NCBI RefSeq assembly: GCF_003752465.1
Contig: NZ_RKHJ01000001.1
Span: forward strand, 2,170,001-2,234,000
Source of the DNA: Agrococcus jenensis
Lineage (GTDB): Bacteria; Actinomycetota; Actinomycetes; Actinomycetales; Microbacteriaceae
Direction: 5' to 3'
DNA: 64,000 bases
The position numbers were made by a program, and so were the translations under genes. Of this stretch, positions 1 through 64,000 are shown piece after piece. The notes below the pieces were generated by a model that saw nothing but the letters and a program-made list of their open reading frames with translations, was not told the origin of the DNA and ran no database searches. Position 1 is the stretch's first letter. The number at the start of each line of letters is the position of its first letter.

Positions 1-498
1 GGCCCTCGCCTCGGCAAGGACGTGCAGCGCGCGATCCAGGCCGCGCGCGCGGGCGACTGGACGGCCGACGGCGACACCGTCGTCGCCGGCGGCATCGCGC
101 TCCAGGAGGGCGAGTTCGAGCTCGCGCTCGAGGTCGCCGACGAGACGGCGGCGGTGGGCTTCCTGCCCACCGGCGGCTTCGTGGTGCTCGACACCGCGAC
201 GACGCCGGAGCTCGAGGCGGAGGGCCTCGCGCGCGACGTCGTCCGCGCCGTGCAGCAGGCGCGCAAGGAGGCCGACCTCGACGTCTCCGACCGCATCCGC
301 CTCGCCCTCGGGTCCGACGCCCACGGCGTCGCCGCCCTCGAGGCGAACCGCGCGCTCGTCGCCGCCGAGACGCTCGCGACCGAGCTCTCGGTCGATCGCA
401 TAGACGACACCATGGGCGAGCTGGCCGACGGCCGCACCGCGCACCGCGTGGGCGACGGGTCGCCGCTCGCGATCACGATCGAGAAGGTGGCCGCATGA
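1..498 (+). CDS. ileS: Isoleucyl-tRNA synthetase, C-terminal end (partial)
   Basis: The reading frame is open from the first base and ends in TGA at 496-498, so only the last 165 residues are present. The visible start reads GPRLGKDVQ, which matches the C-terminal tRNA-binding region of actinobacterial (eukaryote-like) class I isoleucyl-tRNA synthetases; later VVRAVQQARKEADLDVSDRI is the typical helix of the anticodon-binding tail, followed by a small alpha/beta domain. The enzyme charges tRNA-Ile in the cytoplasm. The stop overlaps the start of folC by 4 bp (ATGA), and ileS-folC-DUF4233-ndk is a common actinobacterial order. The catalytic HIGH and KMSKS motifs lie outside the window. Confidence 0.9.
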   Translation, partial: GPRLGKDVQRAIQAARAGDWTADGDTVVAGGIALQEGEFELALEVADETAAVGFLPTGGFVVLDTATTPELEAEGLARDVVRAVQQARKEADLDVSDRIRLALGSDAHGVAALEANRALVAAETLATELSVDRIDDTMGELADGRTAHRVGDGSPLAITIEKVAA

Positions 499-1964
499 CC
501 GACCTGACCGCCGACCAGGGCAGCGACGACCAGGGCAGCATCGACGACCGCATCCTCGAGTCGCTCGAGCACCGCGAGGCGGCCGAGGCCGCCTATCAGG
601 CGCTGCTCGAGCGTGCGGGGGAGCAGGCCGTCGAGCCCCGCATCGAGGCGACCCGTCGTGCCGTCGAGCTGCTCGGCGACCCGCAGCGGGCGTTCCGGAT
701 CATCCACATCACCGGCACGAACGGCAAGGGCTCGACCGCGCGGATCGCGGATGCGCTGCTGCGCGCGCACGGCCTGCGGACGGGGCTGCTGACGAGCCCG
801 CACCTCGAGCGCGTGAACGAGCGCATCGCGATCGACGGCGAGCCCGTGAGCGACGAGGCGTTCGCGCGCGGCTACGACGACGTCGCGCCGTTCCTCGACC
901 TCGTCGACGCGGAGCTCGCGGCGGCGGGGGAGCGGCGGCTGACGTTCTTCGAGGCCTTCACGGTGCTCGCGTTCGCGATCATGGCGGATGCGCCGGTCGA
1001 CGTCGCCGTGCTCGAGGTCGGCATGGGCGGCACCTGGGACTCGACGAACGTGGCCGACGGCGATGTCGCCGTCATCACGCCCGTCGCGCTCGACCACACG
1101 AACCGGCTCGGCACGACGGTCGAGGCGATCGCGCGCGAGAAGGCCGGCATCATCAAGCCCGACGCTATCGCCGTCTCCGCCGCGCAGGAGCCCGAGGCGC
1201 TCGCGGTGCTCGAGGAGCGCGCCGCGGAGGTGGGCGCGCGTCTGCTCGTCGAGGGCCGCGACTTCGCGCTCGCGTCGCAGACCGTCGCGGTCGGCGGGCA
1301 GCTCATCACGGTCCGCGGCCTCGCCGCCGAGTACATCGACCAGCTCGTGCCGCTGCTCGGCGCGCACCAGGGCGCGAACGCCGCGCTCGCGCTCGTCGCG
1401 GTCGAGGCGTTCCTCGGCGGCGGGTCGCAGCCGCTCACCGCACAGGTGCTCGCCGAGGGCTTCGCCGCCGCGACGTCGCCCGGCCGCCTCGACGTGGTGG
1501 GTGCGCATCCGCTCGTCGTGCTCGACGCCGCCCACAACCCGCACGGCGCCCGCGCGCTGCGCGCTGCGCTCGGCGACGTGTTCGGGCTCGAGAAGGTCAC
1601 GCTCGTGCTCGGCGTGCTCGTCGGCAAGGACGTCACGGGCGTGCTCACCGAGCTCGAGCCCGTCATCGACGAGCTCGTCGTGACGCAGTCGACGTCGGAG
1701 CGCGCGCTGCCCGCGGACGACCTCGCGGCGCAGGCGGTCGCCGTGCTCGGCGCCGACCGCGTGCTCGTCGAGCCGGAGCTCGGCACCGCTGTCGAGGCCG
1801 CGCGCGAGGCGGCCGCCGACCGCGACGGCGCCGTCGTCGTCACGGGCTCGATCACGCTGCTCGGCGACGTGCTCGGGCACGCGCGCGAGCAGGGGTGGCT
1901 GCGCCGCCCGGATGCGCGCCGCCAGGCCGCGACCGTCGAGATCACCGACGAGGAGCAGTCGTGA
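495..1964 (+). CDS. folC: Dihydrofolate/folylpolyglutamate synthase
   Basis: 489 aa, the usual length. It adds glutamate to dihydropteroate and folates in the cytoplasm. Visible Mur-ligase-family motifs: the ATP P-loop ITGTNGKGST near residues 73-82, LLTSPHLERVNERI after it, the central VLEVGMGGTWDSTN, ALDHTNRLG with the metal-binding region, EKAGIIK, and DAAHNPHGA in the C-terminal domain. The start ATG overlaps the ileS stop (ATGA) and the stop overlaps the GTG of the next gene (GTGA), so three genes are translationally coupled. The N-terminal 20 residues are acidic and low in complexity, typical of a poorly conserved extension. Confidence 0.95.
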   Translation: MTDLTADQGSDDQGSIDDRILESLEHREAAEAAYQALLERAGEQAVEPRIEATRRAVELLGDPQRAFRIIHITGTNGKGSTARIADALLRAHGLRTGLLTSPHLERVNERIAIDGEPVSDEAFARGYDDVAPFLDLVDAELAAAGERRLTFFEAFTVLAFAIMADAPVDVAVLEVGMGGTWDSTNVADGDVAVITPVALDHTNRLGTTVEAIAREKAGIIKPDAIAVSAAQEPEALAVLEERAAEVGARLLVEGRDFALASQTVAVGGQLITVRGLAAEYIDQLVPLLGAHQGANAALALVAVEAFLGGGSQPLTAQVLAEGFAAATSPGRLDVVGAHPLVVLDAAHNPHGARALRAALGDVFGLEKVTLVLGVLVGKDVTGVLTELEPVIDELVVTQSTSERALPADDLAAQAVAVLGADRVLVEPELGTAVEAAREAAADRDGAVVVTGSITLLGDVLGHAREQGWLRRPDARRQAATVEITDEEQS

Positions 1965-2338
1965 GCCCGCGGCAGCGCCCGGCGCGCGGCGCGATGGAGT
2001 CGCTGCTGCGCGTCGTGCACGGCCTGCAGACCGCCGGCATCGCGTTCGGCGCGCTCGCCGTCTGGGGTGTGACGCGCGACTGGCCGGGACCCCTCGCCTT
2101 CGCGGTCGTCGGCGTGCTGCTGATCGCGACGATGCCGCTGCTGCGCCATCCGTGGGGCTGGATCGCGAGCCTCGTCACGCAGGCCGCGGTCGTCGCGCTC
2201 ACCTGGTTCGAGCCCGTGTGGGGCGTCGTCGCGATCGTGCTCGTGGGGCTGTGGATCTACTGCTTCGTGAAGGCGCGCCAGATCGAGCGGCAGCGGCGCG
2301 CGCAGGGCCTCGACCCGCGGGGAGCCCCGGGCACCTGA
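1961..2338 (+). CDS. DUF4233 membrane protein
   Basis: 125 aa from a GTG that overlaps the folC stop (GTGA at 1961-1964); this start is preferred over an in-frame upstream codon inside folC. Sequence MESLLRVVHGLQTAGIAFG followed by about four hydrophobic segments (residues roughly 18-38, 45-60, 65-82, 84-104) and a basic tail KARQIERQRRAQ. This is the small integral membrane family DUF4233 that sits next to folC in actinobacteria. Function is unknown; conserved neighbourhood suggests only co-expression with folC and ndk. Confidence 0.85.
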   Translation: MSPRQRPARGAMESLLRVVHGLQTAGIAFGALAVWGVTRDWPGPLAFAVVGVLLIATMPLLRHPWGWIASLVTQAAVVALTWFEPVWGVVAIVLVGLWIYCFVKARQIERQRRAQGLDPRGAPGT

Positions 2339-2399
2339 CCGCTCACGTGCCGGGGCGACCGCTCACAGGAGTCGGTGAGCGGCTCGGTAGGCTGGCGGC

Positions 2400-2810
2400 A
2401 TGCAGAGCACCCTCGTCCTCATCAAGCCCGACGGCGTCCAGCGCCAGCTGACCGGCGCCATCCTCGCCCGCATCGAGGCCAAGGGCTACGTCGTCGCCGA
2501 CCTCAAGCTCGTCCAGCCCGAGCGCGCGCTGCTCGAGGAGCACTACGACGAGCACCGCGGCAAGCCGTTCTTCGAACCGCTCGTGCATTTCATGCTCTCG
2601 GGCCCGTCCGTCGCGATCCGCCTCGAGGGCGACCGCGTGATCGAGGGCTTCCGCTCGCTCGCCGGCACCACCGACCCGACGACCGCCGCCCCCGGCACGA
2701 TCCGCGGCGACCTCGGCCGCGACTGGGGCCTCAAGGTGCAGCAGAATCTCGTGCACGGCTCCGACTCCGAGGAGTCGGCCGCGCGCGAGCTCGCGCTCTG
2801 GTTCGCCTGA
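2400..2810 (+). CDS. ndk: Nucleoside diphosphate kinase
   Basis: 136 aa, normal size. It transfers the gamma phosphate of ATP to nucleoside diphosphates through a phosphohistidine. The N-terminal TLVLIKPDGVQR is the family signature, and the catalytic histidine is H119 in the NLVHGSDS motif. GDLGRDWGLKVQQN replaces the more usual GTIRGDFG...GRN variant, which is normal for Microbacteriaceae. The gene follows the DUF4233 gene by 61 bp and converges on the VKOR gene, with a large inverted repeat between them. Confidence 0.96.
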   Translation: MQSTLVLIKPDGVQRQLTGAILARIEAKGYVVADLKLVQPERALLEEHYDEHRGKPFFEPLVHFMLSGPSVAIRLEGDRVIEGFRSLAGTTDPTTAAPGTIRGDLGRDWGLKVQQNLVHGSDSEESAARELALWFA

Positions 2811-2845
2811 CCCGACCCGGCGGATCCGCCCCGACCCCCATCCGC

Positions 2846-2902
2846 CGAGCTTCCCCGAACTCCGGGTCTCGACGACCGAAACCCGGAGTTCGGGGAAGCT
2901 CG
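2846..2902. terminator. Long perfect inverted repeat between convergent ndk and VKOR genes
   Basis: The arms 2846-2867 and 2881-2902 are perfectly complementary over 22 bp (ends CGAGCTTCCCC / GGGGAAGCTCG) around a 13-nt loop. There is no T tract, so this is either a bidirectional GC-hairpin terminator or a member of an intergenic palindrome family; similar structures occur at 10471-10535 and 37859-37908. Confidence 0.7.
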
Positions 2903-2916
2903 ACGTAGACGGAGGG

Positions 2917-3534
2917 CTAGAAGGCGAAGAGGAAGCGCGGGATGCCGGGGAGGGCGATCATGATCGTCACGACCAGGATCACCGCGAGCGTCAGCGAGAG
3001 CACCCAGCCCCACGCCGAGTAGCGCGCCGCCACGCGTCGCAGGCCGGCGGGCGCCGGCAGCGCGCCGGCGCCGAACGCCCAGGTCCAGAGCGGGAACGCC
3101 ATCGCGTACATCGCGAGCCAGACCAGGAAGCACCACGGGCACACGAAGCCCAGCACGAAGATCGACTGCTGCGCGAGCCAGAGCACGAGCACGATCGCGC
3201 CGAGCACGCCGATCGAGAAGATCGTCCACACCCAGCGGGGCATCGCGACGCGGCCGAGGGTGAGGACGCCCATGATGATCGGAGCCGGGAACGCCATGAG
3301 GCCCAGGAACGGGTTGGGGAAGCCGAAGACGGCACCCTGGTCGGACTCGATCGCGCCCGAGCACGTGAGGAACGGGTTCAGGTCGCACCCGAGCGCCTCC
3401 TCAGGGTGCAGCAGCAGCTCGATGCGCTCGACCGAGAGCGAGAACGCCCCGAGCAGGCCGAGGAGGCCGGTGATGATGAGCACGACGCCGAGCCACACGG
3501 GTGCGGCGATCTGGGCGGGACGGGTGTCGTTCAT
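2917..3534 (-). CDS. Vitamin K epoxide reductase (VKOR) family membrane protein
   Basis: 205 aa with about five hydrophobic segments. Actinobacterial VKOR proteins reoxidise extracytoplasmic thiol oxidoreductases (DsbA-like) and pass electrons to menaquinone. Visible are the loop cysteine pair in GCDLNPFLTCSG (about residues 49-58) and the membrane redox centre CPWC (about residue 131), the two hallmark cysteine pairs of the family. The start ATG at 3534 has a good ribosome binding site (GGAGG, read on the minus strand) just upstream. No thioredoxin domain is fused. It is transcribed divergently from the LysE-type exporter. Confidence 0.9.
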   Translation of the reverse strand: MNDTRPAQIAAPVWLGVVLIITGLLGLLGAFSLSVERIELLLHPEEALGCDLNPFLTCSGAIESDQGAVFGFPNPFLGLMAFPAPIIMGVLTLGRVAMPRWVWTIFSIGVLGAIVLVLWLAQQSIFVLGFVCPWCFLVWLAMYAMAFPLWTWAFGAGALPAPAGLRRVAARYSAWGWVLSLTLAVILVVTIMIALPGIPRFLFAF

Positions 3535-3594
3535 GGAGCCTCCTGCGCCCCATCCAACCAGCCCGCGCTATGCGATCCGCCCGGGTGCGGCCCG

Positions 3595-4278
3595 ATGAGC
3601 CTCGACGCGGCCACGCTCGCCGCCTTCACCGCGGGCGTCGTCGTCATCGTGCTGCTGCCCGGCGCCAACAGCCTCTACGTCGCGACCACCGCCCTGCGCG
3701 CCGGCCGCCGCGCGGGCTTCCGCGCGACGCTCGGCGTCTTCCTCGGCGACGCCATCCTCATGGTGCTCGCGGTGCTGTCGGCGCAGGCGCTCTCGACGAA
3801 CCCGATCGTCTTCCGCATCCTCACGTGGGCGGGCGCCGCCTACCTCTGCTGGCTCGCGGTCGGCCTCGTGCGCAGCGCCTTCGCCCGCATCGCGGCGAAG
3901 CGACGCCGCTCCGCGGAGCCCGCGCCCACCGAGAACCCGACGCATCCGCCGACCGCCCCGAACCCGATCATCGCCCGCCCGCGGCTCGCGCCGTTCCGCA
4001 CGGCGCTCGTCACGAGCCTGCTCAACCCGAAGGCGATCCTCTTCTTCGCGTCGTTCTTCGTGCAGTTCATCGACCCGGACTCACCGACGCCGCTCGGCGA
4101 CCTCGCGGTGCTCATGCTGATCCTCGAGCTCATCTCCGCGGCCTACCTCGCGGCGGTCGTGCTGATCGGCGCGAAGGTGGGCAGGAGCGTGCAGCCGCAC
4201 GGCTGGCCGGCGATCGTCGCGACCCTCGTCGCGGCCCTCGCGTTCGTGGCCCTCGCGGTGCGCGTCGTGCTGCCGTGA
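3595..4278 (+). CDS. LysE/RhtB family amino-acid exporter
   Basis: 227 aa from ATG 3595 (MSLDAATLAAFTAG); a longer open frame upstream overlaps the divergent VKOR gene and is not used. The family exports amino acids (lysine, leucine, homoserine) across the cytoplasmic membrane. Hallmarks: VVIVLLPGANSLYV near residue 17, RAGRRAGFRATLGVFLGD, and SLLNPKAILFFASFFVQF near residue 142. About six transmembrane segments are split by a charged proline-rich cytoplasmic loop (residues about 95-135). The substrate cannot be told from sequence. Confidence 0.88.
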   Translation: MSLDAATLAAFTAGVVVIVLLPGANSLYVATTALRAGRRAGFRATLGVFLGDAILMVLAVLSAQALSTNPIVFRILTWAGAAYLCWLAVGLVRSAFARIAAKRRRSAEPAPTENPTHPPTAPNPIIARPRLAPFRTALVTSLLNPKAILFFASFFVQFIDPDSPTPLGDLAVLMLILELISAAYLAAVVLIGAKVGRSVQPHGWPAIVATLVAALAFVALAVRVVLP

Positions 4279-4309
4279 GCGATCGTCGGCGGTGGGGTAG
4301 ACTTCCCGG

Positions 4310-4468
4310 CAGCGCGCCCTCCGGGCGCACACCACAGTTTTCCGGGCAGCACGTCTAGCCCGGGCCATCCCCGCAAGGGGGTGCCAGGAAGGATTCGCGC
4401 CGGGGCGCGCCCCGGTCGCGAGCGAGATGGCGACCGGCGGCGCCGGTTGCGGCAGGAGAGCGCCAGCG
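4310..4468 (+). promoter_or_regulatory. 5' leader of the RNase E/G gene
   Basis: About 190 bp lie between the LysE stop and the chosen rne start. A TAGACT hexamer at about 4298-4303 resembles an actinobacterial -10 box, which would give a transcript leader of about 150 nt. The leader can form a compact hairpin CCCCGCAAGGGG (about 4370-4381) and GC-rich stems around 4398-4413 (GCGCCGGGGCGCGCCCCGG region). RNase E mRNAs in other bacteria carry 5' UTR sensors for autoregulation, so a structured leader is plausible here; nothing proves it. Confidence 0.4.
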
Positions 4469-7081
4469 ATGGTGGACAACGACACGACCCTCCCGACCGA
4501 GAGCACCGCGGGCGAGGCCCAGGCGCCCGCTGAGCGGCCCAAGCGGAAGCGAGCGACGACGCGCAAGCGGTCCGCAGCGGATGCGCCTGCGCATGACGCC
4601 GTGGCCGAGACGGCGGACGCCGGCACCGAGGCGGCCGCGACCGACCTCGCAGCGGGCGCCGCAGACCCGATCACGGCGAACACCGTGCTCGAGCGCGCGC
4701 AGCCCGAGACCGCGGCCGTCGACACCGCGGCGGTCGACACCGCAGCGGCCGACACCGCAGCTGCCGACGCCGCCGCGACCGAGTCCGCCGCGCCGGCGCT
4801 CGCCGGCTCGCAGGCGGCGGAGCCCGGCCACGAGCCCGGCCTCACCGACCCCGCGAGCGAGGCCCCCGCCTCCGACGAGCCCGCGGACGACGCGCGCGCC
4901 GCCGCGATGGCGCTCCCCGAGCTGCCGACCAGCCCGTTCGGGATCGTGTTCCACGCGCCCGACCTCGCCGCGCTCCCCGCCCTCCCGTCGCTGCGCGACG
5001 ACGAGGAGCAGGACGACGAGGACGACGACGACGAGGACGAGCGCCCGCAGGGCGCCCGCCGCTCGCGCCGCACCCGCACGCGCGGGCGCACGCCCCGCGA
5101 GGCAGAGGACGAGAAGCCGCTCATCACCGAGCCGCAGAAGGTGCGCGGCTCGACGCGCCTCGAGGCCAAGCGCCAGCGCCGCCGCGAGGGCCGCGACGCC
5201 GGTCGTCGCCGCACCGTCGTCACCGAGACGGAGTTCCTCGCGCGCCGCGAGGCCGTCGAGCGCCAGATGATCGTGCGCTCGAAGCACGACCGCGTGCAGC
5301 TCGCCGTGCTCGAGGACGGCGTGCTCGTCGAGCACTACGTCGCCAAGGCATCCGAGTCGAGCCTGATCGGCAACGTCTACCTCGGCCGCGTGCAGAACGT
5401 GCTGCCGAGCATGGAGGCCGCCTTCGTCGACATCGGCCGCGGCCGGAACGCCGTGCTCTACTCCGGCGAGGTCGACTGGGACGCCGCCGAGCTCGAGGGC
5501 CAGCCCCGCAAGATCGAGCTCGCGCTCAAGCCCGGTGACACCGTGCTCGTGCAGGTCACGAAGGACCCGGTCGGCCACAAGGGCGCCCGCCTGACGAGCC
5601 AGATCTCGCTGCCCGGCCGCTACCTCGTGTCGGTGCCCGGCGGCTCGATGAACGGCATCTCGCGCAAGCTCCCGGACACCGAGCGCGCGCGCCTCAAGAA
5701 GATCCTCAAGCAGGTGCTGCCGGAGGGCGTCGGCGTCATCGTGCGCACCGCCGCCGAGGGCGCGACCGAGGACCAGCTCACGCGCGACGTCGAGCGGCTC
5801 ACCCGCCAGTGGGAGCGCATCCAGCAGCAGAAGAAGACCGGCTCAGCGCCGCAGCGGCTGCACGCCGAGCCCGACCTGCTCGTGAAGATCGTCCGCGACG
5901 TGTTCAACGAGGACTTCCACAAGCTCGTCATCCAGGGCTCGGAGGCGCTCACCACGATCCGCGAGTACCTCGAGGCGATCGCGCCCGACCTGCTCGACCG
6001 CGTCGAGGCCTACGAGGGCACCGACGACCCGTTCTCGCACTTCCGCATCTCGGAGCAGATCGACAAGGCGCTCGACCGCAAGGTCTGGCTGCCCTCGGGC
6101 GGCTCGCTCGTGATCGACCGCACCGAGGCCATGACCGTCGTCGACGTCAACACCGGCCGCTTCGTCGGCGCCGGCGGCAACCTCGAGGAGACGGTCACCA
6201 AGAACAACATCGAGGCGGCCGAGGAGATCGTGCGCCAGCTGCGGCTGCGCGACATCGGCGGCATCATCGTGATCGACTTCATCGACATGGTGCTCGAGTC
6301 GAACCGCGACCTCGTGCAGCGCCGCCTCATCGAGTGCCTCAGCCGTGACCGCACGAAGCACCAGGTGGCGGAGGTGACGAGCCTCGGCCTCGTGCAGATG
6401 ACGCGCAAGAAGCTGGGCCTCGGGCTCCTCGAGTCGTACTCCGAGCAGTGCGAGGTGTGCGCGGGCCGCGGCGTGATCGTGCACCACGAGCCGATCTCGA
6501 AGTCGCAGCGCCAGCAGCAGCAGCCCGAGAACGGCGGCGGCGCCGGCAACGGCCGCAGCCGACGCGGCCGCGGCAAGCAGTCGGACTCGCAGCAGCCCGA
6601 CCAGCACCAGCACCAGCAGCCCGCGGGCGGCACGCACGCGATCACGGAGGACCTGCGCAAGGGGCTCTCGCAGATCGCCGCGGCGGGCAAGGGCAAGGTC
6701 GAGGGCGAGCAGCACGGCCACCACGCACCGGTCGGCGATGCGCGCGACGAGCAGTTGCCTCCGCAGCACGTCGAGCAGCCCGCCGAGCAGCGCGAGCGGC
6801 GCAGCGAGCAGCCGGCGGAGCAGGTCAGCGGCATCGTGACCCCCTCGAAGGCGGCGGTCGAGGCCGTCGCAGCCGAGCCGGTCGTCACGATCCTCGACAT
6901 ACCCGTCGCTCCGGCGCACGAGCCCGTCGCGGCGAAGGCGACCCCCGATGACCTCGACGGGCTGCTCGGCAGCGCGCTCGACGCCATCGCGACGCCCGCG
7001 CCCGGCACCGGCAAGGCGGCTCGGCGCTCGCGCCGCGCATCCTCGGGCGTCATCACCGCGAAGCCCGACGAGCAGCGCTAG
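4469..7081 (+). CDS. rne: Ribonuclease E/G
   Basis: 870 aa from ATG 4469, chosen because GGCAGGAGAG lies 8 bp upstream; an in-frame ATG at 4427 would add 14 residues. Endoribonuclease of the RNA degradosome and rRNA maturation, cytoplasmic. Order: alanine-rich acidic N-terminal extension with a repeated AAVDTAAVDTAAADTAAAD tract (residues about 80-100), an Asp/Glu run near 177-192, an Arg-rich stretch, then S1 domain from about residue 297 (IGNVYLGRVQNV), catalytic DNase I-like core with VVDVNTGRFVG near 558 and IIVIDFIDM near 600, the zinc-link CEVCAGRG near 660, and a Gln/His-rich disordered tail. The domain order with long arms at both ends is the actinobacterial RNase E arrangement. Its last bases overlap the convergent DUF4031 gene (CTAG). 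Confidence 0.93.
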   Translation: MVDNDTTLPTESTAGEAQAPAERPKRKRATTRKRSAADAPAHDAVAETADAGTEAAATDLAAGAADPITANTVLERAQPETAAVDTAAVDTAAADTAAADAAATESAAPALAGSQAAEPGHEPGLTDPASEAPASDEPADDARAAAMALPELPTSPFGIVFHAPDLAALPALPSLRDDEEQDDEDDDDEDERPQGARRSRRTRTRGRTPREAEDEKPLITEPQKVRGSTRLEAKRQRRREGRDAGRRRTVVTETEFLARREAVERQMIVRSKHDRVQLAVLEDGVLVEHYVAKASESSLIGNVYLGRVQNVLPSMEAAFVDIGRGRNAVLYSGEVDWDAAELEGQPRKIELALKPGDTVLVQVTKDPVGHKGARLTSQISLPGRYLVSVPGGSMNGISRKLPDTERARLKKILKQVLPEGVGVIVRTAAEGATEDQLTRDVERLTRQWERIQQQKKTGSAPQRLHAEPDLLVKIVRDVFNEDFHKLVIQGSEALTTIREYLEAIAPDLLDRVEAYEGTDDPFSHFRISEQIDKALDRKVWLPSGGSLVIDRTEAMTVVDVNTGRFVGAGGNLEETVTKNNIEAAEEIVRQLRLRDIGGIIVIDFIDMVLESNRDLVQRRLIECLSRDRTKHQVAEVTSLGLVQMTRKKLGLGLLESYSEQCEVCAGRGVIVHHEPISKSQRQQQQPENGGGAGNGRSRRGRGKQSDSQQPDQHQHQQPAGGTHAITEDLRKGLSQIAAAGKGKVEGEQHGHHAPVGDARDEQLPPQHVEQPAEQRERRSEQPAEQVSGIVTPSKAAVEAVAAEPVVTILDIPVAPAHEPVAAKATPDDLDGLLGSALDAIATPAPGTGKAARRSRRASSGVITAKPDEQR

Positions 7082-7344
7082 CGGCGGTCGCGCTCCTTCA
7101 CGCGCAGCCCGCTCGCGATGAGCCGCCGCACGAGCTCCTTCGGGGGCACGCGCTGCGCGCCCATCGCGACGAGCGCGTCGATCCGCTCCGCCGGCACGTC
7201 GTAGTGGTCATGGTCGAAGCCGCGCGCCGGGATGCCCGCGGCGCGGGCGAAGGCGTGCAGCTCGTCGAGCGACGCGTCGCTCACGAGGTGCGCCCACATC
7301 GTGCCGTGGTTCGGCCAGAGGGGCTCGTCGACGAGGATCGCCAT
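7078..7344 (-). CDS. DUF4031 domain protein
   Basis: 88 aa beginning MAILVDEPLWPNHG; longer upstream frame is shadow of the L21 gene. DUF4031 is a small actinobacterial family with a conserved W-P-x-H-G-x-x-W-x-H-L pattern (here PNHGTMWAHLVSD) and GFDHDHYDVP, histidine and aspartate rich, suggesting a metal-binding or catalytic pocket, but no function is established. The stop codon overlaps that of rne: the four bases CTAG at 7078-7081 hold both stops of the convergent pair. Confidence 0.85.
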   Translation of the reverse strand: MAILVDEPLWPNHGTMWAHLVSDASLDELHAFARAAGIPARGFDHDHYDVPAERIDALVAMGAQRVPPKELVRRLIASGLRVKERDRR

Positions 7345-7382
7345 CCGCCCACCGTAGTCCGCGCCACGCGGGCCCGGCCGTG

Positions 7383-7412
7383 TTGACCGAGAGCGCCGCG
7401 AACCTGTATCGT
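7383..7412 (+). promoter_or_regulatory. Probable promoter of rplU-rpmA
   Basis: TTGACC at 7383-7388 and TATCGT at 7407-7412 are separated by 18 bp, close to the housekeeping sigma consensus. Transcription would start near 7419, leaving a leader of about 80 nt before rplU. Confidence 0.6.
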
Positions 7413-7500
7413 TGTTCGCTGGCGCACGTCGCGAATTCGCGCGCGCTACAAGCTTCGTCCCGGTTCGGCCGGGAGTCGTACCAACAGTGAGGATCCCATC

Positions 7501-7809
7501 GTGGTGTACGCAATCGTGCGCGCCGGCGGCCGGCAGGAGAAGGTCGAGGTCGGCACCGTGCTCGTCGTCGACCGCATCGCCGGTGACGACAACGGCAACG
7601 TCGAGCTGGCCCCCGTGCTGCTCGTCGACGGCGACAAGGTGACGACGGACGTCGACGCGCTCGCCAAGGTGAAGATTACGGCCGAGGTCGTCACCGACCT
7701 GCGCGGCCCGAAGATCCGCATCCAGCACTACCGCAACAAGACCGGCTACAAGCGCCGCATGGGCCACCGCTCGGAGCTCACGCGCCTCAAGGTCACTGAG
7801 ATCAAGTAA
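7501..7809 (+). CDS. rplU: 50S ribosomal protein L21
   Basis: 102 aa, standard length, starting at the first of two adjacent GTG codons ([15 protein letters not shown]). It binds 23S rRNA in the large subunit. The conserved C-terminal [20 protein letters not shown] is the PROSITE-type L21 signature. A GAGGA ribosome binding site precedes the start. It is 15 bp upstream of rpmA, the universal L21-L27 pair. Confidence 0.98.
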
Positions 7810-7824
7810 AGGGGCTGACAGACA

Positions 7825-8079
7825 ATGGCACACAAGAAGGGCGCATCGTCCACCCGCAACGGTCGTGACTCGAACGCGCAGCGCCTCGGCGTGAAGCGCT
7901 TCGGCGGCCAGGTCGTCAAGGCCGGCGAGATCATCGTCCGTCAGCGCGGCACCCACTTCCACCCCGGCGCCAACGTCGGCCGTGGCGGCGACGACACGCT
8001 GTTCGCCCTCGAGGCCGGCGCTGTCGAGTTCGGCAACAAGGGCGGCCGCAAGGTCGTCAACATCGTGGCAGCGGTCTGA
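7825..8079 (+). CDS. rpmA: 50S ribosomal protein L27
   Basis: 84 aa beginning [16 protein letters not shown], with the mature N-terminus at the start codon rather than the cleaved extension seen in Firmicutes. It lies at the peptidyl transferase centre and stabilises tRNA ends. [16 protein letters not shown] and [16 protein letters not shown] are family-specific. Transcribed with rplU; followed by a GC hairpin terminator. Confidence 0.98.
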
Positions 8080-8100
8080 CGCACCACATCAGCATCCGAT

Positions 8101-8130
8101 GAGCGGGGCGGGCTTCGGCCCGCCCCGCTC
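8101..8130 (+). terminator. Hairpin terminator after rpmA
   Basis: A perfect 13-bp GC stem (8101-8113 with 8118-8130) closed by a TTCG tetraloop, followed by only a weak T-containing tail. It lies between rpmA and obg and probably gives partial termination or mRNA 3'-end protection. Confidence 0.75.
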
Positions 8131-8151
8131 TCGCATCGAAGGAGACAGTTC

Positions 8152-9684
8152 ATGGCGACATTCGTCGACCAGGTGACGCTGCACCTGCGCGCAGGGCACG
8201 GCGGTCACGGCTGCGTCTCCGTCAAGCGCGAGAAGTTCAAGCCCCTCGCAGGCCCCGACGGCGGCAACGGCGGCGACGGCGGCGACATCGTGCTCGTCGC
8301 CGACCCGCAGATCACGACGCTGCTCGGCTACCACCGCGCTCCGCACCGCTCGAGCGACAACGGCATGCCCGGCCAGGGCGACCACAAGTCGGGCACGTCC
8401 GGCCAGGACCTCGAGCTGCCCGTGCCGGTCGGCACCGTGGTGACGGATGCGTCGGGGGAGCAGCTCGCCGACCTCAACCAGCCCGGCATGCGGCTCGTCG
8501 TCGCCGCCGGCGGCCAGGGCGGGCTCGGCAACGCCGCGCTCTCGAGCACGAAGCGCCGCGCCCCGGGCTTCGCGCTGCTCGGCACCCCCGGCGTCGAGGG
8601 CGACGTCACGCTCGAGCTGAAGACCGTCGCCGACGTCGCGCTCGTGGGCTTCCCGAGCGCCGGCAAGTCGAGCCTCGTCGCCGCGATGAGCGCGGCCCGC
8701 CCGAAGATCGCCGACTACCCGTTCACGACCCTGCACCCCAACCTCGGCGTCGTGGAGTCGGGCCAGACCCGCTACACGATCGCCGACGTGCCCGGCCTCA
8801 TCGAGGGCGCGAGCGAGGGCAAGGGCCTGGGCCTCGAGTTCCTCCGCCACGTCGAGCGCTGCTCCGCGCTGCTGCACGTCATCGACTGCGCCACGCTCGA
8901 GCCGAGCCGCGACCCGATCAGCGACCTGCAGGTCATCCTGCGCGAGCTCGAGGCGTACCCGGTGCCCGACGGCCAGACGCCGCTGCTCGAGCGCCAGCAG
9001 CTCATCGCGCTCAACAAGATCGACGTCCCCGAGGCGCGCGAGCTCGCCGACTTCGTGCGGCCCGAGCTCGAGGCGATGGGCTACCGCGTCTTCGAGATCT
9101 CGACGGTCGCTCACACGGGCCTCCGCGAGCTGTCGTTCGCGCTCGCCGACCTCGTCGAGGCCGACCGCGCGGCGAAGGCCGTCGTGCCGGCGCCCGAGCG
9201 CATCGTGCTGCGCCCGAAGGCGATCGACGACCACGGCTACGTCGTCAAGGTCGAGGGCAGCCACGACGGACCCGTCTACCGCATCCTCGGCGCGAAGCCG
9301 GAGCGGTGGGTCGCGCAGACCGACTTCCGCAACGACGAGGCCGTCGGCTACCTCGCCGACCGGCTCGCGAAGCTCGGCACCGAGGACGCGCTGCTCAAGG
9401 CCGGCGCGGTCGCGGGTGCGACCGTCGTGATCGGCCCGGGCGCCGGCATCGTCTTCGACTGGGAGCCGACCATGGCCTCCGCCGCCGAGCTCGTGGGCAA
9501 CCGCGGCACGGACCCGCGGCTCGACCGCAACGACCGTCGCACGACGGAGGAGCGCCGCCGCGAGTACCACGAGCGCATGGACGCGAAGCAGGCGGCGCGC
9601 GACGACCTCCTGGGCGAGCGCGACGGCGGCGTCTGGACCGACGACGAGGGGTTCGAGGTCCAGCGCTGGGACGACAAGGCATGA
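8152..9684 (+). CDS. obgE: GTPase Obg/CgtA
   Basis: 510 aa, the length of actinobacterial Obg. Essential GTPase linked to 50S subunit assembly and stress control. N-terminal Obg fold rich in glycine (about 1-158: [24 protein letters not shown]), G domain with P-loop [10 protein letters not shown] near residue 164, G3 [11 protein letters not shown]4 NKID and G5 STVAH, and a C-terminal OCT domain (roughly 345-430: GYVVKVEGS...RWVAQTDF). A charged tail follows, as usual in high-GC Gram-positives. Ribosome binding site AAGGAGA at about 8138. The stop overlaps the proB start. Confidence 0.97.
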
Positions 9685-10460
9685 CGACCCTCGACCTCCG
9701 GGCCGGCGAGCGGATCGTCGTCAAGGTCGGCTCGTCGTCGATCTCGGGGGAGCGGCGCGGCCAGATCGAGCCGCTCGTCGACGGGCTCGCCCGGCTGCAC
9801 CGCGAGGGCCAGGTGATCCTCGTCTCGTCGGGCGCGATCTCGACGGGCATGCCCTACCTCGGCCTCGACGCGCGTCCCGCCGACCTGCCGATGCAGCAGG
9901 CGGCCGCTGCGGTGGGCCAGAACGTGCTCATGAACCGCTACCAGCGCAGCCTCACCCGCCACGAGGTGGTCGCGGCACAGATCCTGCTCACCGCGTCCGA
10001 CATGGACATGGACTCGCACCGCGTCAACGCGCGGAACGCGCTCGAGCGGCTCCTCGAGCTGCGGATGCTGCCGATCGTCAACGAGAACGACACGGTCGCG
10101 ACGCACGAGATCCGCTTCGGCGACAACGACCGGCTCGCGGCGCTCGTCGCGCGGCTCGTCGGCGCCGACCGGCTCATCCTGCTCTCGGACATCGCCTCGC
10201 TGCGCACCGCGCCGCCCGACGAGCCCGGCTCGGAGCCCATCGAGCACGTTCCCTACGGCGACCCGCTCGACGGCGTGCGCCTGGGCGCGAGCGGCTCGCA
10301 CATCGGCTCCGGCGGCGCCATGACGAAGGTCGACGCCGCGCGGCTCGCCGCCGACGCGGGCGTGCGCGTGACGGTCACCGCGACGCCGCTGCTCGAGCGC
10401 CTCATCGGCGGCGAGCGGCTCGGCACCGAGTTCGAGCCGAACCCCGACGCCCGGCGCTGA
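9681..10460 (+). CDS. proB: Glutamate 5-kinase, short form without PUA domain
   Basis: 259 aa from ATG 9681, overlapping the obg stop by 4 bp. First step of proline synthesis: ATP-dependent phosphorylation of glutamate. Amino-acid-kinase motifs: [10 protein letters not shown] near residue 14, [12 protein letters not shown] near 46, [19 protein letters not shown] near 135 and the final [18 protein letters not shown]. The protein ends where the kinase domain ends; E. coli-type enzymes of about 370 aa carry an extra C-terminal PUA domain. Short forms are known and active in some bacteria. Confidence 0.93.
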
Positions 10461-10470
10461 CCGCCGAGGA

Positions 10471-10535
10471 TCTCAACGTCGCCTGTGGTCGCACGAGCCG
10501 CTCTGCGCGACGAGCCGCCACCCGCGACGTTGAGA
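10471..10535. repeat. Intergenic inverted repeat between proB and proA
   Basis: TCTCAACGTCGC at 10471-10482 is exactly inverted as GCGACGTTGAGA at 10524-10535, spaced by 41 nt whose inner part is itself imperfectly self-complementary. It looks like a member of the same family as the palindrome at 37859-37908, which also has GTTGAG/CTCAAC arm ends. Confidence 0.6.
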
Positions 10536-10562
10536 ATTCCCAAGCGCTTCTAGGATCGAGGC

Positions 10563-11810
10563 ATGCCTGACGAGCTCGACGCGCTGCTGACCGAGTCGAA
10601 GCGCGCCTCGCGCAGCCTCGGCGTCGCGCCGGCCGAGCAGCGGCACGCCGCCATCGAGGCGATCGCCGACGCGATCGAGGACGCCGCCGACGCGATCCTC
10701 GCCGCGAACGCCGACGACCTCGAGCGCGGCCGCGCGTCCGGGCTCGACGCCGGGCTGCTCGACCGGCTGCTGCTCGACGCCTCGCGCATCGCCGGCCTCG
10801 CCGCCGCCGCCCGGGCACTCGCCGTGCTGCCCGACCCGATCGGCGAGGTGCTGCGCGAGCGCACGCTGCCGAACGGCCTCGAGCTCACCGAGGTGCGCGT
10901 GCCGTTCGGCGTCATCGGCGTCATCTACGAGGCGCGCCCCAACGTCACGGTCGACCTCGCGTGCATCGCGCTCGGCTCGGGCAACGCGGTCGTGCTGCGC
11001 GGCGGCTCCGCGGCGGAGCTGACGAACGCCGTGCTCGTCGAGGCGATGCAGGGGGCGATCGCGCGCGCCGGCCTCCCTCGCGCGTCGGTGCAGACCATCG
11101 ACCGATTCGGCCGCGACGGCGCCGGCCGCCTCATGCGCGCCCGCGGCCTCATCGACCTGCTCGTGCCGCGGGGGAGCGCCGCCCTCATCGAGCGCGTCGT
11201 CACCGAGTCGACCGTGCCCGTCATCGAGACCGGCGCGGGCGTCGTGCACGCCTTCGTCGATCGCGCAGCACACCTGCCGATGGCGCTCGACATCGTGCTC
11301 AACGCGAAGACGCAGCGCACGAGCGTCTGCAACTCGCTCGAGACGGTGCTCGTGCACCGCGACGTCGCCGACACCGCGGTGCCGGCGATCGCGCTCGCCC
11401 TGCAACAGGCGGGCGTCACGATCCACGCCGACGCGGAGCTCCCCGGTGTCGCCGACCCCGAACCGCTCCGCGAGGGCGGCTGGTCGACCGAGCACCTCTC
11501 GATGGACATCGCGATCGGCGTCGTCGACGACGTCGACGCCGCGATCGAGCACGTCAACCGCTACGGCACGCACCACACCGACACGATCGTGACGGACGAT
11601 GCCGATGCGGCGGCGCGGTTCCTCGCGGAGGTGGACTCCGCGGTCGTCATGCACAACGCATCCACCCGCTTCACCGACGGCGGCGAGTTCGGCTTCGGCG
11701 CGGAGGTGGGCATCTCGACGCAGAAGTCGCACGCGCGCGGACCCATGGGCCTGCCGGAGCTGACGAGCAGCAAGTGGATCGTGCGCGGGACGGGGCAGGT
11801 GCGGGCCTGA
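10563..11810 (+). CDS. proA: Glutamate-5-semialdehyde dehydrogenase (gamma-glutamyl phosphate reductase)
   Basis: 415 aa, normal length. Second step of proline synthesis, NADPH-dependent reduction of gamma-glutamyl phosphate. Aldehyde-dehydrogenase fold with VPFGVIGVIYEARPNVT near residue 109, the catalytic cysteine in KTQRTSVCNSLE (about residue 260), and the C-terminal GEFGFGAEVGISTQKSHARGPMGL signature. It follows proB after a 102-bp gap containing the inverted repeat; both belong to the obg-proB-proA string. Confidence 0.97.
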   Translation: MPDELDALLTESKRASRSLGVAPAEQRHAAIEAIADAIEDAADAILAANADDLERGRASGLDAGLLDRLLLDASRIAGLAAAARALAVLPDPIGEVLRERTLPNGLELTEVRVPFGVIGVIYEARPNVTVDLACIALGSGNAVVLRGGSAAELTNAVLVEAMQGAIARAGLPRASVQTIDRFGRDGAGRLMRARGLIDLLVPRGSAALIERVVTESTVPVIETGAGVVHAFVDRAAHLPMALDIVLNAKTQRTSVCNSLETVLVHRDVADTAVPAIALALQQAGVTIHADAELPGVADPEPLREGGWSTEHLSMDIAIGVVDDVDAAIEHVNRYGTHHTDTIVTDDADAAARFLAEVDSAVVMHNASTRFTDGGEFGFGAEVGISTQKSHARGPMGLPELTSSKWIVRGTGQVRA

Positions 11811-11847
11811 CCCGCGCTAGGCTTGCTGCTGGATCGGAGGCACACCC

Positions 11848-12027
11848 ATGATGACCCTGTCACTCCTCGCCGCCGCGGCTGAGCACGCCGAAGAGGCTGC
11901 GGGCGCTGGCCCGTACATCGCCGGCGGCATCGCCGCTGCCGTCTTCATCATCTCGGCCATCGTGCTGCGCTCCTTCCGCGACGTCTCGCACCGCGCTGAG
12001 CGGCACGACGTCCACGGCAACGCCTGA
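11848..12027 (+). CDS. Small single-span membrane protein between proA and nadD
   Basis: 59 aa, starting at ATG 11848 (a second ATG follows directly) with ribosome binding site GGAGG at 11836-11840. Sequence: short N-terminal hydrophobic patch [16 protein letters not shown], then one clear membrane helix [20 protein letters not shown] and a charged tail [19 protein letters not shown] do not recognise a function. Small membrane proteins of this kind are often found at this spot in Microbacteriaceae. Its stop lies 40 bp before the first ATG of nadD, and nadD may begin inside this gene. Confidence 0.7.
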
Positions 12028-12067
12028 CATCGACGCCGCACCGAAGCGTCGCCGCCGCCTTGGCATC

Positions 12068-12634
12068 ATGGGCGGCACGTTCGACCCGATCCACCACGGC
12101 CACCTGGTCGCGGCGAGCGAGGTCGCGCAGCACTTCGGCCTCGACGAGGTCGTGTTCGTGCCGACCGGCGAGCCGTACCAGAAGCGCCACGCGTCGCCGA
12201 GCGAGCACCGCTACCTCATGACGGTCGTGGCGACGGCCTCGAACCCGCGCTTCCGCGTCAGCCGCATCGACATCGATCGCGCCGGCCCGACCTACACGAT
12301 CGACACGCTCCGCGACGTGCGGGCGACGCATCCCGAGGCCGAGCTGTTCTTCATCACCGGGGCGGATGCGTTCGCCTCGATCGTGGAGTGGAAGGACCAG
12401 GACGAGCTCTGGGAGCTCGCCCACTTCGTCGCCGTCACCCGCCCTGGGCACCACCTCTCGATCTCCGGATTCCCGCCGGGACGTGTCTCACTGCTGGAGA
12501 TCCCGGCACTTGCGATATCCTCGACCGATTGCCGTGCGCGCGTCCGCGCCGGATATCCCGTCTGGTACTTGGTCCCTGACGGGGTGGTTCAATACATCAG
12601 CAAGCACGACTTGTACCGGAGACTGACAGCATGA
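12068..12634 (+). CDS. nadD: Nicotinate-nucleotide adenylyltransferase
   Basis: 188 aa from ATG 12068. Converts nicotinate mononucleotide to deamido-NAD. Nucleotidyltransferase motifs: [12 protein letters not shown] at residues 2-13, [11 protein letters not shown] near 36, and the C-terminal [28 protein letters not shown] (shown here in two parts: [13 protein letters not shown] and YLVPDGVV). The ATG sits immediately before GGTFDP, so the usual first beta strand (encoded upstream as RRRRLGI) would be excluded; no in-frame ATG, GTG or TTG is available upstream, so translation may begin at a rare codon (for example CTG 11996). The stop overlaps the next start (ATGA). Confidence 0.92.
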
Positions 12635-13863
12635 CCGATGCGAACGAGGGCCGCCCGCTGACGCGACGGCAGCTTCGAGAGCTCGAGCGCGCTGCTGAGC
12701 TGGCCCGCACGGGCGAGGCGCCGCCGGTGCCCGACGAGGAGCCCGAGCACTCCGCGCCGAGCGATGCTCCGGCCCACGAGGGTCGGCACTCCGCGCCGAG
12801 CGTGCCCGCCGCGCCGGATGAGGTGCAGTCCCTCGACGACGCAGCGCCCGCGCTCGAGCCGGTCGACGCCGTCGACGCAGAGCCCGTCGACACCGAGCCT
12901 GTCGAGGCAGAGCCCGTGGAGGCCGAGCCGATCGAGCCCGAGCCGGCCGTCGAGCCGGAGCGCCCCGCGAGCCCGGTCGGCCGCTTCTTCGGCCGCCGCA
13001 AGGCCAAGGTCGAGGAGCCGGTCCGAGAGGAGCCGGTCCGCGAGGAGCCCGTCCTCGAGGCGACGGTCGCGATGGACCGCATCGAGCCCGACGAGGTCGA
13101 CGAGCTGGACGTCATCGAGGCGGAGATCGCGCCGGAGCCGAAGGCATCCGTGCCCGCGCCGTCCTCCGCGCGCCGCTCGGCCGTGCCGGTCGACGACGTG
13201 CAGGGCCTCGACACCGTCGACGACGCCGAGGTCGACGGCCTCGAGATCGACGAGGTCATCGTCGAGCTGCCCCGCGTCTCGTCGCGCCGCGTCGCCGAGT
13301 CGACGCCCGCCGAGCTCGAGGACCACCGCGCCGCCGCGGAGGCCGAGGAGCTCATCCAGACCGGGCCGACCCGCGGGCAGTCGCAGCGGCTCCCCGTGAT
13401 CGTCAACGTCGTCTCCGACACCTCCGAGCACCACATCGCCGACCTGCGCGAGCAGGGCGTCGCCGGCACCGGCGGCTCGTCGGCCTCGTCGATCACCGCG
13501 AACGCGCTCGTGCTGCCCGCAGGCTCGGACGCCCCTGACTTCCAGCTCGAGGGTGCCGACGGCCTCCTCGTCACCGGCTCGATCGACGTGCCGGAGGGCT
13601 TCGCCTCGTCCGGCCGCGGCAGCGCCTCGATCGACGGGAGCGACGTCGACGCCGACGTCGCCGACGGCGAGGTCTCGAGCCCCGAGGCGGCGCCGGTGCG
13701 CGCATCGAAGGCCGTCTCCTCCTATGCCAACGCTCGGGTGCAGATCGCACCCCAGAAGCAGCGCTCGACCGTGTGGCCCATCGCCATCGGCGTCGGTGCG
13801 GGCGGATTCGCCGTCGCCGTCGCGGGCTTCCTCGCGCTGGCGCTCACGCAGGGATGGCTCTGA
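12631..13863 (+). CDS. Low-complexity acidic protein with C-terminal membrane anchor
   Basis: 410 aa, coupled to nadD by an ATGA overlap. The N-terminus reads [20 protein letters not shown], a short conserved opening found in Microbacteriaceae proteins of this locus. The middle (residues about 30-230) is Glu/Pro/Val/Asp-rich low complexity with repeats such as [16 protein letters not shown] more ordered stretch near 245-330 includes [15 protein letters not shown], and the end has one membrane helix ([20 protein letters not shown]). Function unknown; the position between nadD and rsfS is conserved, but this may only reflect shared transcription. Confidence 0.8.
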
Positions 13864-13895
13864 CCAGGTATGGCACTGAACACCACGGGCGCTCG

Positions 13896-14279
13896 ATGAG
13901 CGCCGACCAGAAGGCCGTCGCGCTCGCCCGCGCCGCGGCGCTCGCCGCCGACAAGGCGCTCGCCGTCGACCTCGTCGGGCTCGACGTCTCCGGCCAGCTG
14001 CCGCTGACCGACGTCTTCCTCATCGCGACCGGTCGCAACGAGCGCCAGGTCAGCGCCATCGCCCGCGAGATCGAGGATGCGCTCATCCTCGTCGGCGCGA
14101 AGCCGGTGCGCCGCGAGGGCCGCGCCGACGGCCGCTGGGTGCTGCTCGACTTCTCCGACATCGTCGTGCACATCTTCCACGAGGAGGAGCGCACCTACTA
14201 CCAGCTCGAGCGGCTCTGGCGCGATGCCGGCGTAATCGACCTCCAGCTGCCTGCGGCACCGGAGTCCTCCACGCAGTAG
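13896..14279 (+). CDS. rsfS: Ribosomal silencing factor RsfS
   Basis: 127 aa from ATG 13896 (MSADQKAVALARAAA). RsfS binds L14 and blocks subunit joining when nutrients are short. Family motifs: DLVGLDVSGQLPLTDVFLIATG, RNERQVSAIAREIEDAL, GRWVLLDFSDIVVHIFHEEERTYYQLERLW. Genomic pairing with nadD is widespread in bacteria. The longer open frame upstream overlaps the preceding gene and is not supported. A strong hairpin follows. Confidence 0.96.
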   Translation: MSADQKAVALARAAALAADKALAVDLVGLDVSGQLPLTDVFLIATGRNERQVSAIAREIEDALILVGAKPVRREGRADGRWVLLDFSDIVVHIFHEEERTYYQLERLWRDAGVIDLQLPAAPESSTQ

Positions 14280-14302
14280 TCCACCACCCTCGACGATCGA
14301 CG

Positions 14303-14330
14303 CAGCGCGCGGCCTCCGGGCCGCGCGCTG
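14303..14330 (+). terminator. Hairpin terminator after rsfS
   Basis: CAGCGCGCGGCC (14303-14314) and its exact complement (14319-14330) form a 12-bp stem with a TCCG loop, followed by CTTCGCG. It separates the housekeeping operon from the LacI-controlled operon. Confidence 0.8.
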
Positions 14331-14417
14331 CTTCGCGTCAGGGCGGTCCGTGATCGGGGGCTCCGAGGTCGGGCTTGCGCTCCACCTCGGCCGTGTCGTA
14401 TCGTCGCACTCGACCGA

Positions 14418-14433
14418 TTGGAAACGTTTCCAG
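14418..14433 (+). promoter_or_regulatory. LacI-family operator upstream of the catabolic operon
   Basis: TTGGAAACGTTTCCAG contains a perfect 14-bp palindrome (14419-14432) with the central CG typical of LacI/GalR operators. It lies 48 bp before the lacI start, so autoregulation of the whole operon by its own first gene is the likely meaning. Confidence 0.85.
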
Positions 14434-14480
14434 TCGCGACCACCACGGCATGAGCGATGGCGCTCGGAGCGGAGCAGGGC

Positions 14481-15497
14481 ATGGCCGGTCTCCCGACGAT
14501 CACCGCGGTCGCGCAGGTCGCCGGCGTCTCCGTCGCCACCGCCAGCCGGGCCCTGCACGGCGGTGGCGCCTCCGCCGCCACGGCCGAGCGCGTGCGCCTC
14601 GTCGCCGAGCAGCTCGGCTACCGGCCCAACGCGGTGGCGCGTGCGCTGCAGGGCGGGACGATCGGCCAGATCGCCATGATCGTGCCGGATGCCGCCAACC
14701 CCGTCTACGCCCGCATGACGAGCGCCGTCCAGCACGAGCTCGCCGCCGACGACCGCCACCTGCTCGTCGCCCAGGCGCAGGACCCGGCAGACGTCGCGGC
14801 GGCGATCGGCCGCTTCGGCCCGAGCACGATCGACGGCCTCATCGTCGTCCCGCTGCGCCCGGAGCCGCAGGTGCTCGAGGCGCTCGACGCGGCGCGCGTG
14901 CCGACCGTCGTGATCGGCTCGCTCCCGCTGACGGCGGTGCACGGGGCTGTCGGCGCCGACTCGCGCGCCGGCGTCCAGCTCGCGATCGACCACCTCGTGG
15001 CGCAGGGCGCGCAGCGCATCGCGTTCGTGAACGGCCCCGTCGACACCACGCCAGGGCGCATGCGCCTCGAGGGCTACCGCCTGGCGCTCGATGCCGCGGG
15101 GCTGGACTTCGATCCCGCGCTCGTGGTCGCCGCCGACGACTTCACGCATGCGGCCGCGCTGCCCGCCATCGACGCGCTGCTCGAGCGATCCGCGCGCTCG
15201 TTCGACGCGATCGTCGCCGCGAACGACCTCATCGCCTTCGCGGCCCTGCGGGTGCTGTCGGACGCCGGCATCGCGGTGCCGGGGGACTGCCTCGTGGTCG
15301 GCATGGACGACACCGAGCTCGCGCAGATGGCGATCCCGAGCCTCACGAGCGTCGACCTCGGCGCCGAGGCGCGCGGCACGCTCGCCGCCCAGCAGCTGCT
15401 CGCGTCGCTCCGCGGCGAAGCGGACGCCATCTCGCACGCCACCGTCGTGCCGCGCCTCGTCGTGCGCGAGTCGTCCACCAGGAGGGACCGCCCATGA
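14481..15497 (+). CDS. LacI-family transcriptional regulator
   Basis: 338 aa from ATG 14481, preferred over ATG 14457 because GGAG lies at 14471-14474 and the helix-turn-helix then begins at the usual distance. Residues about 5-25 (TITAVAQVAGVSVATASRAL) are the LacI HTH; GYRPNAVARALQ is the hinge-helix region; the rest is a periplasmic-binding-protein-like sensor ending DLGAEARGTLAAQQLL. It heads a run of nine same-strand genes and probably represses them through the palindrome at 14418-14433 until a sugar-like ligand binds. Its stop overlaps the first permease start (ATGA). Confidence 0.93.
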   Translation: MAGLPTITAVAQVAGVSVATASRALHGGGASAATAERVRLVAEQLGYRPNAVARALQGGTIGQIAMIVPDAANPVYARMTSAVQHELAADDRHLLVAQAQDPADVAAAIGRFGPSTIDGLIVVPLRPEPQVLEALDAARVPTVVIGSLPLTAVHGAVGADSRAGVQLAIDHLVAQGAQRIAFVNGPVDTTPGRMRLEGYRLALDAAGLDFDPALVVAADDFTHAAALPAIDALLERSARSFDAIVAANDLIAFAALRVLSDAGIAVPGDCLVVGMDDTELAQMAIPSLTSVDLGAEARGTLAAQQLLASLRGEADAISHATVVPRLVVRESSTRRDRP

Positions 15498-16411
15498 GCG
15501 CCGTCGATGTCGTCGTCGCCGAGCGGAGGCTGACCCGCAGATCGCGGTTCGGGCCCGAGCGCGGCGCGTGGCTGCTGTTCCTGCCCGCGATGCTGCCGAT
15601 CCTGGTCTTCAGCGTCTGGCCGCTGCTGCAGGGCATCGCGCTGGGCTTCACGAACGCGACGGCCGCGCGCAACGCGACCGTCGAGTTCACCGGGGTCGAG
15701 AACTACGTCGAGCTCGCCGGCTACGAGCTCTTCTGGAACTCGTTCGGGATCGGCCTCATCTGGGCGTTCTCGGTCACGATCATCCAGTTCTTCGCGTCGC
15801 TGAGCCTCGCGCTGCTGCTGAACGCGAACCTCTGGGGCCAGGGCATCGCGCGCACGCTCGCGCTCATCCCGTGGGCGATGCCACCGGTGATCATCGCGAT
15901 CATGTGGCGCCTCATGCTGCACCCGACCTACGGCGCGGTGAACGGCGGGCTCGGTGCGGTCGGCCTGCCCGACTCCATCAACTGGCTCGGCCAGGCCTCC
16001 ACGGCGCTCCCGGCCGCGATCGTCGTCGGCGTCTGGGCAGGCATGCCGCAGACCACCATCACGCTCCTCGCCGGCCTGCAGGGCGTGAACGCCGAGCTGC
16101 ACGAGGCGGCCCAGATTGACGGCGCCGGCACCTGGCAGCGCTTCTTCTCGGTGACGCTGCCGGCGCTGCGGCCGGTGATCATCGCGATCACCACGCTCGA
16201 CTTCATCAACAACTTCAACTCCTTCGCCCTCGTCTACGTGCTGACGGCGGGAGCGTGGGGCACGATGCTGCCGATGCTCTTCGCCTACAACGAGGCGTTC
16301 CGCTACGGCAACTTCGGGCTCGCGAGCGCGATGGGCAACGTCATCGTCATCGTGATCGCGATCTTCCTGTTCTTCTACCTGCGCTCGCAGGCGAGGGGGC
16401 GAGAGGCATGA
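15494..16411 (+). CDS. CUT1 sugar ABC transporter permease (MalF/UgpA type)
   Basis: 305 aa, overlapping lacI by 4 bp, with ribosome binding site GGAGGG. Six membrane segments; opening RGAWLLFLPAMLPILVFS typical of first CUT1 permeases. The ATPase-docking EAA loop reads EAAQIDGAGTWQRFFSVTLP (about residues 206-225). It forms a heterodimer with the next gene product. No ATP-binding subunit is encoded nearby, which is normal for actinobacteria that share one MsiK-type ATPase. The substrate is unknown. Confidence 0.93.
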   Translation: MSAVDVVVAERRLTRRSRFGPERGAWLLFLPAMLPILVFSVWPLLQGIALGFTNATAARNATVEFTGVENYVELAGYELFWNSFGIGLIWAFSVTIIQFFASLSLALLLNANLWGQGIARTLALIPWAMPPVIIAIMWRLMLHPTYGAVNGGLGAVGLPDSINWLGQASTALPAAIVVGVWAGMPQTTITLLAGLQGVNAELHEAAQIDGAGTWQRFFSVTLPALRPVIIAITTLDFINNFNSFALVYVLTAGAWGTMLPMLFAYNEAFRYGNFGLASAMGNVIVIVIAIFLFFYLRSQARGREA

Positions 16412-17247
16412 GACGACGTCGCTTGCCTCTCGGACGGGTGCTCCAGTACGTCGCGATCGTGCTGTTCATGATCTTCCTGGCGTTCCCCCTGCTGTTCCTG
16501 TTCACGACGGCCTTCAAGAGCCAGCGCGAGCTGCAGTCGCCGGATCCGCAGCTGCTGCCTGCGCAGTGGAACCTCGACAACTTCACGGCCGCGATCGACC
16601 GGGCGAACCTGATCCAGGCTGCGGGCAACAGCCTCATCGTGGCGCTCGTCACGACGCTCATCGTCGTCGCCGTCTCGCTGCCGGCCGCCTACGCGCTCGC
16701 GCGCTTCCGCACCCGGCTCCGCAAGCTCGCGACCGGCTGGATCCTGCTGTCGCAGGTCTTCCCGTTCATCCTCATCATCGTCCCGCTCTACCTGATGCTG
16801 CAGCCGCTCGGGCTCGGCAACTCGCTCGGCGGGCTCGTGGTCGTCTACGTCGTCTGGTCGCTGCCCTTCGCGCTCTGGATGCTGCAGGGCTACGTCGCGT
16901 CGATCCCCGTCGACCTCGAGGAGGCCGGCGCGATGGACGGGGCGCCGAAGTGGCGCGTGCTCGTCTCGATCGTGCTGCCGCTGCTGGCCCCCGGCCTGGT
17001 CGCGACCAGCCTGTTCGCCTTCATCGGCTCGTGGAACGAGTTCTTCTTCGCCCTCGTGCTCATCAAGGACGAGGCGTTGCAGACGCTGCCGCAGCGGCTC
17101 GCGCTCTTCGTGGGCGCCGAGGGCCAGGTGCAGCTGGGCCAGCTGGCCGCGGCATCGCTGCTCGCTGCGATCCCGAGCCTGCTGTTCTTCGCGCTCATCC
17201 AGCGTCGCCTGACGTCGGGCCTGCTCTCGGGCGCCGTCAAGGGCTGA
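16408..17247 (+). CDS. CUT1 sugar ABC transporter permease (MalG/UgpE type)
   Basis: 279 aa, overlapping the previous stop (ATGA). Six membrane helices, N-terminal VLFMIFLAFPLLFLFTTAFK, and the EAA motif EEAGAMDGAPKWRVLVSIVL followed by PLLAPGL (about residues 171-197). Partner of the upstream permease in a carbohydrate importer. A short tract of CCACCCAT repeats follows the stop before the binding-protein gene. Confidence 0.93.
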   Translation: MRRRRLPLGRVLQYVAIVLFMIFLAFPLLFLFTTAFKSQRELQSPDPQLLPAQWNLDNFTAAIDRANLIQAAGNSLIVALVTTLIVVAVSLPAAYALARFRTRLRKLATGWILLSQVFPFILIIVPLYLMLQPLGLGNSLGGLVVVYVVWSLPFALWMLQGYVASIPVDLEEAGAMDGAPKWRVLVSIVLPLLAPGLVATSLFAFIGSWNEFFFALVLIKDEALQTLPQRLALFVGAEGQVQLGQLAAASLLAAIPSLLFFALIQRRLTSGLLSGAVKG

Positions 17248-17251
17248 CGAT

Positions 17252-17282
17252 CCACCCATCCACCCATCTCCACCCCACCCAT
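17252..17282 (+). repeat. Short CCACCCAT tandem repeat
   Basis: Three exact copies of CCACCCAT (17252-17259, 17260-17267, 17275-17282) with a CTCCACC spacer fill the 49-bp gap between the second permease and the binding-protein gene, just ahead of the GAGGAGA ribosome binding site. Probably a neutral low-complexity tract, though a C-rich unstructured stretch could raise translation of the binding protein. Confidence 0.6.
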
Positions 17283-17296
17283 CCCGAGGAGACACC

Positions 17297-18595
17297 ATGC
17301 ACCGCACACCCCGCGCCGCGATGACGCTCGCGGCGGGCGCTCTGCTGCTGACCGGCTGCGCCTTCGGCGGCGGCCAGGCGCCGACCGCCACCGAGACGAC
17401 CGACCCCACCGAGGAGGTCACGCTCACCTTCCAGTCGCTCGCCTTCCAGGACGCCACGATCGCGGCGACCGAGTCGATCGTCGACTCCTGGAACTCGGAG
17501 CACCCCGAGACGCAGATCGACCTCGTCCAGGGCTCCTGGGACAACGTGCACGACCAGCTCGTGACGCAGTTCCAGGGCGGCGACGCGCCCGACATCATCC
17601 ACAACGAGGCGTCCGACATGGCGGGGTTCGCCCATGACGGCTACCTCGCCGACCTGACGCCGTTCCTCAGCGAGGAGCTGCGGGGCGACGTCTCGGAGGG
17701 CGTGTGGTCGACGGTGACCGCGAACGACCAGATCTTCGCCGCGCCGACCATCATGCAGTCGTACGTCGCGTTCGCCAATACGGCGGCGTTCGAGGCGGCC
17801 GGCGTCGAGGTGCCGACCGGCGAGTCGCTCGCCTGGGAGGACCTGCGCTCGATCGCGCAGGAGCTCACGGCCGACGGCACCTACGGCCTCGGCTGGGGCC
17901 TGAAGTCGCCGACCGCGCCGTTCATGAACCTCGCGCTCGGCGAGGAGGGCACCTTCTTCGAGGTCGACCCCGAGGGCGAGGCGACGATCGAGATCGGCGA
18001 GGGCGAGCTCGCCATCCCCGAGACGGTGCACGCGATGGCCTACGAGGACCAGTCCCTCGACCCCGTCACGCTCACGCAGACCGGCGCCGACGTGCTGCCG
18101 GGCTTCCTCGGCGGGTCGTACGGCATGTACATCGGCGGCTCGTTCCTCGCGCAGCAGATCGCCGACACCGCGCCCGAGGGCTTCGAGTGGACGGTGCTGC
18201 CGCCGCTCGCGGGCAGCGCGGGCGCCGCGCAGGGCACCTCGCCGCAGACCCTCTCGGTCTCGGCCGACTCGGAGTACGTGGATCGCGCCGCGGCGTTCAT
18301 CGACTACTACATGCAGGCCGAGAACCTCGCGGCCGTCGGCGAGGGCGACTGCCTGATCCCGACGACCGGCGCGGCGCGCGACGCGCTCGCCACCGCCACC
18401 GAGGGCCAGACCGGCTGGGCCGAGATGCTCGCCTCCGGCGCGGTGCTCGAGGCGGCGCCCTTCCAGCTCGCGGTGAACTACCCGCAGTGGAAGGACCAGT
18501 ACGCGACGCCCGCGTTCCAGCAGTACCTCTCGAACGCCATCACCCTCGAGCAGCTGTCGACGCAGCTGACCGAGGGCTGGGACTCCATCCAGTAG
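17297..18595 (+). CDS. Extracellular solute-binding lipoprotein (family 1, CUT1 importer)
   Basis: 432 aa. Signal peptide with lipobox LLTGC (cleavage before the cysteine at about residue 22), then a Thr/Pro linker and a family-1 sugar-binding fold (SWDNVHDQLVTQFQGGDAPD, YGMYIGGSFLAQQI). It captures the substrate outside the membrane and hands it to the two permeases upstream. GAGGAGA ribosome binding site 5 bp before the ATG. Unlike many actinobacterial systems, the binding protein comes after the permeases. A strong hairpin follows its stop. Substrate not deducible. Confidence 0.93.
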   Translation: MHRTPRAAMTLAAGALLLTGCAFGGGQAPTATETTDPTEEVTLTFQSLAFQDATIAATESIVDSWNSEHPETQIDLVQGSWDNVHDQLVTQFQGGDAPDIIHNEASDMAGFAHDGYLADLTPFLSEELRGDVSEGVWSTVTANDQIFAAPTIMQSYVAFANTAAFEAAGVEVPTGESLAWEDLRSIAQELTADGTYGLGWGLKSPTAPFMNLALGEEGTFFEVDPEGEATIEIGEGELAIPETVHAMAYEDQSLDPVTLTQTGADVLPGFLGGSYGMYIGGSFLAQQIADTAPEGFEWTVLPPLAGSAGAAQGTSPQTLSVSADSEYVDRAAAFIDYYMQAENLAAVGEGDCLIPTTGAARDALATATEGQTGWAEMLASGAVLEAAPFQLAVNYPQWKDQYATPAFQQYLSNAITLEQLSTQLTEGWDSIQ

Positions 18596-18602
18596 TCGCA
18601 TC

Positions 18603-18637
18603 GCCGCGCAGGGGGCGCACGCCGCCCCCTGCGCGGC
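18603..18637 (+). promoter_or_regulatory. Intercistronic hairpin after the solute-binding protein gene
   Basis: GCCGCGCAGGGGGC (18603-18616) pairs perfectly with 18624-18637 across a 7-nt loop. No T tract. Hairpins here commonly protect the abundant binding-protein mRNA and reduce read-through into the enzyme genes downstream; it could also act as a partial terminator. Confidence 0.65.
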
Positions 18638-18673
18638 ACCGACCGCGCACGCCCGCACCGATCCGGAGACGAC

Positions 18674-19825
18674 ATGACCGACGCATCCTTCGCCGACATC
18701 GCGACAGCGTCGCTCGCGGGAGCGGCCGTCGCCGACGCCCTCGGCGGCGCGGCCGAGGGCAACACCCCCGAGACGATCCAGCAGCGCTACGGCGGCACGA
18801 TCGAGGGGATCGTCCCGCCGTTCCTCGACGACTGGCGGCGCGCTCGCCCCATCGCGCCGTACCACAAGGGCGACGGCCACGTCACGGACGACACCCTCAT
18901 GACGAACCTGCTCGTCGACGTCTACGCCGAGGTGCGCAGGCACCTCACGGCGCACGACATCGCGGATCACCTGGTGCCGCGCATGATCGGGCAGGTGCAG
19001 TGGATCCCGGAGCTCGAGGCGGAGGCGCTGCCGCTGCAGCGCGTCTTCCTCGCCGAGAAGTGGCTCGTCGCCCGCCTGCACTACGGGCACATCGACCCGC
19101 GCGAGGCAGGGGTCGGCAACGTCGTCAACTGCGGCGCGACGATGTACGTCGGCCCGGTCGGGCTCGTGAACGCGGGCGACGCGCGCGGCGCCTACGCCGA
19201 GGCGATCGACATCGCGGGCGCGCACCAGTCGAGCTACGGCCGCGAGGCGGCGGGCGTCTTCGCCGCCGCCGTGGCCGCGGCCTCCGCCCCCGGCGCGACG
19301 CTCGACGGTGTGCTGGATGTGGCGATCGGCCTCGCCCGCGACGGCACCCGGGCGGCGCTCGAGGCGGTCGTCGGCGCCGGCCGTCGGCTCGACGGCTGGC
19401 GCGACGGCGGCCTCGCGGTGCTGCGCGACGCGGTGCGCCCGTTCGACACCGTCGGGGATGCCTACCGGCAGCCGTCGATGGACGCCCGGCTCCCGAGCCG
19501 CACGAAGGCGATCGAAGAGCTGCCGATCGCCCTCGGCCTGCTCGCCGCGTGCGACGGCGACTACCGCGAGGCCGTGCTCGGCGCCGTCAACTACGGGCGC
19601 GACTCCGACTCGATCGCGGTCATGGCCGGCTCCGTCGCCGGCGCGCTCGGGGGTCTCGGCAGCGTGCCCGCCGAGTGGATCGACGAGGTCGGCGCGGCAT
19701 CGCGCCTCGACCTGCGCGCGAGCGGCGCCGTGATGGCGGGCGTGGCCGCCGAGGTGTGGCGCGCCGACGACGAGCGCCACCGCGACCGGCGGAGCGCGGC
19801 GCTCGCGCTGGGCCTCGAGGCGTGA
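18674..19825 (+). CDS. ADP-ribosylglycohydrolase-family enzyme (first of two)
   Basis: 383 aa. The fold hydrolyses N- or O-glycosidic bonds to ribose-like sugars with two Mg ions. Visible are the N-terminal GAAVADALGGAAEG (about residues 16-29), the metal motif TDDT at 71-74, and the second metal cluster YGRDSDSIAVMAGS near 307-320, so the metal centre looks intact. The middle carries NCGATMYVGPVGLVNAGD, typical of the subfamily found beside sugar transporters rather than dinitrogenase-reductase hydrolases. Start has GGAG about 9 bp upstream. The stop overlaps the GTG of the second paralogue. Likely acts on an imported glycoside. Confidence 0.88.
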   Translation: MTDASFADIATASLAGAAVADALGGAAEGNTPETIQQRYGGTIEGIVPPFLDDWRRARPIAPYHKGDGHVTDDTLMTNLLVDVYAEVRRHLTAHDIADHLVPRMIGQVQWIPELEAEALPLQRVFLAEKWLVARLHYGHIDPREAGVGNVVNCGATMYVGPVGLVNAGDARGAYAEAIDIAGAHQSSYGREAAGVFAAAVAAASAPGATLDGVLDVAIGLARDGTRAALEAVVGAGRRLDGWRDGGLAVLRDAVRPFDTVGDAYRQPSMDARLPSRTKAIEELPIALGLLAACDGDYREAVLGAVNYGRDSDSIAVMAGSVAGALGGLGSVPAEWIDEVGAASRLDLRASGAVMAGVAAEVWRADDERHRDRRSAALALGLEA

Positions 19826-21186
19826 GCGCGGGCCCGATGCTGCGGCTGAGCTGGACCCAGCCCGAGGACCTCGCCGCGCACGCCCTCGTCGCCGCTCGGC
19901 TCGACGGGCTCGACGTCTCGGCCCTCGAGGACGAGCTCGTCGCCGCCGGCGGCTCGCTCACCGCACCGGTGAGCGGCGCCACCCCCGAACGCGCCGACGA
20001 GGGGCTGCGCGCGACCGCCGCCCGCGTCACCGAGGCGGCGACCGCACTGCCGCGGCCCGCCTCGCTCCTCGAGCGGGAGCCCGACGCCTGGGCCTCGATG
20101 GCGCTCGAGCCGCCGACCGTGCCGGTCGCCGACGGCCTCGACGACCGCCTCCGTGGCGCGTGGCTCGGCCGCGCCATCGGCTGCCTCGTGGGCAAGCCGG
20201 TCGAGAAGATCCCGCGCGACGGCATCCGCGCGATCGCCGAGTCCACCGGCCGCTGGCCGGTGCGCGGCTACTTCACCGAGCAGGGGCTCGACCCGGAGAT
20301 CGCGGCGCGCTGGCCGTGGAACCGGCGCTCGCGGCCGACGAGCCTCGACGGCGTCATCGACGGCATGCCCGAGGACGACGACCTCAACTTCGCGATCCTC
20401 GCGCTCGTGGCGCAGGAGCGCGCGACCGCAGGCGAGCTCACCACCAGCGCGATCGCGCAGCTCTGGCTCGACCAGCTGCCCGCCGGCCGTGTCTTCACGG
20501 CCGAGCGCATCGCCTACCGCAACCTGCTCTCGGGCGACGAGCCCGAGGTCGCCGCGGTGCGCGGCAACCCGTTCGTCGACTGGATCGGCGCGCTCATCCG
20601 CGCAGACGCCTACGGCTGGGCGCATCCGGGCGATCCGGCCCCGGCGGCCGAGCTCGCCGTCACGGATGCGCGGCTCACGCACCGTCGCGCCGGCGTCCAC
20701 GGGGCAGCGTTCATGGCAGGCGCCGCAGCGGTGGCCGTCGCCGGAGCCGGCGTGGAGGCAGCGGTCGAGGCGGGGCTCGCCTGCGTGCCGAGCGGCTCGC
20801 GGCTCGCCGATGCCGTGCGGCTCGGGCAGTCGCTCGCCGCGAGCGACCGCGACGACGAGGCATGCCTCGACGAGCTGCACCGCGCCTACGGGCACCTGCA
20901 CTGGGTGCACGTGCTGGGCAACACCGCGCTCCTCGTGCTCGCTGCGCTCCGCGGTCGCGATGACTTCGCGCGCGGCGTCGGGCTCGCGGTCGCGGGCGGC
21001 TGGGACACCGACTCCGTCGGCGCAAGCGTCGGGGGACTGCTCGGTGCGGCCGGCACCGCGGCCATCCCCGCGGACCTGGCCGCGCCCATCCGCGGCGTCT
21101 ACCGCACGACGCTCGCCGGCTTCGACGGCGTGCGCTTCGACGACCTCGCCGCACGCACCCTCGCGCTCGCGGAGGCGGGCTCGTGA
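19822..21186 (+). CDS. ADP-ribosylglycohydrolase-family protein, extended and divergent (second)
   Basis: 454 aa from GTG 19822, overlapping the previous stop by 4 bp. The first 110 residues (MLRLSWTQPEDLAAHALVAA...) are an extra domain not in the first enzyme; the fold begins at RGAWLGRAIGCLVGKPVEKI (about 111-130). The first metal motif is changed to PEDDDLN (about 183-189) in place of TDDT, while the second, GGWDTDSVGA (about 392-401), is kept. A related pattern is seen in family members of unknown substrate next to sugar transporters. The changed motif may alter metal use or substrate. Coupled by overlap to the next gene. Confidence 0.85.
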   Translation: MSAGPMLRLSWTQPEDLAAHALVAARLDGLDVSALEDELVAAGGSLTAPVSGATPERADEGLRATAARVTEAATALPRPASLLEREPDAWASMALEPPTVPVADGLDDRLRGAWLGRAIGCLVGKPVEKIPRDGIRAIAESTGRWPVRGYFTEQGLDPEIAARWPWNRRSRPTSLDGVIDGMPEDDDLNFAILALVAQERATAGELTTSAIAQLWLDQLPAGRVFTAERIAYRNLLSGDEPEVAAVRGNPFVDWIGALIRADAYGWAHPGDPAPAAELAVTDARLTHRRAGVHGAAFMAGAAAVAVAGAGVEAAVEAGLACVPSGSRLADAVRLGQSLAASDRDDEACLDELHRAYGHLHWVHVLGNTALLVLAALRGRDDFARGVGLAVAGGWDTDSVGASVGGLLGAAGTAAIPADLAAPIRGVYRTTLAGFDGVRFDDLAARTLALAEAGS

Positions 21187-23192
21187 CCATCGACCCCGAC
21201 GAGGCGCCCACGAACGCGTTCGACCCGCTCGTGCCGCGCCCGATCGACCTGCCGACCGCCGTGCCGCTGCCCGCGCTCGGCGACGAGCGGCTGGCCGACG
21301 CGGCGTTCGACATCGCGAAGATCCTCGCCGCGCCGGACGACGCCGCGCAGTGGCCCGCCTGGCGCGAGGAGCTCGCCGCCCTCGCCGCCGCCGCGCGGTC
21401 GCGGCTCGCGCACGACGACGCCGCCTACGACGCCGTCTCGTGGGCTGCGCGCTGCCGCGTCGCCGCGCAGATCTGGCTCTGGGACGAGCGGCTGTGGGAC
21501 TGGCAGGAGCGGCGCTTCACGCCCGATCGACTGCTCGCCGCCTACGACGACCTCGGCGGCCTCGACGGGCTCGTGCTCTGGCACACCTACCCGTGCATCG
21601 GCATCGACGAGCGCAACCAGTTCGACTGGTACCGCGACGTGCCGCGCCTCGCCGCGCTCGTCGCCGACCTGCACGCGGCCGGGGTGCGCGTCTTCCTCGA
21701 CTACAACCCGTGGGACACCGGCACGCGGCGCGAGACGGATGCGTCGGGCCGCGAGCGCTCGGACGGCGAGTCGCTGCGGCTCGTCGCCGACGAGCTCGGC
21801 GCCGACGGCGTCTTCCTCGACACGCTGAAGCAGGCCGACCCGGCGTTCCTCGCGGCGGTGGGCGGTGACCGGCCGCTGGCGCTCGAGGGTGAGTCACGAG
21901 CGCCGAACGAGCGACTGCGCGACCACGTGCTGTCGTGGTCGCAGTGGTTCGCCGACTCGCGCGCGCCGGGCGTGCAGCGCGCGCGGCTCGTCGAGCGCCG
22001 GCACATGCTGCACGGCGTGCGGCGGTGGAACCGCTCGCATGCGGAGGAGCTGCAGACGGCGTGGATGAACGGCACGGGCGTGCTCGTCTGGGATGCCGTC
22101 TTCGGCGTGTGGGTGGGCTGGAGCGCGCGCGATCGCGCGACGCTGCGCACCATCTCCCGGGTGCAGCGCGCGTGCCACGAGCTGCTCGAGCAGGGGGAGT
22201 GGGCACCGCTCGCGGGTGCGACGGCGGAGGCGGCGGAGCTCGGCGTCCACGGCACGACCTGGACGCTCGGCGACGTCACGCTCGTGACGCTCGTGCACCG
22301 CGGCGACGAGCCGGTCACGGGGCGCTTCCTCGCGCCGGTCGAGGGCGCGCTGTGGGACCTGGGACGGGGAGCTGCGACCGACGGCGAGCTGACGATCCCC
22401 GCGCACGGCATCGCCGGGGTGCTCGCCGTGCGCGGCGAGGCACCCGCATGGCTGCCGGGGCTGCTCGAGGCGGCGGCCGCCGATCCTGCCCATGACGACC
22501 CGGCGTGGGCGGATGCCGCGTTCCCCGCTCGCGCGACCGAGCGCATCCGCGTGCCGAGGTCGAGCGCTGCGCCGCCCGCGGATGCCGTGCTGGTGCCGGC
22601 AGGCGCGCACGAGCTGCGGGTGCGGTGGCGGCGGCGTGAGACGGGCCTCTACGGCGAGGCGCCGTACGTCGAGGAGTGGAAGCCGCTGCCGCCGCGGCTG
22701 CACGACGAGCGCGAGTTCGAGGTGCGCGCCGAGCTCGGCGCGGTCGCGATCGCGCGCCGGGAGGTGAGCGTGGCCGAGTGGAACGCCGCCGCCCGCGATG
22801 CGGGGCTCGAGCCGCGAACGGGGGCGCCCGACGCGCCCGTGACGCACGTCGACCTCGACGACGCGCGCCGCTTCGCCGCCGCCGTCGGCGCGCGGCTGCC
22901 GACGGACCACGAGTGGCAGGTCGCGGGCGCCGCGCTGGAGCGGCGCAGCCCGCGGGTGTGGAACTGGACGGAGAGCGAGATGACCGACGGCATCACCCGG
23001 AGGACGATCCTCAAGGGCGGCAGCGAGCGCGCCGTGACCGGCTCGGACTGGTACGCCGACGGCGGCCCGCAACCGCCGGAGCGGTCGCTCGCGTGGCTGC
23101 GCACGGGCATCGACCGCTCGAGCGCGATCGGCTTCCGCCTGGCCTGGGATCTCCGGTCCGACGTCGACCACGGCACGGGGGATCCGCGATGA
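21183..23192 (+). CDS. Barrel hydrolase-like domain fused to a SUMF1/FGE-like domain
   Basis: 669 aa, 4-bp overlap at both ends. Residues about 90-400 look like a TIM-barrel glycosidase-type domain: GLVLWHTYPCIGIDERNQFD, AGVRVFLDYNPWDTG, LGADGVFLDTLKQADP, with a beta-sandwich-like continuation to about 460. Residues about 465-665 match the formylglycine-generating-enzyme/SUMF1 fold: RREVSVAEWNAA, RLPTDHEWQVAGA, VWNWTESEMTDG, ILKGGSERA and the closing IGFRLAWD. No cysteine is present in the SUMF1 part, so it is unlikely to be a sulfatase-activating oxidase and more likely a carbohydrate- or ligand-binding variant. The barrel assignment is an inference from motif spacing. Confidence 0.7.
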   Translation: MTIDPDEAPTNAFDPLVPRPIDLPTAVPLPALGDERLADAAFDIAKILAAPDDAAQWPAWREELAALAAAARSRLAHDDAAYDAVSWAARCRVAAQIWLWDERLWDWQERRFTPDRLLAAYDDLGGLDGLVLWHTYPCIGIDERNQFDWYRDVPRLAALVADLHAAGVRVFLDYNPWDTGTRRETDASGRERSDGESLRLVADELGADGVFLDTLKQADPAFLAAVGGDRPLALEGESRAPNERLRDHVLSWSQWFADSRAPGVQRARLVERRHMLHGVRRWNRSHAEELQTAWMNGTGVLVWDAVFGVWVGWSARDRATLRTISRVQRACHELLEQGEWAPLAGATAEAAELGVHGTTWTLGDVTLVTLVHRGDEPVTGRFLAPVEGALWDLGRGAATDGELTIPAHGIAGVLAVRGEAPAWLPGLLEAAAADPAHDDPAWADAAFPARATERIRVPRSSAAPPADAVLVPAGAHELRVRWRRRETGLYGEAPYVEEWKPLPPRLHDEREFEVRAELGAVAIARREVSVAEWNAAARDAGLEPRTGAPDAPVTHVDLDDARRFAAAVGARLPTDHEWQVAGAALERRSPRVWNWTESEMTDGITRRTILKGGSERAVTGSDWYADGGPQPPERSLAWLRTGIDRSSAIGFRLAWDLRSDVDHGTGDPR

Positions 23193-24376
23193 CCGGCCCG
23201 CTCGACGGCGTGCGCGTGCTCGACGTCTCGACGCTCTTCGCCGGCCCGCTCGCGGCGACGTTCCTCGGCGACTTCGGCGCCGACGTGATCAAGGTCGAGC
23301 ATCCGCGGCGACCGGACGCGTCGCGAGGGCACGGCCCCGCCAAGGACGGCGTGAACCTGTGGTGGAAGACGCTCGGGCGCGGCAAGCGCACGACGACGCT
23401 CGACCTCTCGCAGCCGGAGGGCGCGGCGCTGCTGCTCGAGCTCGCGCGCGGCGCCGACGTGCTGATCGAGAACTTCCGGCCCGGCACCCTCGAGCGGTGG
23501 GGACTCGAGCCGGCACAGCTGCACGAGGCGAACCCGGCGCTCGTGATCGCGCGCGTCACCGCCTTCGGGCAGTCGGGTCCGATGGCGCGCCAGCCCGGCT
23601 TCGGCTCGATCGCCGAGGCGATGAGCGGGTTCGCCGCGATCACGGGCGAGCCGGACGGGCCGCCCATCCTGCCGCCCTTCGGCCTCGCCGACGGCATCAC
23701 CGCGCTCGCGACGGCCTACGCCTGCGCGATCGCGCTGCGGCATTCGGAGCGCACGGGCGAGGGGCAGGTGATCGACATGGCGATCATCGAACCGATCCTC
23801 ATGCTGCTCGGCGGGCAGATCACCGCGTTCGACCAGCTCGGGCTCGTGCAGCCGCGGGTCGGCAACCGATCGGTCAACAACGCGCCGCGCAACGTCTACC
23901 GCACCGCCGACGGCCGCTGGGTGGCGGTGTCGACGTCGTCGCAGTCGGTCGCCGAGCGCGTCATGGCGCTCGTCGGTCGGCCCGACGTGATCGCCGAGCC
24001 CTGGTTCGCCTCGGGCCGCACGCGCGTCGAGCACGTCGACGAGCTCGACGCGGCGGTCGGCGGCTGGATCGCCGAGCGCACGCTCGCCGAGGTCGTCGGG
24101 GAGTTCGAGCGGGTCGAGGCGGCCATCGGCGTCGTCGACGACATCTCGGGCGTGATGGCGAACCCGCAGTACGCGTCGCTCGGTACGATCCTGCCCATCC
24201 ACGACGCCGAGCTGGGGGAGATCCGCATGCAGAACGTGCTGTTCCGGATGTCGGCGACGCCCGGCGAGGTGCGGCACACCGGCAGGCGGCACGGCGAGGA
24301 CACCGACGCGGTGCTCGCCGAGCTCGGGATCACGCCCGAGCAGGCTCGGGCGCTGCGGGACCGGGGGATCGTGTGA
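23189..24376 (+). CDS. CaiB/BaiF family (type III) CoA-transferase
   Basis: 395 aa from ATG 23189, overlapping the previous stop. Family III CoA-transferases move CoA between carboxylic acids. Opening GVRVLDVSTLFAGPLAATFLGDFGADVIKVEHP (first 34 residues; only the core LDVSTLFAGP and GADVIKVEHP quoted as motifs), ENFRPGTLERWGL, and the catalytic aspartate in GQVIDMAI near residue 196. In this operon it would activate a carboxylic acid released from the imported glycoside for cleavage by the next gene product. The acid is unknown. Confidence 0.9.
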   Translation: MTGPLDGVRVLDVSTLFAGPLAATFLGDFGADVIKVEHPRRPDASRGHGPAKDGVNLWWKTLGRGKRTTTLDLSQPEGAALLLELARGADVLIENFRPGTLERWGLEPAQLHEANPALVIARVTAFGQSGPMARQPGFGSIAEAMSGFAAITGEPDGPPILPPFGLADGITALATAYACAIALRHSERTGEGQVIDMAIIEPILMLLGGQITAFDQLGLVQPRVGNRSVNNAPRNVYRTADGRWVAVSTSSQSVAERVMALVGRPDVIAEPWFASGRTRVEHVDELDAAVGGWIAERTLAEVVGEFERVEAAIGVVDDISGVMANPQYASLGTILPIHDAELGEIRMQNVLFRMSATPGEVRHTGRRHGEDTDAVLAELGITPEQARALRDRGIV

Positions 24377-25152
24377 CCGTCGCGCTGTACGTGCCGGGGG
24401 ATCGGCCCGACCGCTTCGGCAAGGCCGTCGAGTCGGGCGCGGATGTCGTCATCCTCGACCTCGAGGATGCGGTGGCGCACGACCGCAAGGCGGTCGCGCG
24501 GGAGGCGGTCGACGAGTTCCTGCGGCAGCGCGGCCCGATCGGGCTGCAGGTGCGGATCGGCGGGCTGGACGACCTCGAGATGCTCGCGGCGCACGAGGTG
24601 GAGCTGCGGGTGCCGAAGGTGCGCGGCGCTGCCGACCTCGACGCGGTCGTCGATCGACTCGATCTCGACTCCCGACGGCTGCACGCGATCGTCGAGGATG
24701 CGGTGGGCGTCGCGCGGCTCGACGAGATCGCCGCGCACGCCGCTGTCGCCTCGGTCGCGCTGGGGGAATCCGACCTGCGGAGCGACCTCGGCGCGACGAG
24801 CCCGGCGATGATCGAGCACCTGCGCATCCTGCTCGTGCTCGCCGCGAGGGGCGCGGGACTGCCGGCGCCGCTCATGTCGGTCTACCCGGCGATCGCCGAC
24901 CTCGACGGGCTCGAGGCCGACTGCCGGGCGGGGGCGGCGCTCGGCTTCGGCGGGCGCACGGCGGTGCACCCGAAGCAGATCGAGGTCATCCGCCGGGCGT
25001 TCGCGCCGAGCGAGGACGATGTCGCCTGGGCGGAGGGGGTGCTCGCGGCGCTCGCTGAGGGCGTCGGCGTCACGACGCTCGCCGACGGCCAGATGGTCGA
25101 CGAGGCGATGCGGGCGCGCGCGGAGAGGATCCTCGCCCGCCGGGACGGGTGA
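24373..25152 (+). CDS. HpcH/HpaI aldolase/citrate lyase beta (CitE)-type lyase, copy 1
   Basis: 259 aa from GTG 24373 (4-bp overlap with the CoA-transferase stop). CitE-like enzymes cleave or form acyl-CoA thioesters such as citramalyl-CoA, malyl-CoA or HMG-CoA. Motifs: [28 protein letters not shown] near residues 25-40 (acidic metal ligands), VEDAVGV, ALGESDLRSDLG and GGRTAVHPKQIEVI. A paralogue lies at 35758-36624. The pair with a CoA-transferase suggests activation then retro-aldol cleavage, as in itaconate/citramalate dissimilation, but no hydratase is in this operon. Confidence 0.9.
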   Translation: MTVALYVPGDRPDRFGKAVESGADVVILDLEDAVAHDRKAVAREAVDEFLRQRGPIGLQVRIGGLDDLEMLAAHEVELRVPKVRGAADLDAVVDRLDLDSRRLHAIVEDAVGVARLDEIAAHAAVASVALGESDLRSDLGATSPAMIEHLRILLVLAARGAGLPAPLMSVYPAIADLDGLEADCRAGAALGFGGRTAVHPKQIEVIRRAFAPSEDDVAWAEGVLAALAEGVGVTTLADGQMVDEAMRARAERILARRDG

Positions 25153-25161
25153 TCGAGCAGA

Positions 25162-25644
25162 TCACCCCACCGCGCGCCGCCGCGGCGAGGCCGCTCGCGC
25201 GTTCACGAAGCGCCGATACCGCCACGACTGGTGCGCGTACATCGCGAGCGGGTACACGGTCAGCAGGGTGGGCGAGACGTAGCTCCATGGATGCTCGTAG
25301 CCCGCGCTGACGGTGGCAGCCAGCGTGGCCAGCCCGCACGCCGCGATCGCCAGCAGCAGCCACGAGGGTCGGCCCGGTCGCCTCGACCGCGGCTCCGTCG
25401 ACGGCGCCGAGCGGGAGAGCAGCGACGCGATGGTCATGCACAGACCGAGCACGACGACGCCGACCGCCCACGCGCGCGGCTGCTGCTCCAGCCCGGTGGT
25501 CGTGGTCGGCTCGGTGAGGAGGAGCAGCGCCAGCCCCAGCACCGTCACGACGACGCCGAGGGCGACGAACCGCATGGCGCGTCGTCGATGGCGAACGAGC
25601 CGCTCGGCCTGGGCGCGCTCGTCGGGCGCGTGCCGGCCGCTCAT
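25162..25644 (-). CDS. Four-span membrane protein of unknown function
   Basis: 160 aa from ATG 25644 (MSGRHAPDERAQAERLVRHR); a longer open frame reaches into the repeat array and is not used. A basic N-terminus precedes two hydrophobic helices (about residues 24-44 and 59-78), a basic linker SRRPGRPS and two more helices (about 95-140), ending NARAASPRRRAVG. No recognisable domain. Converges on the CitE gene with a 9-bp gap. Confidence 0.65.
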   Translation of the reverse strand: MSGRHAPDERAQAERLVRHRRRAMRFVALGVVVTVLGLALLLLTEPTTTTGLEQQPRAWAVGVVVLGLCMTIASLLSRSAPSTEPRSRRPGRPSWLLLAIAACGLATLAATVSAGYEHPWSYVSPTLLTVYPLAMYAHQSWRYRRFVNARAASPRRRAVG

Positions 25645-25769
25645 CGTCCGAGGCGCGCCCAGCGCCTGCCCTGCTCGGACCTCCGCCTCTGCACCGAGGT
25701 CATCGCGCCCTCCCGACCGTTTCCACACAGTGTTCGCGATGATGCTGAGAGTTCGTCGGTGCCGGGGTG

Positions 25770-25935
25770 GGGTCGTCTCGATACGCGGCCTTCGGCTGCT
25801 ACTCGACGAGCGGGAGGGGCGTCGTCTCGATACGCGGCCTTCGGCTGCTACTCGACGAGCGAGAAGCGCGGCTGCTACTCGGTGAGCGAGGAGCGCGGCT
25901 GCTACTCGACGAGCGGGAGGGGCTGCTACTCGACG
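25770..25935. repeat. Tandem REP-like array (two long and three short units)
   Basis: Two near-identical units of about 48 bp (from 25771 and 25819: core TCTCGATACGCGGCC, TTCGGCTGCTACTCGACGAG) are followed by three shorter units of about 27 bp, each containing GGCTGCTACTCG. Each long unit can form an imperfect hairpin around TTCG. The last unit overlaps the 3' end and stop codon of the double-VOC gene. Similar short interspersed palindromes are common in Microbacteriaceae genomes. Confidence 0.8.
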
Positions 25936-26807
25936 AGCGAGAAGGGGGTCAGGGTGATCGCGTTCGCCCACGGGTCGTCGAAGCGGATGCTGCGGCCGTC
26001 GTCCGCGACGGCCACGCCGCGCGCCGCGAGCCGCTGGCGGGCGGCGCCCAGCGCATCCGCATCGGGCACGGTGATCTCGACCCGGCCGAGCCCCAGCGTG
26101 TCGGCACGACGGCCGGCGCCACGCGAGTTCCAGACGTTCATCGCCATGTGGTGGTGGTAGCCGCCCGCGCTCACGAACAGCGCGGTGCCGCCGAGCGACG
26201 CGGTCTCGGCGAATCCGAGCGCGTCGACGTAGAAGGCGCGAGCGGTCGGCACGTCGCCGACCTGCAGGTGCACGTGCCCGACCCTCGCGTCAGCCGGCGC
26301 GACCTGCGAGGTGCCGAAGGCGCCGCGATCGAGGTGCTCGTCGACGAAGCCGTTCGGGTCGATGAACTCCGTCGTCATGTGCACGTGCCCGTTCGCCCAC
26401 TCCCACCGATCGCGGGGCCGGTCGGCGTAGAGCTCGACGCCGTTGCCGTCGGGATCGGCGAAGTAGAAGGCCTCGGAGACGTGGTGGTCGCCGGTGCCGG
26501 CGAACTGGATGCCCGGGATCTGCGACATCCGCACGACCGCGGCCGCGAGGGCCGCCTGGGTCGGGAAGAGGATCGCTGTGTGGAACAGCCCCGCGTCGGA
26601 GGGGCTCGGTCCGCGCAGGTCGGGCGCCTCCTCGAGCACGAGGATGGTGCGGCCGTCGACGCCCAGCTCGACCGCACCCGGCCGCTCGGCGACGTGCTGC
26701 AGGCCGGCGCCGGTGGTGTACCAGTGCACGAGCCGCGCGAGCTTCGCGGTCTTCAGCATCACGGGGCCCATCGCGGTGGCGTCGGGCAGCAGGTCGATCG
26801 TGGTCAT
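25926..26807 (-). CDS. Two-domain VOC (glyoxalase/extradiol dioxygenase) protein, CatE-like
   Basis: 293 aa. Two vicinal-oxygen-chelate modules: residues about 12-135 with GLFHTAILFP, GTGDHHVSEAFYFADPDG and VELYAD; residues about 170-290 with VGHVHLQVGDV, GYHHHMAMNVW. These fit the catechol-2,3-dioxygenase/YfiE-type family, where one metal ion is bound by two histidines and a glutamate. Substrate unknown. The last four codons and the stop (SLVE-TAG) are encoded within the repeat unit at 25920-25935. Divergent from the cyclodeaminase-fold gene. Confidence 0.88.
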   Translation of the reverse strand: MTTIDLLPDATAMGPVMLKTAKLARLVHWYTTGAGLQHVAERPGAVELGVDGRTILVLEEAPDLRGPSPSDAGLFHTAILFPTQAALAAAVVRMSQIPGIQFAGTGDHHVSEAFYFADPDGNGVELYADRPRDRWEWANGHVHMTTEFIDPNGFVDEHLDRGAFGTSQVAPADARVGHVHLQVGDVPTARAFYVDALGFAETASLGGTALFVSAGGYHHHMAMNVWNSRGAGRRADTLGLGRVEITVPDADALGAARQRLAARGVAVADDGRSIRFDDPWANAITLTPFSLVE

Positions 26808-26888
26808 GGTTCCTCCACAGGAGGCAACGCCCGCGGCGGGCGGGCATTCCGGGCGGGCGCCCGGACCGCCCGGCTAGGCTCCACGGTC

Positions 26889-27455
26889 GTGAGCGACAGC
26901 GTGTGGTCCCTGCGAGCCGACGAGCTGCTGCGGCGCACCGCCTCGTCCGAGCCGACACCCGGCAACGGCTCGATCGCCGCGGTGGCTGGCGCCTTCGGGA
27001 TCGGCCTCGTGCTCATGGCGCTCACCATCACCGAGGACGCGCCGGCGAGCCTGCGCGAGCGGGGCGAGGCGATCCTCGAGCGCGTCACCCCGGCAGCCGA
27101 CGCGGACGTCGCCGCGTTCGGCGCCGTCATCGACGCGAGCGGCGACGGCGGCGACGACGCGGCGCTGGAGTCCGCGACGGTCGCCGCGACCGAGCGGCCG
27201 CTCGAGCTGCTGGCGGCGCTCGTCGACGCGCTCGCGCTCGCCGCGGAGGCCGAGCCGGTCGTCAAGCGCGCGCTCGTCAGCGACGTGCTGTCGGGCGGCG
27301 ACCTCATCGCCGGCGCCGCCCGTGCCGCGCTCCGCGCTGCCGAGCTCAACCTCGCGACGCTCGAGCGCGACGGGTCAGGCGCATCCGCCGCCCTGCGCGA
27401 GCGGCGCGAGACGCTCGTGGCAGCGCTCGACGACGCGCTCGACGCGCGCGCCTGA
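26889..27455 (+). CDS. Cyclodeaminase/cyclohydrolase-fold (FTCD_C) family protein
   Basis: 188 aa from GTG 26889. The fold is the all-helical domain of formiminotetrahydrofolate cyclodeaminase and FchA. Visible: SSEPTPGNGSIAAVAGAFG (residues about 19-37), equivalent to the P-x-P-G-G-G-S-x-x-A motif, with one glycine changed to asparagine, then amphipathic helices and DVLSGGDLIAGAARAALRAAELN. It probably acts on a one-carbon folate, but the family is broad. A TAGGCT hexamer at 26873-26878 lies 10 bp before the start, so the mRNA may be leaderless. Confidence 0.8.
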   Translation: MSDSVWSLRADELLRRTASSEPTPGNGSIAAVAGAFGIGLVLMALTITEDAPASLRERGEAILERVTPAADADVAAFGAVIDASGDGGDDAALESATVAATERPLELLAALVDALALAAEAEPVVKRALVSDVLSGGDLIAGAARAALRAAELNLATLERDGSGASAALRERRETLVAALDDALDARA

Positions 27456-27472
27456 CGTCGTCGGCGTCTGCG

Positions 27473-27946
27473 TCAGCGGCGCCCGAGGTCGCGCTCCAGC
27501 ACCGGCGCGAGCCGGAAGGGGATGAGCTCGCCCATCGACAGCCACGTCTCGGTGCGCACGACGCCGTCGCACGCGAGCACGAGCTTGTTCACCCGGTAGA
27601 GGTCCTCCGCGTCGCGGCACACGGCGCGCACGAGCACATCCGCCTGCCCCGAGAGCCCGAACGCCTGCACGACCTCCGGGATCTCGCGCAGCTGCTCGAC
27701 CACGGCGTCGATGCGCGGCTGGTCGACGTGCGTCGCCATGAACACGGTGAGCGGGTAGCCGAGGGCCGCCGCGTGGAAGCGGCGGTCGAAGCCCTGCAGC
27801 GCGTCCGACGCCTCGAGCGCGGCGACGCGCGACTGCACGGTGTTGCGCGCGAGGCCGAGCTGCTCGGCGATCGCGGCGTTCGTGATCCGGGGATGCCGCG
27901 TCAGCTCGAGCAGGATCCTGCGGTCGGTGTCATCGACGATGCGCAT
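27473..27946 (-). CDS. Lrp/AsnC-family regulator, probable regulator of the branched-chain operon
   Basis: 157 aa from ATG 27946. N-terminal HTH (RRILLELTRHPRITNAAIAE, then QLGLARNTVQSRVAALE) and C-terminal RAM ligand-binding domain (FMATHVDQPRIDAV, GLSGQADVLVRAVCRD). It lies head-to-head with the bkd operon, the usual place of BkdR-type activators that sense leucine/valine. A -10-like TAGATT (minus strand, 27954-27959) ends 8 bp before the ATG, so the transcript may be leaderless, and it overlaps a palindrome that would allow autoregulation. Confidence 0.9.
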   Translation of the reverse strand: MRIVDDTDRRILLELTRHPRITNAAIAEQLGLARNTVQSRVAALEASDALQGFDRRFHAAALGYPLTVFMATHVDQPRIDAVVEQLREIPEVVQAFGLSGQADVLVRAVCRDAEDLYRVNKLVLACDGVVRTETWLSMGELIPFRLAPVLERDLGRR

Positions 27947-27948
27947 GG

Positions 27949-28042
27949 TGCGCAATCTAGCGCAGCCACGAGCGCACCGGAATGGGCGAGAAGCGCAGGG
28001 CGTGTGTCGCTGATTGCGCGAAGTGCAGCCCCGAGGTAGCGT
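27949..28042. promoter_or_regulatory. Divergent lrp-bkd promoter region with Lrp-type palindromes
   Basis: TGCGCAATCTAGCGCA (27949-27964) is a palindrome covering the putative lrp -10. A weaker copy, TTGCGCGAAGTGCA (28014-28027), overlaps a -35-like TTGCGC (28014-28019), which is 17 bp from TAGCGT (28037-28042); together these make a good promoter for the bkd operon about 75 nt upstream of its start codon. Confidence 0.6.
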
Positions 28043-28120
28043 CGAGCCACGCTCACCGGATGCACCCGTCCGGCGCAGCGACAGGCGCTCAAGAGGCGCT
28101 TCGAACGAGGAGGTTCGACC

Positions 28121-29239
28121 GTGTCGATCACCGTGCCAGCACCTGACCCCGCGCTCGCCGTCGGCCTCGACTGCCCGCTGCGCGTGCTCGACCTCGACGG
28201 CTCCCGCTTGCCGGATGCGCTGCTCGATCCGCACCTGACCGACATCGACGAGTCGGCCCTCACGAACCTCTACGTCGACATGGTGCGCGTGCGCCGGCTC
28301 GACACCGAGGCGTTCGCCCTCACCCGCCAGGGCCACCTCGTGCTCTGGCCGCCGCTGCTCGGCCAGGAGGCCGCGCAAGTGGGCCCGGCCCGCGCGCTGC
28401 GCACCGAGGACTGGGTCTTCGGCTCCTACCGCGAGCACGCGTTCGCCCTGCTCAAGGGCGTCGACCTCGCCGAGTTCGCCAACGTCTGGAAGGCCTACGC
28501 GCACGGCGGCTGGGACCCGCAGGAGATCCGGATGGCGCCGGCGCAGATCATCATCGGCGCCCAGAGCCTCCACGCGACCGGCTTCGCGATGGCCTCGAAG
28601 CTCGACCGCTCCGACGACGTCGCGCTCGCCTGCTTCGGCGACGGCGCGACGAGCGAGGGCGACGTCAACGAGGCGCTGGTGTGGGCATCCGCGTTCCAGG
28701 CGCCGGTCGTCTTCCTCTGCCAGAACAACCAGTACGCGATCTCCGAGCCCGTGCGCGTGCAGTCGGGCACGCCGCTCGCGCTGCGCCCGACCGGCTTCGG
28801 CATCCCGTCGATGCGCGTCGACGGCAACGACGTGCTCGCGATGCACGCGGCCGCGCGCATCGCCTTCGAGCGCGCCCGCTCCGGCGGCGGCCCGACCTTC
28901 ATCGAGGCCGTCACCTACCGCCGCGGCCCGCACACCACGACCGACGACCCCAAGCGCTACCGCGACGAGGCCGAGCTCGAGGAGTGGACCGCGAAGGACC
29001 CGATCGACCGCGTCGAGCGCGCGCTCGAGCGGATGGGCGCCAACATGGAGGCCGTCCGCGCCGAGGCGAAGATCCGCGCCGACGAGCTCGCCAAGGAGCT
29101 CCGCGCCGCCGCCGAGCACGCCGTCGCGCCGCACGCCGACGCGATGTTCGAGCACGTCTACGACCAGCCGACGAAGCGCATCCAGCGCCAGCAGGCCGAG
29201 CGCCGCGCGTTCGCCGCATCCATCGAGGGGAACCGATGA
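28121..29239 (+). CDS. bkdA: Branched-chain 2-oxoacid dehydrogenase E1 alpha
   Basis: 372 aa from GTG 28121 with a strong GAGGAGG site upstream. Thiamine-diphosphate-dependent decarboxylation of branched-chain 2-oxoacids, with the beta subunit. TPP motif GDGATSEGDVNEALVWAS starts near residue 172 and ends with QNNQYAIS; FGSYREHAFALLKGVD and RRGPHTTTDDPKRY are typical of BCKDH/PDH alpha chains in actinobacteria. First gene of an eight-gene operon closely resembling Mycobacterium bkdABC with accA1/accD1. Coupled to the beta subunit by ATGA overlap. Confidence 0.93.
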   Translation: MSITVPAPDPALAVGLDCPLRVLDLDGSRLPDALLDPHLTDIDESALTNLYVDMVRVRRLDTEAFALTRQGHLVLWPPLLGQEAAQVGPARALRTEDWVFGSYREHAFALLKGVDLAEFANVWKAYAHGGWDPQEIRMAPAQIIIGAQSLHATGFAMASKLDRSDDVALACFGDGATSEGDVNEALVWASAFQAPVVFLCQNNQYAISEPVRVQSGTPLALRPTGFGIPSMRVDGNDVLAMHAAARIAFERARSGGGPTFIEAVTYRRGPHTTTDDPKRYRDEAELEEWTAKDPIDRVERALERMGANMEAVRAEAKIRADELAKELRAAAEHAVAPHADAMFEHVYDQPTKRIQRQQAERRAFAASIEGNR

Positions 29240-30273
29240 CCACCGAGACGCTCACGCTCGCGAAGGCCGTCAACGCCGCGCTCGCCGACTCGCTCGAGGG
29301 GGACGACCGCGTGCTGCTCATGGGCGAGGACATCGGCAAGCTCGGCGGCGTCTTCCGCGTCACCGACGGCCTGCAGGCGCGCTTCGGCGAGGACCGCGTG
29401 ATCGACGCGCCGCTCGCCGAGTCGGCGATCATCGGCACCGCGATCGGCATGGGCTACCGCGGCTTCCGCGTCGTCGCCGAGATCCAGTTCGACGGCTTCA
29501 TCTACCCCGCCTTCGACCAGATCGTCGCGCAGGTGGCGAAGCTCCACTTCCGCTCGAAGGGCCGCGTCAAGGTGCCCCTCACCATCCGCGTGCCGTTCGG
29601 CGGCGCGATCGGCTCGGTCGAGCACCACTCCGAGTCGCCCGAGGCCTACTTCGCGCACACCGCGGGCCTCCGCGTGGTGACCGCGTCGACGCCGCAGGAG
29701 GCGTACTCCACGCTGCGCGCCGCGATCGCGAGCGACGACCCGGTGCTCTTCTTCGAGCCGAAGGGCAAGTACTACACGAAGGGCGAGGTCGACCGCTCGA
29801 TCGTCCGCGACCTCGACACCGCCAACATCGTCGCCGCCGGCCGCGACGTGACCGTCGCCGCCTACGGCCCGACGGTCGAGACGGCGCTCCGCGCCGCGAT
29901 CGCCGCCGCCGACGAGGGCATCGAGATCGAGGTCATCGACCTGCGCTCGATCTCGCCGCTCGACGTCGACACCGTCGTCGAGTCGGTGCGCCGCACCGGC
30001 CGGCTCGTCGTCGCGCACGAGGCGCCCGGCGAGGTCTCGGTCTCGAGCGAGCTCATCACCTCCGTCGTCGAGCGCGCCTTCTCGAGCCTCGAGGCTGCGC
30101 CCGAGCGCGTCACCGGCTACGACACGCCCTACCCGCCGTCGGCGATCGAGCACGACTACCTGCCGAGCCTCGACCGCATCCTCGACGCCGTCGACCGCAC
30201 GCTCGGCCGCCGCAGCTCGCGCGACGAGCTCGACTCGGCATCCGCACTCGCCACGGCAGGAGCCGCCCGATGA
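29236..30273 (+). CDS. bkdB: Branched-chain 2-oxoacid dehydrogenase E1 beta
   Basis: 345 aa from ATG 29236, overlapping the alpha stop. Transketolase-like beta subunit: VLLMGEDIGKLGGVFRVTDGL, DAPLAESAIIGTAIGMGYRG, IRVPFGGAIGSVEHHSESPE, and the C-terminal DLRSISPLDVDTVVESVRRTGRLVV with HEA motif. Together with E1 alpha it makes the heterotetrameric E1 of the complex. Coupled to E2. Confidence 0.95.
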   Translation: MTTETLTLAKAVNAALADSLEGDDRVLLMGEDIGKLGGVFRVTDGLQARFGEDRVIDAPLAESAIIGTAIGMGYRGFRVVAEIQFDGFIYPAFDQIVAQVAKLHFRSKGRVKVPLTIRVPFGGAIGSVEHHSESPEAYFAHTAGLRVVTASTPQEAYSTLRAAIASDDPVLFFEPKGKYYTKGEVDRSIVRDLDTANIVAAGRDVTVAAYGPTVETALRAAIAAADEGIEIEVIDLRSISPLDVDTVVESVRRTGRLVVAHEAPGEVSVSSELITSVVERAFSSLEAAPERVTGYDTPYPPSAIEHDYLPSLDRILDAVDRTLGRRSSRDELDSASALATAGAAR

Positions 30274-31595
30274 AGACGTTCCTGCTGCCCGACCTCGGTG
30301 AGGGCCTCACCGAGAGCGAGGTCGTCTCCTGGCGCGTCGCCGAGGGCGACACCGTCGAGCTCAACCAGCCGCTCGCCGACATCGAGACGGCGAAGGCCGT
30401 CGTCGAGCTGCCGAGCCCCTACGAGGGCGTCATCACCAAGCTGCACGCCGCAGAGGGCGAGACCGTCGCCGTCGGCGCGCCGCTCATCGAGTTCGACGTC
30501 GACGGCGCGGGCGGTGCACCGGCAGCGGATGCGCCGGCGGCTGACGAGCCGATCGCGGAGGAACCAGTGCCGTCGCCCGAGGCCGGCCCGGTCGCGACCC
30601 CCGACGAGACGATCGAGGAGACGCCCGCGGCGATCGAGCCGGAGGCGAAGCCCGAGAAGGTCTCGGTGCTCGTCGGCTCGATCACGGTGCACGGCGGCAA
30701 GCCCGTGCGCGCCAAGCGCACCTGGGACGTCGAGCCCTTCTCGCGCACCGAGCGACCCGCCGAGCGGCGCGCGAACCGCGCCATGCCGCCCGTGCGGAAG
30801 CTCGCGAAGGAGCGCGGCATCGACCTGCAGTCGGTGCGGCCATCGGGCGCCGACGGGCTCGTCACGCGCGCCGACCTCGAGTCGCACGGCAGCGCATCCG
30901 CGGCACCGGCCACCGCTGCCGCGCCTGCGTCCACCCGCGAGAAGGTGACGGGGCTCCGCAAGCACACCGCTGCCGCGATGTCGCAGTCGGCGCTGACGGT
31001 GCCGCACGCCGCGACCTTCCACCAGGTCGATGTCACCGAGACGCTCGCGCTCGCCCGCTCGGGCGACGCGTCGTTCCTCGCGCTCGCGTGCCGGGCGATC
31101 CTGCTCGCCGCGAAGCGCTGGCCCGACGTCACGTCGTCGTTCCACGCCGACACCAACGAGCTCGAGCGCTTCGCGCACGTCAACCTCGGCATCGCCGTCT
31201 CGACCGAGCGCGGCCTCGTGGTCGCCTCGATCGACGAGGCGGAGGCCATGGATGCGCTCGCGCTCACCGCTGCGATCAAGGACCGCGCCACGCGCGCCCG
31301 CGACAACGCGCTGTCGATGGCCGAGCTCACGTCGTCGAACATCACCGTCTCGAACGTCGGCGTCTTCGGCGTCGACGGCGGCATCCCGATCCTCAACCCT
31401 GGGGAGTCGGTCATCCTCGCGATCGGCGCGGTGCGGAAGATGCCGTGGGCCCACGACGGCGAGATCGTGCTGCGCGACGTCTGCACGGTCACCGTCTCGT
31501 TCGACCACCGGGTGCTCGACGGGCGCGAGGCGGCCGGCTTCCTCGCCGATGTCGCCGCGGTGCTCGAGCGTCCCAGCCTCGCACTGGCACGGTAG
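30270..31595 (+). CDS. bkdC: Branched-chain 2-oxoacid dehydrogenase E2 (lipoamide acyltransferase)
   Basis: 441 aa. One lipoyl domain (residues 1-75; lipoyl lysine K42 in [13 protein letters not shown]), a Glu/Pro/Ala linker, a peripheral subunit-binding domain near 170-210 ([19 protein letters not shown]), and the catalytic acyltransferase domain to the end with [17 protein letters not shown] (catalytic His near residue 412). It transfers the acyl group to CoA and forms the core of the complex. No E3 (lipoamide dehydrogenase) gene is present in the window, so a shared one is needed. Confidence 0.95.
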
Positions 31596-31599
31596 GGGC

Positions 31600-33291
31600 A
31601 TGCACCGGCTCCCGACCCACGTCGATCCCGGCGGCGACGCCGCCCGCACGAACCGCGCCGCGATGGAGGCGCTCGTCGCTGAGCTGCGCGAGCGGCTCGA
31701 CCGCGTCGCGCTCGGCGGACCCGAGGCGTCGCGCGAGCGGCACGTCGCGCGCGGCAAGCTGTTGGCCCGCGACCGCATCGACGCGCTGCTCGACCCGGGC
31801 AGCCCGTTCCTCGAGGTCGCGCCGCTCGCGGCGTGGGGCGTCTACGGCAAGGACGTCGATGGCACCGGCGGTCAGGATGCGCCGTCGGCGGGCGTCGTCG
31901 CCGGCATCGGCCTCGTGCACGGCCGACACGTGATGGTGATCGCGAACGACGCGACCGTCAAGGGCGGCACCTACTTCCCGCTCACGGTGAAGAAGCACCT
32001 GCGCGCGCAGCAGATCGCTCGCGAGAACCGCCTGCCCTGCATCGCGCTCGTCGATTCGGGCGGCGCCTTCCTGCCGATGCAGGACGAGGTCTTCCCCGAC
32101 CGCGAGCACTTCGGCCGCATCTTCTTCAACCAGGCGCAGATGTCGGCCCTCGGGATCCCGCAGCTCGCGGCCGTCATGGGCTCGTCGACCGCCGGCGGCG
32201 CCTACGTGCCGGCGATGAGCGACGAGACGGTGATCGTGCGCGACCAGGGCACGATCTTCCTCGGCGGCCCGCCGCTCGTGAAGGCGGCGACCGGTGAGGT
32301 GATCGACGCCGAGTCGCTCGGCGGCGGCGTGCTGCACGCCGAGATCTCGGGCGTCGTCGACCACCTCGCCGACGACGACGAGCACGCGCTCGAGATCCTG
32401 CGCGACATGGTCGAGGCGCTGCCCGACAGCGACCGCGGCCTCCCCTGCGCCGTGCCGTCTTCGACGCGGTCGTTCGGGGTGCTCTCGGCCACGCCGCTCG
32501 CCGCCGACGACGACGACGAGATCGCGCCTGCCGTCGATCCCGCGACGCTCTACGACGCCATCCCGCCCGACCTGCAGACGCCCTACGACGCCCGCGAGAT
32601 CATCGCGCGCATCGTGGACCGCAGCGCGTTCCACGAGTTCAAGGCCGGCTACGGCGAGACGCTCGTCACCGGCTTCGCCGAGCTGCACGGGCACACGGTC
32701 GGCATCATCGCGAACAACGGCGTGCTCTTCTCGGAGTCGGCGATGAAGGGCGCGCACTTCATCGAGCTGTGCGACCAGCGCGGCGTGCCGCTCGTCTTCC
32801 TGCAGAACATCACCGGCTTCATGGTCGGCTCGGAGGCCGAGCGCGGCGGCATCGCCAAGCACGGCGCGAAGATGGTCACCGCGGTGGCGACGACGCGCGT
32901 GCCGAAGCTCACGGTCGTCGTCGGCGGCTCGTTCGGCGCCGGCACCTACTCGATGTGCGGCCGCGCCTACGACCCCAGGTTCCTGTGGCTGTGGCCGAAC
33001 GCGCGTGTGAGCGTCATGGGCGGGCCGCAGGCCGCATCCGTGCTCTCCACCGTCAAGCGCGAGCAGATCGAAGGCGCGGGCGACGAGTGGTCGGCCGAGG
33101 CGCAGGCCGACTTCGAGCGCCCGGTGCGCGAGCAGTACGAGACCCAGGGCAACCCCTACTACGCCTCCGCCAGGCTCTGGGACGACGGCGTCATCGACCC
33201 CGCAGACACGCGCCGGATCCTCGGGATGGCGCTCGACGTCGTCACCGCGGTGCCGCTGCCCGAGCCGCGCTTCGGCGTGTTCAGGATGTGA
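31600..33291 (+). CDS. accD1: Acyl-CoA carboxylase beta subunit (methylcrotonyl-CoA carboxylase type)
   Basis: 563 aa from ATG 31600, 4 bp after the E2 stop region. Carboxyltransferase half of a biotin-dependent carboxylase: [22 protein letters not shown] at the start, [54 protein letters not shown], and [18 protein letters not shown]. These match MCC beta/Mtb AccD1 rather than propionyl-CoA carboxylase. With the alpha chain it carboxylates 3-methylcrotonyl-CoA in leucine breakdown. Confidence 0.92.
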
Positions 33292-33296
33292 GCGCC

Positions 33297-35227
<1,931 letters not shown>

Positions 35228-35231
<4 letters not shown>

Positions 35232-35761
35232 CCGACGAGACGACCGCGGCAGCGCCCGCGACCGAGCCCGCGCCCGAGCCCGCCGCGCGGCGCATCACCC
35301 AGCGAGGGCTCTGGTTCGACGAGCTCGAGGAGGGCGTGGTCTACGAGCACCGTCCCGGCCGCACGATGACCGAGACCGACAACGTGCTCTTCACGACGCT
35401 GACGATGAACACGCAACCGCTGCACCTCGACCGCGCGTACAGCGCGACGACCGAGTTCGGCGAGCCGCTCGTCAACTCGATGCACACGCTCGCGACCATG
35501 GTCGGCCTGTCGGTCGGGCAGCTCACCCAGGGCACGATCGTCGCGAACCTCGGGTTCAGCGAGGTGACGTTCCCGGCGCCGGTGCGCCACGGCGACACGA
35601 TCTACTGCGAGACGCGCGTGCTCGAGAAGCGCGTGTCCCGGTCGCGGCCGGGCCAGGGCATCGCCACCTTCGAGCACCTCGCGCGCAACCAGCACGGCGA
35701 GGTCGTCGCGAAGGCCGTGCGGCAGGTGCTCATGCAGGCCGACCCGGAGGGGGCGTCGTGA
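35228..35761 (+). CDS. MaoC-family hydratase
   Basis: 177 aa, ATGA overlap with the carboxylase. Hotdog-fold enoyl-CoA hydratase: [45 protein letters not shown] (catalytic Asp/His region split here: TETDNVLFT and MNTQPLHLD), [36 protein letters not shown]. The equivalent gene beside Mtb citE is associated with itaconyl-CoA/3-methylglutaconyl-CoA hydration, so here it is the likely methylglutaconyl-CoA hydratase of leucine breakdown. Sits between carboxylase and CitE lyase, in pathway order. Confidence 0.9.
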
Positions 35762-36624
35762 GCATGCTCTCCTCGAAGCAGCTGGGCATGGGTCCGGCGC
35801 TGCTGTTCTGCCCGGGCGACAGGCCCGACCGCTTCGAGAAGGCGGCCGATCGCGCCGACGCGGTGATCCTCGACCTCGAGGATGCCGTCGGCAGCGACGC
35901 GAAGGCCGCCGCCCGCGACGCGATCGTCGCTGCCCGGCTCGACGTCGACCGCACCATCGTCAGGGTGAGCGCCGCCACCGCCCGCGGCTTCGACGACGAC
36001 CTCACCGCGGTCGCCGACTCTCCGTTCCGCACCGTGATGCTCGCCAAGGCCGAGTCGGTCGACGAGGTCGACCGCGTCGTCGCGGCGCTGCCCGGCGTGC
36101 GCGTGGTCGCGCTGTGCGAGACGGCGCGCGGCGTGCTCGAAGCCGAAGCACTCGCCGCCCACCCATCGGTGGTCGGCATGATGTGGGGCGCGGAGGACCT
36201 CGTCGCCTCGCTCGGCGGCACGTCGAGCCGCGACGACGCCGGCGCCTACCGCGAGGTCGCCGCCCACGCCCGCAGCCGCATCCTGCTCGCCGCCGGAGCC
36301 TTCGGCGTCACCGCGATCGACGCCATCCGGACCGACATCGCCGATCTCGACGGCGCGCACGCCGAGGCGGTGGATGCCGCGGCATCCGGCTTCGGCGCGA
36401 AGGCCGCGATCCACCCGAACCACGTCGAGCCCTACCGCCGCGCCTTCGCGCCGACGGCCGCGCAGCTCGACGAGGCGCAGCGCATCCTCGCTGCCGCCGA
36501 GACCACGCCAGGCGTCTTCTCCTTCGAGGGACGCATGGTCGACGAACCGATCCTCCGACACGCCAGAAGCGTCGTCGCCCGGGGATCGTCCGCAGCCACC
36601 ACCACGAATGGGAGCACGCCATGA
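35758..36624 (+). CDS. citE: CitE-type acyl-CoA lyase (HMG-CoA/citramalyl-CoA lyase), copy 2
   Basis: 288 aa from GTG 35758 (GTGA overlap); a downstream ATG at 35764 is possible. Motifs [71 protein letters not shown]. The syntenic Mtb protein Rv2498c was reported to cleave (R)-3-hydroxy-3-methylglutaryl-CoA and (S)-citramalyl-CoA, serving both leucine catabolism and itaconate breakdown; this gene has the same neighbours (MaoC, acyl-CoA dehydrogenase, bkd, acc), so the same role is likely. Paralogous to the lyase at 24373-25152. Confidence 0.9.
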
Positions 36625-37847
36625 CCACCACGGCACTGAACCGCCCCGCAGCCGACGAGGTCGTCGACGGCACCGAGATGCTGAGCCCCGAGCACCAGGA
36701 GCTCGCCCGCACCGTCCGCCGCTTCGCCGACGAGGTCGTCGCGCCCGCGAGCTACGAGTACGACACCGCGCGCCGCCTGCCGATGGAGATCATCGCGCAG
36801 ATGGGCAAGATGGGCCTGTTCGGCCTGCCGATCCCGGTCGAGTACGGCGGGCAGGGCAAGGACTACATGTCGCTGTGCGTCGCCGTCGAGCAGCTCGGCC
36901 GCGTCGACCAGTCGATCGCGGTCACGCTCGAGGCGGGCCTCGGGCTCGGAGCGATGCCGATCTACCGCTTCGGCACCGAGGAGCAGAAGCGCACCTACCT
37001 GCCGGCGCTCGCGCGCGGCGAGGCGCTCGCCGCCTTCGGCCTCACCGAGGCGCAGGCCGGCAGCGACGCCGGCGCGACGCAGACGACCGCCGTGCTCGAG
37101 GACGGCTGGTGGCGCATCGACGGCACGAAGCAGTACATCACCAACTCCGGCACCCCGATCACCTCCGTGGTGACGGTCACGTGCGTCACCGGCCGCAAGG
37201 TGGGCAAGGACGGCCAGGAGAAGCCCGAGCTGTCGACGATCATCGTGCCGACGCCGATCGACGGCTTCACCGCGCTGCCGGCCTACGACAAGATCGGCTG
37301 GAACACCTCCGACACGCACCCGCTCGTCTTCGACAACGTGCGCGTGCCCGAGGGCAACCTGCTCGGCGCGCGGGGCAAGGGCTTCTCGAACTTCTTGTCG
37401 GTGCTCGACGAGGGCCGCGTCGCGTTCGCGGCGCTGTGCGTCGGCGCCGCGCAGGGCTGCCTCGAGCAGGCGATCGAGCGGGCGAAGACGCGCGTCGTCT
37501 TCGGCCGGCCGATCGGCGACAACCAGCACATCGCGTTCACGATCGCGCGGATGCGCTCGCGCGTCCACGCGGCGCGTGCGGTCATGCACGACGCGGCTCG
37601 CCGCATCGACCAGGGCCTGCCCTTCACCGAGCAGGCGTCGCTCGCCAAGCTCATCGGCTCCGAGGCGGCGGTCGCGAACGCGAACGACGCGACGCAGATC
37701 TGGGGCGGCGCGGGCTTCATGAACGAGAACGTGGTGGCCAGGCACCTGCGCGACTGCCGCATCCTCACCCTCGGCGAGGGCTCGACCGAGGTGCAGCTCG
37801 CGATCATCGCCCGCTCGCTCGGCTTCGAGAAGTCGTTCGGCGCCTGA
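36621..37847 (+). CDS. Acyl-CoA dehydrogenase (isovaleryl-CoA dehydrogenase role)
   Basis: 408 aa from ATG 36621 (overlap with citE stop; GGAG 7 bp upstream). FAD enzyme that makes 3-methylcrotonyl-CoA from isovaleryl-CoA if it follows the operon logic (Mtb FadE19 equivalent). Motifs: FGLTEAQAGSDAGATQTTA, ITNSGTPITSVVTV, FGRPIGDNQHIAFTIARM, WGGAGFMNENVVARHLRD and the C-terminal ILTLGEGSTEVQLAIIARSLG with the catalytic glutamate (GEGSTE; E-in-TE region shared with short-branched enzymes). Last gene of the operon, followed by a palindrome. Confidence 0.92.
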   Translation: MTTTALNRPAADEVVDGTEMLSPEHQELARTVRRFADEVVAPASYEYDTARRLPMEIIAQMGKMGLFGLPIPVEYGGQGKDYMSLCVAVEQLGRVDQSIAVTLEAGLGLGAMPIYRFGTEEQKRTYLPALARGEALAAFGLTEAQAGSDAGATQTTAVLEDGWWRIDGTKQYITNSGTPITSVVTVTCVTGRKVGKDGQEKPELSTIIVPTPIDGFTALPAYDKIGWNTSDTHPLVFDNVRVPEGNLLGARGKGFSNFLSVLDEGRVAFAALCVGAAQGCLEQAIERAKTRVVFGRPIGDNQHIAFTIARMRSRVHAARAVMHDAARRIDQGLPFTEQASLAKLIGSEAAVANANDATQIWGGAGFMNENVVARHLRDCRILTLGEGSTEVQLAIIARSLGFEKSFGA

Positions 37848-37858
37848 CCCGCGTGCCC

Positions 37859-37908
37859 GTTGAGGGTTTGCGTCCGAGGTGAGGGCCACCCGGACGCAAA
37901 CCCTCAAC
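37859..37908. terminator. Perfect 18-bp inverted repeat at the end of the leucine operon
   Basis: GTTGAGGGTTTGCGTCCG (37859-37876) pairs exactly with 37891-37908 across a 14-nt loop, 12 bp after the acyl-CoA dehydrogenase stop. No T tract. Probable terminator or palindromic repeat; arm ends GTTGAG/CTCAAC recur inverted at 10471-10535. Confidence 0.7.
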
Positions 37909-37984
37909 GCGCGGGCGAGCGCGCCGCCCGGCCGCCGCGCCGTTGATAGCCTGCGCGCGCCGAGCGGACAGCGGGGGAGACGGC

Positions 37985-39406
37985 GTGGGGCGAGAGCGCA
38001 TGGACGGGGACGACGAGCGAGGCGACGGCTACCGCAACGAGCGGCATCGCGCTCGTGGAGGTCGCGGCCCGCTCGACTCGCCGGACTGGCACGGCGACGA
38101 CGACGACGAGCCGATCCACGCCTGGGGCGGCGAGCGTCGCTCGCGGAGCGTCGCCGCGCGCGATGAGGCCGCGACCGGTCACGGCATCCTGCGCGCCGAT
38201 GCCGACGCCCACGCCGGAACCGGCGGTCATGGCCACGGACACGGACACGGACACGGCCACGGCGGCGGCACGGTGCAGCCCGTCAGCCGCCGATCGCGGA
38301 TGGTGCTCTGGCTGATCCTCGCACCGCTGCTGCTCGCGACGCTTGGCGGCCTGGTCGCTCTGTGGCCGCAAGCCGACGCGATGCCCGAGCGGATGTCGTA
38401 CCTGGGCGAGGGTGCGAGCGTGCTGCAGGCGACCGCGATCGGCGCCGCGAACCCCGACACCTCGCTGGTCGCGGCGCAGCTGGACGACGGGTCGCTCGTC
38501 GAGGTCGTGATGTCGCCCGAGGCGGTCGCCGAGGTGGGACCCGGCGACCGGATGCGCGTCTTCGACATCCCGGAGGCCGAGGGATTCGGCACCTCCTACG
38601 TGTTCGTCGACTTCGCCCGCGAGGTGCCGCTGCTGCTGCTCGCCGCCGCGTTCGTGCTCGTCGTCGTGCTCGTCGCCCGGTGGCGCGGCCTCGCGGCGAT
38701 CGTCGGGCTCGCCGGCGCCTTCGCGACCATCTGGGGCTTCGCGCTGCCCGCGCTGCTCTCCGGACGGCCGGCGCTGCCGGTCGCGCTCGTCACCGCGTCG
38801 ATCGTGATGTTCATCGTGCTCTACGTGGCGCACGGCTTCACGACGCGCACGACGACGGCGCTGCTCGGCACGATGTTCGGCCTCGCGCTCACCGCGACGC
38901 TGGCCTGGATCGCGACCGGCTCGTCGCGCATCCTCGGCACGAGCACCGAGGAGTCGCGGCTGCTCTTCACCCAGACCACGGTCGACCTCTCCGACGTGTT
39001 CGTCTGCGGGTTGATCCTGGCGGGCATGGGCGTGCTCAACGACGTCACGATCACGCAGGCGTCGGCCGTCTGGGAGCTGCGCGCCGTCGCGCCAGGCGCG
39101 ACCCGGCGGGAGCTCTTCTCGCGCGCGATGCGCATCGGCCGCGACCACATCGCGTCGACCGTCTACACGATCGCCTTCGCCTACGTCGGTGCCGCCCTGC
39201 CGCTGCTGCTCGTGCTGTCGCTGACGGATGCGCCGCTCGACCTGCAGCTCACCACAGGCGAGGTGGTGGAGGAGATCGTGCGCACGCTGGTCGGATCGAT
39301 CGGCCTGGTGCTGGCGATCCCCGCGACGACGGCCATCGCGGCGCTCGTCGTGCCGGGTGCCGCCGACGACGCAGCGGTTCGGCCCGCTTCGAGCGGCGGC
39401 CGCTAG
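37985..39406 (+). CDS. YibE/F family membrane protein with His-rich N-terminus
   Basis: 473 aa from GTG 37985 (GGGGGAG upstream); an in-frame TTG at 37943 is weaker. Charged cytoplasmic N-terminus with a GHGHGHGHGHGHG run near residue 80, then about eight membrane helices. YibE/F motifs: VPLLLLAAAFVLVVVLVARWRG, LVTASIVMFIVLYVAHGF, SDVFVCGLILAGMGVLNDV, IASTVYTIAFAYVGAALPLLL. YibE/F proteins are poorly understood, proposed as permeases; the His run suggests metal binding but could be a low-complexity tract. The stop overlaps that of trkA (CTAG at 39403-39406). Confidence 0.87.
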   Translation: MGRERMDGDDERGDGYRNERHRARGGRGPLDSPDWHGDDDDEPIHAWGGERRSRSVAARDEAATGHGILRADADAHAGTGGHGHGHGHGHGHGGGTVQPVSRRSRMVLWLILAPLLLATLGGLVALWPQADAMPERMSYLGEGASVLQATAIGAANPDTSLVAAQLDDGSLVEVVMSPEAVAEVGPGDRMRVFDIPEAEGFGTSYVFVDFAREVPLLLLAAAFVLVVVLVARWRGLAAIVGLAGAFATIWGFALPALLSGRPALPVALVTASIVMFIVLYVAHGFTTRTTTALLGTMFGLALTATLAWIATGSSRILGTSTEESRLLFTQTTVDLSDVFVCGLILAGMGVLNDVTITQASAVWELRAVAPGATRRELFSRAMRIGRDHIASTVYTIAFAYVGAALPLLLVLSLTDAPLDLQLTTGEVVEEIVRTLVGSIGLVLAIPATTAIAALVVPGAADDAAVRPASSGGR

Positions 39407-40113
39407 GCCTTCGCGCGCAGCTTCGCCGCGGAGGCCGCGAACGCCTCGACCTTCGGCGTCGGGCCGTGCACGAGCAGGATGTCGTCGCGCTCGAAACGGA
39501 TCTCGACCGTCGAGAGGATCCAGGAGCCCTCGCGCTTCACGGCGCCGATGCCGACGCCGTGCTTGGCCTGCAGTCCCAGCTCGCGCAGCGGCACGCCCAG
39601 CAACGGCAGGGGCGCCTCGAGCAGCACCGCGGCGTAGCCGGCCTCGACCTCGATGAAGTCCTCGAGCGCGCCCCGCACCATGTGCGCGACGCGCCGGCCC
39701 ATGTCGGCCTCCGGGCGCACCACGTGCTTCACGCCGAGCTGGTCGAGGATCAGCGCGTGCCGCTCGTCGAGCGCCTTCGCCCACACCTCACGGACGCCCA
39801 GGCGCAGCAGCTGGCTCGTCACCAGGATGTTGGCGGTCACGTCGGTGCCGATCGCCACGACGACGCGGTCGAAGTCGGCCACGCCCAGCTGCTCGAGCAG
39901 CTCCGGCTTGGTGGCGTCGCCCGTGACGGCGGCCGTGAGCCGACCGTTGAGCCCCTGGACGACCTCCTCGTCGGCGTCGATGCCGAGCACCTCGGTGCCG
40001 TGCGCCATGAGCTCGAGCGAGAGCGACGTGCCGAAGCGGCCGAGGCCGACGACGGCGACCGAGGAGGCCGATCCGATGGTGCTCGGATCGAACGGATTGC
40101 GGAGCCTAGCCAA
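39403..40113 (-). CDS. trkA: Potassium uptake regulator TrkA/KtrA (RCK domain)
   Basis: 236 aa. One RCK_N NAD(H)/ATP-binding domain (VAVVGLGRFGTSLSLELMA, near residues 18-36; DADEEVVQGL; GDATKPELLEQLG) and one RCK_C domain (about 150-230). Gates a Trk/Ktr potassium channel from the cytoplasmic face. Single-RCK form, so it works as KtrA-like octamer rather than E. coli TrkA. Overlaps the trkH stop by 8 bp, i.e. same transcript, downstream of trkH. Confidence 0.94.
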   Translation of the reverse strand: MARLRNPFDPSTIGSASSVAVVGLGRFGTSLSLELMAHGTEVLGIDADEEVVQGLNGRLTAAVTGDATKPELLEQLGVADFDRVVVAIGTDVTANILVTSQLLRLGVREVWAKALDERHALILDQLGVKHVVRPEADMGRRVAHMVRGALEDFIEVEAGYAAVLLEAPLPLLGVPLRELGLQAKHGVGIGAVKREGSWILSTVEIRFERDDILLVHGPTPKVEAFAASAAKLRAKA

Positions 40114-41470
40114 TGATGGGCCTTTCCTTCGGCAGCTCGAACGCGAGCCTGCGGGGTCGGAGGGCGAGCGTCGTGGCGACCGTGATGGGCCCGACGCGGC
40201 CGATGAACATGAGCACGATGAGGATCAGCTGGCTCGGCGTGCCGATGGATGCCGTGATGCCGGTCGAGAGGCCGACGGTGCCGAACGCCGAGATGACCTC
40301 GAAGAGCACGCGGTCGTGGTCGACGTCGGTGAGGTGCATGATCGCGAGGGTCGCGACGAAGCACAGGCCGACCGACAGCAGCGCGATGGTGATCGCCTCA
40401 CGGTGCACGGCGCGCGAGAGCCGCTTGCCGAAGAGCGTCACGGTGGGGTCGCCGCGGACCTCGGCGATGATGATCGCCGCCAGCACGCCGAAGGTGGTGA
40501 TCTTGATGCCGCCGGCGGTGCCGGCCGGTCCGGCGCCGATGAACATGAGCACATCCATCACGAGCAGCGTCTCCGGGTGGAACGTGCCGATGTCGAGCGC
40601 GTTGAAGCCCGAGGTGCGCGTCTGCACGGAGTGGAAGAACGCCTCGAGGATGCGCACGCCCGTCGGGTGTGCGCCGAGCGACGCAGGATTGGCCCACTCG
40701 AGCACCGCGATCGCGACGGTGCCCAGGGTGAGGAGGGCCACCGTGCCGACTAGCACGAGCCACGTGTGCATCGAGAACCGGCGGGGGTTCGGCGCGTGCT
40801 TGAGGACCTGCATGATGACGGGGAAGCCGAGGCCGCCGACGATGGTCGCGCCGGCGAGCGGCAGCAGGATCCAGGGATCGTCGACGAAGCCCATGAGGTT
40901 GTCGCTGAAGAGCGCGAAGCCGGCGTTGTTGTAGCTCGAGACCGCGTGGAACACGCCGAGCCACAGCGCGTGCAGGGGATCCTCGCCGCGGCCGAGCCAG
41001 AACCGCAGCCACAGGATGACGGCGACGGTGCCCTCGACGACGAGCGCGATGCGCAGGATGCTCACGATCAGCTTGCGCAGCCCGCCGATCCCGGTCGCGT
41101 GCGCCTCCTGCGCGGTCGTCAGCCGAGAGCCGAGGCTCAGGCGCTTGACGACGGCGATGCCGATGAGGCTCGCGAACACCATCACGCCGAGGCCGCCGAG
41201 CTGGATGAGCAGCAGGATGACGACCTGGCCGAAGGGCGTCCAGTACAGCGCCGTGTCGACGACCGTGAGGCCGGTCACGCACGCCGCGGAGACCGCGGTG
41301 AACAGCGCCTCGATCCAGCTGGCGCCGCCCGGGCCCTGCTTCGACATCGGCAGCATGAGCAGTGCCCAACCGGTGAGGTTGAGCACGACGAAGCCGGTGA
41401 AGATTCGACGAGCGGGATGCTGGCGTTGCCAGAAGTGGGTGAGCCCCCGTTGGGGACGCGTGGCGTGCAC
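40106..41470 (-). CDS. trkH: Potassium uptake membrane subunit TrkH/KtrB
   Basis: 454 aa from GTG 41470. Four-fold repeated membrane-pore protein: TAVSAACVTGLTVVDT (selectivity region of repeat 1), HAVSSYNNAGFAL (repeat 2), HSVQTRTSGFNALD (repeat 3) and SAFGTVGLSTGIT (repeat 4), each with the conserved glycine. Brings K+ (with Na+) in. A TATAGT on the minus strand (41479-41484) ends 9 bp before the GTG, so the mRNA is probably leaderless. Transcribed away from the tRNA gene. Confidence 0.95.
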   Translation of the reverse strand: MHATRPQRGLTHFWQRQHPARRIFTGFVVLNLTGWALLMLPMSKQGPGGASWIEALFTAVSAACVTGLTVVDTALYWTPFGQVVILLLIQLGGLGVMVFASLIGIAVVKRLSLGSRLTTAQEAHATGIGGLRKLIVSILRIALVVEGTVAVILWLRFWLGRGEDPLHALWLGVFHAVSSYNNAGFALFSDNLMGFVDDPWILLPLAGATIVGGLGFPVIMQVLKHAPNPRRFSMHTWLVLVGTVALLTLGTVAIAVLEWANPASLGAHPTGVRILEAFFHSVQTRTSGFNALDIGTFHPETLLVMDVLMFIGAGPAGTAGGIKITTFGVLAAIIIAEVRGDPTVTLFGKRLSRAVHREAITIALLSVGLCFVATLAIMHLTDVDHDRVLFEVISAFGTVGLSTGITASIGTPSQLILIVLMFIGRVGPITVATTLALRPRRLAFELPKERPIIG

Positions 41471-41551
41471 GAGCGACGACTATACGCCCGCCGATGTGAC
41501 TTCCCGTCCCAACGTGTTGTAGAGTTATCTGGTTGCTCCGAGAGCAGCAGA

Positions 41552-41627
41552 GGGTCTGTGGCGCAGCTGGTAGCGCACCTGCATGGCATGCAGGGGGTCG
41601 GGGGTTCGAGTCCCCCCAGATCCACCA
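41552..41627 (+). tRNA. tRNA-Ala (anticodon GGC)
   Basis: Cloverleaf: acceptor stem 41552-41558 with 41617-41623 (one G-U pair), D arm GCGC/GCGC, anticodon stem CCTGC/GCAGG with loop ATGGCAT giving GGC, T arm GGGGG-TTCGAGT-CCCCC, discriminator A and encoded CCA at 41625-41627. GGC reads GCC and GCU alanine codons. Followed directly by a strong terminator. Confidence 0.96.
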
Positions 41628-41653
41628 AAACCCCCCGCACAGCGGGGGGTTTT
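41627..41653 (+). terminator. Rho-independent terminator after tRNA-Ala
   Basis: AAAACCCCCCGC (41627-41638) pairs perfectly with GCGGGGGGTTTT (41642-41653) around a 3-nt loop, with the T run at the 3' end of the stem. Because it starts with A4 and ends in T4 it could also act on the opposite strand. Confidence 0.9.
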
Positions 41654-41905
41654 AGTGCATCTAGAGCGCGTCGGACCAGGTCGGTCGCCGCCTTTGGGCG
41701 CGGGTGCGGTCCTCGTCGCGGTGCCGATCATGCGGCTTGCGTGCGAGCGGAGCCGAACGGCGCGACTGGCACACAGGTGCCTCCGGAAATCGTTCACGGC
41801 CCGTAGCTGCTGCTGAGCGTCATTCGGCGCATCGTCACCGCCACCGTTGGCGACTCCGTGCCGCCCGCGAGTGGCCGCCATCGCCAAGTGCGATACTCGG
41901 CCCTG

Positions 41906-42589
41906 ATGAGAAGGCGGAACAACGCCGCAGCTCGCGAGCGCTGCGAGCACAACGGGGTGGCCGGCGCCGCGCCCTACAGAGCCTTCGCTCTTATCGCGAT
42001 CGCGGCAGCCATGACTGTCGTGAGCTTCGGAGCATCGGCCGTTGTGTCTGGCGAGGCGCAGTGGGCCTTCACCTTGGTCGCGATTGCGACATGCAGTCTT
42101 GTAGTCGCATCGGCCGGGATATCCGCGTTCGCGGTCGCCCAACATCGGCGCCTGGCGCGGTTGCGATCCAGTTTCCCGGAGGCGCTGGTGATACCCGCAT
42201 ACTCGAGCGACACGGTGCTCATCGGCGCTCAACGCCGCGGCGATCCTGTGCCACCCGGCTACGTTGCCGCCTTGCCGATCCTTGTGGTCTCGAGAGGCCG
42301 CCTGGATGTGTGGAGTGGCTGGTCGGCGACGCGCATCGCGATGTCTGTCACCGGCAGTCAGATCGAGGCGGTGACGATGGGGAGAACAACGCTCGGCAGC
42401 GGTTACGCGCCATGGACGATCGATGTGCGGCTCAAAGGTGGGTCCGGACCGTCGTTGGCGTTCGCGCCGATGAGCGAGGACTGGCTCTACGGGGCATACC
42501 TATCCGCAGCGGGGGTGGACGAATGTGCCCACGCGGTGCGATCGCGCTTTGGCGCGTCGGAGCGAAACGAGACGCCCCGGTTGGACTGA
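41906..42589 (+). CDS. Two-span membrane protein of unknown function
   Basis: 227 aa from ATG 41906; GATACT at 41892-41897 is a good -10 and places transcription start at or next to the ATG, so this is probably a leaderless mRNA and the longer frame from 41858 is unlikely. A charged N-terminus precedes two helices (about residues 25-48 and 53-76: IAIAAAMTVVSFGASAVV, FTLVAIATCSLVVASAGISA), then a soluble domain rich in beta strands (ALPILVVSRGRLDVWSGW, SGYAPWTIDVRLKG). No family recognised. It is the first gene past the tRNA and begins the accessory stretch. Confidence 0.65.
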   Translation: MRRRNNAAARERCEHNGVAGAAPYRAFALIAIAAAMTVVSFGASAVVSGEAQWAFTLVAIATCSLVVASAGISAFAVAQHRRLARLRSSFPEALVIPAYSSDTVLIGAQRRGDPVPPGYVAALPILVVSRGRLDVWSGWSATRIAMSVTGSQIEAVTMGRTTLGSGYAPWTIDVRLKGGSGPSLAFAPMSEDWLYGAYLSAAGVDECAHAVRSRFGASERNETPRLD

Positions 42590-42591
42590 TG

Positions 42592-42625
42592 CTCGAGAAG
42601 GCGCGCCGACCACCATGCAGCGGGG
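42592..42625 (-). repeat. Interspersed short repeat, copy A
   Basis: Plus-strand core CTCGAGAAGGCGCGC, then CGACCACCATGCAGC. It is one of three related copies (others at 43188-43222 and 43820-43857) sharing the pattern CTCRASRAG-SCGYGC-RAACCACCAYT. It begins 3 bp after the stop of the previous gene. Confidence 0.55.
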
Positions 42626-42850
42626 AGCCTAGGAAAGCGGCCCGAGCTTCAGATGTTCCAGGAGAGACCCGGCTAGAGATGCGCCCGCACGGTCGCGCGC
42701 ACGGCGTCGTCGACGTGCACCGGCCTCTTGCCGGGCTCCTCGATTTCGAGGGAGGCGATCTCTGCGAGGAGCGTCTCATCACCGGGTCGAACAGTCGCGC
42801 GTACTCGGCTATCAGTGGCGGCAGTGGGGACGGGGCGTTAGCGAGCGGAG

Positions 42851-43083
42851 TCAGCGACGCCGGTGTCGCACGAGAAGGATTGCACCGTAGATCGCGACCC
42901 CCACGCCTGTGACGATGGCGGGCCAGGCGGTCATCGCTACGGTGCCGCGGCTGGAGCTGATCACGTTGTCCGCACCCAAGGCCTCGAGCATCCACCAGCC
43001 GCCCGCCGCAAGCACGGTCCCCCAGCAAGCAAGAAGACGGCCGCCCGCAGCGGATTCTGCCGAGGCTTCGAAGACCGCATCAT
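42851..43083 (-). pseudogene. Frameshifted two-span small membrane protein
   Basis: From ATG 43083 the frame reads MMRSSKPRQNPLRAAVFLL and then runs out of frame at a C5 homopolymer (43019-43023). The adjacent frame continues naturally as TVLAAGGWWMLEALGADN, ISSSRGTVAMTAWPAIVTG, VGVAIYGAILLVRHRRR and stops at 42851. One additional C would join them into a 77-aa protein with two membrane helices and a basic tail. So this is either a real frameshift mutation, a slippage site or a base-calling error. If read only from GTG 43015 a 54-aa product is possible. Confidence 0.6.
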
Positions 43084-43187
43084 TGCTCTTATCGTTCGCA
43101 CGGCATCGACAGGAGTGTTACGGATCAGGCTCGCGGATTGCGAGGCGTGGGTGAACTTAATGGACCCGAAGGGGCGCCCAAGTAGCT

Positions 43188-43222
43188 CGACGCTCGACGA
43201 GCCGCGCAAACCACCACTCGCT
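43188..43222 (-). repeat. Interspersed short repeat, copy B
   Basis: Plus-strand core CTCGACGAGCCGCGC, then AAACCACCACTCGCTC. It abuts the stop codon (43222-43224) of the hypothetical gene read on the minus strand. Related to copies A and C. Confidence 0.55.
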
Positions 43223-43755
43223 CAGGCGCGCTTGGTCCAGTCCGCCAGGAGGGTCCGAATTGTCACCTCGTACTGGCTGCGGTCGAAGACGACGGTGCGA
43301 GGTGGCGGGTTCGGGAACAACCCACCGATCGCCCCGTCCTCGCGCGCAATGTCGCGCCATTCGGCGGTGTTGGTCGTGAACGCGACGTCCGCGGTGATCG
43401 CTCCGCACCCGAGGCCGCCGCACTGAGCGCAGAAGAGGAGCGCAACTCGACCCTCGTCGAACGCTACCTCTCGGTGCCGTCGCGTCCGCTCGCCGAGCAG
43501 TGCCCGCAAGCTCGCCTCAATCATCTTGACGTCGCGGTCGGTCTCGTTCAACCAAGTCGTCTCGAACCGGGGGTCGTCGTCATCCGCGAACCAGTCACCG
43601 ATCGCTTCGCCGTCGACGGTCCAATCGAGGTACCGGCTCGCGGGAACATCGACCGGCGTCCAACGGCGCAGCAATCCCGTCGGGCGGTACTCCCTTCGCG
43701 GCGAGCGCGCCCACTGCACGCCCAGCGTCTGCGTTGTCTGGGGGATCGCCCGCAT
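43222..43755 (-). CDS. Hypothetical protein with a CxxCGxxGCG motif
   Basis: 177 aa. Begins MRAIPQTTQTLGVQWARS; a central acidic helix region (DWFADDDDPRFETTWLNETD) precedes VALLFCAQCGGLGCGAITAD, a cysteine cluster that I remember from actinobacterial hypothetical proteins with a C-x-x-C-G-x-x-G-C-G pattern and likely binding a metal. C-terminal ILVADWTKRA-like end. No function known. Bounded by two repeat copies, one touching its stop codon; codon use looks less GC-biased than core genes. Confidence 0.65.
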   Translation of the reverse strand: MRAIPQTTQTLGVQWARSPRREYRPTGLLRRWTPVDVPASRYLDWTVDGEAIGDWFADDDDPRFETTWLNETDRDVKMIEASLRALLGERTRRHREVAFDEGRVALLFCAQCGGLGCGAITADVAFTTNTAEWRDIAREDGAIGGLFPNPPPRTVVFDRSQYEVTIRTLLADWTKRA

Positions 43756-43819
43756 GGCTCGACACTAGATGGACGGGCTGCCGTTGCGCGCCTCGAGGCA
43801 CTACGACGGGACGCCGTTC

Positions 43820-43857
43820 CTCAAGAAGGCGTGCGAACCACCATTGCTCGAGCGCGC
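43820..43857 (-). repeat. Interspersed short repeat, copy C
   Basis: Plus-strand core CTCAAGAAGGCGTGC, then GAACCACCATTGCTCGAGC. It lies between the divergent genes at 43755 and 43874, about 630 bp from copy B, which is itself about 600 bp from copy A. Confidence 0.55.
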
Positions 43858-43873
43858 GTGTAACACTGTGCGC

Positions 43874-44101
43874 GTGGACAGCGGGTCGGGCTCGCGGAAA
43901 TCCGGCCCTCTGGCATGGCTCTTGATCGCCGGCTGGGCGTGTATCGCCATCGCGACCTTCGGCACACCGGGTGCTACGTGGCGGTACGTCGTGACTGCGC
44001 TGGCGCTGCTCCTCATGCTGATCGGTGCGGTGATGTGGTGGTTGGCGGATCGCCGCAAGCGTCGTTCGCGCGACGATGAAGCTCCCATCGGGGGTGGCTG
44101 A
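43874..44101 (+). CDS. Small two-span membrane protein
   Basis: 75 aa from GTG 43874. TAACAC at 43861-43866 ends 7 bp before the GTG, so a leaderless transcript is likely and the longer frame through the repeat is not favoured. Sequence: polar N-terminus, helix WLLIAGWACIAIATFG (about 15-30), helix VVTALALLLMLIGAVMWW (about 38-55), basic tail DRRKRRSRDD. Resembles generic small actinobacterial membrane proteins; function unknown. Confidence 0.6.
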   Translation: MDSGSGSRKSGPLAWLLIAGWACIAIATFGTPGATWRYVVTALALLLMLIGAVMWWLADRRKRRSRDDEAPIGGG

Positions 44102-44447
44102 GCTATATGACCCGATGCTGTCTCGTACAGCCCCCACCGGCTTCACCGGGAGCGGCGTGCAAGACGGGCGCTGCTTGCTGAACGGTGCCACGGCCTGGAT
44201 CGCCTCGAATCGGGGGAGCGGCTCGCGTGCGAGCGCAGCCTCGGCTCGGAGCGATCGGATCGGCTCCGCATTGGAGCGGGAGTGCATCTCGCTTGAGCAC
44301 GCCGTCGGAGAGCGCCGGGCGCTCCGCTCGGTACGCACCGACGGACGGCTGTCGATGTAGAGGAATGATCGCCTTTCATGCGACACTCCACACGGAGCGA
44401 CGAGCATCAGCGCGGCCGCCCGAGCCCGCCTGCACGAAAGGCCGCCC
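44102..44447. other. Intergenic region without a recognisable gene
   Basis: 346 bp. Open frames here (plus strand to 44360, minus strand 44391-44143) are Ser/Arg-rich and look like chance frames. There are no clear inverted repeats. The end holds the ribosome binding site GAAAGG of the lipoprotein gene. It may hold decayed sequence of the accessory region. Confidence 0.5.
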
Positions 44448-44903
44448 ATGCGCCGCATCCTCGCCTCGCTCACGGTCGCCGCCGCGATGGCGGCGGCGCT
44501 CACCGGATGCGTCATCGCTCCTCCTGGACTCGACTCGGGATGGGTGAGCTACGACGGCTCGTACGGACCTGCCGACGACCCGGCCTACGACGAGTTCGAT
44601 GCCGAGGCCGAGGAGCAGTGGCAGGAGGAGAACCGCGAGTGGCAGCTCGACTTCGCCGAGGAGGTGGCGGAGGAGCTGCGCGCCGCCGGCTCGCAGCTGC
44701 CGCCTGCCGAGGGCGAGTCGCTCGAGCAGTTCCGGCACCTCGTCGTCGGCGTCGGCTACGAGTGGTGCGACCGGCTGTACGTCGACGAGAGCCTCGAGGG
44801 CGATGCGGTCGAGCACGGGGAGATGGCGGATCGGTACGGCTGGTCGCCCGAGGAGTACCGCATCCTCGCCGAGGAGGCAGAGCTGGCGCTCTGCGCGTAC
44901 TGA
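44448..44903 (+). CDS. Putative lipoprotein of unknown function
   Basis: 151 aa. Signal peptide MRRILASLTVAAAMAAALTGC with lipobox ALTGC, so the mature protein starts at Cys21 and is tethered outside the membrane. The mature part is very acidic (DEFDAEAEEQWQEENREWQL) with two later cysteines (EWCDRLYV, LALCAY) that could pair. No family recognised. Ribosome binding site GAAAGG upstream. Close spacing (4 bp) to the next gene suggests co-transcription. Confidence 0.75.
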   Translation: MRRILASLTVAAAMAAALTGCVIAPPGLDSGWVSYDGSYGPADDPAYDEFDAEAEEQWQEENREWQLDFAEEVAEELRAAGSQLPPAEGESLEQFRHLVVGVGYEWCDRLYVDESLEGDAVEHGEMADRYGWSPEEYRILAEEAELALCAY

Positions 44904-44907
44904 CGCC

Positions 44908-45321
44908 ATGGACGCGATCGCGATCGCGCAGCTCGTGCTGCGCGTCCTGCTCGCCGCGGCGTTCGTGGCGTTCGGGCTCTCGCACCGTTGGTGGCGAGTG
45001 CAGAAGACGCTCATCGAGACGGTGATCCCGAGTGCGCTCATCGGGGCTGCAGATGGCGCGGCAGCGAGTCGTCGAGCCATGGCGATCGCGAACGGGCTCC
45101 TCGCGGCCAGCGTCATCGGCGGCCTCGCGCTCCTGGCACCGTGGGAGCTGGTGCGCCTCAGCGCCGGCATCGCTCTCGCTGCACTCGTCCTCACCGTCGC
45201 CGTCGTCCGGTTCCTCGACTCCCGAGCGTTCTGGAGCGAGCCCGCGTTCCGCGGTGAGCTCGTGCTCGACTGGACCGTCTCGGCGGCGGTGCCCGCCCTC
45301 ATCGTCATCTCCGTGCTCTAG
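44908..45321 (+). CDS. Four-span membrane protein, DoxX-like
   Basis: 137 aa from ATG 44908, 4 bp after the lipoprotein stop. Helices near residues 4-24 (IAQLVLRVLLAAAFVAFGL), 58-76, 82-105 and 120-137. The opening R-V-L-L-A-A-A-F-x-x-F-G pattern fits the DoxX/DoxD-like fold, whose members are linked to redox processes, but the match is by eye. Probably co-transcribed with the lipoprotein gene. Confidence 0.6.
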   Translation: MDAIAIAQLVLRVLLAAAFVAFGLSHRWWRVQKTLIETVIPSALIGAADGAAASRRAMAIANGLLAASVIGGLALLAPWELVRLSAGIALAALVLTVAVVRFLDSRAFWSEPAFRGELVLDWTVSAAVPALIVISVL

Positions 45322-45340
45322 CGAGGAGGTGTGATGCCTC

Positions 45341-45868
45341 TTAGGGAGCCATCTCGCACACCTGGTCCGCGGGCACGACGTGCATCGCGATGAGCGTCTC
45401 CACCTCGCCGGAGCCATCGCTGCCCCGGAACGACAGCGATATCCCGTCGGCTGAGCCGCTCGCGCCCGGGTCGACACGCACCCCGATCAGCGTCACGGAC
45501 GACTCAGCCCTGGCGATGCTCTGGGGCAGCGCGATCGCGCTAGGCCCGAAGCGGTCGTAGTCGCCCCCCACGATGTGCGCGTCGGTGTCGTCCATCGCGC
45601 GCAGCTCGAGTCCGATCAGCTCCATGCCGGCTGCGCCCACCAGCCCTGCGTCGCTGACCTCGACGTCGGAGCCCGACACATTCTGGATCGTGCTGATCCC
45701 GAACACTGCTCGCCCCTCGTCGTCAGCGGGCGAGCAGACCGCAGTTCCAGCGTCATCGAGAGCGACGACCGCTCCACTGCCGGCGCAGCCCGCCTGCGTC
45801 GCCGCCGCGAGCAGAGCAGCAGTGACCCTGACGGCCGACCGAGGCGTGGTCATCAGGGCTTGGAGCAT
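45341..45868 (-). CDS. Putative lipoprotein of unknown function
   Basis: 175 aa from ATG 45868 (GGAG about 9 bp upstream on the minus strand); an ATG at 45853 also fits. Signal region VRVTAALLAAATQAGCAGSG with lipobox TQAGC. The mature domain (residues about 25-175) is beta-rich: FGISTIQNVSGSDVEVSDAG, SSVTLIGVRVDPGASG, with one cysteine near each end (VCSPADD, QVCEMAP). No family recognised. Converges on the DoxX-like gene. Confidence 0.7.
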   Translation of the reverse strand: MLQALMTTPRSAVRVTAALLAAATQAGCAGSGAVVALDDAGTAVCSPADDEGRAVFGISTIQNVSGSDVEVSDAGLVGAAGMELIGLELRAMDDTDAHIVGGDYDRFGPSAIALPQSIARAESSVTLIGVRVDPGASGSADGISLSFRGSDGSGEVETLIAMHVVPADQVCEMAP

Positions 45869-46079
45869 CGTGTCGCGCTCCGCGTGTGTAGCTCCATCGC
45901 GGCTCCTTTCCAAGGTGCTGGCGAACGGTTGCACGGTGAGCGGCCGCGAGTCAACGGATCGTCGTTCGTTCGTGCGAGCGCTGCGAGCGCCGCCGGGCCT
46001 GATACCGCGCTGATACCGTTGCGTGACAGAACGGTCATCCCATCTGACGGGCTGCAGCCCGACGCCCCAGGGAGATGAC

Positions 46080-47372
46080 ATGCGATCCAAGACTTCGCGG
46101 ATGGCGGTGCTGCTCGCACCCCTCCTCGTGACGATGTCCGTCGTCGGGATGGCGGGCCCGACCACCGGCGGCCACGGACACGACGAGTCCGGCCCACCGG
46201 ATGCATCCGTCGCGAGCTGGGATGCCGTCGGCACGCAGGCGTTCACGGCCGCCGCGCTCTCTCCGGCCGAAGGGCACACCATCTTCGGGTACGTGGCGGT
46301 CGCCGTCTACGACTCGGTGATGGCCGTCGAGGGCGGGTACGAGCCGTTCCTCGTCGACGCGGATGCGCCCGACGGTGCCTCCACGGAGGCGGCGGTCGCC
46401 GCCGCTGCGAGGGGCGTGCTGAGCCACTACCTGCCGGGTCAGTCCGCGACGATCGTGGAACCTGCCTACGCCGCAGCGCTGGCCGCGATCCCGGACGGGA
46501 CCGCTGAGAACGACGGCGTGGCGATCGGCGCCGAGGTCGCGGCCGCTGTGATCGCCGCGCGAGCCGACGACGGCTTCCGGGCTCCGGTCACCTACACACC
46601 GCCGGACCCGCCGATCCCGGGGGTCTGGCTGCCGACCGCGCTGACGCCTCCGGTGGGTACGTACCTGGGTCTCATGGATCCCTTCGCGCTCGCCTCGGCC
46701 GACCAGTTCCGGCCCGCCGGCCCGCCCGACCTGAGCAGCGCGGAGTGGGCTCGCGAGTACGACGAGGTCCGTGAGATCGGCTCGAGCGCCAGCACGACGC
46801 GCACCGAGGAGCAGACCCTGGCGGCGAGGTTCTGGGCAGAAGCGCCCGTCCAGCAGGCGCGCGGCGCGTTCCGCAGCTTCGTGCTCGAGCATGAGCTCGA
46901 CGTCGTCGATGCTGCACGGTTCCTCGCGATGATGTCGGTGACGTACGCGGACGCGCTGATGGCCTGCCTCGACGCCAAGTACCACTACGCGTTCTGGCGC
47001 CCGGTCACGGCCATCCGAGCCGGCGACACCGACGGCAACGCCGCGACCGTGGGTGATCCGTCGTGGTCATCGCTGCTCCCGGCGACGCCGAACCACCCGG
47101 AGTATCCGAGCGCGCACTCGTGCATCACGCCCGCCGCGGGGTGGGTGGTCGCGCGGTTCCTGCACACGTCGCGGATCGACTTCACGATCCCCAGTCTGAC
47201 CGGGCTCGGTGACCGCACGTTCGAACGGCCGTCCGACCTGACCTACGAGGCGACGAACGCCCGCATCTGGGGCGGCATCCACTTCCGCTCGGCCGTGGAG
47301 GACGGCACCGACATCAGCAAGCGGGTGACGCACTGGGTGCTCGCCCATCACTTCCACCCGTCGAACGGCTGA
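46080..47372 (+). CDS. Secreted vanadium-dependent haloperoxidase/PAP2-family protein
   Basis: 430 aa from ATG 46080 (GGGAG upstream). Sec signal MAVLLAPLLVTMSVVGMAG. The anion-binding site of the family is complete: K-x6-R-P as KYHYAFWRP (Lys near residue 300), YPSAHS with the catalytic-region His near 346, and GGIHF with His near 401. Either vanadate (haloperoxidase) or phosphate (acid phosphatase) chemistry uses this site; sequence alone does not decide. Acts outside the cell. Monocistronic, with a SARP-type regulator downstream. Confidence 0.88.
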   Translation: MRSKTSRMAVLLAPLLVTMSVVGMAGPTTGGHGHDESGPPDASVASWDAVGTQAFTAAALSPAEGHTIFGYVAVAVYDSVMAVEGGYEPFLVDADAPDGASTEAAVAAAARGVLSHYLPGQSATIVEPAYAAALAAIPDGTAENDGVAIGAEVAAAVIAARADDGFRAPVTYTPPDPPIPGVWLPTALTPPVGTYLGLMDPFALASADQFRPAGPPDLSSAEWAREYDEVREIGSSASTTRTEEQTLAARFWAEAPVQQARGAFRSFVLEHELDVVDAARFLAMMSVTYADALMACLDAKYHYAFWRPVTAIRAGDTDGNAATVGDPSWSSLLPATPNHPEYPSAHSCITPAAGWVVARFLHTSRIDFTIPSLTGLGDRTFERPSDLTYEATNARIWGGIHFRSAVEDGTDISKRVTHWVLAHHFHPSNG

Positions 47373-47442
47373 GCACGCCGGCGCTCGTCGGCGCGGCATC
47401 CGCCGTCTTGACGGAGGGTCTCGGCAGGGTCACAGTGGCGCC

Positions 47443-49383
47443 ATGGAGGTGCGCGTCCTCGGAGCGCTGACCCTCGACGACGGCCGCATCGCGTTGGCGC
47501 GGAGGGATCGAGCGGTGATGGGTGCGCTCGCCGTCCGGCTGGGTGCCTCTGCCTCGGTCGAGTCGCTCGCGGCGGCGCTGTGGGGCGACCACCGCCCGGC
47601 TTCGTGGACGCACGTGATCGCCGGGTGCATCATGCGGCTGCGGCGACGCATCGAGCCTGCGCGCATCGAGACCACCGCGCGCGGGTATCGGCTGCTGCCG
47701 GAGCACCTCGAGGTCGACGCCGCGTGGTTCGAGCTGCTCGCGGCGAGGGGCACGGAGCAGCTGGCTGTCGGCGAGCCGGAGCGCGCGGCGCACACCTTCG
47801 CGGAGGCGCTCGCCCTGTGGCGGGGCGAGCCGTTCGTCGAGCTCCCCGACTGGCAGCCGGCGCAGATCGCGTCCGGTCGCCTCGATGAGATGCGGCTCAG
47901 CGTCGAGGAGCTGCTCCTCGACGCGCAGCTGCAGGCGGGGGAGGTGCAGGAGGTCGCCACGTCGGCGTGCGCCCGCGTGGCCGAGGCGCCGCTCCGGGAG
48001 CGCCGCTGGGTGATCCTCGCCGTGGCGCAGTATCGCCAGGGTCGGCAGGCGGATGCGCTGGGCACCGTGCGCAAGGCTCGGCGGCTGCTCGTCGCGGAGC
48101 TCGGGCTCGAACCGTGCACGGAGCTCGCCGACCTGGAGGCGGCCATCCTCCGACAGGATCCTCACCTCCTGTCGGAGCATGTGCTCCGGAGTGCGAACCC
48201 GGAGTGCCCGTACTTCGGTCCGGACCCCGCGGGGACCGGCGACGCCGAGCGCTACGTCGGTCGGGAGCAGGAGGTGGCCGCAGCGGTGCGGACGCTCGAC
48301 GAGCACGGCATGCTGCTCGTCTCCGGGCCATCGGGCGTCGGCACGTCGTCGTTCGTCAGGGCCGGGATCGGCGCGCAGCTGCTGGCACGCGGCGTCGAGG
48401 TCGCCATCGTGACGCCGGGGGAGCATCCGGCCGACGCGCTTCGCGAGGTCGGACTCACGATCGGGCCATCGCTCCTCATCGTCGACCAGTGCGAGCGGGC
48501 GTTCGCTGTAGAGGATCCCGACGAGCTCGACGAGTTCTTCGCCCTCCTGTCGCGCATCGCGCTCGCCGGGATGCTGGTCGTCGCGATGCGCGCCGACCGC
48601 CTCGGGAGCCTCGCCCTTCGCGACGGGTTCGCGCAGACCATCCCGTCGCACCTGCTGATGCTCGCTCCGCTGGACCCAGCCCGGCTGCGGGCCGTGGTCG
48701 AGCAGCCCGCCGAGCGGGCTGGGCTGATCCTCGAGCCTGGGCTCGTCGAGATCCTCCTCCGAGACGCCACGGGGCGAGCGCTGCCGCTGCTCTCACACGC
48801 CCTGTGCGAGGTCTGGGCGCGTCGCGAGGGCCGCGTGCTGACCGTCGATGGCTACCGGGCGTCCGGTGAGATCGACGGTGCCGTCGCGACGGTCGCAGAA
48901 GGGGTGCTCGCCGCCCTCTCGACCCGCGAGGCGCTCCTGCTGCGCGACATCCTGCTCCGCCTGGTCGAGGTGACGGCCGACGGCACGGTGCTCGCGCGCC
49001 GGGTCGAGCGCTCACGGATCGCGATCGACGACGCCCATGCGCGGATCGTCGATCGGCTCGTGGATGCGCGCCTGCTCACGACCGATGAGGAGACGGTGCA
49101 GCTGTCGCACGACGGGCTCGCTCGCGCGTGGCCGCGGCTCAGGGACTGGCTCGCGGACGATGTCGAGGGGCAGCGGATCATGCGCCACCTGGGCGCCACC
49201 GCCGACGGCTGGGACGCCATGGGTCGACCCGACAGCGAGGTCTACCGCGGCGGCAGGCTGACGACCGCCCGGCGCTGGCAGGCCGCGGCCCATCCCGCGC
49301 TCACCGCGGTCGAGCGCGCGTTCCTCGACGCCTCGACGGCGCATCAGACCGCAGGACTCGTCGCCGCGCAGACGCTGCCCTAG
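47443..49383 (+). CDS. SARP/BTAD regulator with a STAND ATPase domain, no WD40 tail
   Basis: 646 aa. Residues 1-85 are an OmpR-type winged helix (MEVRVLGALTLDDGRI...), 90-245 a bacterial transcriptional activator domain (ELLAARGTEQLAVGEPERAA, LWRGEPFVELPDW), then a nSTAND1-type P-loop ATPase starting VGREQEV with Walker A GPSGVGTSSFVRAG near 292-306 and Walker B LLIVDQCERAF near 343. The tail includes LLSHALCEVWARR and LSHDGLARAWPRLRDWLADD, then ATTARRWQAA-like linker and stop at 49383. Related proteins usually continue into a membrane segment and WD40 repeats; these are absent. The trigger is unknown. Confidence 0.88.
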   Translation: MEVRVLGALTLDDGRIALARRDRAVMGALAVRLGASASVESLAAALWGDHRPASWTHVIAGCIMRLRRRIEPARIETTARGYRLLPEHLEVDAAWFELLAARGTEQLAVGEPERAAHTFAEALALWRGEPFVELPDWQPAQIASGRLDEMRLSVEELLLDAQLQAGEVQEVATSACARVAEAPLRERRWVILAVAQYRQGRQADALGTVRKARRLLVAELGLEPCTELADLEAAILRQDPHLLSEHVLRSANPECPYFGPDPAGTGDAERYVGREQEVAAAVRTLDEHGMLLVSGPSGVGTSSFVRAGIGAQLLARGVEVAIVTPGEHPADALREVGLTIGPSLLIVDQCERAFAVEDPDELDEFFALLSRIALAGMLVVAMRADRLGSLALRDGFAQTIPSHLLMLAPLDPARLRAVVEQPAERAGLILEPGLVEILLRDATGRALPLLSHALCEVWARREGRVLTVDGYRASGEIDGAVATVAEGVLAALSTREALLLRDILLRLVEVTADGTVLARRVERSRIAIDDAHARIVDRLVDARLLTTDEETVQLSHDGLARAWPRLRDWLADDVEGQRIMRHLGATADGWDAMGRPDSEVYRGGRLTTARRWQAAAHPALTAVERAFLDASTAHQTAGLVAAQTLP

Positions 49384-49482
49384 CCCTGATAGCCGCGGCG
49401 GATCTCGAGGTAGTTCGCGCCGAGCCGGCCGGGTACGGTGAGGTCCGCGCACGGTCCGGGGACCGGCAGAGGGCAGGCAGCG

Positions 49483-50076
49483 ATGGCCACGACGACGGCG
49501 CATGTGATCAAGCCGCTGACGCCGGAGACGTATCCGGCATGGCTCGCGCTCGCGCAGAAGCACAACGGGGTCTGGGGCGGGTGCTACTGCTCGTACTTCC
49601 ACGGCGATACGGACCTCACCGTGAAGCGCGAGCACGACGGGCCGACGTTCAAGCAGCGACTCGTCGCGGAGGGCGTCGCTCACGCAGCCCTCGTCTTCGA
49701 CGGCGACGACGCGATCGCCTGGTGCCAGTACGGCAGCCCGGCCGAGCTGCCGGGCATCTACCACCGCAAGCAGTACGACGCGGGGGAGACGAGGCCGGCG
49801 CCGTGGCGCATCACCTGCTTCTTCGTCGACCGCGACCACCGACGCTCTGGCGTCGCTCGGGAGGCCCTGGATGGCGCGCTCGCGCTGATCGCGCAGGCGG
49901 GTGGAGGCGAGGTCGTCTCGTTCCCCAACGAGCTCGTCGCCGGCAAGCGGACGTCGTCGTCGTTCCTCCACAACGGCACCCGGGCGATGTTCGAGCAGGC
50001 GGGCTTCACCTTCGAGCGGCACATCGGCAAGAGCAAGACGGTGATGCGGAAGACGGTGCCGCCCGCCAGCGGCTGA
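49483..50076 (+). CDS. GNAT-family acetyltransferase
   Basis: 197 aa from ATG 49483. GNAT fold with acetyl-CoA motif CFFVDRDHRRSGVAREALDGAL (central R-R-S-G-V-A, about residues 113-128). Unusual N-terminal segment GGCYCSYFHGDTD and KREHDGPTFKQRLVAEG, found in a group of actinobacterial GNAT proteins of unknown substrate. Converges on the RNase J gene. Confidence 0.85.
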   Translation: MATTTAHVIKPLTPETYPAWLALAQKHNGVWGGCYCSYFHGDTDLTVKREHDGPTFKQRLVAEGVAHAALVFDGDDAIAWCQYGSPAELPGIYHRKQYDAGETRPAPWRITCFFVDRDHRRSGVAREALDGALALIAQAGGGEVVSFPNELVAGKRTSSSFLHNGTRAMFEQAGFTFERHIGKSKTVMRKTVPPASG

Positions 50077-50117
50077 CGCGCGCGGGAGGGCCGCCGCCAA
50101 CCGTCAGCGGCGGGGGC

Positions 50118-51827
50118 TCACTCCTCCACGACGATGGTCGTGATCACCGGGTTGCGGCGGTGCCGACGCGACAGCCAGCGCCCCAGGGTGCGGGTGATGA
50201 GCGTCTCGACGTCCTCGCGGTTGCGCGACGTCGACTCGGCAGCGCTCCGCAGCGCATCCTCGATCGTCTTCGCCGCCGTCTTCTCCCAGCCGGCCTCCTC
50301 GACGAAGCCACGGCTGAAGAACTCCAGCGGCTCGGTCAGCCGGCCCGAGGCGTGCTCCATGATGGCGAGCACCGTGATGGTGCCCTCCTCGGCGAGCACG
50401 CGCCGGTCGGTGAGGGCGGCCTCGGTGGCGACACCCATCGTGGTGCCATCGACGAGGATGTGATCGGCGGCGACGCGGCCGCTGATGCGGGCGCTCCCGG
50501 CGACGAGATCGATCGAGACGCCGTCCTCGACGACGAAGACCTGCTTCTCGTCGATGCCGGTCCGCATCGCGATCGCGGCGTTGGCCGTGAGGTGCCGCCA
50601 CTCGCCGTGCACGGGCAGCACCGCGGTCGGTCGGAGGATGTTGTAGCAGTACGCGAGCTCGCCGGCGCTGGCGTGCCCGGAGACGTGCACCTTCGCGTTG
50701 CCCTTGTGCACGACGTTCGCGCCCCACCGCGTGAACGCGTTGATGATCCGGTAGATCGCGTTCTCGTTGCCGGGGATGAGCGAGCTGGCGAGCAGGACGG
50801 TGTCGCCCTCGCCGATGTCGATGACGTGGTCCTTGTTGGCCATGCGCGACAGCGCCGCCATCGGCTCGCCCTGCGACCCCGTGCAGATGAGCACGATGTC
50901 GGTCGCGGGCAGCTTCTCGAGGGCCTTCATCTCGACGACGAGACCGTCAGGGATGCGCAGGTAGCCGAGATCGGCGGCGATGCCCATGTTGCGCACCATC
51001 GACCTGCCGACGAACCCGACCTTGCGGCCATGGCGCTCGGCGGCGTCGAGGATCTGCTGGATGCGGTGCACGTGGCTGGCGAAGCTCGAGACGACGATGC
51101 GACGGGGAGCGGTGCGGAACACCTGGTCGATCGCCGGAGCCAGGTCCTCCTCCGGGATCATGAAGCCGGGCACGTCGGCGTTCGTCGAGTCGACGAGGAA
51201 CAGGTCGACGCCCTCGTCGCCCAGCCGCGCGAATCCGGGCAGGTCGGTCGTGCGCCCGTCGAGGGGGAACTGGTCCATCTTGAAGTCGCCGGTGTGGAGC
51301 ACGAGGCCGGCCGCCGTGCGGATCGCGACGGCGAGCCCGTCGGGGATCGAGTGGCTGACGGCGAGGAACTCGAGGTCGAACGGGCCCGCATCGATCCGAT
51401 CGCCCTCCCGCACCTGGCGCGTCTGCGGCTTGATGCGGTGCTCCTCGAGCTTCGCGGTGATGAAGGCGAGCGTCAGCTTCGAGGCGATGATGGGGATGTC
51501 GGCGCGCTCGCGCAGCAGGTAGGGCACGCCGCCGATGTGGTCCTCGTGGCCGTGCGTGAGCACGATCCCGACGACATCGGCCAACCGGGACCGGATGGCC
51601 GAGAAGTCGGGCAGGATCACGTCGATGCCCGGCTGGTGCTCCTCGGGGAAGAGCACGCCGCAGTCGACGATGAGCAACTTGCCCTCGTGCTCGAAGACGG
51701 TCATGTTGCGGCCGATCTCGCCGAGCCCACCCAGGGGTGTGATCCGCATCGCCCCCTTCTTCAGGGCTGCGGGAGCGGGGAGCTCGAGATGGTGTCGCGC
51801 GGGCTTGGCGGTTCTGGCGTTTCGCAT
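50118..51827 (-). CDS. rnj: Ribonuclease J
   Basis: 569 aa from ATG 51827 (AAGGAAC upstream). Metallo-beta-lactamase/beta-CASP exo- and endoribonuclease for 5' mRNA decay and rRNA processing. Motifs: GGLGEIGRNMTVFEHEG, IVDCGVLFPEEHQPGIDVI, zinc ligands LTHGHEDHIGG near residue 95, VSHSIPDG, LHTGDFKMDQFPLDG, CTGSQGEPMAALSRM, VSGHASAGEL and PVHGEWRHL. In many actinobacteria rnj sits next to dapA; here dapA-like is 11 kb away, so the usual pair is broken. Confidence 0.97.
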   Translation of the reverse strand: MRNARTAKPARHHLELPAPAALKKGAMRITPLGGLGEIGRNMTVFEHEGKLLIVDCGVLFPEEHQPGIDVILPDFSAIRSRLADVVGIVLTHGHEDHIGGVPYLLRERADIPIIASKLTLAFITAKLEEHRIKPQTRQVREGDRIDAGPFDLEFLAVSHSIPDGLAVAIRTAAGLVLHTGDFKMDQFPLDGRTTDLPGFARLGDEGVDLFLVDSTNADVPGFMIPEEDLAPAIDQVFRTAPRRIVVSSFASHVHRIQQILDAAERHGRKVGFVGRSMVRNMGIAADLGYLRIPDGLVVEMKALEKLPATDIVLICTGSQGEPMAALSRMANKDHVIDIGEGDTVLLASSLIPGNENAIYRIINAFTRWGANVVHKGNAKVHVSGHASAGELAYCYNILRPTAVLPVHGEWRHLTANAAIAMRTGIDEKQVFVVEDGVSIDLVAGSARISGRVAADHILVDGTTMGVATEAALTDRRVLAEEGTITVLAIMEHASGRLTEPLEFFSRGFVEEAGWEKTAAKTIEDALRSAAESTSRNREDVETLITRTLGRWLSRRHRRNPVITTIVVEE

Positions 51828-52130
51828 GGGATCGTTCCTTGGAAGTTCGTGGTGCGTGAGGGGGAGCGCGGTGCGCTCAGGGCCCGTGATGCTTCGGACG
51901 GGCGGATGCTGGATGAGCCAGGATCGCCGGGCCCGGTGGTGCGGAGCGCTTGGGGCAGCCGCTCGCAGCCACGGAGGACGACGGTCGAAGCGCTGAACAG
52001 GGCGAGGCCGTGCTGCCGTCTCCGTGGATCAGTCTAGGTGCATCCGCCCGCCGCGCCTGGAGCGGGGCTGCTGGACGCGGTCAAGGATCGCGATTCCCGT
52101 CCGCCGACGCGAGGGCTCCGAACACTCTCG
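51828..52130. other. Intergenic region upstream of rnj and the small unknown gene
   Basis: 303 bp. It holds the divergent promoters of rnj (ribosome binding site AAGGAAC read leftwards at about 51834-51840) and of the next gene. An in-frame GTG at 52038 would extend the right-hand gene by 31 low-information residues. No hairpin or repeat stands out. Confidence 0.5.
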
Positions 52131-52514
52131 GTGAGCCTCGGAACCTTCAACGACAACCGGACCCTACCCATCGAGCTGCTGCGCGGCGACATCGAGCCCG
52201 GCCTCGACGCCCGGGCGGCCGCGCGAAGCCTCGAGCGGCACCGCGCCGCCCATGCGGAGGCGCTGCAGCACGCGCGCAACTGGGTCGAGCGAGAGGTGCT
52301 CCTGCACAAGTCAGCGGTCCTCGAGAGCGAGCTGCTCTACGTCATCGCTCGGCTGCGGCACCTCGACGCCATCCATGGTGAGCTGGTGCGCGGCCGCTTC
52401 ATCGCCGACGACCCGCACGTGCAGGGCACGGCGGCGGTCGCGGTGCGCTTCTCGCTCACCGAGCTCGTCGCCAGCAGCACGTCGGCGCAGCAGGACGGGG
52501 TGCGCGCGGCCTAG
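52131..52514 (+). CDS. Helical hypothetical protein
   Basis: 127 aa if started at GTG 52131 (MSLGTFNDNRTLPIEL); GTG 52038 is the alternative and gives 158 aa. Mostly amphipathic helix: LERHRAAHAEALQHARNWVE, LHKSAVLESELLYVIARLRH, LDAIHGELVRGRFI. No membrane segment, cysteine or known motif. Lies on its own between rnj and the hydrolase. The consistent reading frame and codon bias support a real gene; function unknown. Confidence 0.55.
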   Translation: MSLGTFNDNRTLPIELLRGDIEPGLDARAAARSLERHRAAHAEALQHARNWVEREVLLHKSAVLESELLYVIARLRHLDAIHGELVRGRFIADDPHVQGTAAVAVRFSLTELVASSTSAQQDGVRAA

Positions 52515-52637
52515 CAGCGGGCGTCGATCCGCAGCGCCGTGCGACTGCTGCATCGCCGGCGGGCTCGGCGACGTCGCAGGCGGATCGGCTTGCGGTGGCC
52601 GAGGACGCCGACGCCCGAGGGGTATAGCGTTCCCGGC

Positions 52638-53420
52638 ATGACGTTGCACCATGTGAGACGCGGAAGCGGCAGCCCGCTGTTGCTCGTGCACGGTCTGGGC
52701 GCAGGATGGCGATCGTGGTCCCCGATCATCGACGACCTGGCAGCGCACCGTGAGGTGATCGCTGTCGATCTGCCAGGATTCGGCGAGACGCCACCGTTGA
52801 CCGGCGAGGTCTCCATCGCGACCCTGACCGACTCCGTCGCGGACTTCATCCGCGACCAGGGTCTGGAAGGGGTCGCCACGGCCGGCCAATCGATGGGCGG
52901 CAGGATCGTTCTCGAGCTCGCGCGCCGGGGAGTCGGCGGCGATGCCGTGGCTTTGAACCCGGGCGGCTTCTGGAGCGACCGCGAGCTCCTCGTCTTCGGC
53001 GCGACGCTGCGGCCGTCGATCGCTCTGGTCCGGGCGCTGCGCGGCATGTTGCCATCACTGCTCGGGACCTCGGCGGGCAGGACGATCCTGTTGTCGCAGT
53101 TCTCGGCGCGGCCCTGGGCGCTCGACCTCGAGACCGTGCTGCCGGACGTGCGCGGGCTGGCGGACGCTCCGGCCACCGGCGCCGCCATGGACGCTCTGAC
53201 CAAGGGGCCCAAGCAACAGGGCGCCCCCGCAGGCTCAGTGCCCGGTCGAGTCACGATCGGTTGGGGGCGTCGTGACTTGGTGACGGTGCCGAAGCAGGCT
53301 GCGCGCGCAGCGGCACGCTTCCCCGACGCGGTGCTGCACTGGTTCGAGCGATGCGGTCATTTCCCACAGTGGGACGCACCGCACGAAGCGACCCAATTGA
53401 TCCTCAGCAGCACCGACTGA
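52638..53420 (+). CDS. Alpha/beta hydrolase
   Basis: 260 aa from ATG 52638. Nucleophile elbow GQSMGG (Ser near residue 89), oxyanion region LVHGLGAGWRSWS, acid in GRRDLVTVP, and catalytic His in CGHFPQWDAPHEA, so the triad is complete. Cytoplasmic, no signal peptide. A TATAGC at 52623-52628 is 9 bp before the ATG, suggesting a leaderless mRNA. Substrate unknown; bounded downstream by a hairpin terminator. Confidence 0.88.
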   Translation: MTLHHVRRGSGSPLLLVHGLGAGWRSWSPIIDDLAAHREVIAVDLPGFGETPPLTGEVSIATLTDSVADFIRDQGLEGVATAGQSMGGRIVLELARRGVGGDAVALNPGGFWSDRELLVFGATLRPSIALVRALRGMLPSLLGTSAGRTILLSQFSARPWALDLETVLPDVRGLADAPATGAAMDALTKGPKQQGAPAGSVPGRVTIGWGRRDLVTVPKQAARAAARFPDAVLHWFERCGHFPQWDAPHEATQLILSSTD

Positions 53421-53432
53421 GACTGGCTGTCC

Positions 53433-53463
53433 CGCCGGGCACCGAAGCAACGGGTGCCCGGCG
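53433..53463 (+). terminator. Hairpin terminator after the hydrolase gene
   Basis: CGCCGGGCACC (53433-53443) pairs exactly with 53453-53463 around a 9-nt loop. The following 200 bp to the arsC stop hold no gene that I can support. Confidence 0.75.
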
Positions 53464-53665
53464 ACGCCGCGTCAGGGAGTCACGGCTACCTTTCTCGAGG
53501 CGGAGCAGCCCAGCTCGGTGCGGTTCCCGCCCTGGTTCGAACGGTATCGACCCCACGCTCGACCGCGTGACCATCAGCGCCTCGGCAGCGCAGGACGCGG
53601 CGCGCGCTCGGGGTAGGTGGTCCCGGGTAGGCGGCGGTGCGTGCCGACGTCGAGCTGACCCATGA

Positions 53666-54076
53666 TCAGCCCGCGCTCGGCACGAGCTCGGCGAGCAGGC
53701 GCTCGACGCGACCGCGGATGTCGTCGCGCACGCGGCGGACCGTCTCGATGTCCTTGCCGGCCGGATCTTCGAGCTCCCAGTCCTCGTAGCGCTTGCCGGG
53801 GAAGATCGGGCAGGCGTCGCCGCAGCCCATGGTGATGACGGCGTCGGACTCGCGGACCGCGTCGACCGTCAGCACCTTCGGCGTGTTGCCGGCGATGTCG
53901 ATGCCGACCTCGGCCATCGCCTCGATGGCGACCGGGTTGATCTGGTCCTTCGGTGCGCTCCCGGCGGACAGCACCTCGACCGCGCCGTTCGAGAGTGCCG
54001 TCGCGAAGCCGGCGGCCATCTGGGAGCGGCCGGCGTTGTGCACGCAGACGAAGAGGACGGTGGGGTGCTCAGACAT
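53666..54076 (-). CDS. arsC: Arsenate reductase, low-molecular-weight phosphatase type
   Basis: 136 aa from ATG 54076. Reduces arsenate to arsenite. P-loop VLFVCVHNAGRSQMAAGF (Cys12 region, C-x5-R) and the second redox motif MGCGDACPIFPGKRYEDWELEDP, with cysteines spaced as in thioredoxin- or mycothiol-linked ArsC. Coupled distance of 68 bp downstream of the ArsR-ArsC fusion on the same strand. Confidence 0.93.
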   Translation of the reverse strand: MSEHPTVLFVCVHNAGRSQMAAGFATALSNGAVEVLSAGSAPKDQINPVAIEAMAEVGIDIAGNTPKVLTVDAVRESDAVITMGCGDACPIFPGKRYEDWELEDPAGKDIETVRRVRDDIRGRVERLLAELVPSAG

Positions 54077-54144
54077 GGTGACTCTCTCTCGGGGTCGGAG
54101 GTGGCCTGCGGACGAACGGGGTGGTGCGGCGGATGACCGGCTGC

Positions 54145-55146
54145 TCAGACGAGCTCGGCGACGAGGCGCTCGACGCGCTGCGCGATGTCGTCGCGGATCG
54201 CGGCGACGCCCTCGGGCGACGCGAGCGCGGGGTCGCCCACCGCCCAGTCCTCGTACCGGACACCGGGGATGATCGGGCAGACGTCGCCGCATCCCATGGT
54301 GACGACGACGTCGGCGGCGCGGACGGCATCGTCCGTGAGCGGCTTGGGGAAGGCCTCGGACTCGGCGGCGTCGTCGATCGACGCGAGCAGCGGGCGCACG
54401 GTCGGGTGGACCGCAGCGGCGGGGGAGGAGCCGGCGGAGCGTGCCACGACGCGTCCTTGCGAGAGCTGCTGGACGAGCGCGGCGGCGAGCTGCGAGCGAC
54501 CCGCGTTCGCCACGCAGACGAAGAGCACCTGCGGCGCCCCCGCGGCGCGATCGCGCGTCAGGTCGGCGAGGCGCTGCCGGGCGAAGCGCTCCGTCAGCGG
54601 CACTAGGTGCGCGGTGATCCTCGCGGTGCGCGCGAGCCCGGCGTAGGACTCGCGCACGACGCCGGTGACCGCGTCGGGGCTCACCCCGGGGAACCGCGAC
54701 CTCAGCGAGGACGCGAGATGCGTGAGGGCCTCGTCGACGTCATCGAGCCCGAGGTGCAGCGCTGCATCGCGAGGGGGCGTGAGCGCCGCCGGAGCGAAGC
54801 TCTCGAGCAGGGCGGTGATCGCGGGTCGGGCGGCAGCATCGATCGAGTACCAGACCCACGTGCCTCGGCGCTCGGAGACGAGCACACCCGCATCCTTGAG
54901 CACTCTCAGGTGGTGGGAGACGGTGGGCTGCGAGACGTCGGCGAGCTCGGCGAGGTCGCACACGCAGGACTCGCCTCGAGGGTCCGAGGCGATGGCCGAG
55001 AGCATGCGCAGCCGCAGCGGGTCGGCGAGCGACTTCAGCGCCGCGGCGACGGTTGAGGCGGCCTGCTCGCTGATGGCGTGGGACGCGGTCGGCGAGCACG
55101 GAGCGCTCGTCGCCGTGGTGCTGGTCCCCCGTCCTTGTATCGACAC
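54145..55146 (-). CDS. arsR: ArsR repressor fused to an ArsC-type arsenate reductase
   Basis: 333 aa from GTG 55146; no other start codon exists before the HTH, and the GTG lies right beside a TATAGA element, so the start is uncertain. Residues about 30-130 are an ArsR winged helix (LADPLRLRMLSAIASDP, metal-binding SCVCDLAELADVSQPTVSHH) and 210-333 are an ArsC fold (VLFVCVANAGRSQLAAALVQ, MGCGDVCPIIPGVRYEDW). A bridging helical region (ALTHLASSLRSRFPGVSPD) is the three-helix part of this fusion. The repressor senses arsenite; the attached reductase would make it from arsenate. Confidence 0.88.
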   Translation of the reverse strand: MSIQGRGTSTTATSAPCSPTASHAISEQAASTVAAALKSLADPLRLRMLSAIASDPRGESCVCDLAELADVSQPTVSHHLRVLKDAGVLVSERRGTWVWYSIDAAARPAITALLESFAPAALTPPRDAALHLGLDDVDEALTHLASSLRSRFPGVSPDAVTGVVRESYAGLARTARITAHLVPLTERFARQRLADLTRDRAAGAPQVLFVCVANAGRSQLAAALVQQLSQGRVVARSAGSSPAAAVHPTVRPLLASIDDAAESEAFPKPLTDDAVRAADVVVTMGCGDVCPIIPGVRYEDWAVGDPALASPEGVAAIRDDIAQRVERLVAELV

Positions 55147-55171
55147 GCTTCTATATTGACGGACATCGATG
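55137..55171. promoter_or_regulatory. Putative ArsR operator/promoter of the ArsR-ArsC gene
   Basis: Plus-strand GTATCGAC (55137-55144), TATATTGAC (55152-55160, giving TATA on the minus strand) and the palindrome CATCGATG (55164-55171). The same GTATCGAC and GTCAATG half-sites recur between the ArsO and second ArsR genes. Confidence 0.5.
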
Positions 55172-55219
55172 CACGACGCAACCGGGAGCGTCCTGCAGCG
55201 ACCAGCATGCTGATCTCGG

Positions 55220-56506
55220 TCACACCGTCGCGCGCTCCAGCTCGATCGGCACCGGCGCGGCGCAGCAGCTGCTCCCGCCGAAGTCGCCGCTGCCGCCGCA
55301 GACCCCCGTCTCGGGCAGCACGAGCTCGTTGCGCGCGGCCGCCTCGTGGTCGCCGGCGAGCTCGGCGACGACGCTCCGCACCTGCTCGTAGCCGGTGAGC
55401 GCGAGGAAGGTCGGCGCACGGCCGTAGCTCTTCGCCCCGATCACGTACAGGCCGCGCTCGGGCTGCGCGAGCTCGGCAGCGCCGGTCGCCGCGACCGTGC
55501 CGCAGGAGTGGACGTTCGGGTCGATCTCCGCGGCCAGGCCCGCGACCGAGTCGAGCGCGGGATCGATCGCGATCCGCACCTCCGACAGGATCGACAGGTC
55601 GGGACGAAACCCAGTGAGGGCGAACAGCCGAGCGATCGGTCCGTGCTCGCGGCCGTCCTCGGCGACGAGCACGACGCCGTCGCCGGACGTGCGGATCTCA
55701 TCCACCCGGAAGCCCGTCACGAGCTCGACCGAGCCTCGCTCGATCGCGCGGCGAGCGCGCACCCCGAGCGACGCGCGCTGGGGGAGCGCATCCGCCTCGC
55801 CACCGCCCAGCGCGCCCTCGACCGACGGACGCCGCAGGAGCCACGTGACGCGGGTGCCGGGGTGGCGCTCCGCGAGCTCGGCGAGGCGCAGCACCGCGTG
55901 CACCGCGGAGTGGCCTGCGCCGACGACCGCGACGTGCGCGCCGGCCAGTGCGCGCACGTCGGCCGGGATGCGGTACCCGATGTGCACCGCGGCCGCCCGC
56001 TCGCCGAGCGCGGGGGTGCCGTCGGCGCCCGCCGGCCCGGGCTGGCTCCAGGTGCCGGATGCGTCGAGCACGGCCTGTGCGAGCAGGCGCTGCTCGCGAC
56101 CGTCGTGGTCGACGACGCGCACGGCGAACGGCTGCTCGTCGCGGCCGCCATCGACGACCTTGTCGCGGCCCAGGCGCGTGACCGACGTCACCTCCAGGCC
56201 GAAGCGGATGCGGTCGCCGAGTGTGTCCGCGAGCGGCACCAGGTAGTCCCGCACCCACGCCTCGCCCTTCGGGTAGCCCGACGTCGGGATGGCGTGCCCC
56301 GCCGCCTGCAGCAGCCGCCGGCTCGCCGAGTCGACGAGCTCGTCCCATGCCGAGAAGAGCCGCACGTGGCCCCACTCCGAGACGGCAGCGCCCGCGCCGG
56401 CGCCCCGCTCGAGCACGATCGGCTTGAAGCCGCGCTCGAGCAGGTGCGCCGCTGCGGCGAGGCCCTGCGGGCCGGCGCCGATGACGATGACAGGAAGGTC
56501 GGTCAT
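55220..56506 (-). CDS. ArsO-like flavin-dependent monooxygenase/NAD(P)-binding protein
   Basis: 428 aa from ATG 56506 (GAGGAG upstream). FAD-binding GAGPQGLAAAAHLLERGFKP near residue 10, NAD(P)H-binding VAVVGAGHSAVHAVLRLAEL near residue 180, and GFRPDLS later. ArsO-type flavoproteins occur in ars operons beside arsR and MFS genes. The C-terminus ends in a cysteine cluster (GVCGGSGDFGGSSCCAAP), which suits binding of a trivalent arsenical or a metal. Its exact reaction is not proved. Confidence 0.82.
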   Translation of the reverse strand: MTDLPVIVIGAGPQGLAAAAHLLERGFKPIVLERGAGAGAAVSEWGHVRLFSAWDELVDSASRRLLQAAGHAIPTSGYPKGEAWVRDYLVPLADTLGDRIRFGLEVTSVTRLGRDKVVDGGRDEQPFAVRVVDHDGREQRLLAQAVLDASGTWSQPGPAGADGTPALGERAAAVHIGYRIPADVRALAGAHVAVVGAGHSAVHAVLRLAELAERHPGTRVTWLLRRPSVEGALGGGEADALPQRASLGVRARRAIERGSVELVTGFRVDEIRTSGDGVVLVAEDGREHGPIARLFALTGFRPDLSILSEVRIAIDPALDSVAGLAAEIDPNVHSCGTVAATGAAELAQPERGLYVIGAKSYGRAPTFLALTGYEQVRSVVAELAGDHEAAARNELVLPETGVCGGSGDFGGSSCCAAPVPIELERATV

Positions 56507-56516
56507 GGTGCTCCTC

Positions 56517-56572
56517 GTATCGAAGGATGTCGATGCGTCGATCGTGCAACAACGTATCGACGTTTGTCAATG
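56517..56572. promoter_or_regulatory. Divergent ars promoter with repeated TATCGA/TCGATG half-sites
   Basis: The 85-bp gap between the ArsO and second ArsR genes has TATCGA (56518-56523), GTCGATGCGTCGAT (56529-56542), GTATCGAC (56554-56561) and TGTCAATG (56565-56572). These fit ArsR operators and match elements at 55137-55171, so both promoters are likely under the same kind of repressor. Confidence 0.5.
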
Positions 56573-56591
56573 CGTGTGGCAGACTGCCGCC

Positions 56592-56939
56592 ATGACCGCA
56601 ACCACGACGATCGTCGCCGACGCGTCGAAGACGTGCTGCACCCCGGCGGAGCCCACCGTGACCGTCGACGAGGCCGCGCGGATCGCGAGGACGTTCAAGG
56701 CCATGGCCGATCCCACACGCGTCCGACTGCTGTCGCTCATCGCCGCGGGCGAGCAGGGCGAGGCGTGCATCTGCGACCTCACCGATCCGGTCGGGCTCTC
56801 GCAGGGCACGGTGTCGCACCACATGCGGATCCTCGCGGAAGCCGGACTGGTCGAGCGCGAGCAGCGCGGCAAGTGGGCCTACTACTCCGTGGTCCGGCCA
56901 GCGCTCGACGCCGCGGCCTCCGCGCTCCGCGCCTTCTGA
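56592..56939 (+). CDS. arsR: ArsR-family repressor
   Basis: 115 aa from ATG 56592. Winged helix with FKAMADPTRVRLLSLIAAGE, metal-binding ACICDLTDPVGLSQGTVSHH (C-x-C in the recognition-helix region) and the wing LVEREQRGKWAYYSV. A second cysteine pair TCC lies near the N-terminus (KTCCTPAE). Transcribed divergently from the ArsO-like gene and 13 bp ahead of the MFS transporter, so it probably controls both. No strong ribosome binding site visible. Confidence 0.92.
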   Translation: MTATTTIVADASKTCCTPAEPTVTVDEAARIARTFKAMADPTRVRLLSLIAAGEQGEACICDLTDPVGLSQGTVSHHMRILAEAGLVEREQRGKWAYYSVVRPALDAAASALRAF

Positions 56940-56952
56940 CGGGAGCGGCTGC

Positions 56953-58149
56953 GTGAGCGCCGACGCTCCGGCCGACGGGGTCGCGCTCGCAGCCCGAGCC
57001 GGCCGCTGGCGGCTCGCCGCGCTCTCCGGTGGTCAGGTCATCAGCTGGGGCATCCTCTACTACGCCCTGATCGTCGCCGCGCCGGTCATCGCGGCCGACA
57101 CGGGATGGGCGCTCACCACGGTGATGCTGGCCTTCTCGGCCGGGCTCGTGACGTCTGCGATCGCCGGGGTGCTCGTCGGGCGATGGCTCGACCGCAGCAG
57201 CCCGCGGCTCATCATGACCGGTGGCAGCGTCGTCGGGGCGGTCGGCCTCGTGATCGTCAGCTCCGCACACGACGTGCCCTGGTTCGTGCTGGGCTGGATC
57301 GTGGTCGGATCGGGGCAGTCGGCCGTGCTGTACCAGGCGGCGTTCACCGTCATCACGCGCAGGCACGCAGCCGACCGTCGTCGCGCGATGACCGTCGTCA
57401 CGCTCGCGGGCGGCCTCGCGTCCACGGTCTTCGCTCCCGTGGTCGCGGGCTTGCTCAGCGTGCTCGACTGGCGCGCGGCCATGCTCGTGCTCGCGGCCGT
57501 CCTCGTCGTGACGACCACGCCGCTGCATTGGTGGAGCCTCGAGCGCGTCTGGCCGCCACGGCCTCCGAGCCCTGCGGATGAGCCGCGACACACCGTCTCG
57601 ACGGTGCTGCGCACGCGGCGGTTCTGGGCGCTGGAGCTGTCGATGATCGCCGTCGCGGCGTCGCTGTACAGCGTGACCCTCGCGATCATCCCGCTCTCCA
57701 CCGAGCGCGGCATGACGTACGAGCTCGCGGCGTGGGGGCTCGGGCTGCTGGGCGCCGGCCAGGTGCTCGGCCGGGTCCTGTACGTCGCGCTGCCGCACGC
57801 CGCGTCGCCGTGGGTGCCGCTCGCCCTGACCGCTGCAGCGAGCGCACTCACCCTCGGGCTGCTGGCCGTCGTGCCCGGCCCGCCATGGCTGCTGATCCTG
57901 ATCGGCATCGGCGCGGGCGCCGTGCGCGGCGCGCAGACGCTCGTGCAGGGATCCGCGGTCGCGGACCGGTGGGGCACACGGGACTACGGGGCGATCAACG
58001 GCGCCTTCGCCGCGCCCATCACAGCGGTGACGGCGGTCGGGCCCGCGCTCGGACCCGTGCTCGCCGTCGCGACGGGCTCCTACGCCATGATGGGGCTCCT
58101 CGCCGCGGCCCTCGCGCTCGTCGGCCTCGCGCTGGCCCGCCTCACGTGA
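56953..58149 (+). CDS. Major facilitator superfamily transporter of the ars cluster
   Basis: 398 aa from GTG 56953, 13 bp after the arsR stop. Twelve hydrophobic segments; conserved loop VGRWLDRSSPRLIM (between helices 2 and 3) and the central cytoplasmic loop LERVWPPRPPSPADEPRHTV. No ArsB or Acr3 pump is present in the cluster, so this MFS protein is the candidate arsenical exporter. Which species it exports is unknown. Confidence 0.85.
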   Translation: MSADAPADGVALAARAGRWRLAALSGGQVISWGILYYALIVAAPVIAADTGWALTTVMLAFSAGLVTSAIAGVLVGRWLDRSSPRLIMTGGSVVGAVGLVIVSSAHDVPWFVLGWIVVGSGQSAVLYQAAFTVITRRHAADRRRAMTVVTLAGGLASTVFAPVVAGLLSVLDWRAAMLVLAAVLVVTTTPLHWWSLERVWPPRPPSPADEPRHTVSTVLRTRRFWALELSMIAVAASLYSVTLAIIPLSTERGMTYELAAWGLGLLGAGQVLGRVLYVALPHAASPWVPLALTAAASALTLGLLAVVPGPPWLLILIGIGAGAVRGAQTLVQGSAVADRWGTRDYGAINGAFAAPITAVTAVGPALGPVLAVATGSYAMMGLLAAALALVGLALARLT

Positions 58150-58162
58150 CGGCGCGAGCGCC

Positions 58163-59041
58163 TCAGCGCTCGGAGACCGCCTCTGCAGCGGGCGTCGCCT
58201 CCTGCGTCGCCGCCCACGAGGCGAGCATCCGCAGCGCGTCCGCGGTCGGCGATCCCGCAGCCGCGGTGTAGACGTTGAGCACCAGCCCGGGCTCGCTCGG
58301 GAGCTCCATCGACTCGTAGTCGAGGTCGAGATCCCCGACGACCGGATGGTGGAGGCGCTTGCGTCCGCTGCGATGGAACATCACGTCGCGGGATGCCCAG
58401 CGCTGGCGGAAGAGCTCGCTCTGCATCGACAGCTCGCCCACGAGGGCGATGAGGTCAGGGTCGTGCGGGTTGCTGCCGACTTCCATGCGCAGCATCGCGG
58501 CGGCGTCGTTCGCGATCTGATCGTAGTCGCGCCAGAACACGCGAGCCGCGGGGTTGAGGTAGGCGAAGCGCGTCGTGTTCACGGGCCGTCGCGGGTCGTC
58601 GAAGACGGGGGCGTAGAGGGCCCGGCCCATCCGGTTGGTCGCCAGGATGTCGTGCCGGCCGTTGCGCACCCACGCCGGGCTGTCGATCGCGTCGAGCACC
58701 TGCTGGACGGCGGGGCGCACGGCGCTGGTCGCGCGGGCGCGACGGGGTCGTGTCGGCCCGCTCGCGCGGGCGAGGTCGAACAGGTGCTGCCGCTCTGCGT
58801 CGTCGAGCTTGAGCGTCGAGGCGAGCGCGTCGAGGACGCTCTCCGAGGCTCCCGCGAGGTTGCCCCGCTCGAGGCGGACGTAGTAGTCGACCGAGACGCC
58901 TGCGAGCATCGCGACCTCTTCGCGGCGCAGGCCGGGGACGCGTCGGTTGCCGCCGTACGCGGGCAGGCCGGCGTCCTGCGGCGTGATGCGCGCGCGGCGC
59001 GAGCTGAGGAACTCGCGTACCTCGTTCCTGACGTCTCCCAT
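58163..59041 (-). CDS. XRE-family regulator with MmyB-like ligand-binding domain
   Basis: 292 aa from ATG 59041. HTH near residues 33-85 (RVPGLRREEVAMLAGVSVDYYVRLERGNLAG) and a C-terminal MmyB-like PAS-type domain (PAWVRNGRHDILATNRMGRAL, YLNPAARVFWRDYDQIANDAA). These regulators bind fatty-acid-like ligands and usually repress a neighbouring oxidoreductase gene, which is not seen here. Converges on the MFS gene with a 13-bp gap. Confidence 0.9.
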   Translation of the reverse strand: MGDVRNEVREFLSSRRARITPQDAGLPAYGGNRRVPGLRREEVAMLAGVSVDYYVRLERGNLAGASESVLDALASTLKLDDAERQHLFDLARASGPTRPRRARATSAVRPAVQQVLDAIDSPAWVRNGRHDILATNRMGRALYAPVFDDPRRPVNTTRFAYLNPAARVFWRDYDQIANDAAAMLRMEVGSNPHDPDLIALVGELSMQSELFRQRWASRDVMFHRSGRKRLHHPVVGDLDLDYESMELPSEPGLVLNVYTAAAGSPTADALRMLASWAATQEATPAAEAVSER

Positions 59042-59148
59042 GCCGACCACGCTACGCGCGGCGCTCGCCGGCCGGGAGGCACGGTCACTACCCCTCACCG
59101 GTGCGGGCCAGGTAGGTCTCGGCGCAGACGAGCCTCCGGGCTCCGCGC

Positions 59149-59970
59149 TCAGAGCGTCGCGGCGTGATCGGGCACGAACCGGAGCTCCTCGAGCGGCGGG
59201 CGGGCCGTTCCGGCGGGGGCGGGCCGCTCGGGGAAGTCGACCTCGTCCGGGTCGAGCCGGTCGTACGGGACCTGGCTGAGGAGGTGCTTGATGGTGTTCA
59301 GCCGAGCAGCGCGCTTGTCGTCGCTGTTGATCGACCACCACGGCGCGTGCGCCCGATCGGTGACGTCGAACATGGCGTCCTTGGCCTGGGAGTAGTCCTC
59401 CCACTTGGTGATCGACAGCAGGTCGGTGTCCGAGAGCTTCCAGCGCCGCATCGGGTCGTTGAGCCGGGACCGGAATCGCTTCTCCTGCTCGGTGTCCGAG
59501 ACGGAGTACCAGTACTTCACGAGGATGATGCCGTCGTCGACGAGCATCTGCTCCACGACGGGCGCCTGCGCGAGGAAGCGGTCGTACTCCTCCTCGGTGC
59601 AGTAGCCCATCACGCGCTCGACGCCGGCGCGGTTGTACCAGGAGCGGTCCATCAGCACGATCTCGCCCTTGGTGGGCAGCCGCTCGATGTACCGCTGGAA
59701 GTACCACTGGCCCTTCTCGCGCTCGGTGGGCTGCGGCAGCGCGACCACGCGGGCGTGGCGCGGGTTGAGGTACTGCATCACCCGCTTGATCGCACCGCCC
59801 TTGCCGGCGGCGTCACGGCCCTCGAAGAGGACGAGGATGCGGGCGTCGGCCGCGATGACCCACTGCTGCATGCTGACGAGCTCGACCTGCAGGCGCTTGA
59901 GCTCCTGCTCGTACTTCTGCTTGTCGACGCGTCGGGTCTTCTGCTTCTTGCCCTGCTTCTTGCTCGCCAT
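59149..59970 (-). CDS. ppk2: Polyphosphate kinase 2
   Basis: 273 aa, class I PPK2. Transfers phosphate between polyphosphate and nucleoside diphosphates. Walker A GRDAAGKGG at residues 51-59, lid and Walker B MDRSWYNRAGVERVMG near 107-122, and WYFQRYIERLPTKGEIVL between. Basic N-terminus MASKKQGKKQKTRRVDK. A downstream neighbour of this type is a HAD phosphatase but no functional link is shown. Confidence 0.95.
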   Translation of the reverse strand: MASKKQGKKQKTRRVDKQKYEQELKRLQVELVSMQQWVIAADARILVLFEGRDAAGKGGAIKRVMQYLNPRHARVVALPQPTEREKGQWYFQRYIERLPTKGEIVLMDRSWYNRAGVERVMGYCTEEEYDRFLAQAPVVEQMLVDDGIILVKYWYSVSDTEQEKRFRSRLNDPMRRWKLSDTDLLSITKWEDYSQAKDAMFDVTDRAHAPWWSINSDDKRAARLNTIKHLLSQVPYDRLDPDEVDFPERPAPAGTARPPLEELRFVPDHAATL

Positions 59971-60050
59971 GGCGTGTGCTCTCGATCGGGGAGCGGATCC
60001 GCCGGTTGGCGTTCGGCCGCTCGGTCATCATGGCAGGCACGCCCGGAAGG

Positions 60051-60692
60051 TCACCGCAGCAGCAGCTCGAACGGCACCGGGCTCGCGCGATACCGCGCTG
60101 CGGAGTGTCGCGACGGCGCGACGAGCACGACGGATGCGGCCGCCTCGGCCGTCGGGTAGTCGTCGAACGAGTCGGTCCAGAAGCGCCGCTGCTCGATCGG
60201 GATGCCGGCCTCGCGGATCGCCGTGAGCTTGCTGGCGCCGCGGATGTGGCGCTCGAAGACGGGGCCGGTCGGCGTCCAGCGGAGCGTGGAGGCCAGCAGC
60301 AGGTCGTGCTCGACGCCGGCAGCGGCGAGGAACGCCGCTGCCAGGCGGTGCTCGGAGCCGGTGGCGACGACGATGTGCGCGCCCTCGCGTTGCAGCCCCG
60401 CTGCCACCTCGAGCATCGAGCGACGGCTCGCGATCCTGCCGAGCCGCGCCCCGACGTCGCGCGCCAGCGCGTCGTACATCGGCTCAGGCATGCCGCGCAG
60501 GAGGGTGCGCGCCACCTCACGGGAGGCGGCCGCGTGCCGCGGCACGTCGTGACCGGCGCGCAGCCAGCGGGCGAGCGCGGGAGCGCTGCGCGCGCCCATG
60601 ACGGGGGAGCGGCGAGCCGCCTCGACCAGCAGCGTGGCGAAGGTGTCGCGCGTCGAGAGCACGCCGTCGAGGTCGAGCACCGCATCCGTCAT
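60051..60692 (-). CDS. HAD-family phosphatase (SerB/phosphatase-like)
   Basis: 213 aa from ATG 60692. HAD motifs: DLDGVLS (motif I with nucleophile Asp near residue 7), VVATGSEHRLAAAFLAAAG (motif II), SKLTAIREAGI (motif III Lys), and FWTDSFDDYPTAEAA (motif IV). Helical cap (residues about 15-95) fits the class IB/SerB group, and ends with PSRHSAARYRASPVPFELLL. Substrate unknown. Confidence 0.85.
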   Translation of the reverse strand: MTDAVLDLDGVLSTRDTFATLLVEAARRSPVMGARSAPALARWLRAGHDVPRHAAASREVARTLLRGMPEPMYDALARDVGARLGRIASRRSMLEVAAGLQREGAHIVVATGSEHRLAAAFLAAAGVEHDLLLASTLRWTPTGPVFERHIRGASKLTAIREAGIPIEQRRFWTDSFDDYPTAEAAASVVLVAPSRHSAARYRASPVPFELLLR

Positions 60693-60739
60693 GGTCGTCA
60701 GCCTGCCAGTGCTTGCCCTGCAGTGCCCGGCGAGCGGCG

Positions 60740-61165
60740 TCAGGGCAGGGCGTGACCGGGCTGCAGCTCGCTGCGGCTCAGGCGCGTCGGCCGGAACTCC
60801 TGGATGCTCACGAGCGTCGGGTCGGGCGCGACCCCGGGGCCGCCGGCGTTCACCCACTCCACGATGTCGCTCGTCACCGCGGTGTCGTTCACCTCGCCGA
60901 TCCAGACGGGCGTGGCACCGGCAGCGCTGCCAGCTTCGCTCGGCAGCACCACCACGACGTTCGAGTGCTCGCACGCGTCGAGGCACTTGCTCGGGACGAC
61001 CTTCGCCGATCCAGCCGTGCCATCGCGGAAGGCCGTGAGCTGCGCGCTGTGGTCGACCTCCGGATGCTTGCGCCGGCTGCCGCAGTCACCGCCGCGGCAG
61101 ACGACGACGGTCAGCTCCTCCGGGGGCGCGGACGGCTTCGGTCGCTTCGAGCGCTGCTTCGCCAT
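60740..61165 (-). CDS. Thioredoxin-like 2Fe-2S ferredoxin-domain protein
   Basis: 141 aa from ATG 61165. Basic N-terminus (MAKQRSKRPKPSAPPE) then VVVCRGGDCGSRRK and VVPSKCLDACEHSNVVVV, four cysteines in the C-x4-C...C-x3-C spacing of thin (thioredoxin-fold) 2Fe-2S ferredoxins such as the NuoE/bidirectional hydrogenase type. Electron transfer role unknown. Its start is 7 bp from the stop of the NYN-LOTUS gene (61173), same strand, so they are probably one transcript. Confidence 0.85.
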   Translation of the reverse strand: MAKQRSKRPKPSAPPEELTVVVCRGGDCGSRRKHPEVDHSAQLTAFRDGTAGSAKVVPSKCLDACEHSNVVVVLPSEAGSAAGATPVWIGEVNDTAVTSDIVEWVNAGGPGVAPDPTLVSIQEFRPTRLSRSELQPGHALP

Positions 61166-61172
61166 GGCGCTC

Positions 61173-61910
61173 CTAGCTCCCGTTCCCGCGCTTGCGCATC
61201 TGCAGGCCGCCTTGCGGACGCGGACCCACCAGGAAGAGCTCGGTCGCGCGCACGAGGTCGGACAGCTTCGCGTATCCCCAGTTGCGGGAGTCGAAGTCGG
61301 GGTGCTGCTTGCGCATGAACTGGCCCACCGCTCCCAGGTCTGCCCACCCGTCCTCGCCGGACGCGGCGTCCACAGCGGCACGCAGACCCGAGACGAGCTT
61401 GGTGTCCGCGCGCAGCTTGGGCGTCGGCGTTCGGGTCGGCACCGGTGCGGTCGCGGCGCTCTCGGCCGCGGGGGCGTCGAGCACCTCCAGGTACGTGAAC
61501 TGGTCGCAGGCGTTGCGGAAGGCCTCGGGCGTCTTCCGCTCGCCGAAGCCGTAGACCGTGATCCCCTCCTCGCGGATGCGGGAGGCGAGGCGGGTGAAGT
61601 CGCTGTCGGATGACACGATGCAGAAGCCCTGGAAGCGACGCGTGTACAGCAGGTCCATCGCATCGATGATGAGTGCGCTGTCCGTCGCGTTCTTGCCCGT
61701 GGTGTTCGCGAACTGCTGCATCGGCTGGATGACGTGCTCGCTGGCGGCGTGCTTCCACGAGCTCAGCTCCGGCCGCGTCCAGTCGCCGTAGACGCGCTTC
61801 ACGGAGGCGGTGCCGAAGCGCGCGATCTCGGTGAGCACCGCGCCGATCTTCGCCGGCGAGACGTTGTCGGCGTCGACGAGGACGGCCAGCAGGTCGTGAG
61901 GCTTCGCCAT
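61173..61910 (-). CDS. NYN-domain protein with C-terminal OST-HTH/LOTUS domain
   Basis: 245 aa from ATG 61910. NYN (PIN-like) nuclease domain: LVDADNVSPAK (Asp near residues 11-13), KNATDSALIIDAMDLLYTRR, VSSDSDFTRLASRIREEG, conserved acidic residues for metal-dependent RNA cleavage. After a Pro/Thr linker, a LOTUS domain (about 165-235: LVSGLRAAVDAASGEDGWAD, LGAVGQFMRKQHPDFDSRNW, GYAKLSDLVRATELFLVG) that in other systems binds RNA. Predicted RNA-processing enzyme, target unknown. Divergent from ohrR. Confidence 0.9.
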   Translation of the reverse strand: MAKPHDLLAVLVDADNVSPAKIGAVLTEIARFGTASVKRVYGDWTRPELSSWKHAASEHVIQPMQQFANTTGKNATDSALIIDAMDLLYTRRFQGFCIVSSDSDFTRLASRIREEGITVYGFGERKTPEAFRNACDQFTYLEVLDAPAAESAATAPVPTRTPTPKLRADTKLVSGLRAAVDAASGEDGWADLGAVGQFMRKQHPDFDSRNWGYAKLSDLVRATELFLVGPRPQGGLQMRKRGNGS

Positions 61911-61992
61911 GGGTCCAGCATGGCAGTGGCACGCTCGGCCTCCGCGCGGGCGCTTAGGCTGAGGGATCGGAACGATCGACCAAGGGAGCGGG

Positions 61993-62460
61993 ATGGAGCA
62001 GGAGCAGGAGCAGCAGATCGCAGACGATCCGCTCGCGCTCGAGCGCCAGGTCTGCTTCGCCCTGGCGGCCGCGTCGCGCAGCATCGTCAACGCGTATCGG
62101 CCGGTGCTGCAGCCGCTCGGCCTCTCGCATCCCCAGTACCTGGTGATGCTCGCGCTGTGGGGCTCCTCGCCGCTCTCGCTCAGGACGCTGAGCGAGATGC
62201 TGCGGCTCGAGCCCGCCACCGCCTCGCCGCTCGTGAAGCGCCTCGAAGCTGCCGGGCTCGTGTCCCGCACGCGCCGGCCCGGCGACGAGCGGACGCTCGA
62301 CATCGCCCTGACCGAGGAGGGCCGTCTGCTCCGCGAGAAGGCGTCGGCGGTGCCCGGCACGATGGTCGAGCGGCTGGGGCTCGAGCTCGACGAGCTGGAG
62401 CAGCTGCGCTCGCTGATGGGGCGGCTGATGGACGCCGCCGACCGTTCGCCGAAGGCCTAG
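61993..62460 (+). CDS. ohrR: MarR-family regulator, OhrR type
   Basis: 155 aa. The redox-sensing cysteine Cys21 in LERQVCFALAAASRSI and the opening match OhrR, the organic-hydroperoxide repressor. Winged helix follows: LSHPQYLVMLALWGSSPLSL, LRTLSEMLRLEPATASPLVK, LVSRTRRPGDERTLDIALTEEG. The partner ohr peroxidase gene is not adjacent in the window. Ribosome binding site AGGGAGCGGG precedes the ATG. Confidence 0.9.
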   Translation: MEQEQEQQIADDPLALERQVCFALAAASRSIVNAYRPVLQPLGLSHPQYLVMLALWGSSPLSLRTLSEMLRLEPATASPLVKRLEAAGLVSRTRRPGDERTLDIALTEEGRLLREKASAVPGTMVERLGLELDELEQLRSLMGRLMDAADRSPKA

Positions 62461-62477
62461 TCGACGCTGTCCGGCCG

Positions 62478-62654
62478 TCAGAGGCCGGGCAGCACCACCA
62501 GCGCGACGAAGGCCGCGGTCGCGGCGAGCGACAGCACGATGCCGCCGGAGATCGCCAGCTTGATCGCCAGCACGTCGCCTCGCGTGAAGCTCTGCGGGTC
62601 GCGGCGGCGCTGACCGTCGAGCGTGACGGGGGTGGGCTGCTGCTGCGCGTCCAT
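62478..62654 (-). CDS. Small single-span membrane protein
   Basis: 58 aa from ATG 62654, with GGAG on the minus strand 8 bp upstream; an in-frame ATG at 62666 overlaps that site and is less likely. Polar N-terminus MDAQQQPTPVTLDGQRRRDP, SFTRGDVLAIKL, then one membrane helix (ISGGIVLSLAATAAFVALVV) to the end. No known family. Converges on ohrR with a 17-bp gap. Confidence 0.6.
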   Translation of the reverse strand: MDAQQQPTPVTLDGQRRRDPQSFTRGDVLAIKLAISGGIVLSLAATAAFVALVVLPGL

Positions 62655-62751
62655 GGCTGGCTCCATCAGTCCGAGGCTCCGCCCGAGCCGCTCCCGGCGT
62701 CGAACCTTCGTGCACTAATCGTACCAGGCGCACCGTTCGCGCGGAGGGTGC

Positions 62752-63642
62752 TCAGGCCTCCAGCTCGAGCTCGGCGACGACCGCGTGGACGCGGCGGCGC
62801 TGCTCGTCGTCGAGGCCGAGGATCGGGCGGGGGAGGCAGCTGCGCGTCGCCATGCCGAGGTGCTCGGCGATCGCAGCGGTGACGCGCAGGCTGCCGTGCT
62901 CGGCGAACAGGTCCCACAGAGGCTGCAGTCGCGCGGATGCGGCTGCGGCAGCGTCGTGGTCGCCCGCGAGCGCCGCCCGCGTCAGCGCGACCATCGGCGG
63001 CGCGATCGTGCCGGCGATCACCGAGTACCAGGCGTCGCAGCCGGCCGCGAGCCCCCGGGCGGCGTGCGCGTCACCGGAGATGCCGATCGTGATGCGGTCC
63101 GGCAGGAGCTCGCGGAGCTCGCGCAGCCGCTCGTGCGCGGCCGCCGCGTCGGCGATGCCCGGGATCTTGATCGACGCGATGCCGGGGAGGTCGGCGAGCC
63201 GCGCGTAGAGCGCGTCGTCGAAGGCGAATCGCGTCGTGCCGGGGTTGTCGTAGACGATCACCGGCAGGTCGGTGTGCTCGACGACGTCGGTGAAGAGGCC
63301 GAGGACGTCGTCGGCGGTGAGGGGCTGGTAGCTCACCGGTGCCACGAGGAGGGCTTGCGCGCCGGCGTCCTGCGCGTCGGCCGCGTGCTCGAGCACGTGC
63401 TTGGTGCGGAGCGCACCGACCCCGGCGAACACCGGCACGCCGTCCGCGTGCTCGACGGCGGTCGCGATGGCCGCCTGGCGCTCCGCGCGGTCGAGGTAGG
63501 CGTAGGACCCGGTCGAGCCGAGCACGGTGATGCTGTCGACTCCGGCGGCGACGAGCCGTCGGACGATCGCGGCGAGCGCCTCGTGGTCGACCGCGTCGTC
63601 GCGCAGTGGGGTGAGGGGGAAGGCGCTGAGTCCGGTGAACAC
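62752..63642 (-). CDS. DapA-family aldolase/synthase
   Basis: 296 aa. Class I aldolase TIM barrel: GVDSITVLGSTGSYAYLDRAER (pyruvate-binding region; GSTGS instead of the GTTGE of DapA), VIVYDNPG (catalytic Tyr near residue 130), and the Schiff-base lysine in IASIKIPG near residue 156. Because the tripeptide after GST differs from DHDPS, it may be a related aldolase (for example a keto-deoxy sugar acid or N-acetylneuraminate-type lyase) rather than lysine biosynthetic DapA. Neighbour to an aldo/keto reductase. Confidence 0.8.
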   Translation of the reverse strand: MFTGLSAFPLTPLRDDAVDHEALAAIVRRLVAAGVDSITVLGSTGSYAYLDRAERQAAIATAVEHADGVPVFAGVGALRTKHVLEHAADAQDAGAQALLVAPVSYQPLTADDVLGLFTDVVEHTDLPVIVYDNPGTTRFAFDDALYARLADLPGIASIKIPGIADAAAAHERLRELRELLPDRITIGISGDAHAARGLAAGCDAWYSVIAGTIAPPMVALTRAALAGDHDAAAAASARLQPLWDLFAEHGSLRVTAAIAEHLGMATRSCLPRPILGLDDEQRRRVHAVVAELELEA

Positions 63643-63779
63643 GGGTCTCCTCTGTGGTCGGGATGCTGCGGGCTCGCGCCGGGTGCACGACGCCGAGCCC
63701 GCGCTCCATCGTCGCGCAGCGGAGCGCTGCTACGGTCCAGGATCGTGCGGGTCGCCGCGACGAACCATCGGAGGACGCC

Positions 63780-64000
63780 ATGACCGATCGCTACACCGCC
63801 GCCGGCGACCGCTACGAGGCCGCCGGCGCCGTCTACCGCAAGGCCGGCTCGAGCGGCCTCCGGCTGCCCGCGCTGTCGCTCGGCCTCTGGCAGAACTTCG
63901 GCGCGACCACGCCGTTCGAGACGCAGCGGGCGATCCTCACCCGCGCGCTCGACCTCGGGATCACGCACTTCGACCTCGCGAACAACTACGGTCCGCCCTA
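63780..64000 (+). CDS. Aldo/keto reductase, L-glyceraldehyde-3-phosphate reductase type (partial)
   Basis: The start ATG 63780 follows a GGAGGACGCC ribosome binding site; the frame runs off the window end after about 73 codons. It reads AGAVYRKAGSSGLRLPALSLG, then LWQNFGATTPFETQRAILTR, ALDLGITHFDLANNYGPP, the start of the AKR barrel, with the family Asp in HFDLANNYGPP (catalytic Asp and Tyr in the N-terminal half). YghZ-like proteins reduce aldehydes with NADPH. Divergent from the DapA-like gene. Confidence 0.85.
   Translation, partial: MTDRYTAAGDRYEAAGAVYRKAGSSGLRLPALSLGLWQNFGATTPFETQRAILTRALDLGITHFDLANNYGPP

Follow-up and report, generated by a model that had tools for sequence, protein, structure and literature searches.

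Escherichia coli K-12 carries yegTUV (GgaR regulon), a repressor-controlled operon with 4-bp overlaps that combines a transporter, an ADP-ribosylglycohydrolase (ARH)-family gene and a PfkB kinase; the functions of all three genes are given as unknown in the accessible part of the source (PMC10819704). The SCO2028-SCO2031 homologues of Streptomyces coelicolor are treated as ADP-ribosylation enzymes in the partial texts of two papers (PMC9411070, PMC5087735). CoA activation followed by a CitE-type lyase is known from itaconate/citramalate degradation (Ict-Ich-Ccl, RipABC), named as a three-step pathway in the available portion of PMC12290011, and in Alphaproteobacteria and Rhodococcus (Aureimonas, Shinella, Thalassospira, and R. 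opacus B4) adjacent CoA-transferase/lyase pairs form part of free CaiB-CitE acid operons. Here, we report a nine-gene operon of Agrococcus jenensis that resembles each of these in part.

Unlike this operon, yegTUV has an MFS nucleoside-type transporter, a GntR regulator and a single hydrolase, with no barrel, CoA-transferase or lyase gene in the annotated 10 kb. Compared with Ict-Ich-Ccl/RipABC, the A. jenensis operon has no hydratase, its lyase scores far under the cut-off for the itaconate C-C lyase RipC (NCBIfam NF038242, 156 bits against 375), and its CoA chemistry would be coupled to glycoside uptake. The free CaiB-CitE operons differ in having no adjoining ARH-family gene or ribokinase annotated and in using tricarboxylate, SLC13 or iron-type ABC importers. 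Among the open-access literature matches listed, no title or abstract start presented this operon as a pathway, in keeping with a preliminary description of this DNA, which had recognised no described pathway.

Operon organization and distribution

The operon occupies positions 14457-25152 of the window (the whole 64,000-nucleotide stretch analysed), with all nine genes on the plus strand from lacI to CitE, as first described. Stop/start overlaps of 4 bp join six of the eight junctions (ATGA at 15494, 16408 and 23189; GTGA at 19822, 21183 and 24373), and not the seven counted earlier; the other two are gaps of 49 bp (permease 2/solute-binding protein [SBP]) and 78 bp (SBP/ADPRH1). The latter gap holds a 15-bp hairpin identified by folding energy (18603-18637, plus strand; −42.5 kcal/mol; z, −3.06; no T-tract), a possible mRNA stabiliser or attenuator. 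A single transcript, previously called strongly implied, is plausible given the six overlaps, but because of the two gaps, the longer one with its hairpin, expression may step down 3' of the SBP gene. Pattern scans, which are uninformative at 72% GC, found no sigma-70 promoters or terminators.

The start chosen in the preliminary description (14418) coincides with a perfect LacI-type, operator-like palindrome, TGGAAACGTTTCCA (14419-14432, no strand), lying 24 bp 5' of lacI (14457-15497, plus strand; 346 aa; PF00356, PF13377). An operator scan of the loci found exact copies in the window, L001/L120 and L055, and copies with up to 2 mismatches 5' of lacI in other loci. The LacI-family repressor gene is followed, on the same strand, by two CUT1-type ABC permease genes (15494-16411, UgpA/MalF-like, and 16408-17247, GlcU/MalG-like; both PF00528 and below the cut-offs for those likenesses) and the gene of a lipoprotein sugar-type SBP (17297-18595; PF01547; lipobox LLLTGC by direct reading). 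The gene set named earlier was borne out: a sugar importer, two ARH-type hydrolases, a barrel-SUMF1 fusion, a CoA-transferase and a lyase.

The co-occurrence search suggested with that description returned a conserved unit: all nine families were present in 30 of 41 homologous loci, and both ADP-ribosylglycohydrolase-family genes, the CoA-transferase and the lyase accompanied the barrel gene in 37. Scattered homologues, the pattern held to speak against the unit, were not seen in most loci. Within Agrococcus, the block was found in 6 of 24 genomes, always at one site, and the same site was nearly empty in 10 genomes without it. Since conservation of the block extends across Actinomycetota and Agrococcus genomes gain or lose it as one piece, the nine genes form a unit beyond chance, and the operon appears to recur as a conserved block in many bacteria of soil and plants. 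Some cassettes (Phyllobacterium, Pseudochrobactrum, Nitratireductor, Agrobacterium, and Nonomuraea) have no adjoining CaiB/CitE, so the acid branch is separable.

Distribution was also followed gene by gene. ADPRH1 (E ≤ 1e-20) had 10 matches in 396 genomes of the phylum, of which one was the window's and 9 fell in a single genus, and ADPRH1 of a Pelagibacterium metagenome-assembled genome (E ≤ 1e-30) matched only its own genome among 289 of its class. The barrel protein was matched in 42 of 394 genomes of the class, strongly in 20 (E < 1e-80) and partially in 22, the partial matches covering only parts of residues 431-631 at the SUMF1 end; one strong, full-length match (L072) stood without any partner gene. 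Among 7,994 candidates scored, 1,418 barrel homologues reached E ≤ 0.001, many perhaps through the SUMF1 domain alone.

Nine loci of Streptomyces type (the genus is presumed) carry ADPRH3, a fourth weak ARH-like match, ADPRH1, ADPRH2, CaiB and CitE, with RbsK in six; unlike in the A. jenensis operon, neither LacI nor an ABC importer nor the barrel was matched over the stretches examined (importer and barrel absent in 9/9). The two clusters whose genes were listed (L100 and L103) presumably lie near trpB, and L100 also near lgt. The Streptomyces-type loci very probably correspond to the S. coelicolor SCO2028-SCO2031 locus ("uncharacterised DraG/ARH homologues"), and those genes probably belong to this metabolic system.

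Enzymes of the operon

ADPRH1 (18674-19825, plus strand; PF03747; acidic motifs TDDT and RDSDS) and ADPRH2 (19822-21186, plus strand; PF03747, 147 bits; motifs EDDDL and WDTDS; N-terminal extension of about 110 aa) both belong to the ARH family by domain, ADPRH1 also by fold. Each has the paired acidic motifs that we take to be the ARH metal-site motifs, and these were conserved in nearly all matched rows (TDDTL and GRDxDS each in 52/53 for ADPRH1; EDDDL in 52/53 and GWDTD in 51/53 for ADPRH2). Two Mg ions mediate ribose binding in known ARH relatives.

The next gene (21183-23192, plus strand) encodes a GH13-like (beta/alpha)8 barrel and beta-domain fused to a SUMF1-like domain, with no signal peptide on inspection by eye. 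The barrel has the GH13 (clan GH-H) fold, with an Asp after strand 4 and a Glu at strand 5, presumably the positions where GH13-like enzymes keep theirs. In Pfam, PF03781 alone was reported at E ≤ 0.001, with no match to GH13 or another GH family, and three barrel family members scanned gave no glycosidase match. Formylglycine-generating enzymes have catalytic cysteines in the FGE domain; in the SUMF1-like domain (residues 440-659), Cys occurred in at most 4 of the 49 rows of any column, and the window's protein has none there. A formylglycine- or ergothioneine-type role was therefore set aside for want of a conserved Cys and because the match is partial. The operon contains no sulfatase gene.

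CaiB (23189-24376, plus strand) is a family III (CaiB/BaiF) CoA-transferase matched over its full length (PF02515, 376 bits, residues 5-372 of 395). The catalytic Asp of this family is Asp169 of Frc. Glu201 was present in 12/12 cassette rows; the aligned residue is Asp in 4ed9 and 5yit and Ser in 9br7. CitE (24373-25152, plus strand; PF03328) is a CitE/HpcH-type acyl-CoA lyase with R61, E108 and D134 in 42/42 rows and the C-terminal D243 in 41 (one gap), which we take to be the functional residues of these lyases. Its nearest solved lyase relative is 8khl ("probable acyl-CoA lyase beta chain").

Candidate pathway and alternatives

The preliminary description had a glycoside of an organic acid imported, hydrolysed, loaded with CoA and cleaved; comparative evidence supports this outline best, while its enzyme activities and substrate are inferred. 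We lean, by some way short of confidence, towards a catabolic unit under LacI repression whose substrate is a ribose-linked organic acid, in which a ribosyl hydroxydicarboxylate would be imported, hydrolysed, loaded with CoA and cleaved by the lyase. The conjugate would enter via the CUT1 ABC importer, served by an ATPase encoded elsewhere; the GH13-like barrel with its SUMF1-like domain would probably remove or handle a second sugar or linkage; and the two ARH-family hydrolases would free ribose from the aglycone. A ribokinase would then phosphorylate ribose into the pentose pathway, here perhaps through a PfkB gene elsewhere in the genome. The aglycone would be a hydroxydi- or tricarboxylic acid of the malate/citramalate type; CaiB would activate it, and CitE would split its acyl-CoA into a 2-oxo acid and either acetyl-CoA or a homologue. 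We infer this step order, as well as ribose and hydroxydicarboxylate as the products.

The earlier remark that no sugar kinase is present holds for the window's operon, but 31 of the 41 homologous loci carry a ribokinase-like gene within the cassette (absent in 10). Because most relatives have it there, ribose is the probable sugar released. Rhizobial cassettes of similar logic have CaiB/CitE of another lineage, akin to pairs adjoining tricarboxylate transporters, and kin of the CoA-transferase/lyase pair lie next to di/tricarboxylate transporters; a hydroxy acid of malate type is therefore the probable aglycone. Several observations speak against the model: the lack of ribokinase in the window's operon and in 10 of the 41 loci, the cassettes without CaiB/CitE, the Streptomyces-type loci without importer and barrel, the solitary barrel gene of L072, the free CaiB loci in other settings, Glu201 of CaiB and the low RipC score of CitE. 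Nor are we aware of a ribosyl hydroxydicarboxylate that is abundant. Bacillithiol-type glycosyl malates, methanopterin, alpha-ribazole, nicotinamide riboside, poly-ADP-ribose, arabinan, RG-II sugars, HMG glycosides and thuringiensin were dropped as substrates for want of evidence; to our knowledge, none brings together ribose, CUT1-type import and an acid of malate type that would need a CoA lyase.

Hydrolysis of another furanoside or pentoside (arabinose or apiose type, from a plant or algal glycan), with PfkB serving that pentose and the acid as a glycan substituent, is unlikely. Distant barrel genes adjoin GH127 (beta-L-arabinofuranosidase type) on a plasmid of Sphingopyxis (30% identity) and on a contig of Phycisphaerae (33%), another in Spirosoma shares a 25-kb stretch with GH28 and GH36 genes, and a PF00756 esterase gene is inserted in one Micromonospora cassette. 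However, the one cassette kinase compared (L004:9055-9954; PfkB domain), whose closest kin are solved ribokinases, is much nearer to true ribokinases than to other named kinds of PfkB protein, and solved ARH relatives with ligands hold, by their structure titles, ADP-ribose or its analogues. Less likely again is an N-riboside (modified nucleoside) bearing a base carboxylate, from which ribose would be recovered and a base-derived acid passed to CaiB/CitE: certain ARH enzymes are known to cleave N-ribosyl bonds, and yegTUV joins its ARH-family gene and PfkB kinase to a predicted nucleoside transporter, but the importer here is of the CUT1 sugar type and the cassettes whose genes were listed contain no base-catabolic gene. 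That ADPRH1 and ADPRH2 instead serve to regulate NAD metabolism or the remaining proteins of the operon by de-ADP-ribosylation, as the PF03747 family, the ARH fold and the classing of Streptomyces homologues with DraG/ARH (PMC9411070, PMC5087735, in part) might suggest, is very improbable, for both genes overlap catabolic genes and are linked to ribokinase, up to four ARH-like genes accompany CaiB and CitE in each Streptomyces-type cluster, and SCO2028 and SCO2030 were inactive on uracil-alpha-ADP-ribose, a single substrate, in the available part of PMC13036486.

The ribosyl-hydroxydicarboxylate reading gives a testable metabolic role to ARH/DraG-family genes otherwise discussed as ADP-ribosylation erasers and predicts a natural product containing ribose on which soil and plant-associated bacteria feed; the substrate's identity would also give a function to the glycosidase-like barrel family. 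More tentatively, and with the balance somewhat against it, ARH-fold enzymes may be metabolic ribosidases across Actinomycetota and Rhizobiales that use an environmentally common ribosyl-hydroxydicarboxylate in at least two assemblies whose CoA-transferase/lyase pairs differ in ancestry; the large Streptomyces ARH sets would then be mainly nutritional and the barrel with its lectin-like SUMF1 domain a new glycosidase family. Clade tests, run after a first inspection of the tree, rejected a single clade for the cassette CoA-transferase/lyase (L135, with no ADPRH match in 19 kb, counted as free; long-branch rows L133, L141 and L145 excluded for CaiB; the CitE row for L144 being the higher-scoring copy and not the one adjoining CaiB). 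Repeated loss of the cassette association, instead of double recruitment, may account for this result. Of the 12 free CaiB loci with annotation, four lay in other settings; one of these four, in Sphingomonas (L143), had no adjacent lyase and adjoined aromatic-ring dioxygenase genes.

Organization and conservation of the operon

The nine-gene cassette is a real, widely conserved, catabolic operon. All of its genes lie on the + strand within 14457-25152 and encode LacI, two BPD_transp_1 permeases, a solute-binding protein (SBP; SBP_bac_1), two ADP_ribosyl_GH hydrolases of the ARH family (PF03747; ADPRH1 and ADPRH2), a barrel-SUMF1 protein (barrel) whose sole Pfam match is FGE-sulfatase, near the C-terminus, a CoA-transferase (CaiB; CoA_transf_3), and an acyl-CoA lyase (CitE; HpcH_HpaI). 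Six junctions are 4-bp overlaps; permease 2 and SBP are spaced by 49 bp, and the 78 bp between SBP and ADPRH1 contain a strong hairpin. ADPRH1 and ADPRH2 are the only PF03747 matches on the 2.96-Mb chromosome. A perfect palindrome, TGGAAACGTTTCCA, stands at 14419, and an operator match (≤2 mismatches) was found 5' of lacI in 16/30 lacI-bearing loci.

Loci were collected by a pattern scan with one genome per species (22 loci; closest named locus, Agrococcus sediminis, 79-93% protein identity) and by searching 394 genomes of the same class, where barrel gave 20 strong matches; one is the window's own, and the remaining 19 were read. Species overlap between the two sets is possible. The preliminary description had treated the nine families as one set, and their co-occurrence across genomes bears this out: barrel, ADPRH1, ADPRH2, CaiB, and CitE occur together in 37/41 loci (19/22 and 18/19) and all nine families in 30/41 (15/22 and 15/19), some absences being contig ends and some matches partial. 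The loci that depart from the common gene order are L017 and L019, plus L061, L062, and L064, the last three with an additional ARH-like match interposed. Fusion proteins of PF03747 and barrel-SUMF1 were also found. A 1.8-Mb genome of the class (L073) carries a divergent full cassette without a ribokinase match.

At the level of Agrococcus, a CaiB orthologue was present in 6/24 genomes. In all six, lacI adjoins rsfS (judged by coordinates in genome G1047) and a VOC-domain gene lies 3' of CitE, at ~75 bp or less from the matched part (L001, L002, and L121), ~0.75 kb (window and L118), or 6.8 kb (L117). Among the 18 cassette-free genomes, 17 had rsfS and were read; both flanking genes were present in 13/17, separated by 66-870 bp in 10 of these 13 and by 6.8-7.0 kb of other DNA in three (L151, L152, and L155). 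In those 10 genomes the rsfS/VOC site is nearly empty, and the nine genes were therefore gained or lost jointly. The 6.8-7.0 kb stretches of L151, L152, and L155, together with the 6.8 kb flanking the L117 operon, mark the site as a possible small hot spot for islands.

The released sugar and a proposed pathway

A PfkB gene lies within the cassette in 15/22 and 16/19 loci, nearly always in the ADPRH2/barrel interval. The Agreia copy matched solved ribokinases at an E value of 2e-62, versus 1e-27 for sulfofructose kinase; a PfkB gene elsewhere on the window's chromosome is 41% identical to it. Because most loci have a cassette PfkB gene and the Agreia copy resembles ribokinases, ribose is the most likely sugar to be released; known ARH enzymes bind this sugar. 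On the best reading, a ribosyl-conjugated hydroxydi- or tricarboxylate would be imported, any capping sugar would be taken off by barrel, and ribose would be released in a metal-dependent step and phosphorylated by ribokinase; CoA would then be transferred to the freed acid, and the lyase would split the acyl-CoA into acetyl-CoA and a 2-oxo acid. The gene content suggests a sugar-catabolic type of operon in which enzymes of the ARH family have a metabolic function. No description of the operon was found in the literature searched; the most similar known arrangement found was E. coli yegTUV.

The CoA-transferase/lyase pair

CitE residues R61, E108, and D134 were kept in 42/42 alignment rows and D243 in 41 (one gap); CaiB Glu201 was present in 12/12 rows, with Asp at the aligned position in two solved relatives. 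Alphaproteobacterial relatives fall into two kinds of locus, cassettes and free pairs (CaiB-CitE relatives with neither ARH-family genes nor ribokinase annotated beside them). Ensifer and Sinorhizobium plasmids carry LacI, importer, ADPRH1, ADPRH2, UgpC, CaiB, and CitE, and a Pelagibacterium MAG matches this set over the stretch that its contig covers, with barrel downstream. Among 12 annotated free CaiB loci, the pairs stand beside tripartite tricarboxylate transporters (4/12), iron-type ABC importers with hydroxyacid dehydrogenase and RraA (3/12), or SLC13 and PrpF (1/12). The remaining four have other neighbours: an MFS gene together with PrpD in R. gordoniae, TcuA and genes for sulfate-type transport in Bradyrhizobium, and aromatic dioxygenase genes in Sphingomonas. 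In the fourth, on a Haloferax gibbonsii plasmid (L145), a related CoA-transferase lies beside HMG-CoA lyase-type and 3-isopropylmalate dehydratase genes, probably an acid pathway. CaiB/CitE are absent beside the cassette in Phyllobacterium, Pseudochrobactrum, Nitratireductor, Agrobacterium, and Nonomuraea, so the ribose half may occur on its own or have its acid counterpart unlinked.

In both CaiB and CitE trees, rhizobial cassette copies fell among free alphaproteobacterial pairs and actinobacterial cassette copies in a separate clade; a single clade for all cassette copies was rejected (p-AU, 2.9e-6 and 1e-47). The linkage between hydrolases and CaiB/CitE was either formed twice or broken many times. 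Formation twice, if true, would argue strongly that the acid consumed by CaiB/CitE is the one set free by the hydrolases.

Inserted and neighbouring genes

An 813-aa protein without a match in a Pfam scan is encoded 3' of CitE in the Ensifer PDNC004 cassette (L124:14391-16832). In Micromonospora, a PF00756 esterase of 727 aa, which carries beta-propeller repeats and is hydrophobic at its N-terminus, is inserted between barrel and CaiB (L007:11911-14094), and several other Micromonospora loci have gaps of similar size. The window holds a second CitE/HpcH-family gene (PF03328, 101 bits) at 35758-36624. Close by are E1/E2 dehydrogenase genes (28121-31595) and a gene of biotin carboxylase type (frame 32769-35231), and the group may represent a branched-chain acyl-CoA pathway. 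At a comparable distance, eight cassette-free Agrococcus loci show CitE-like matches (37-39%).
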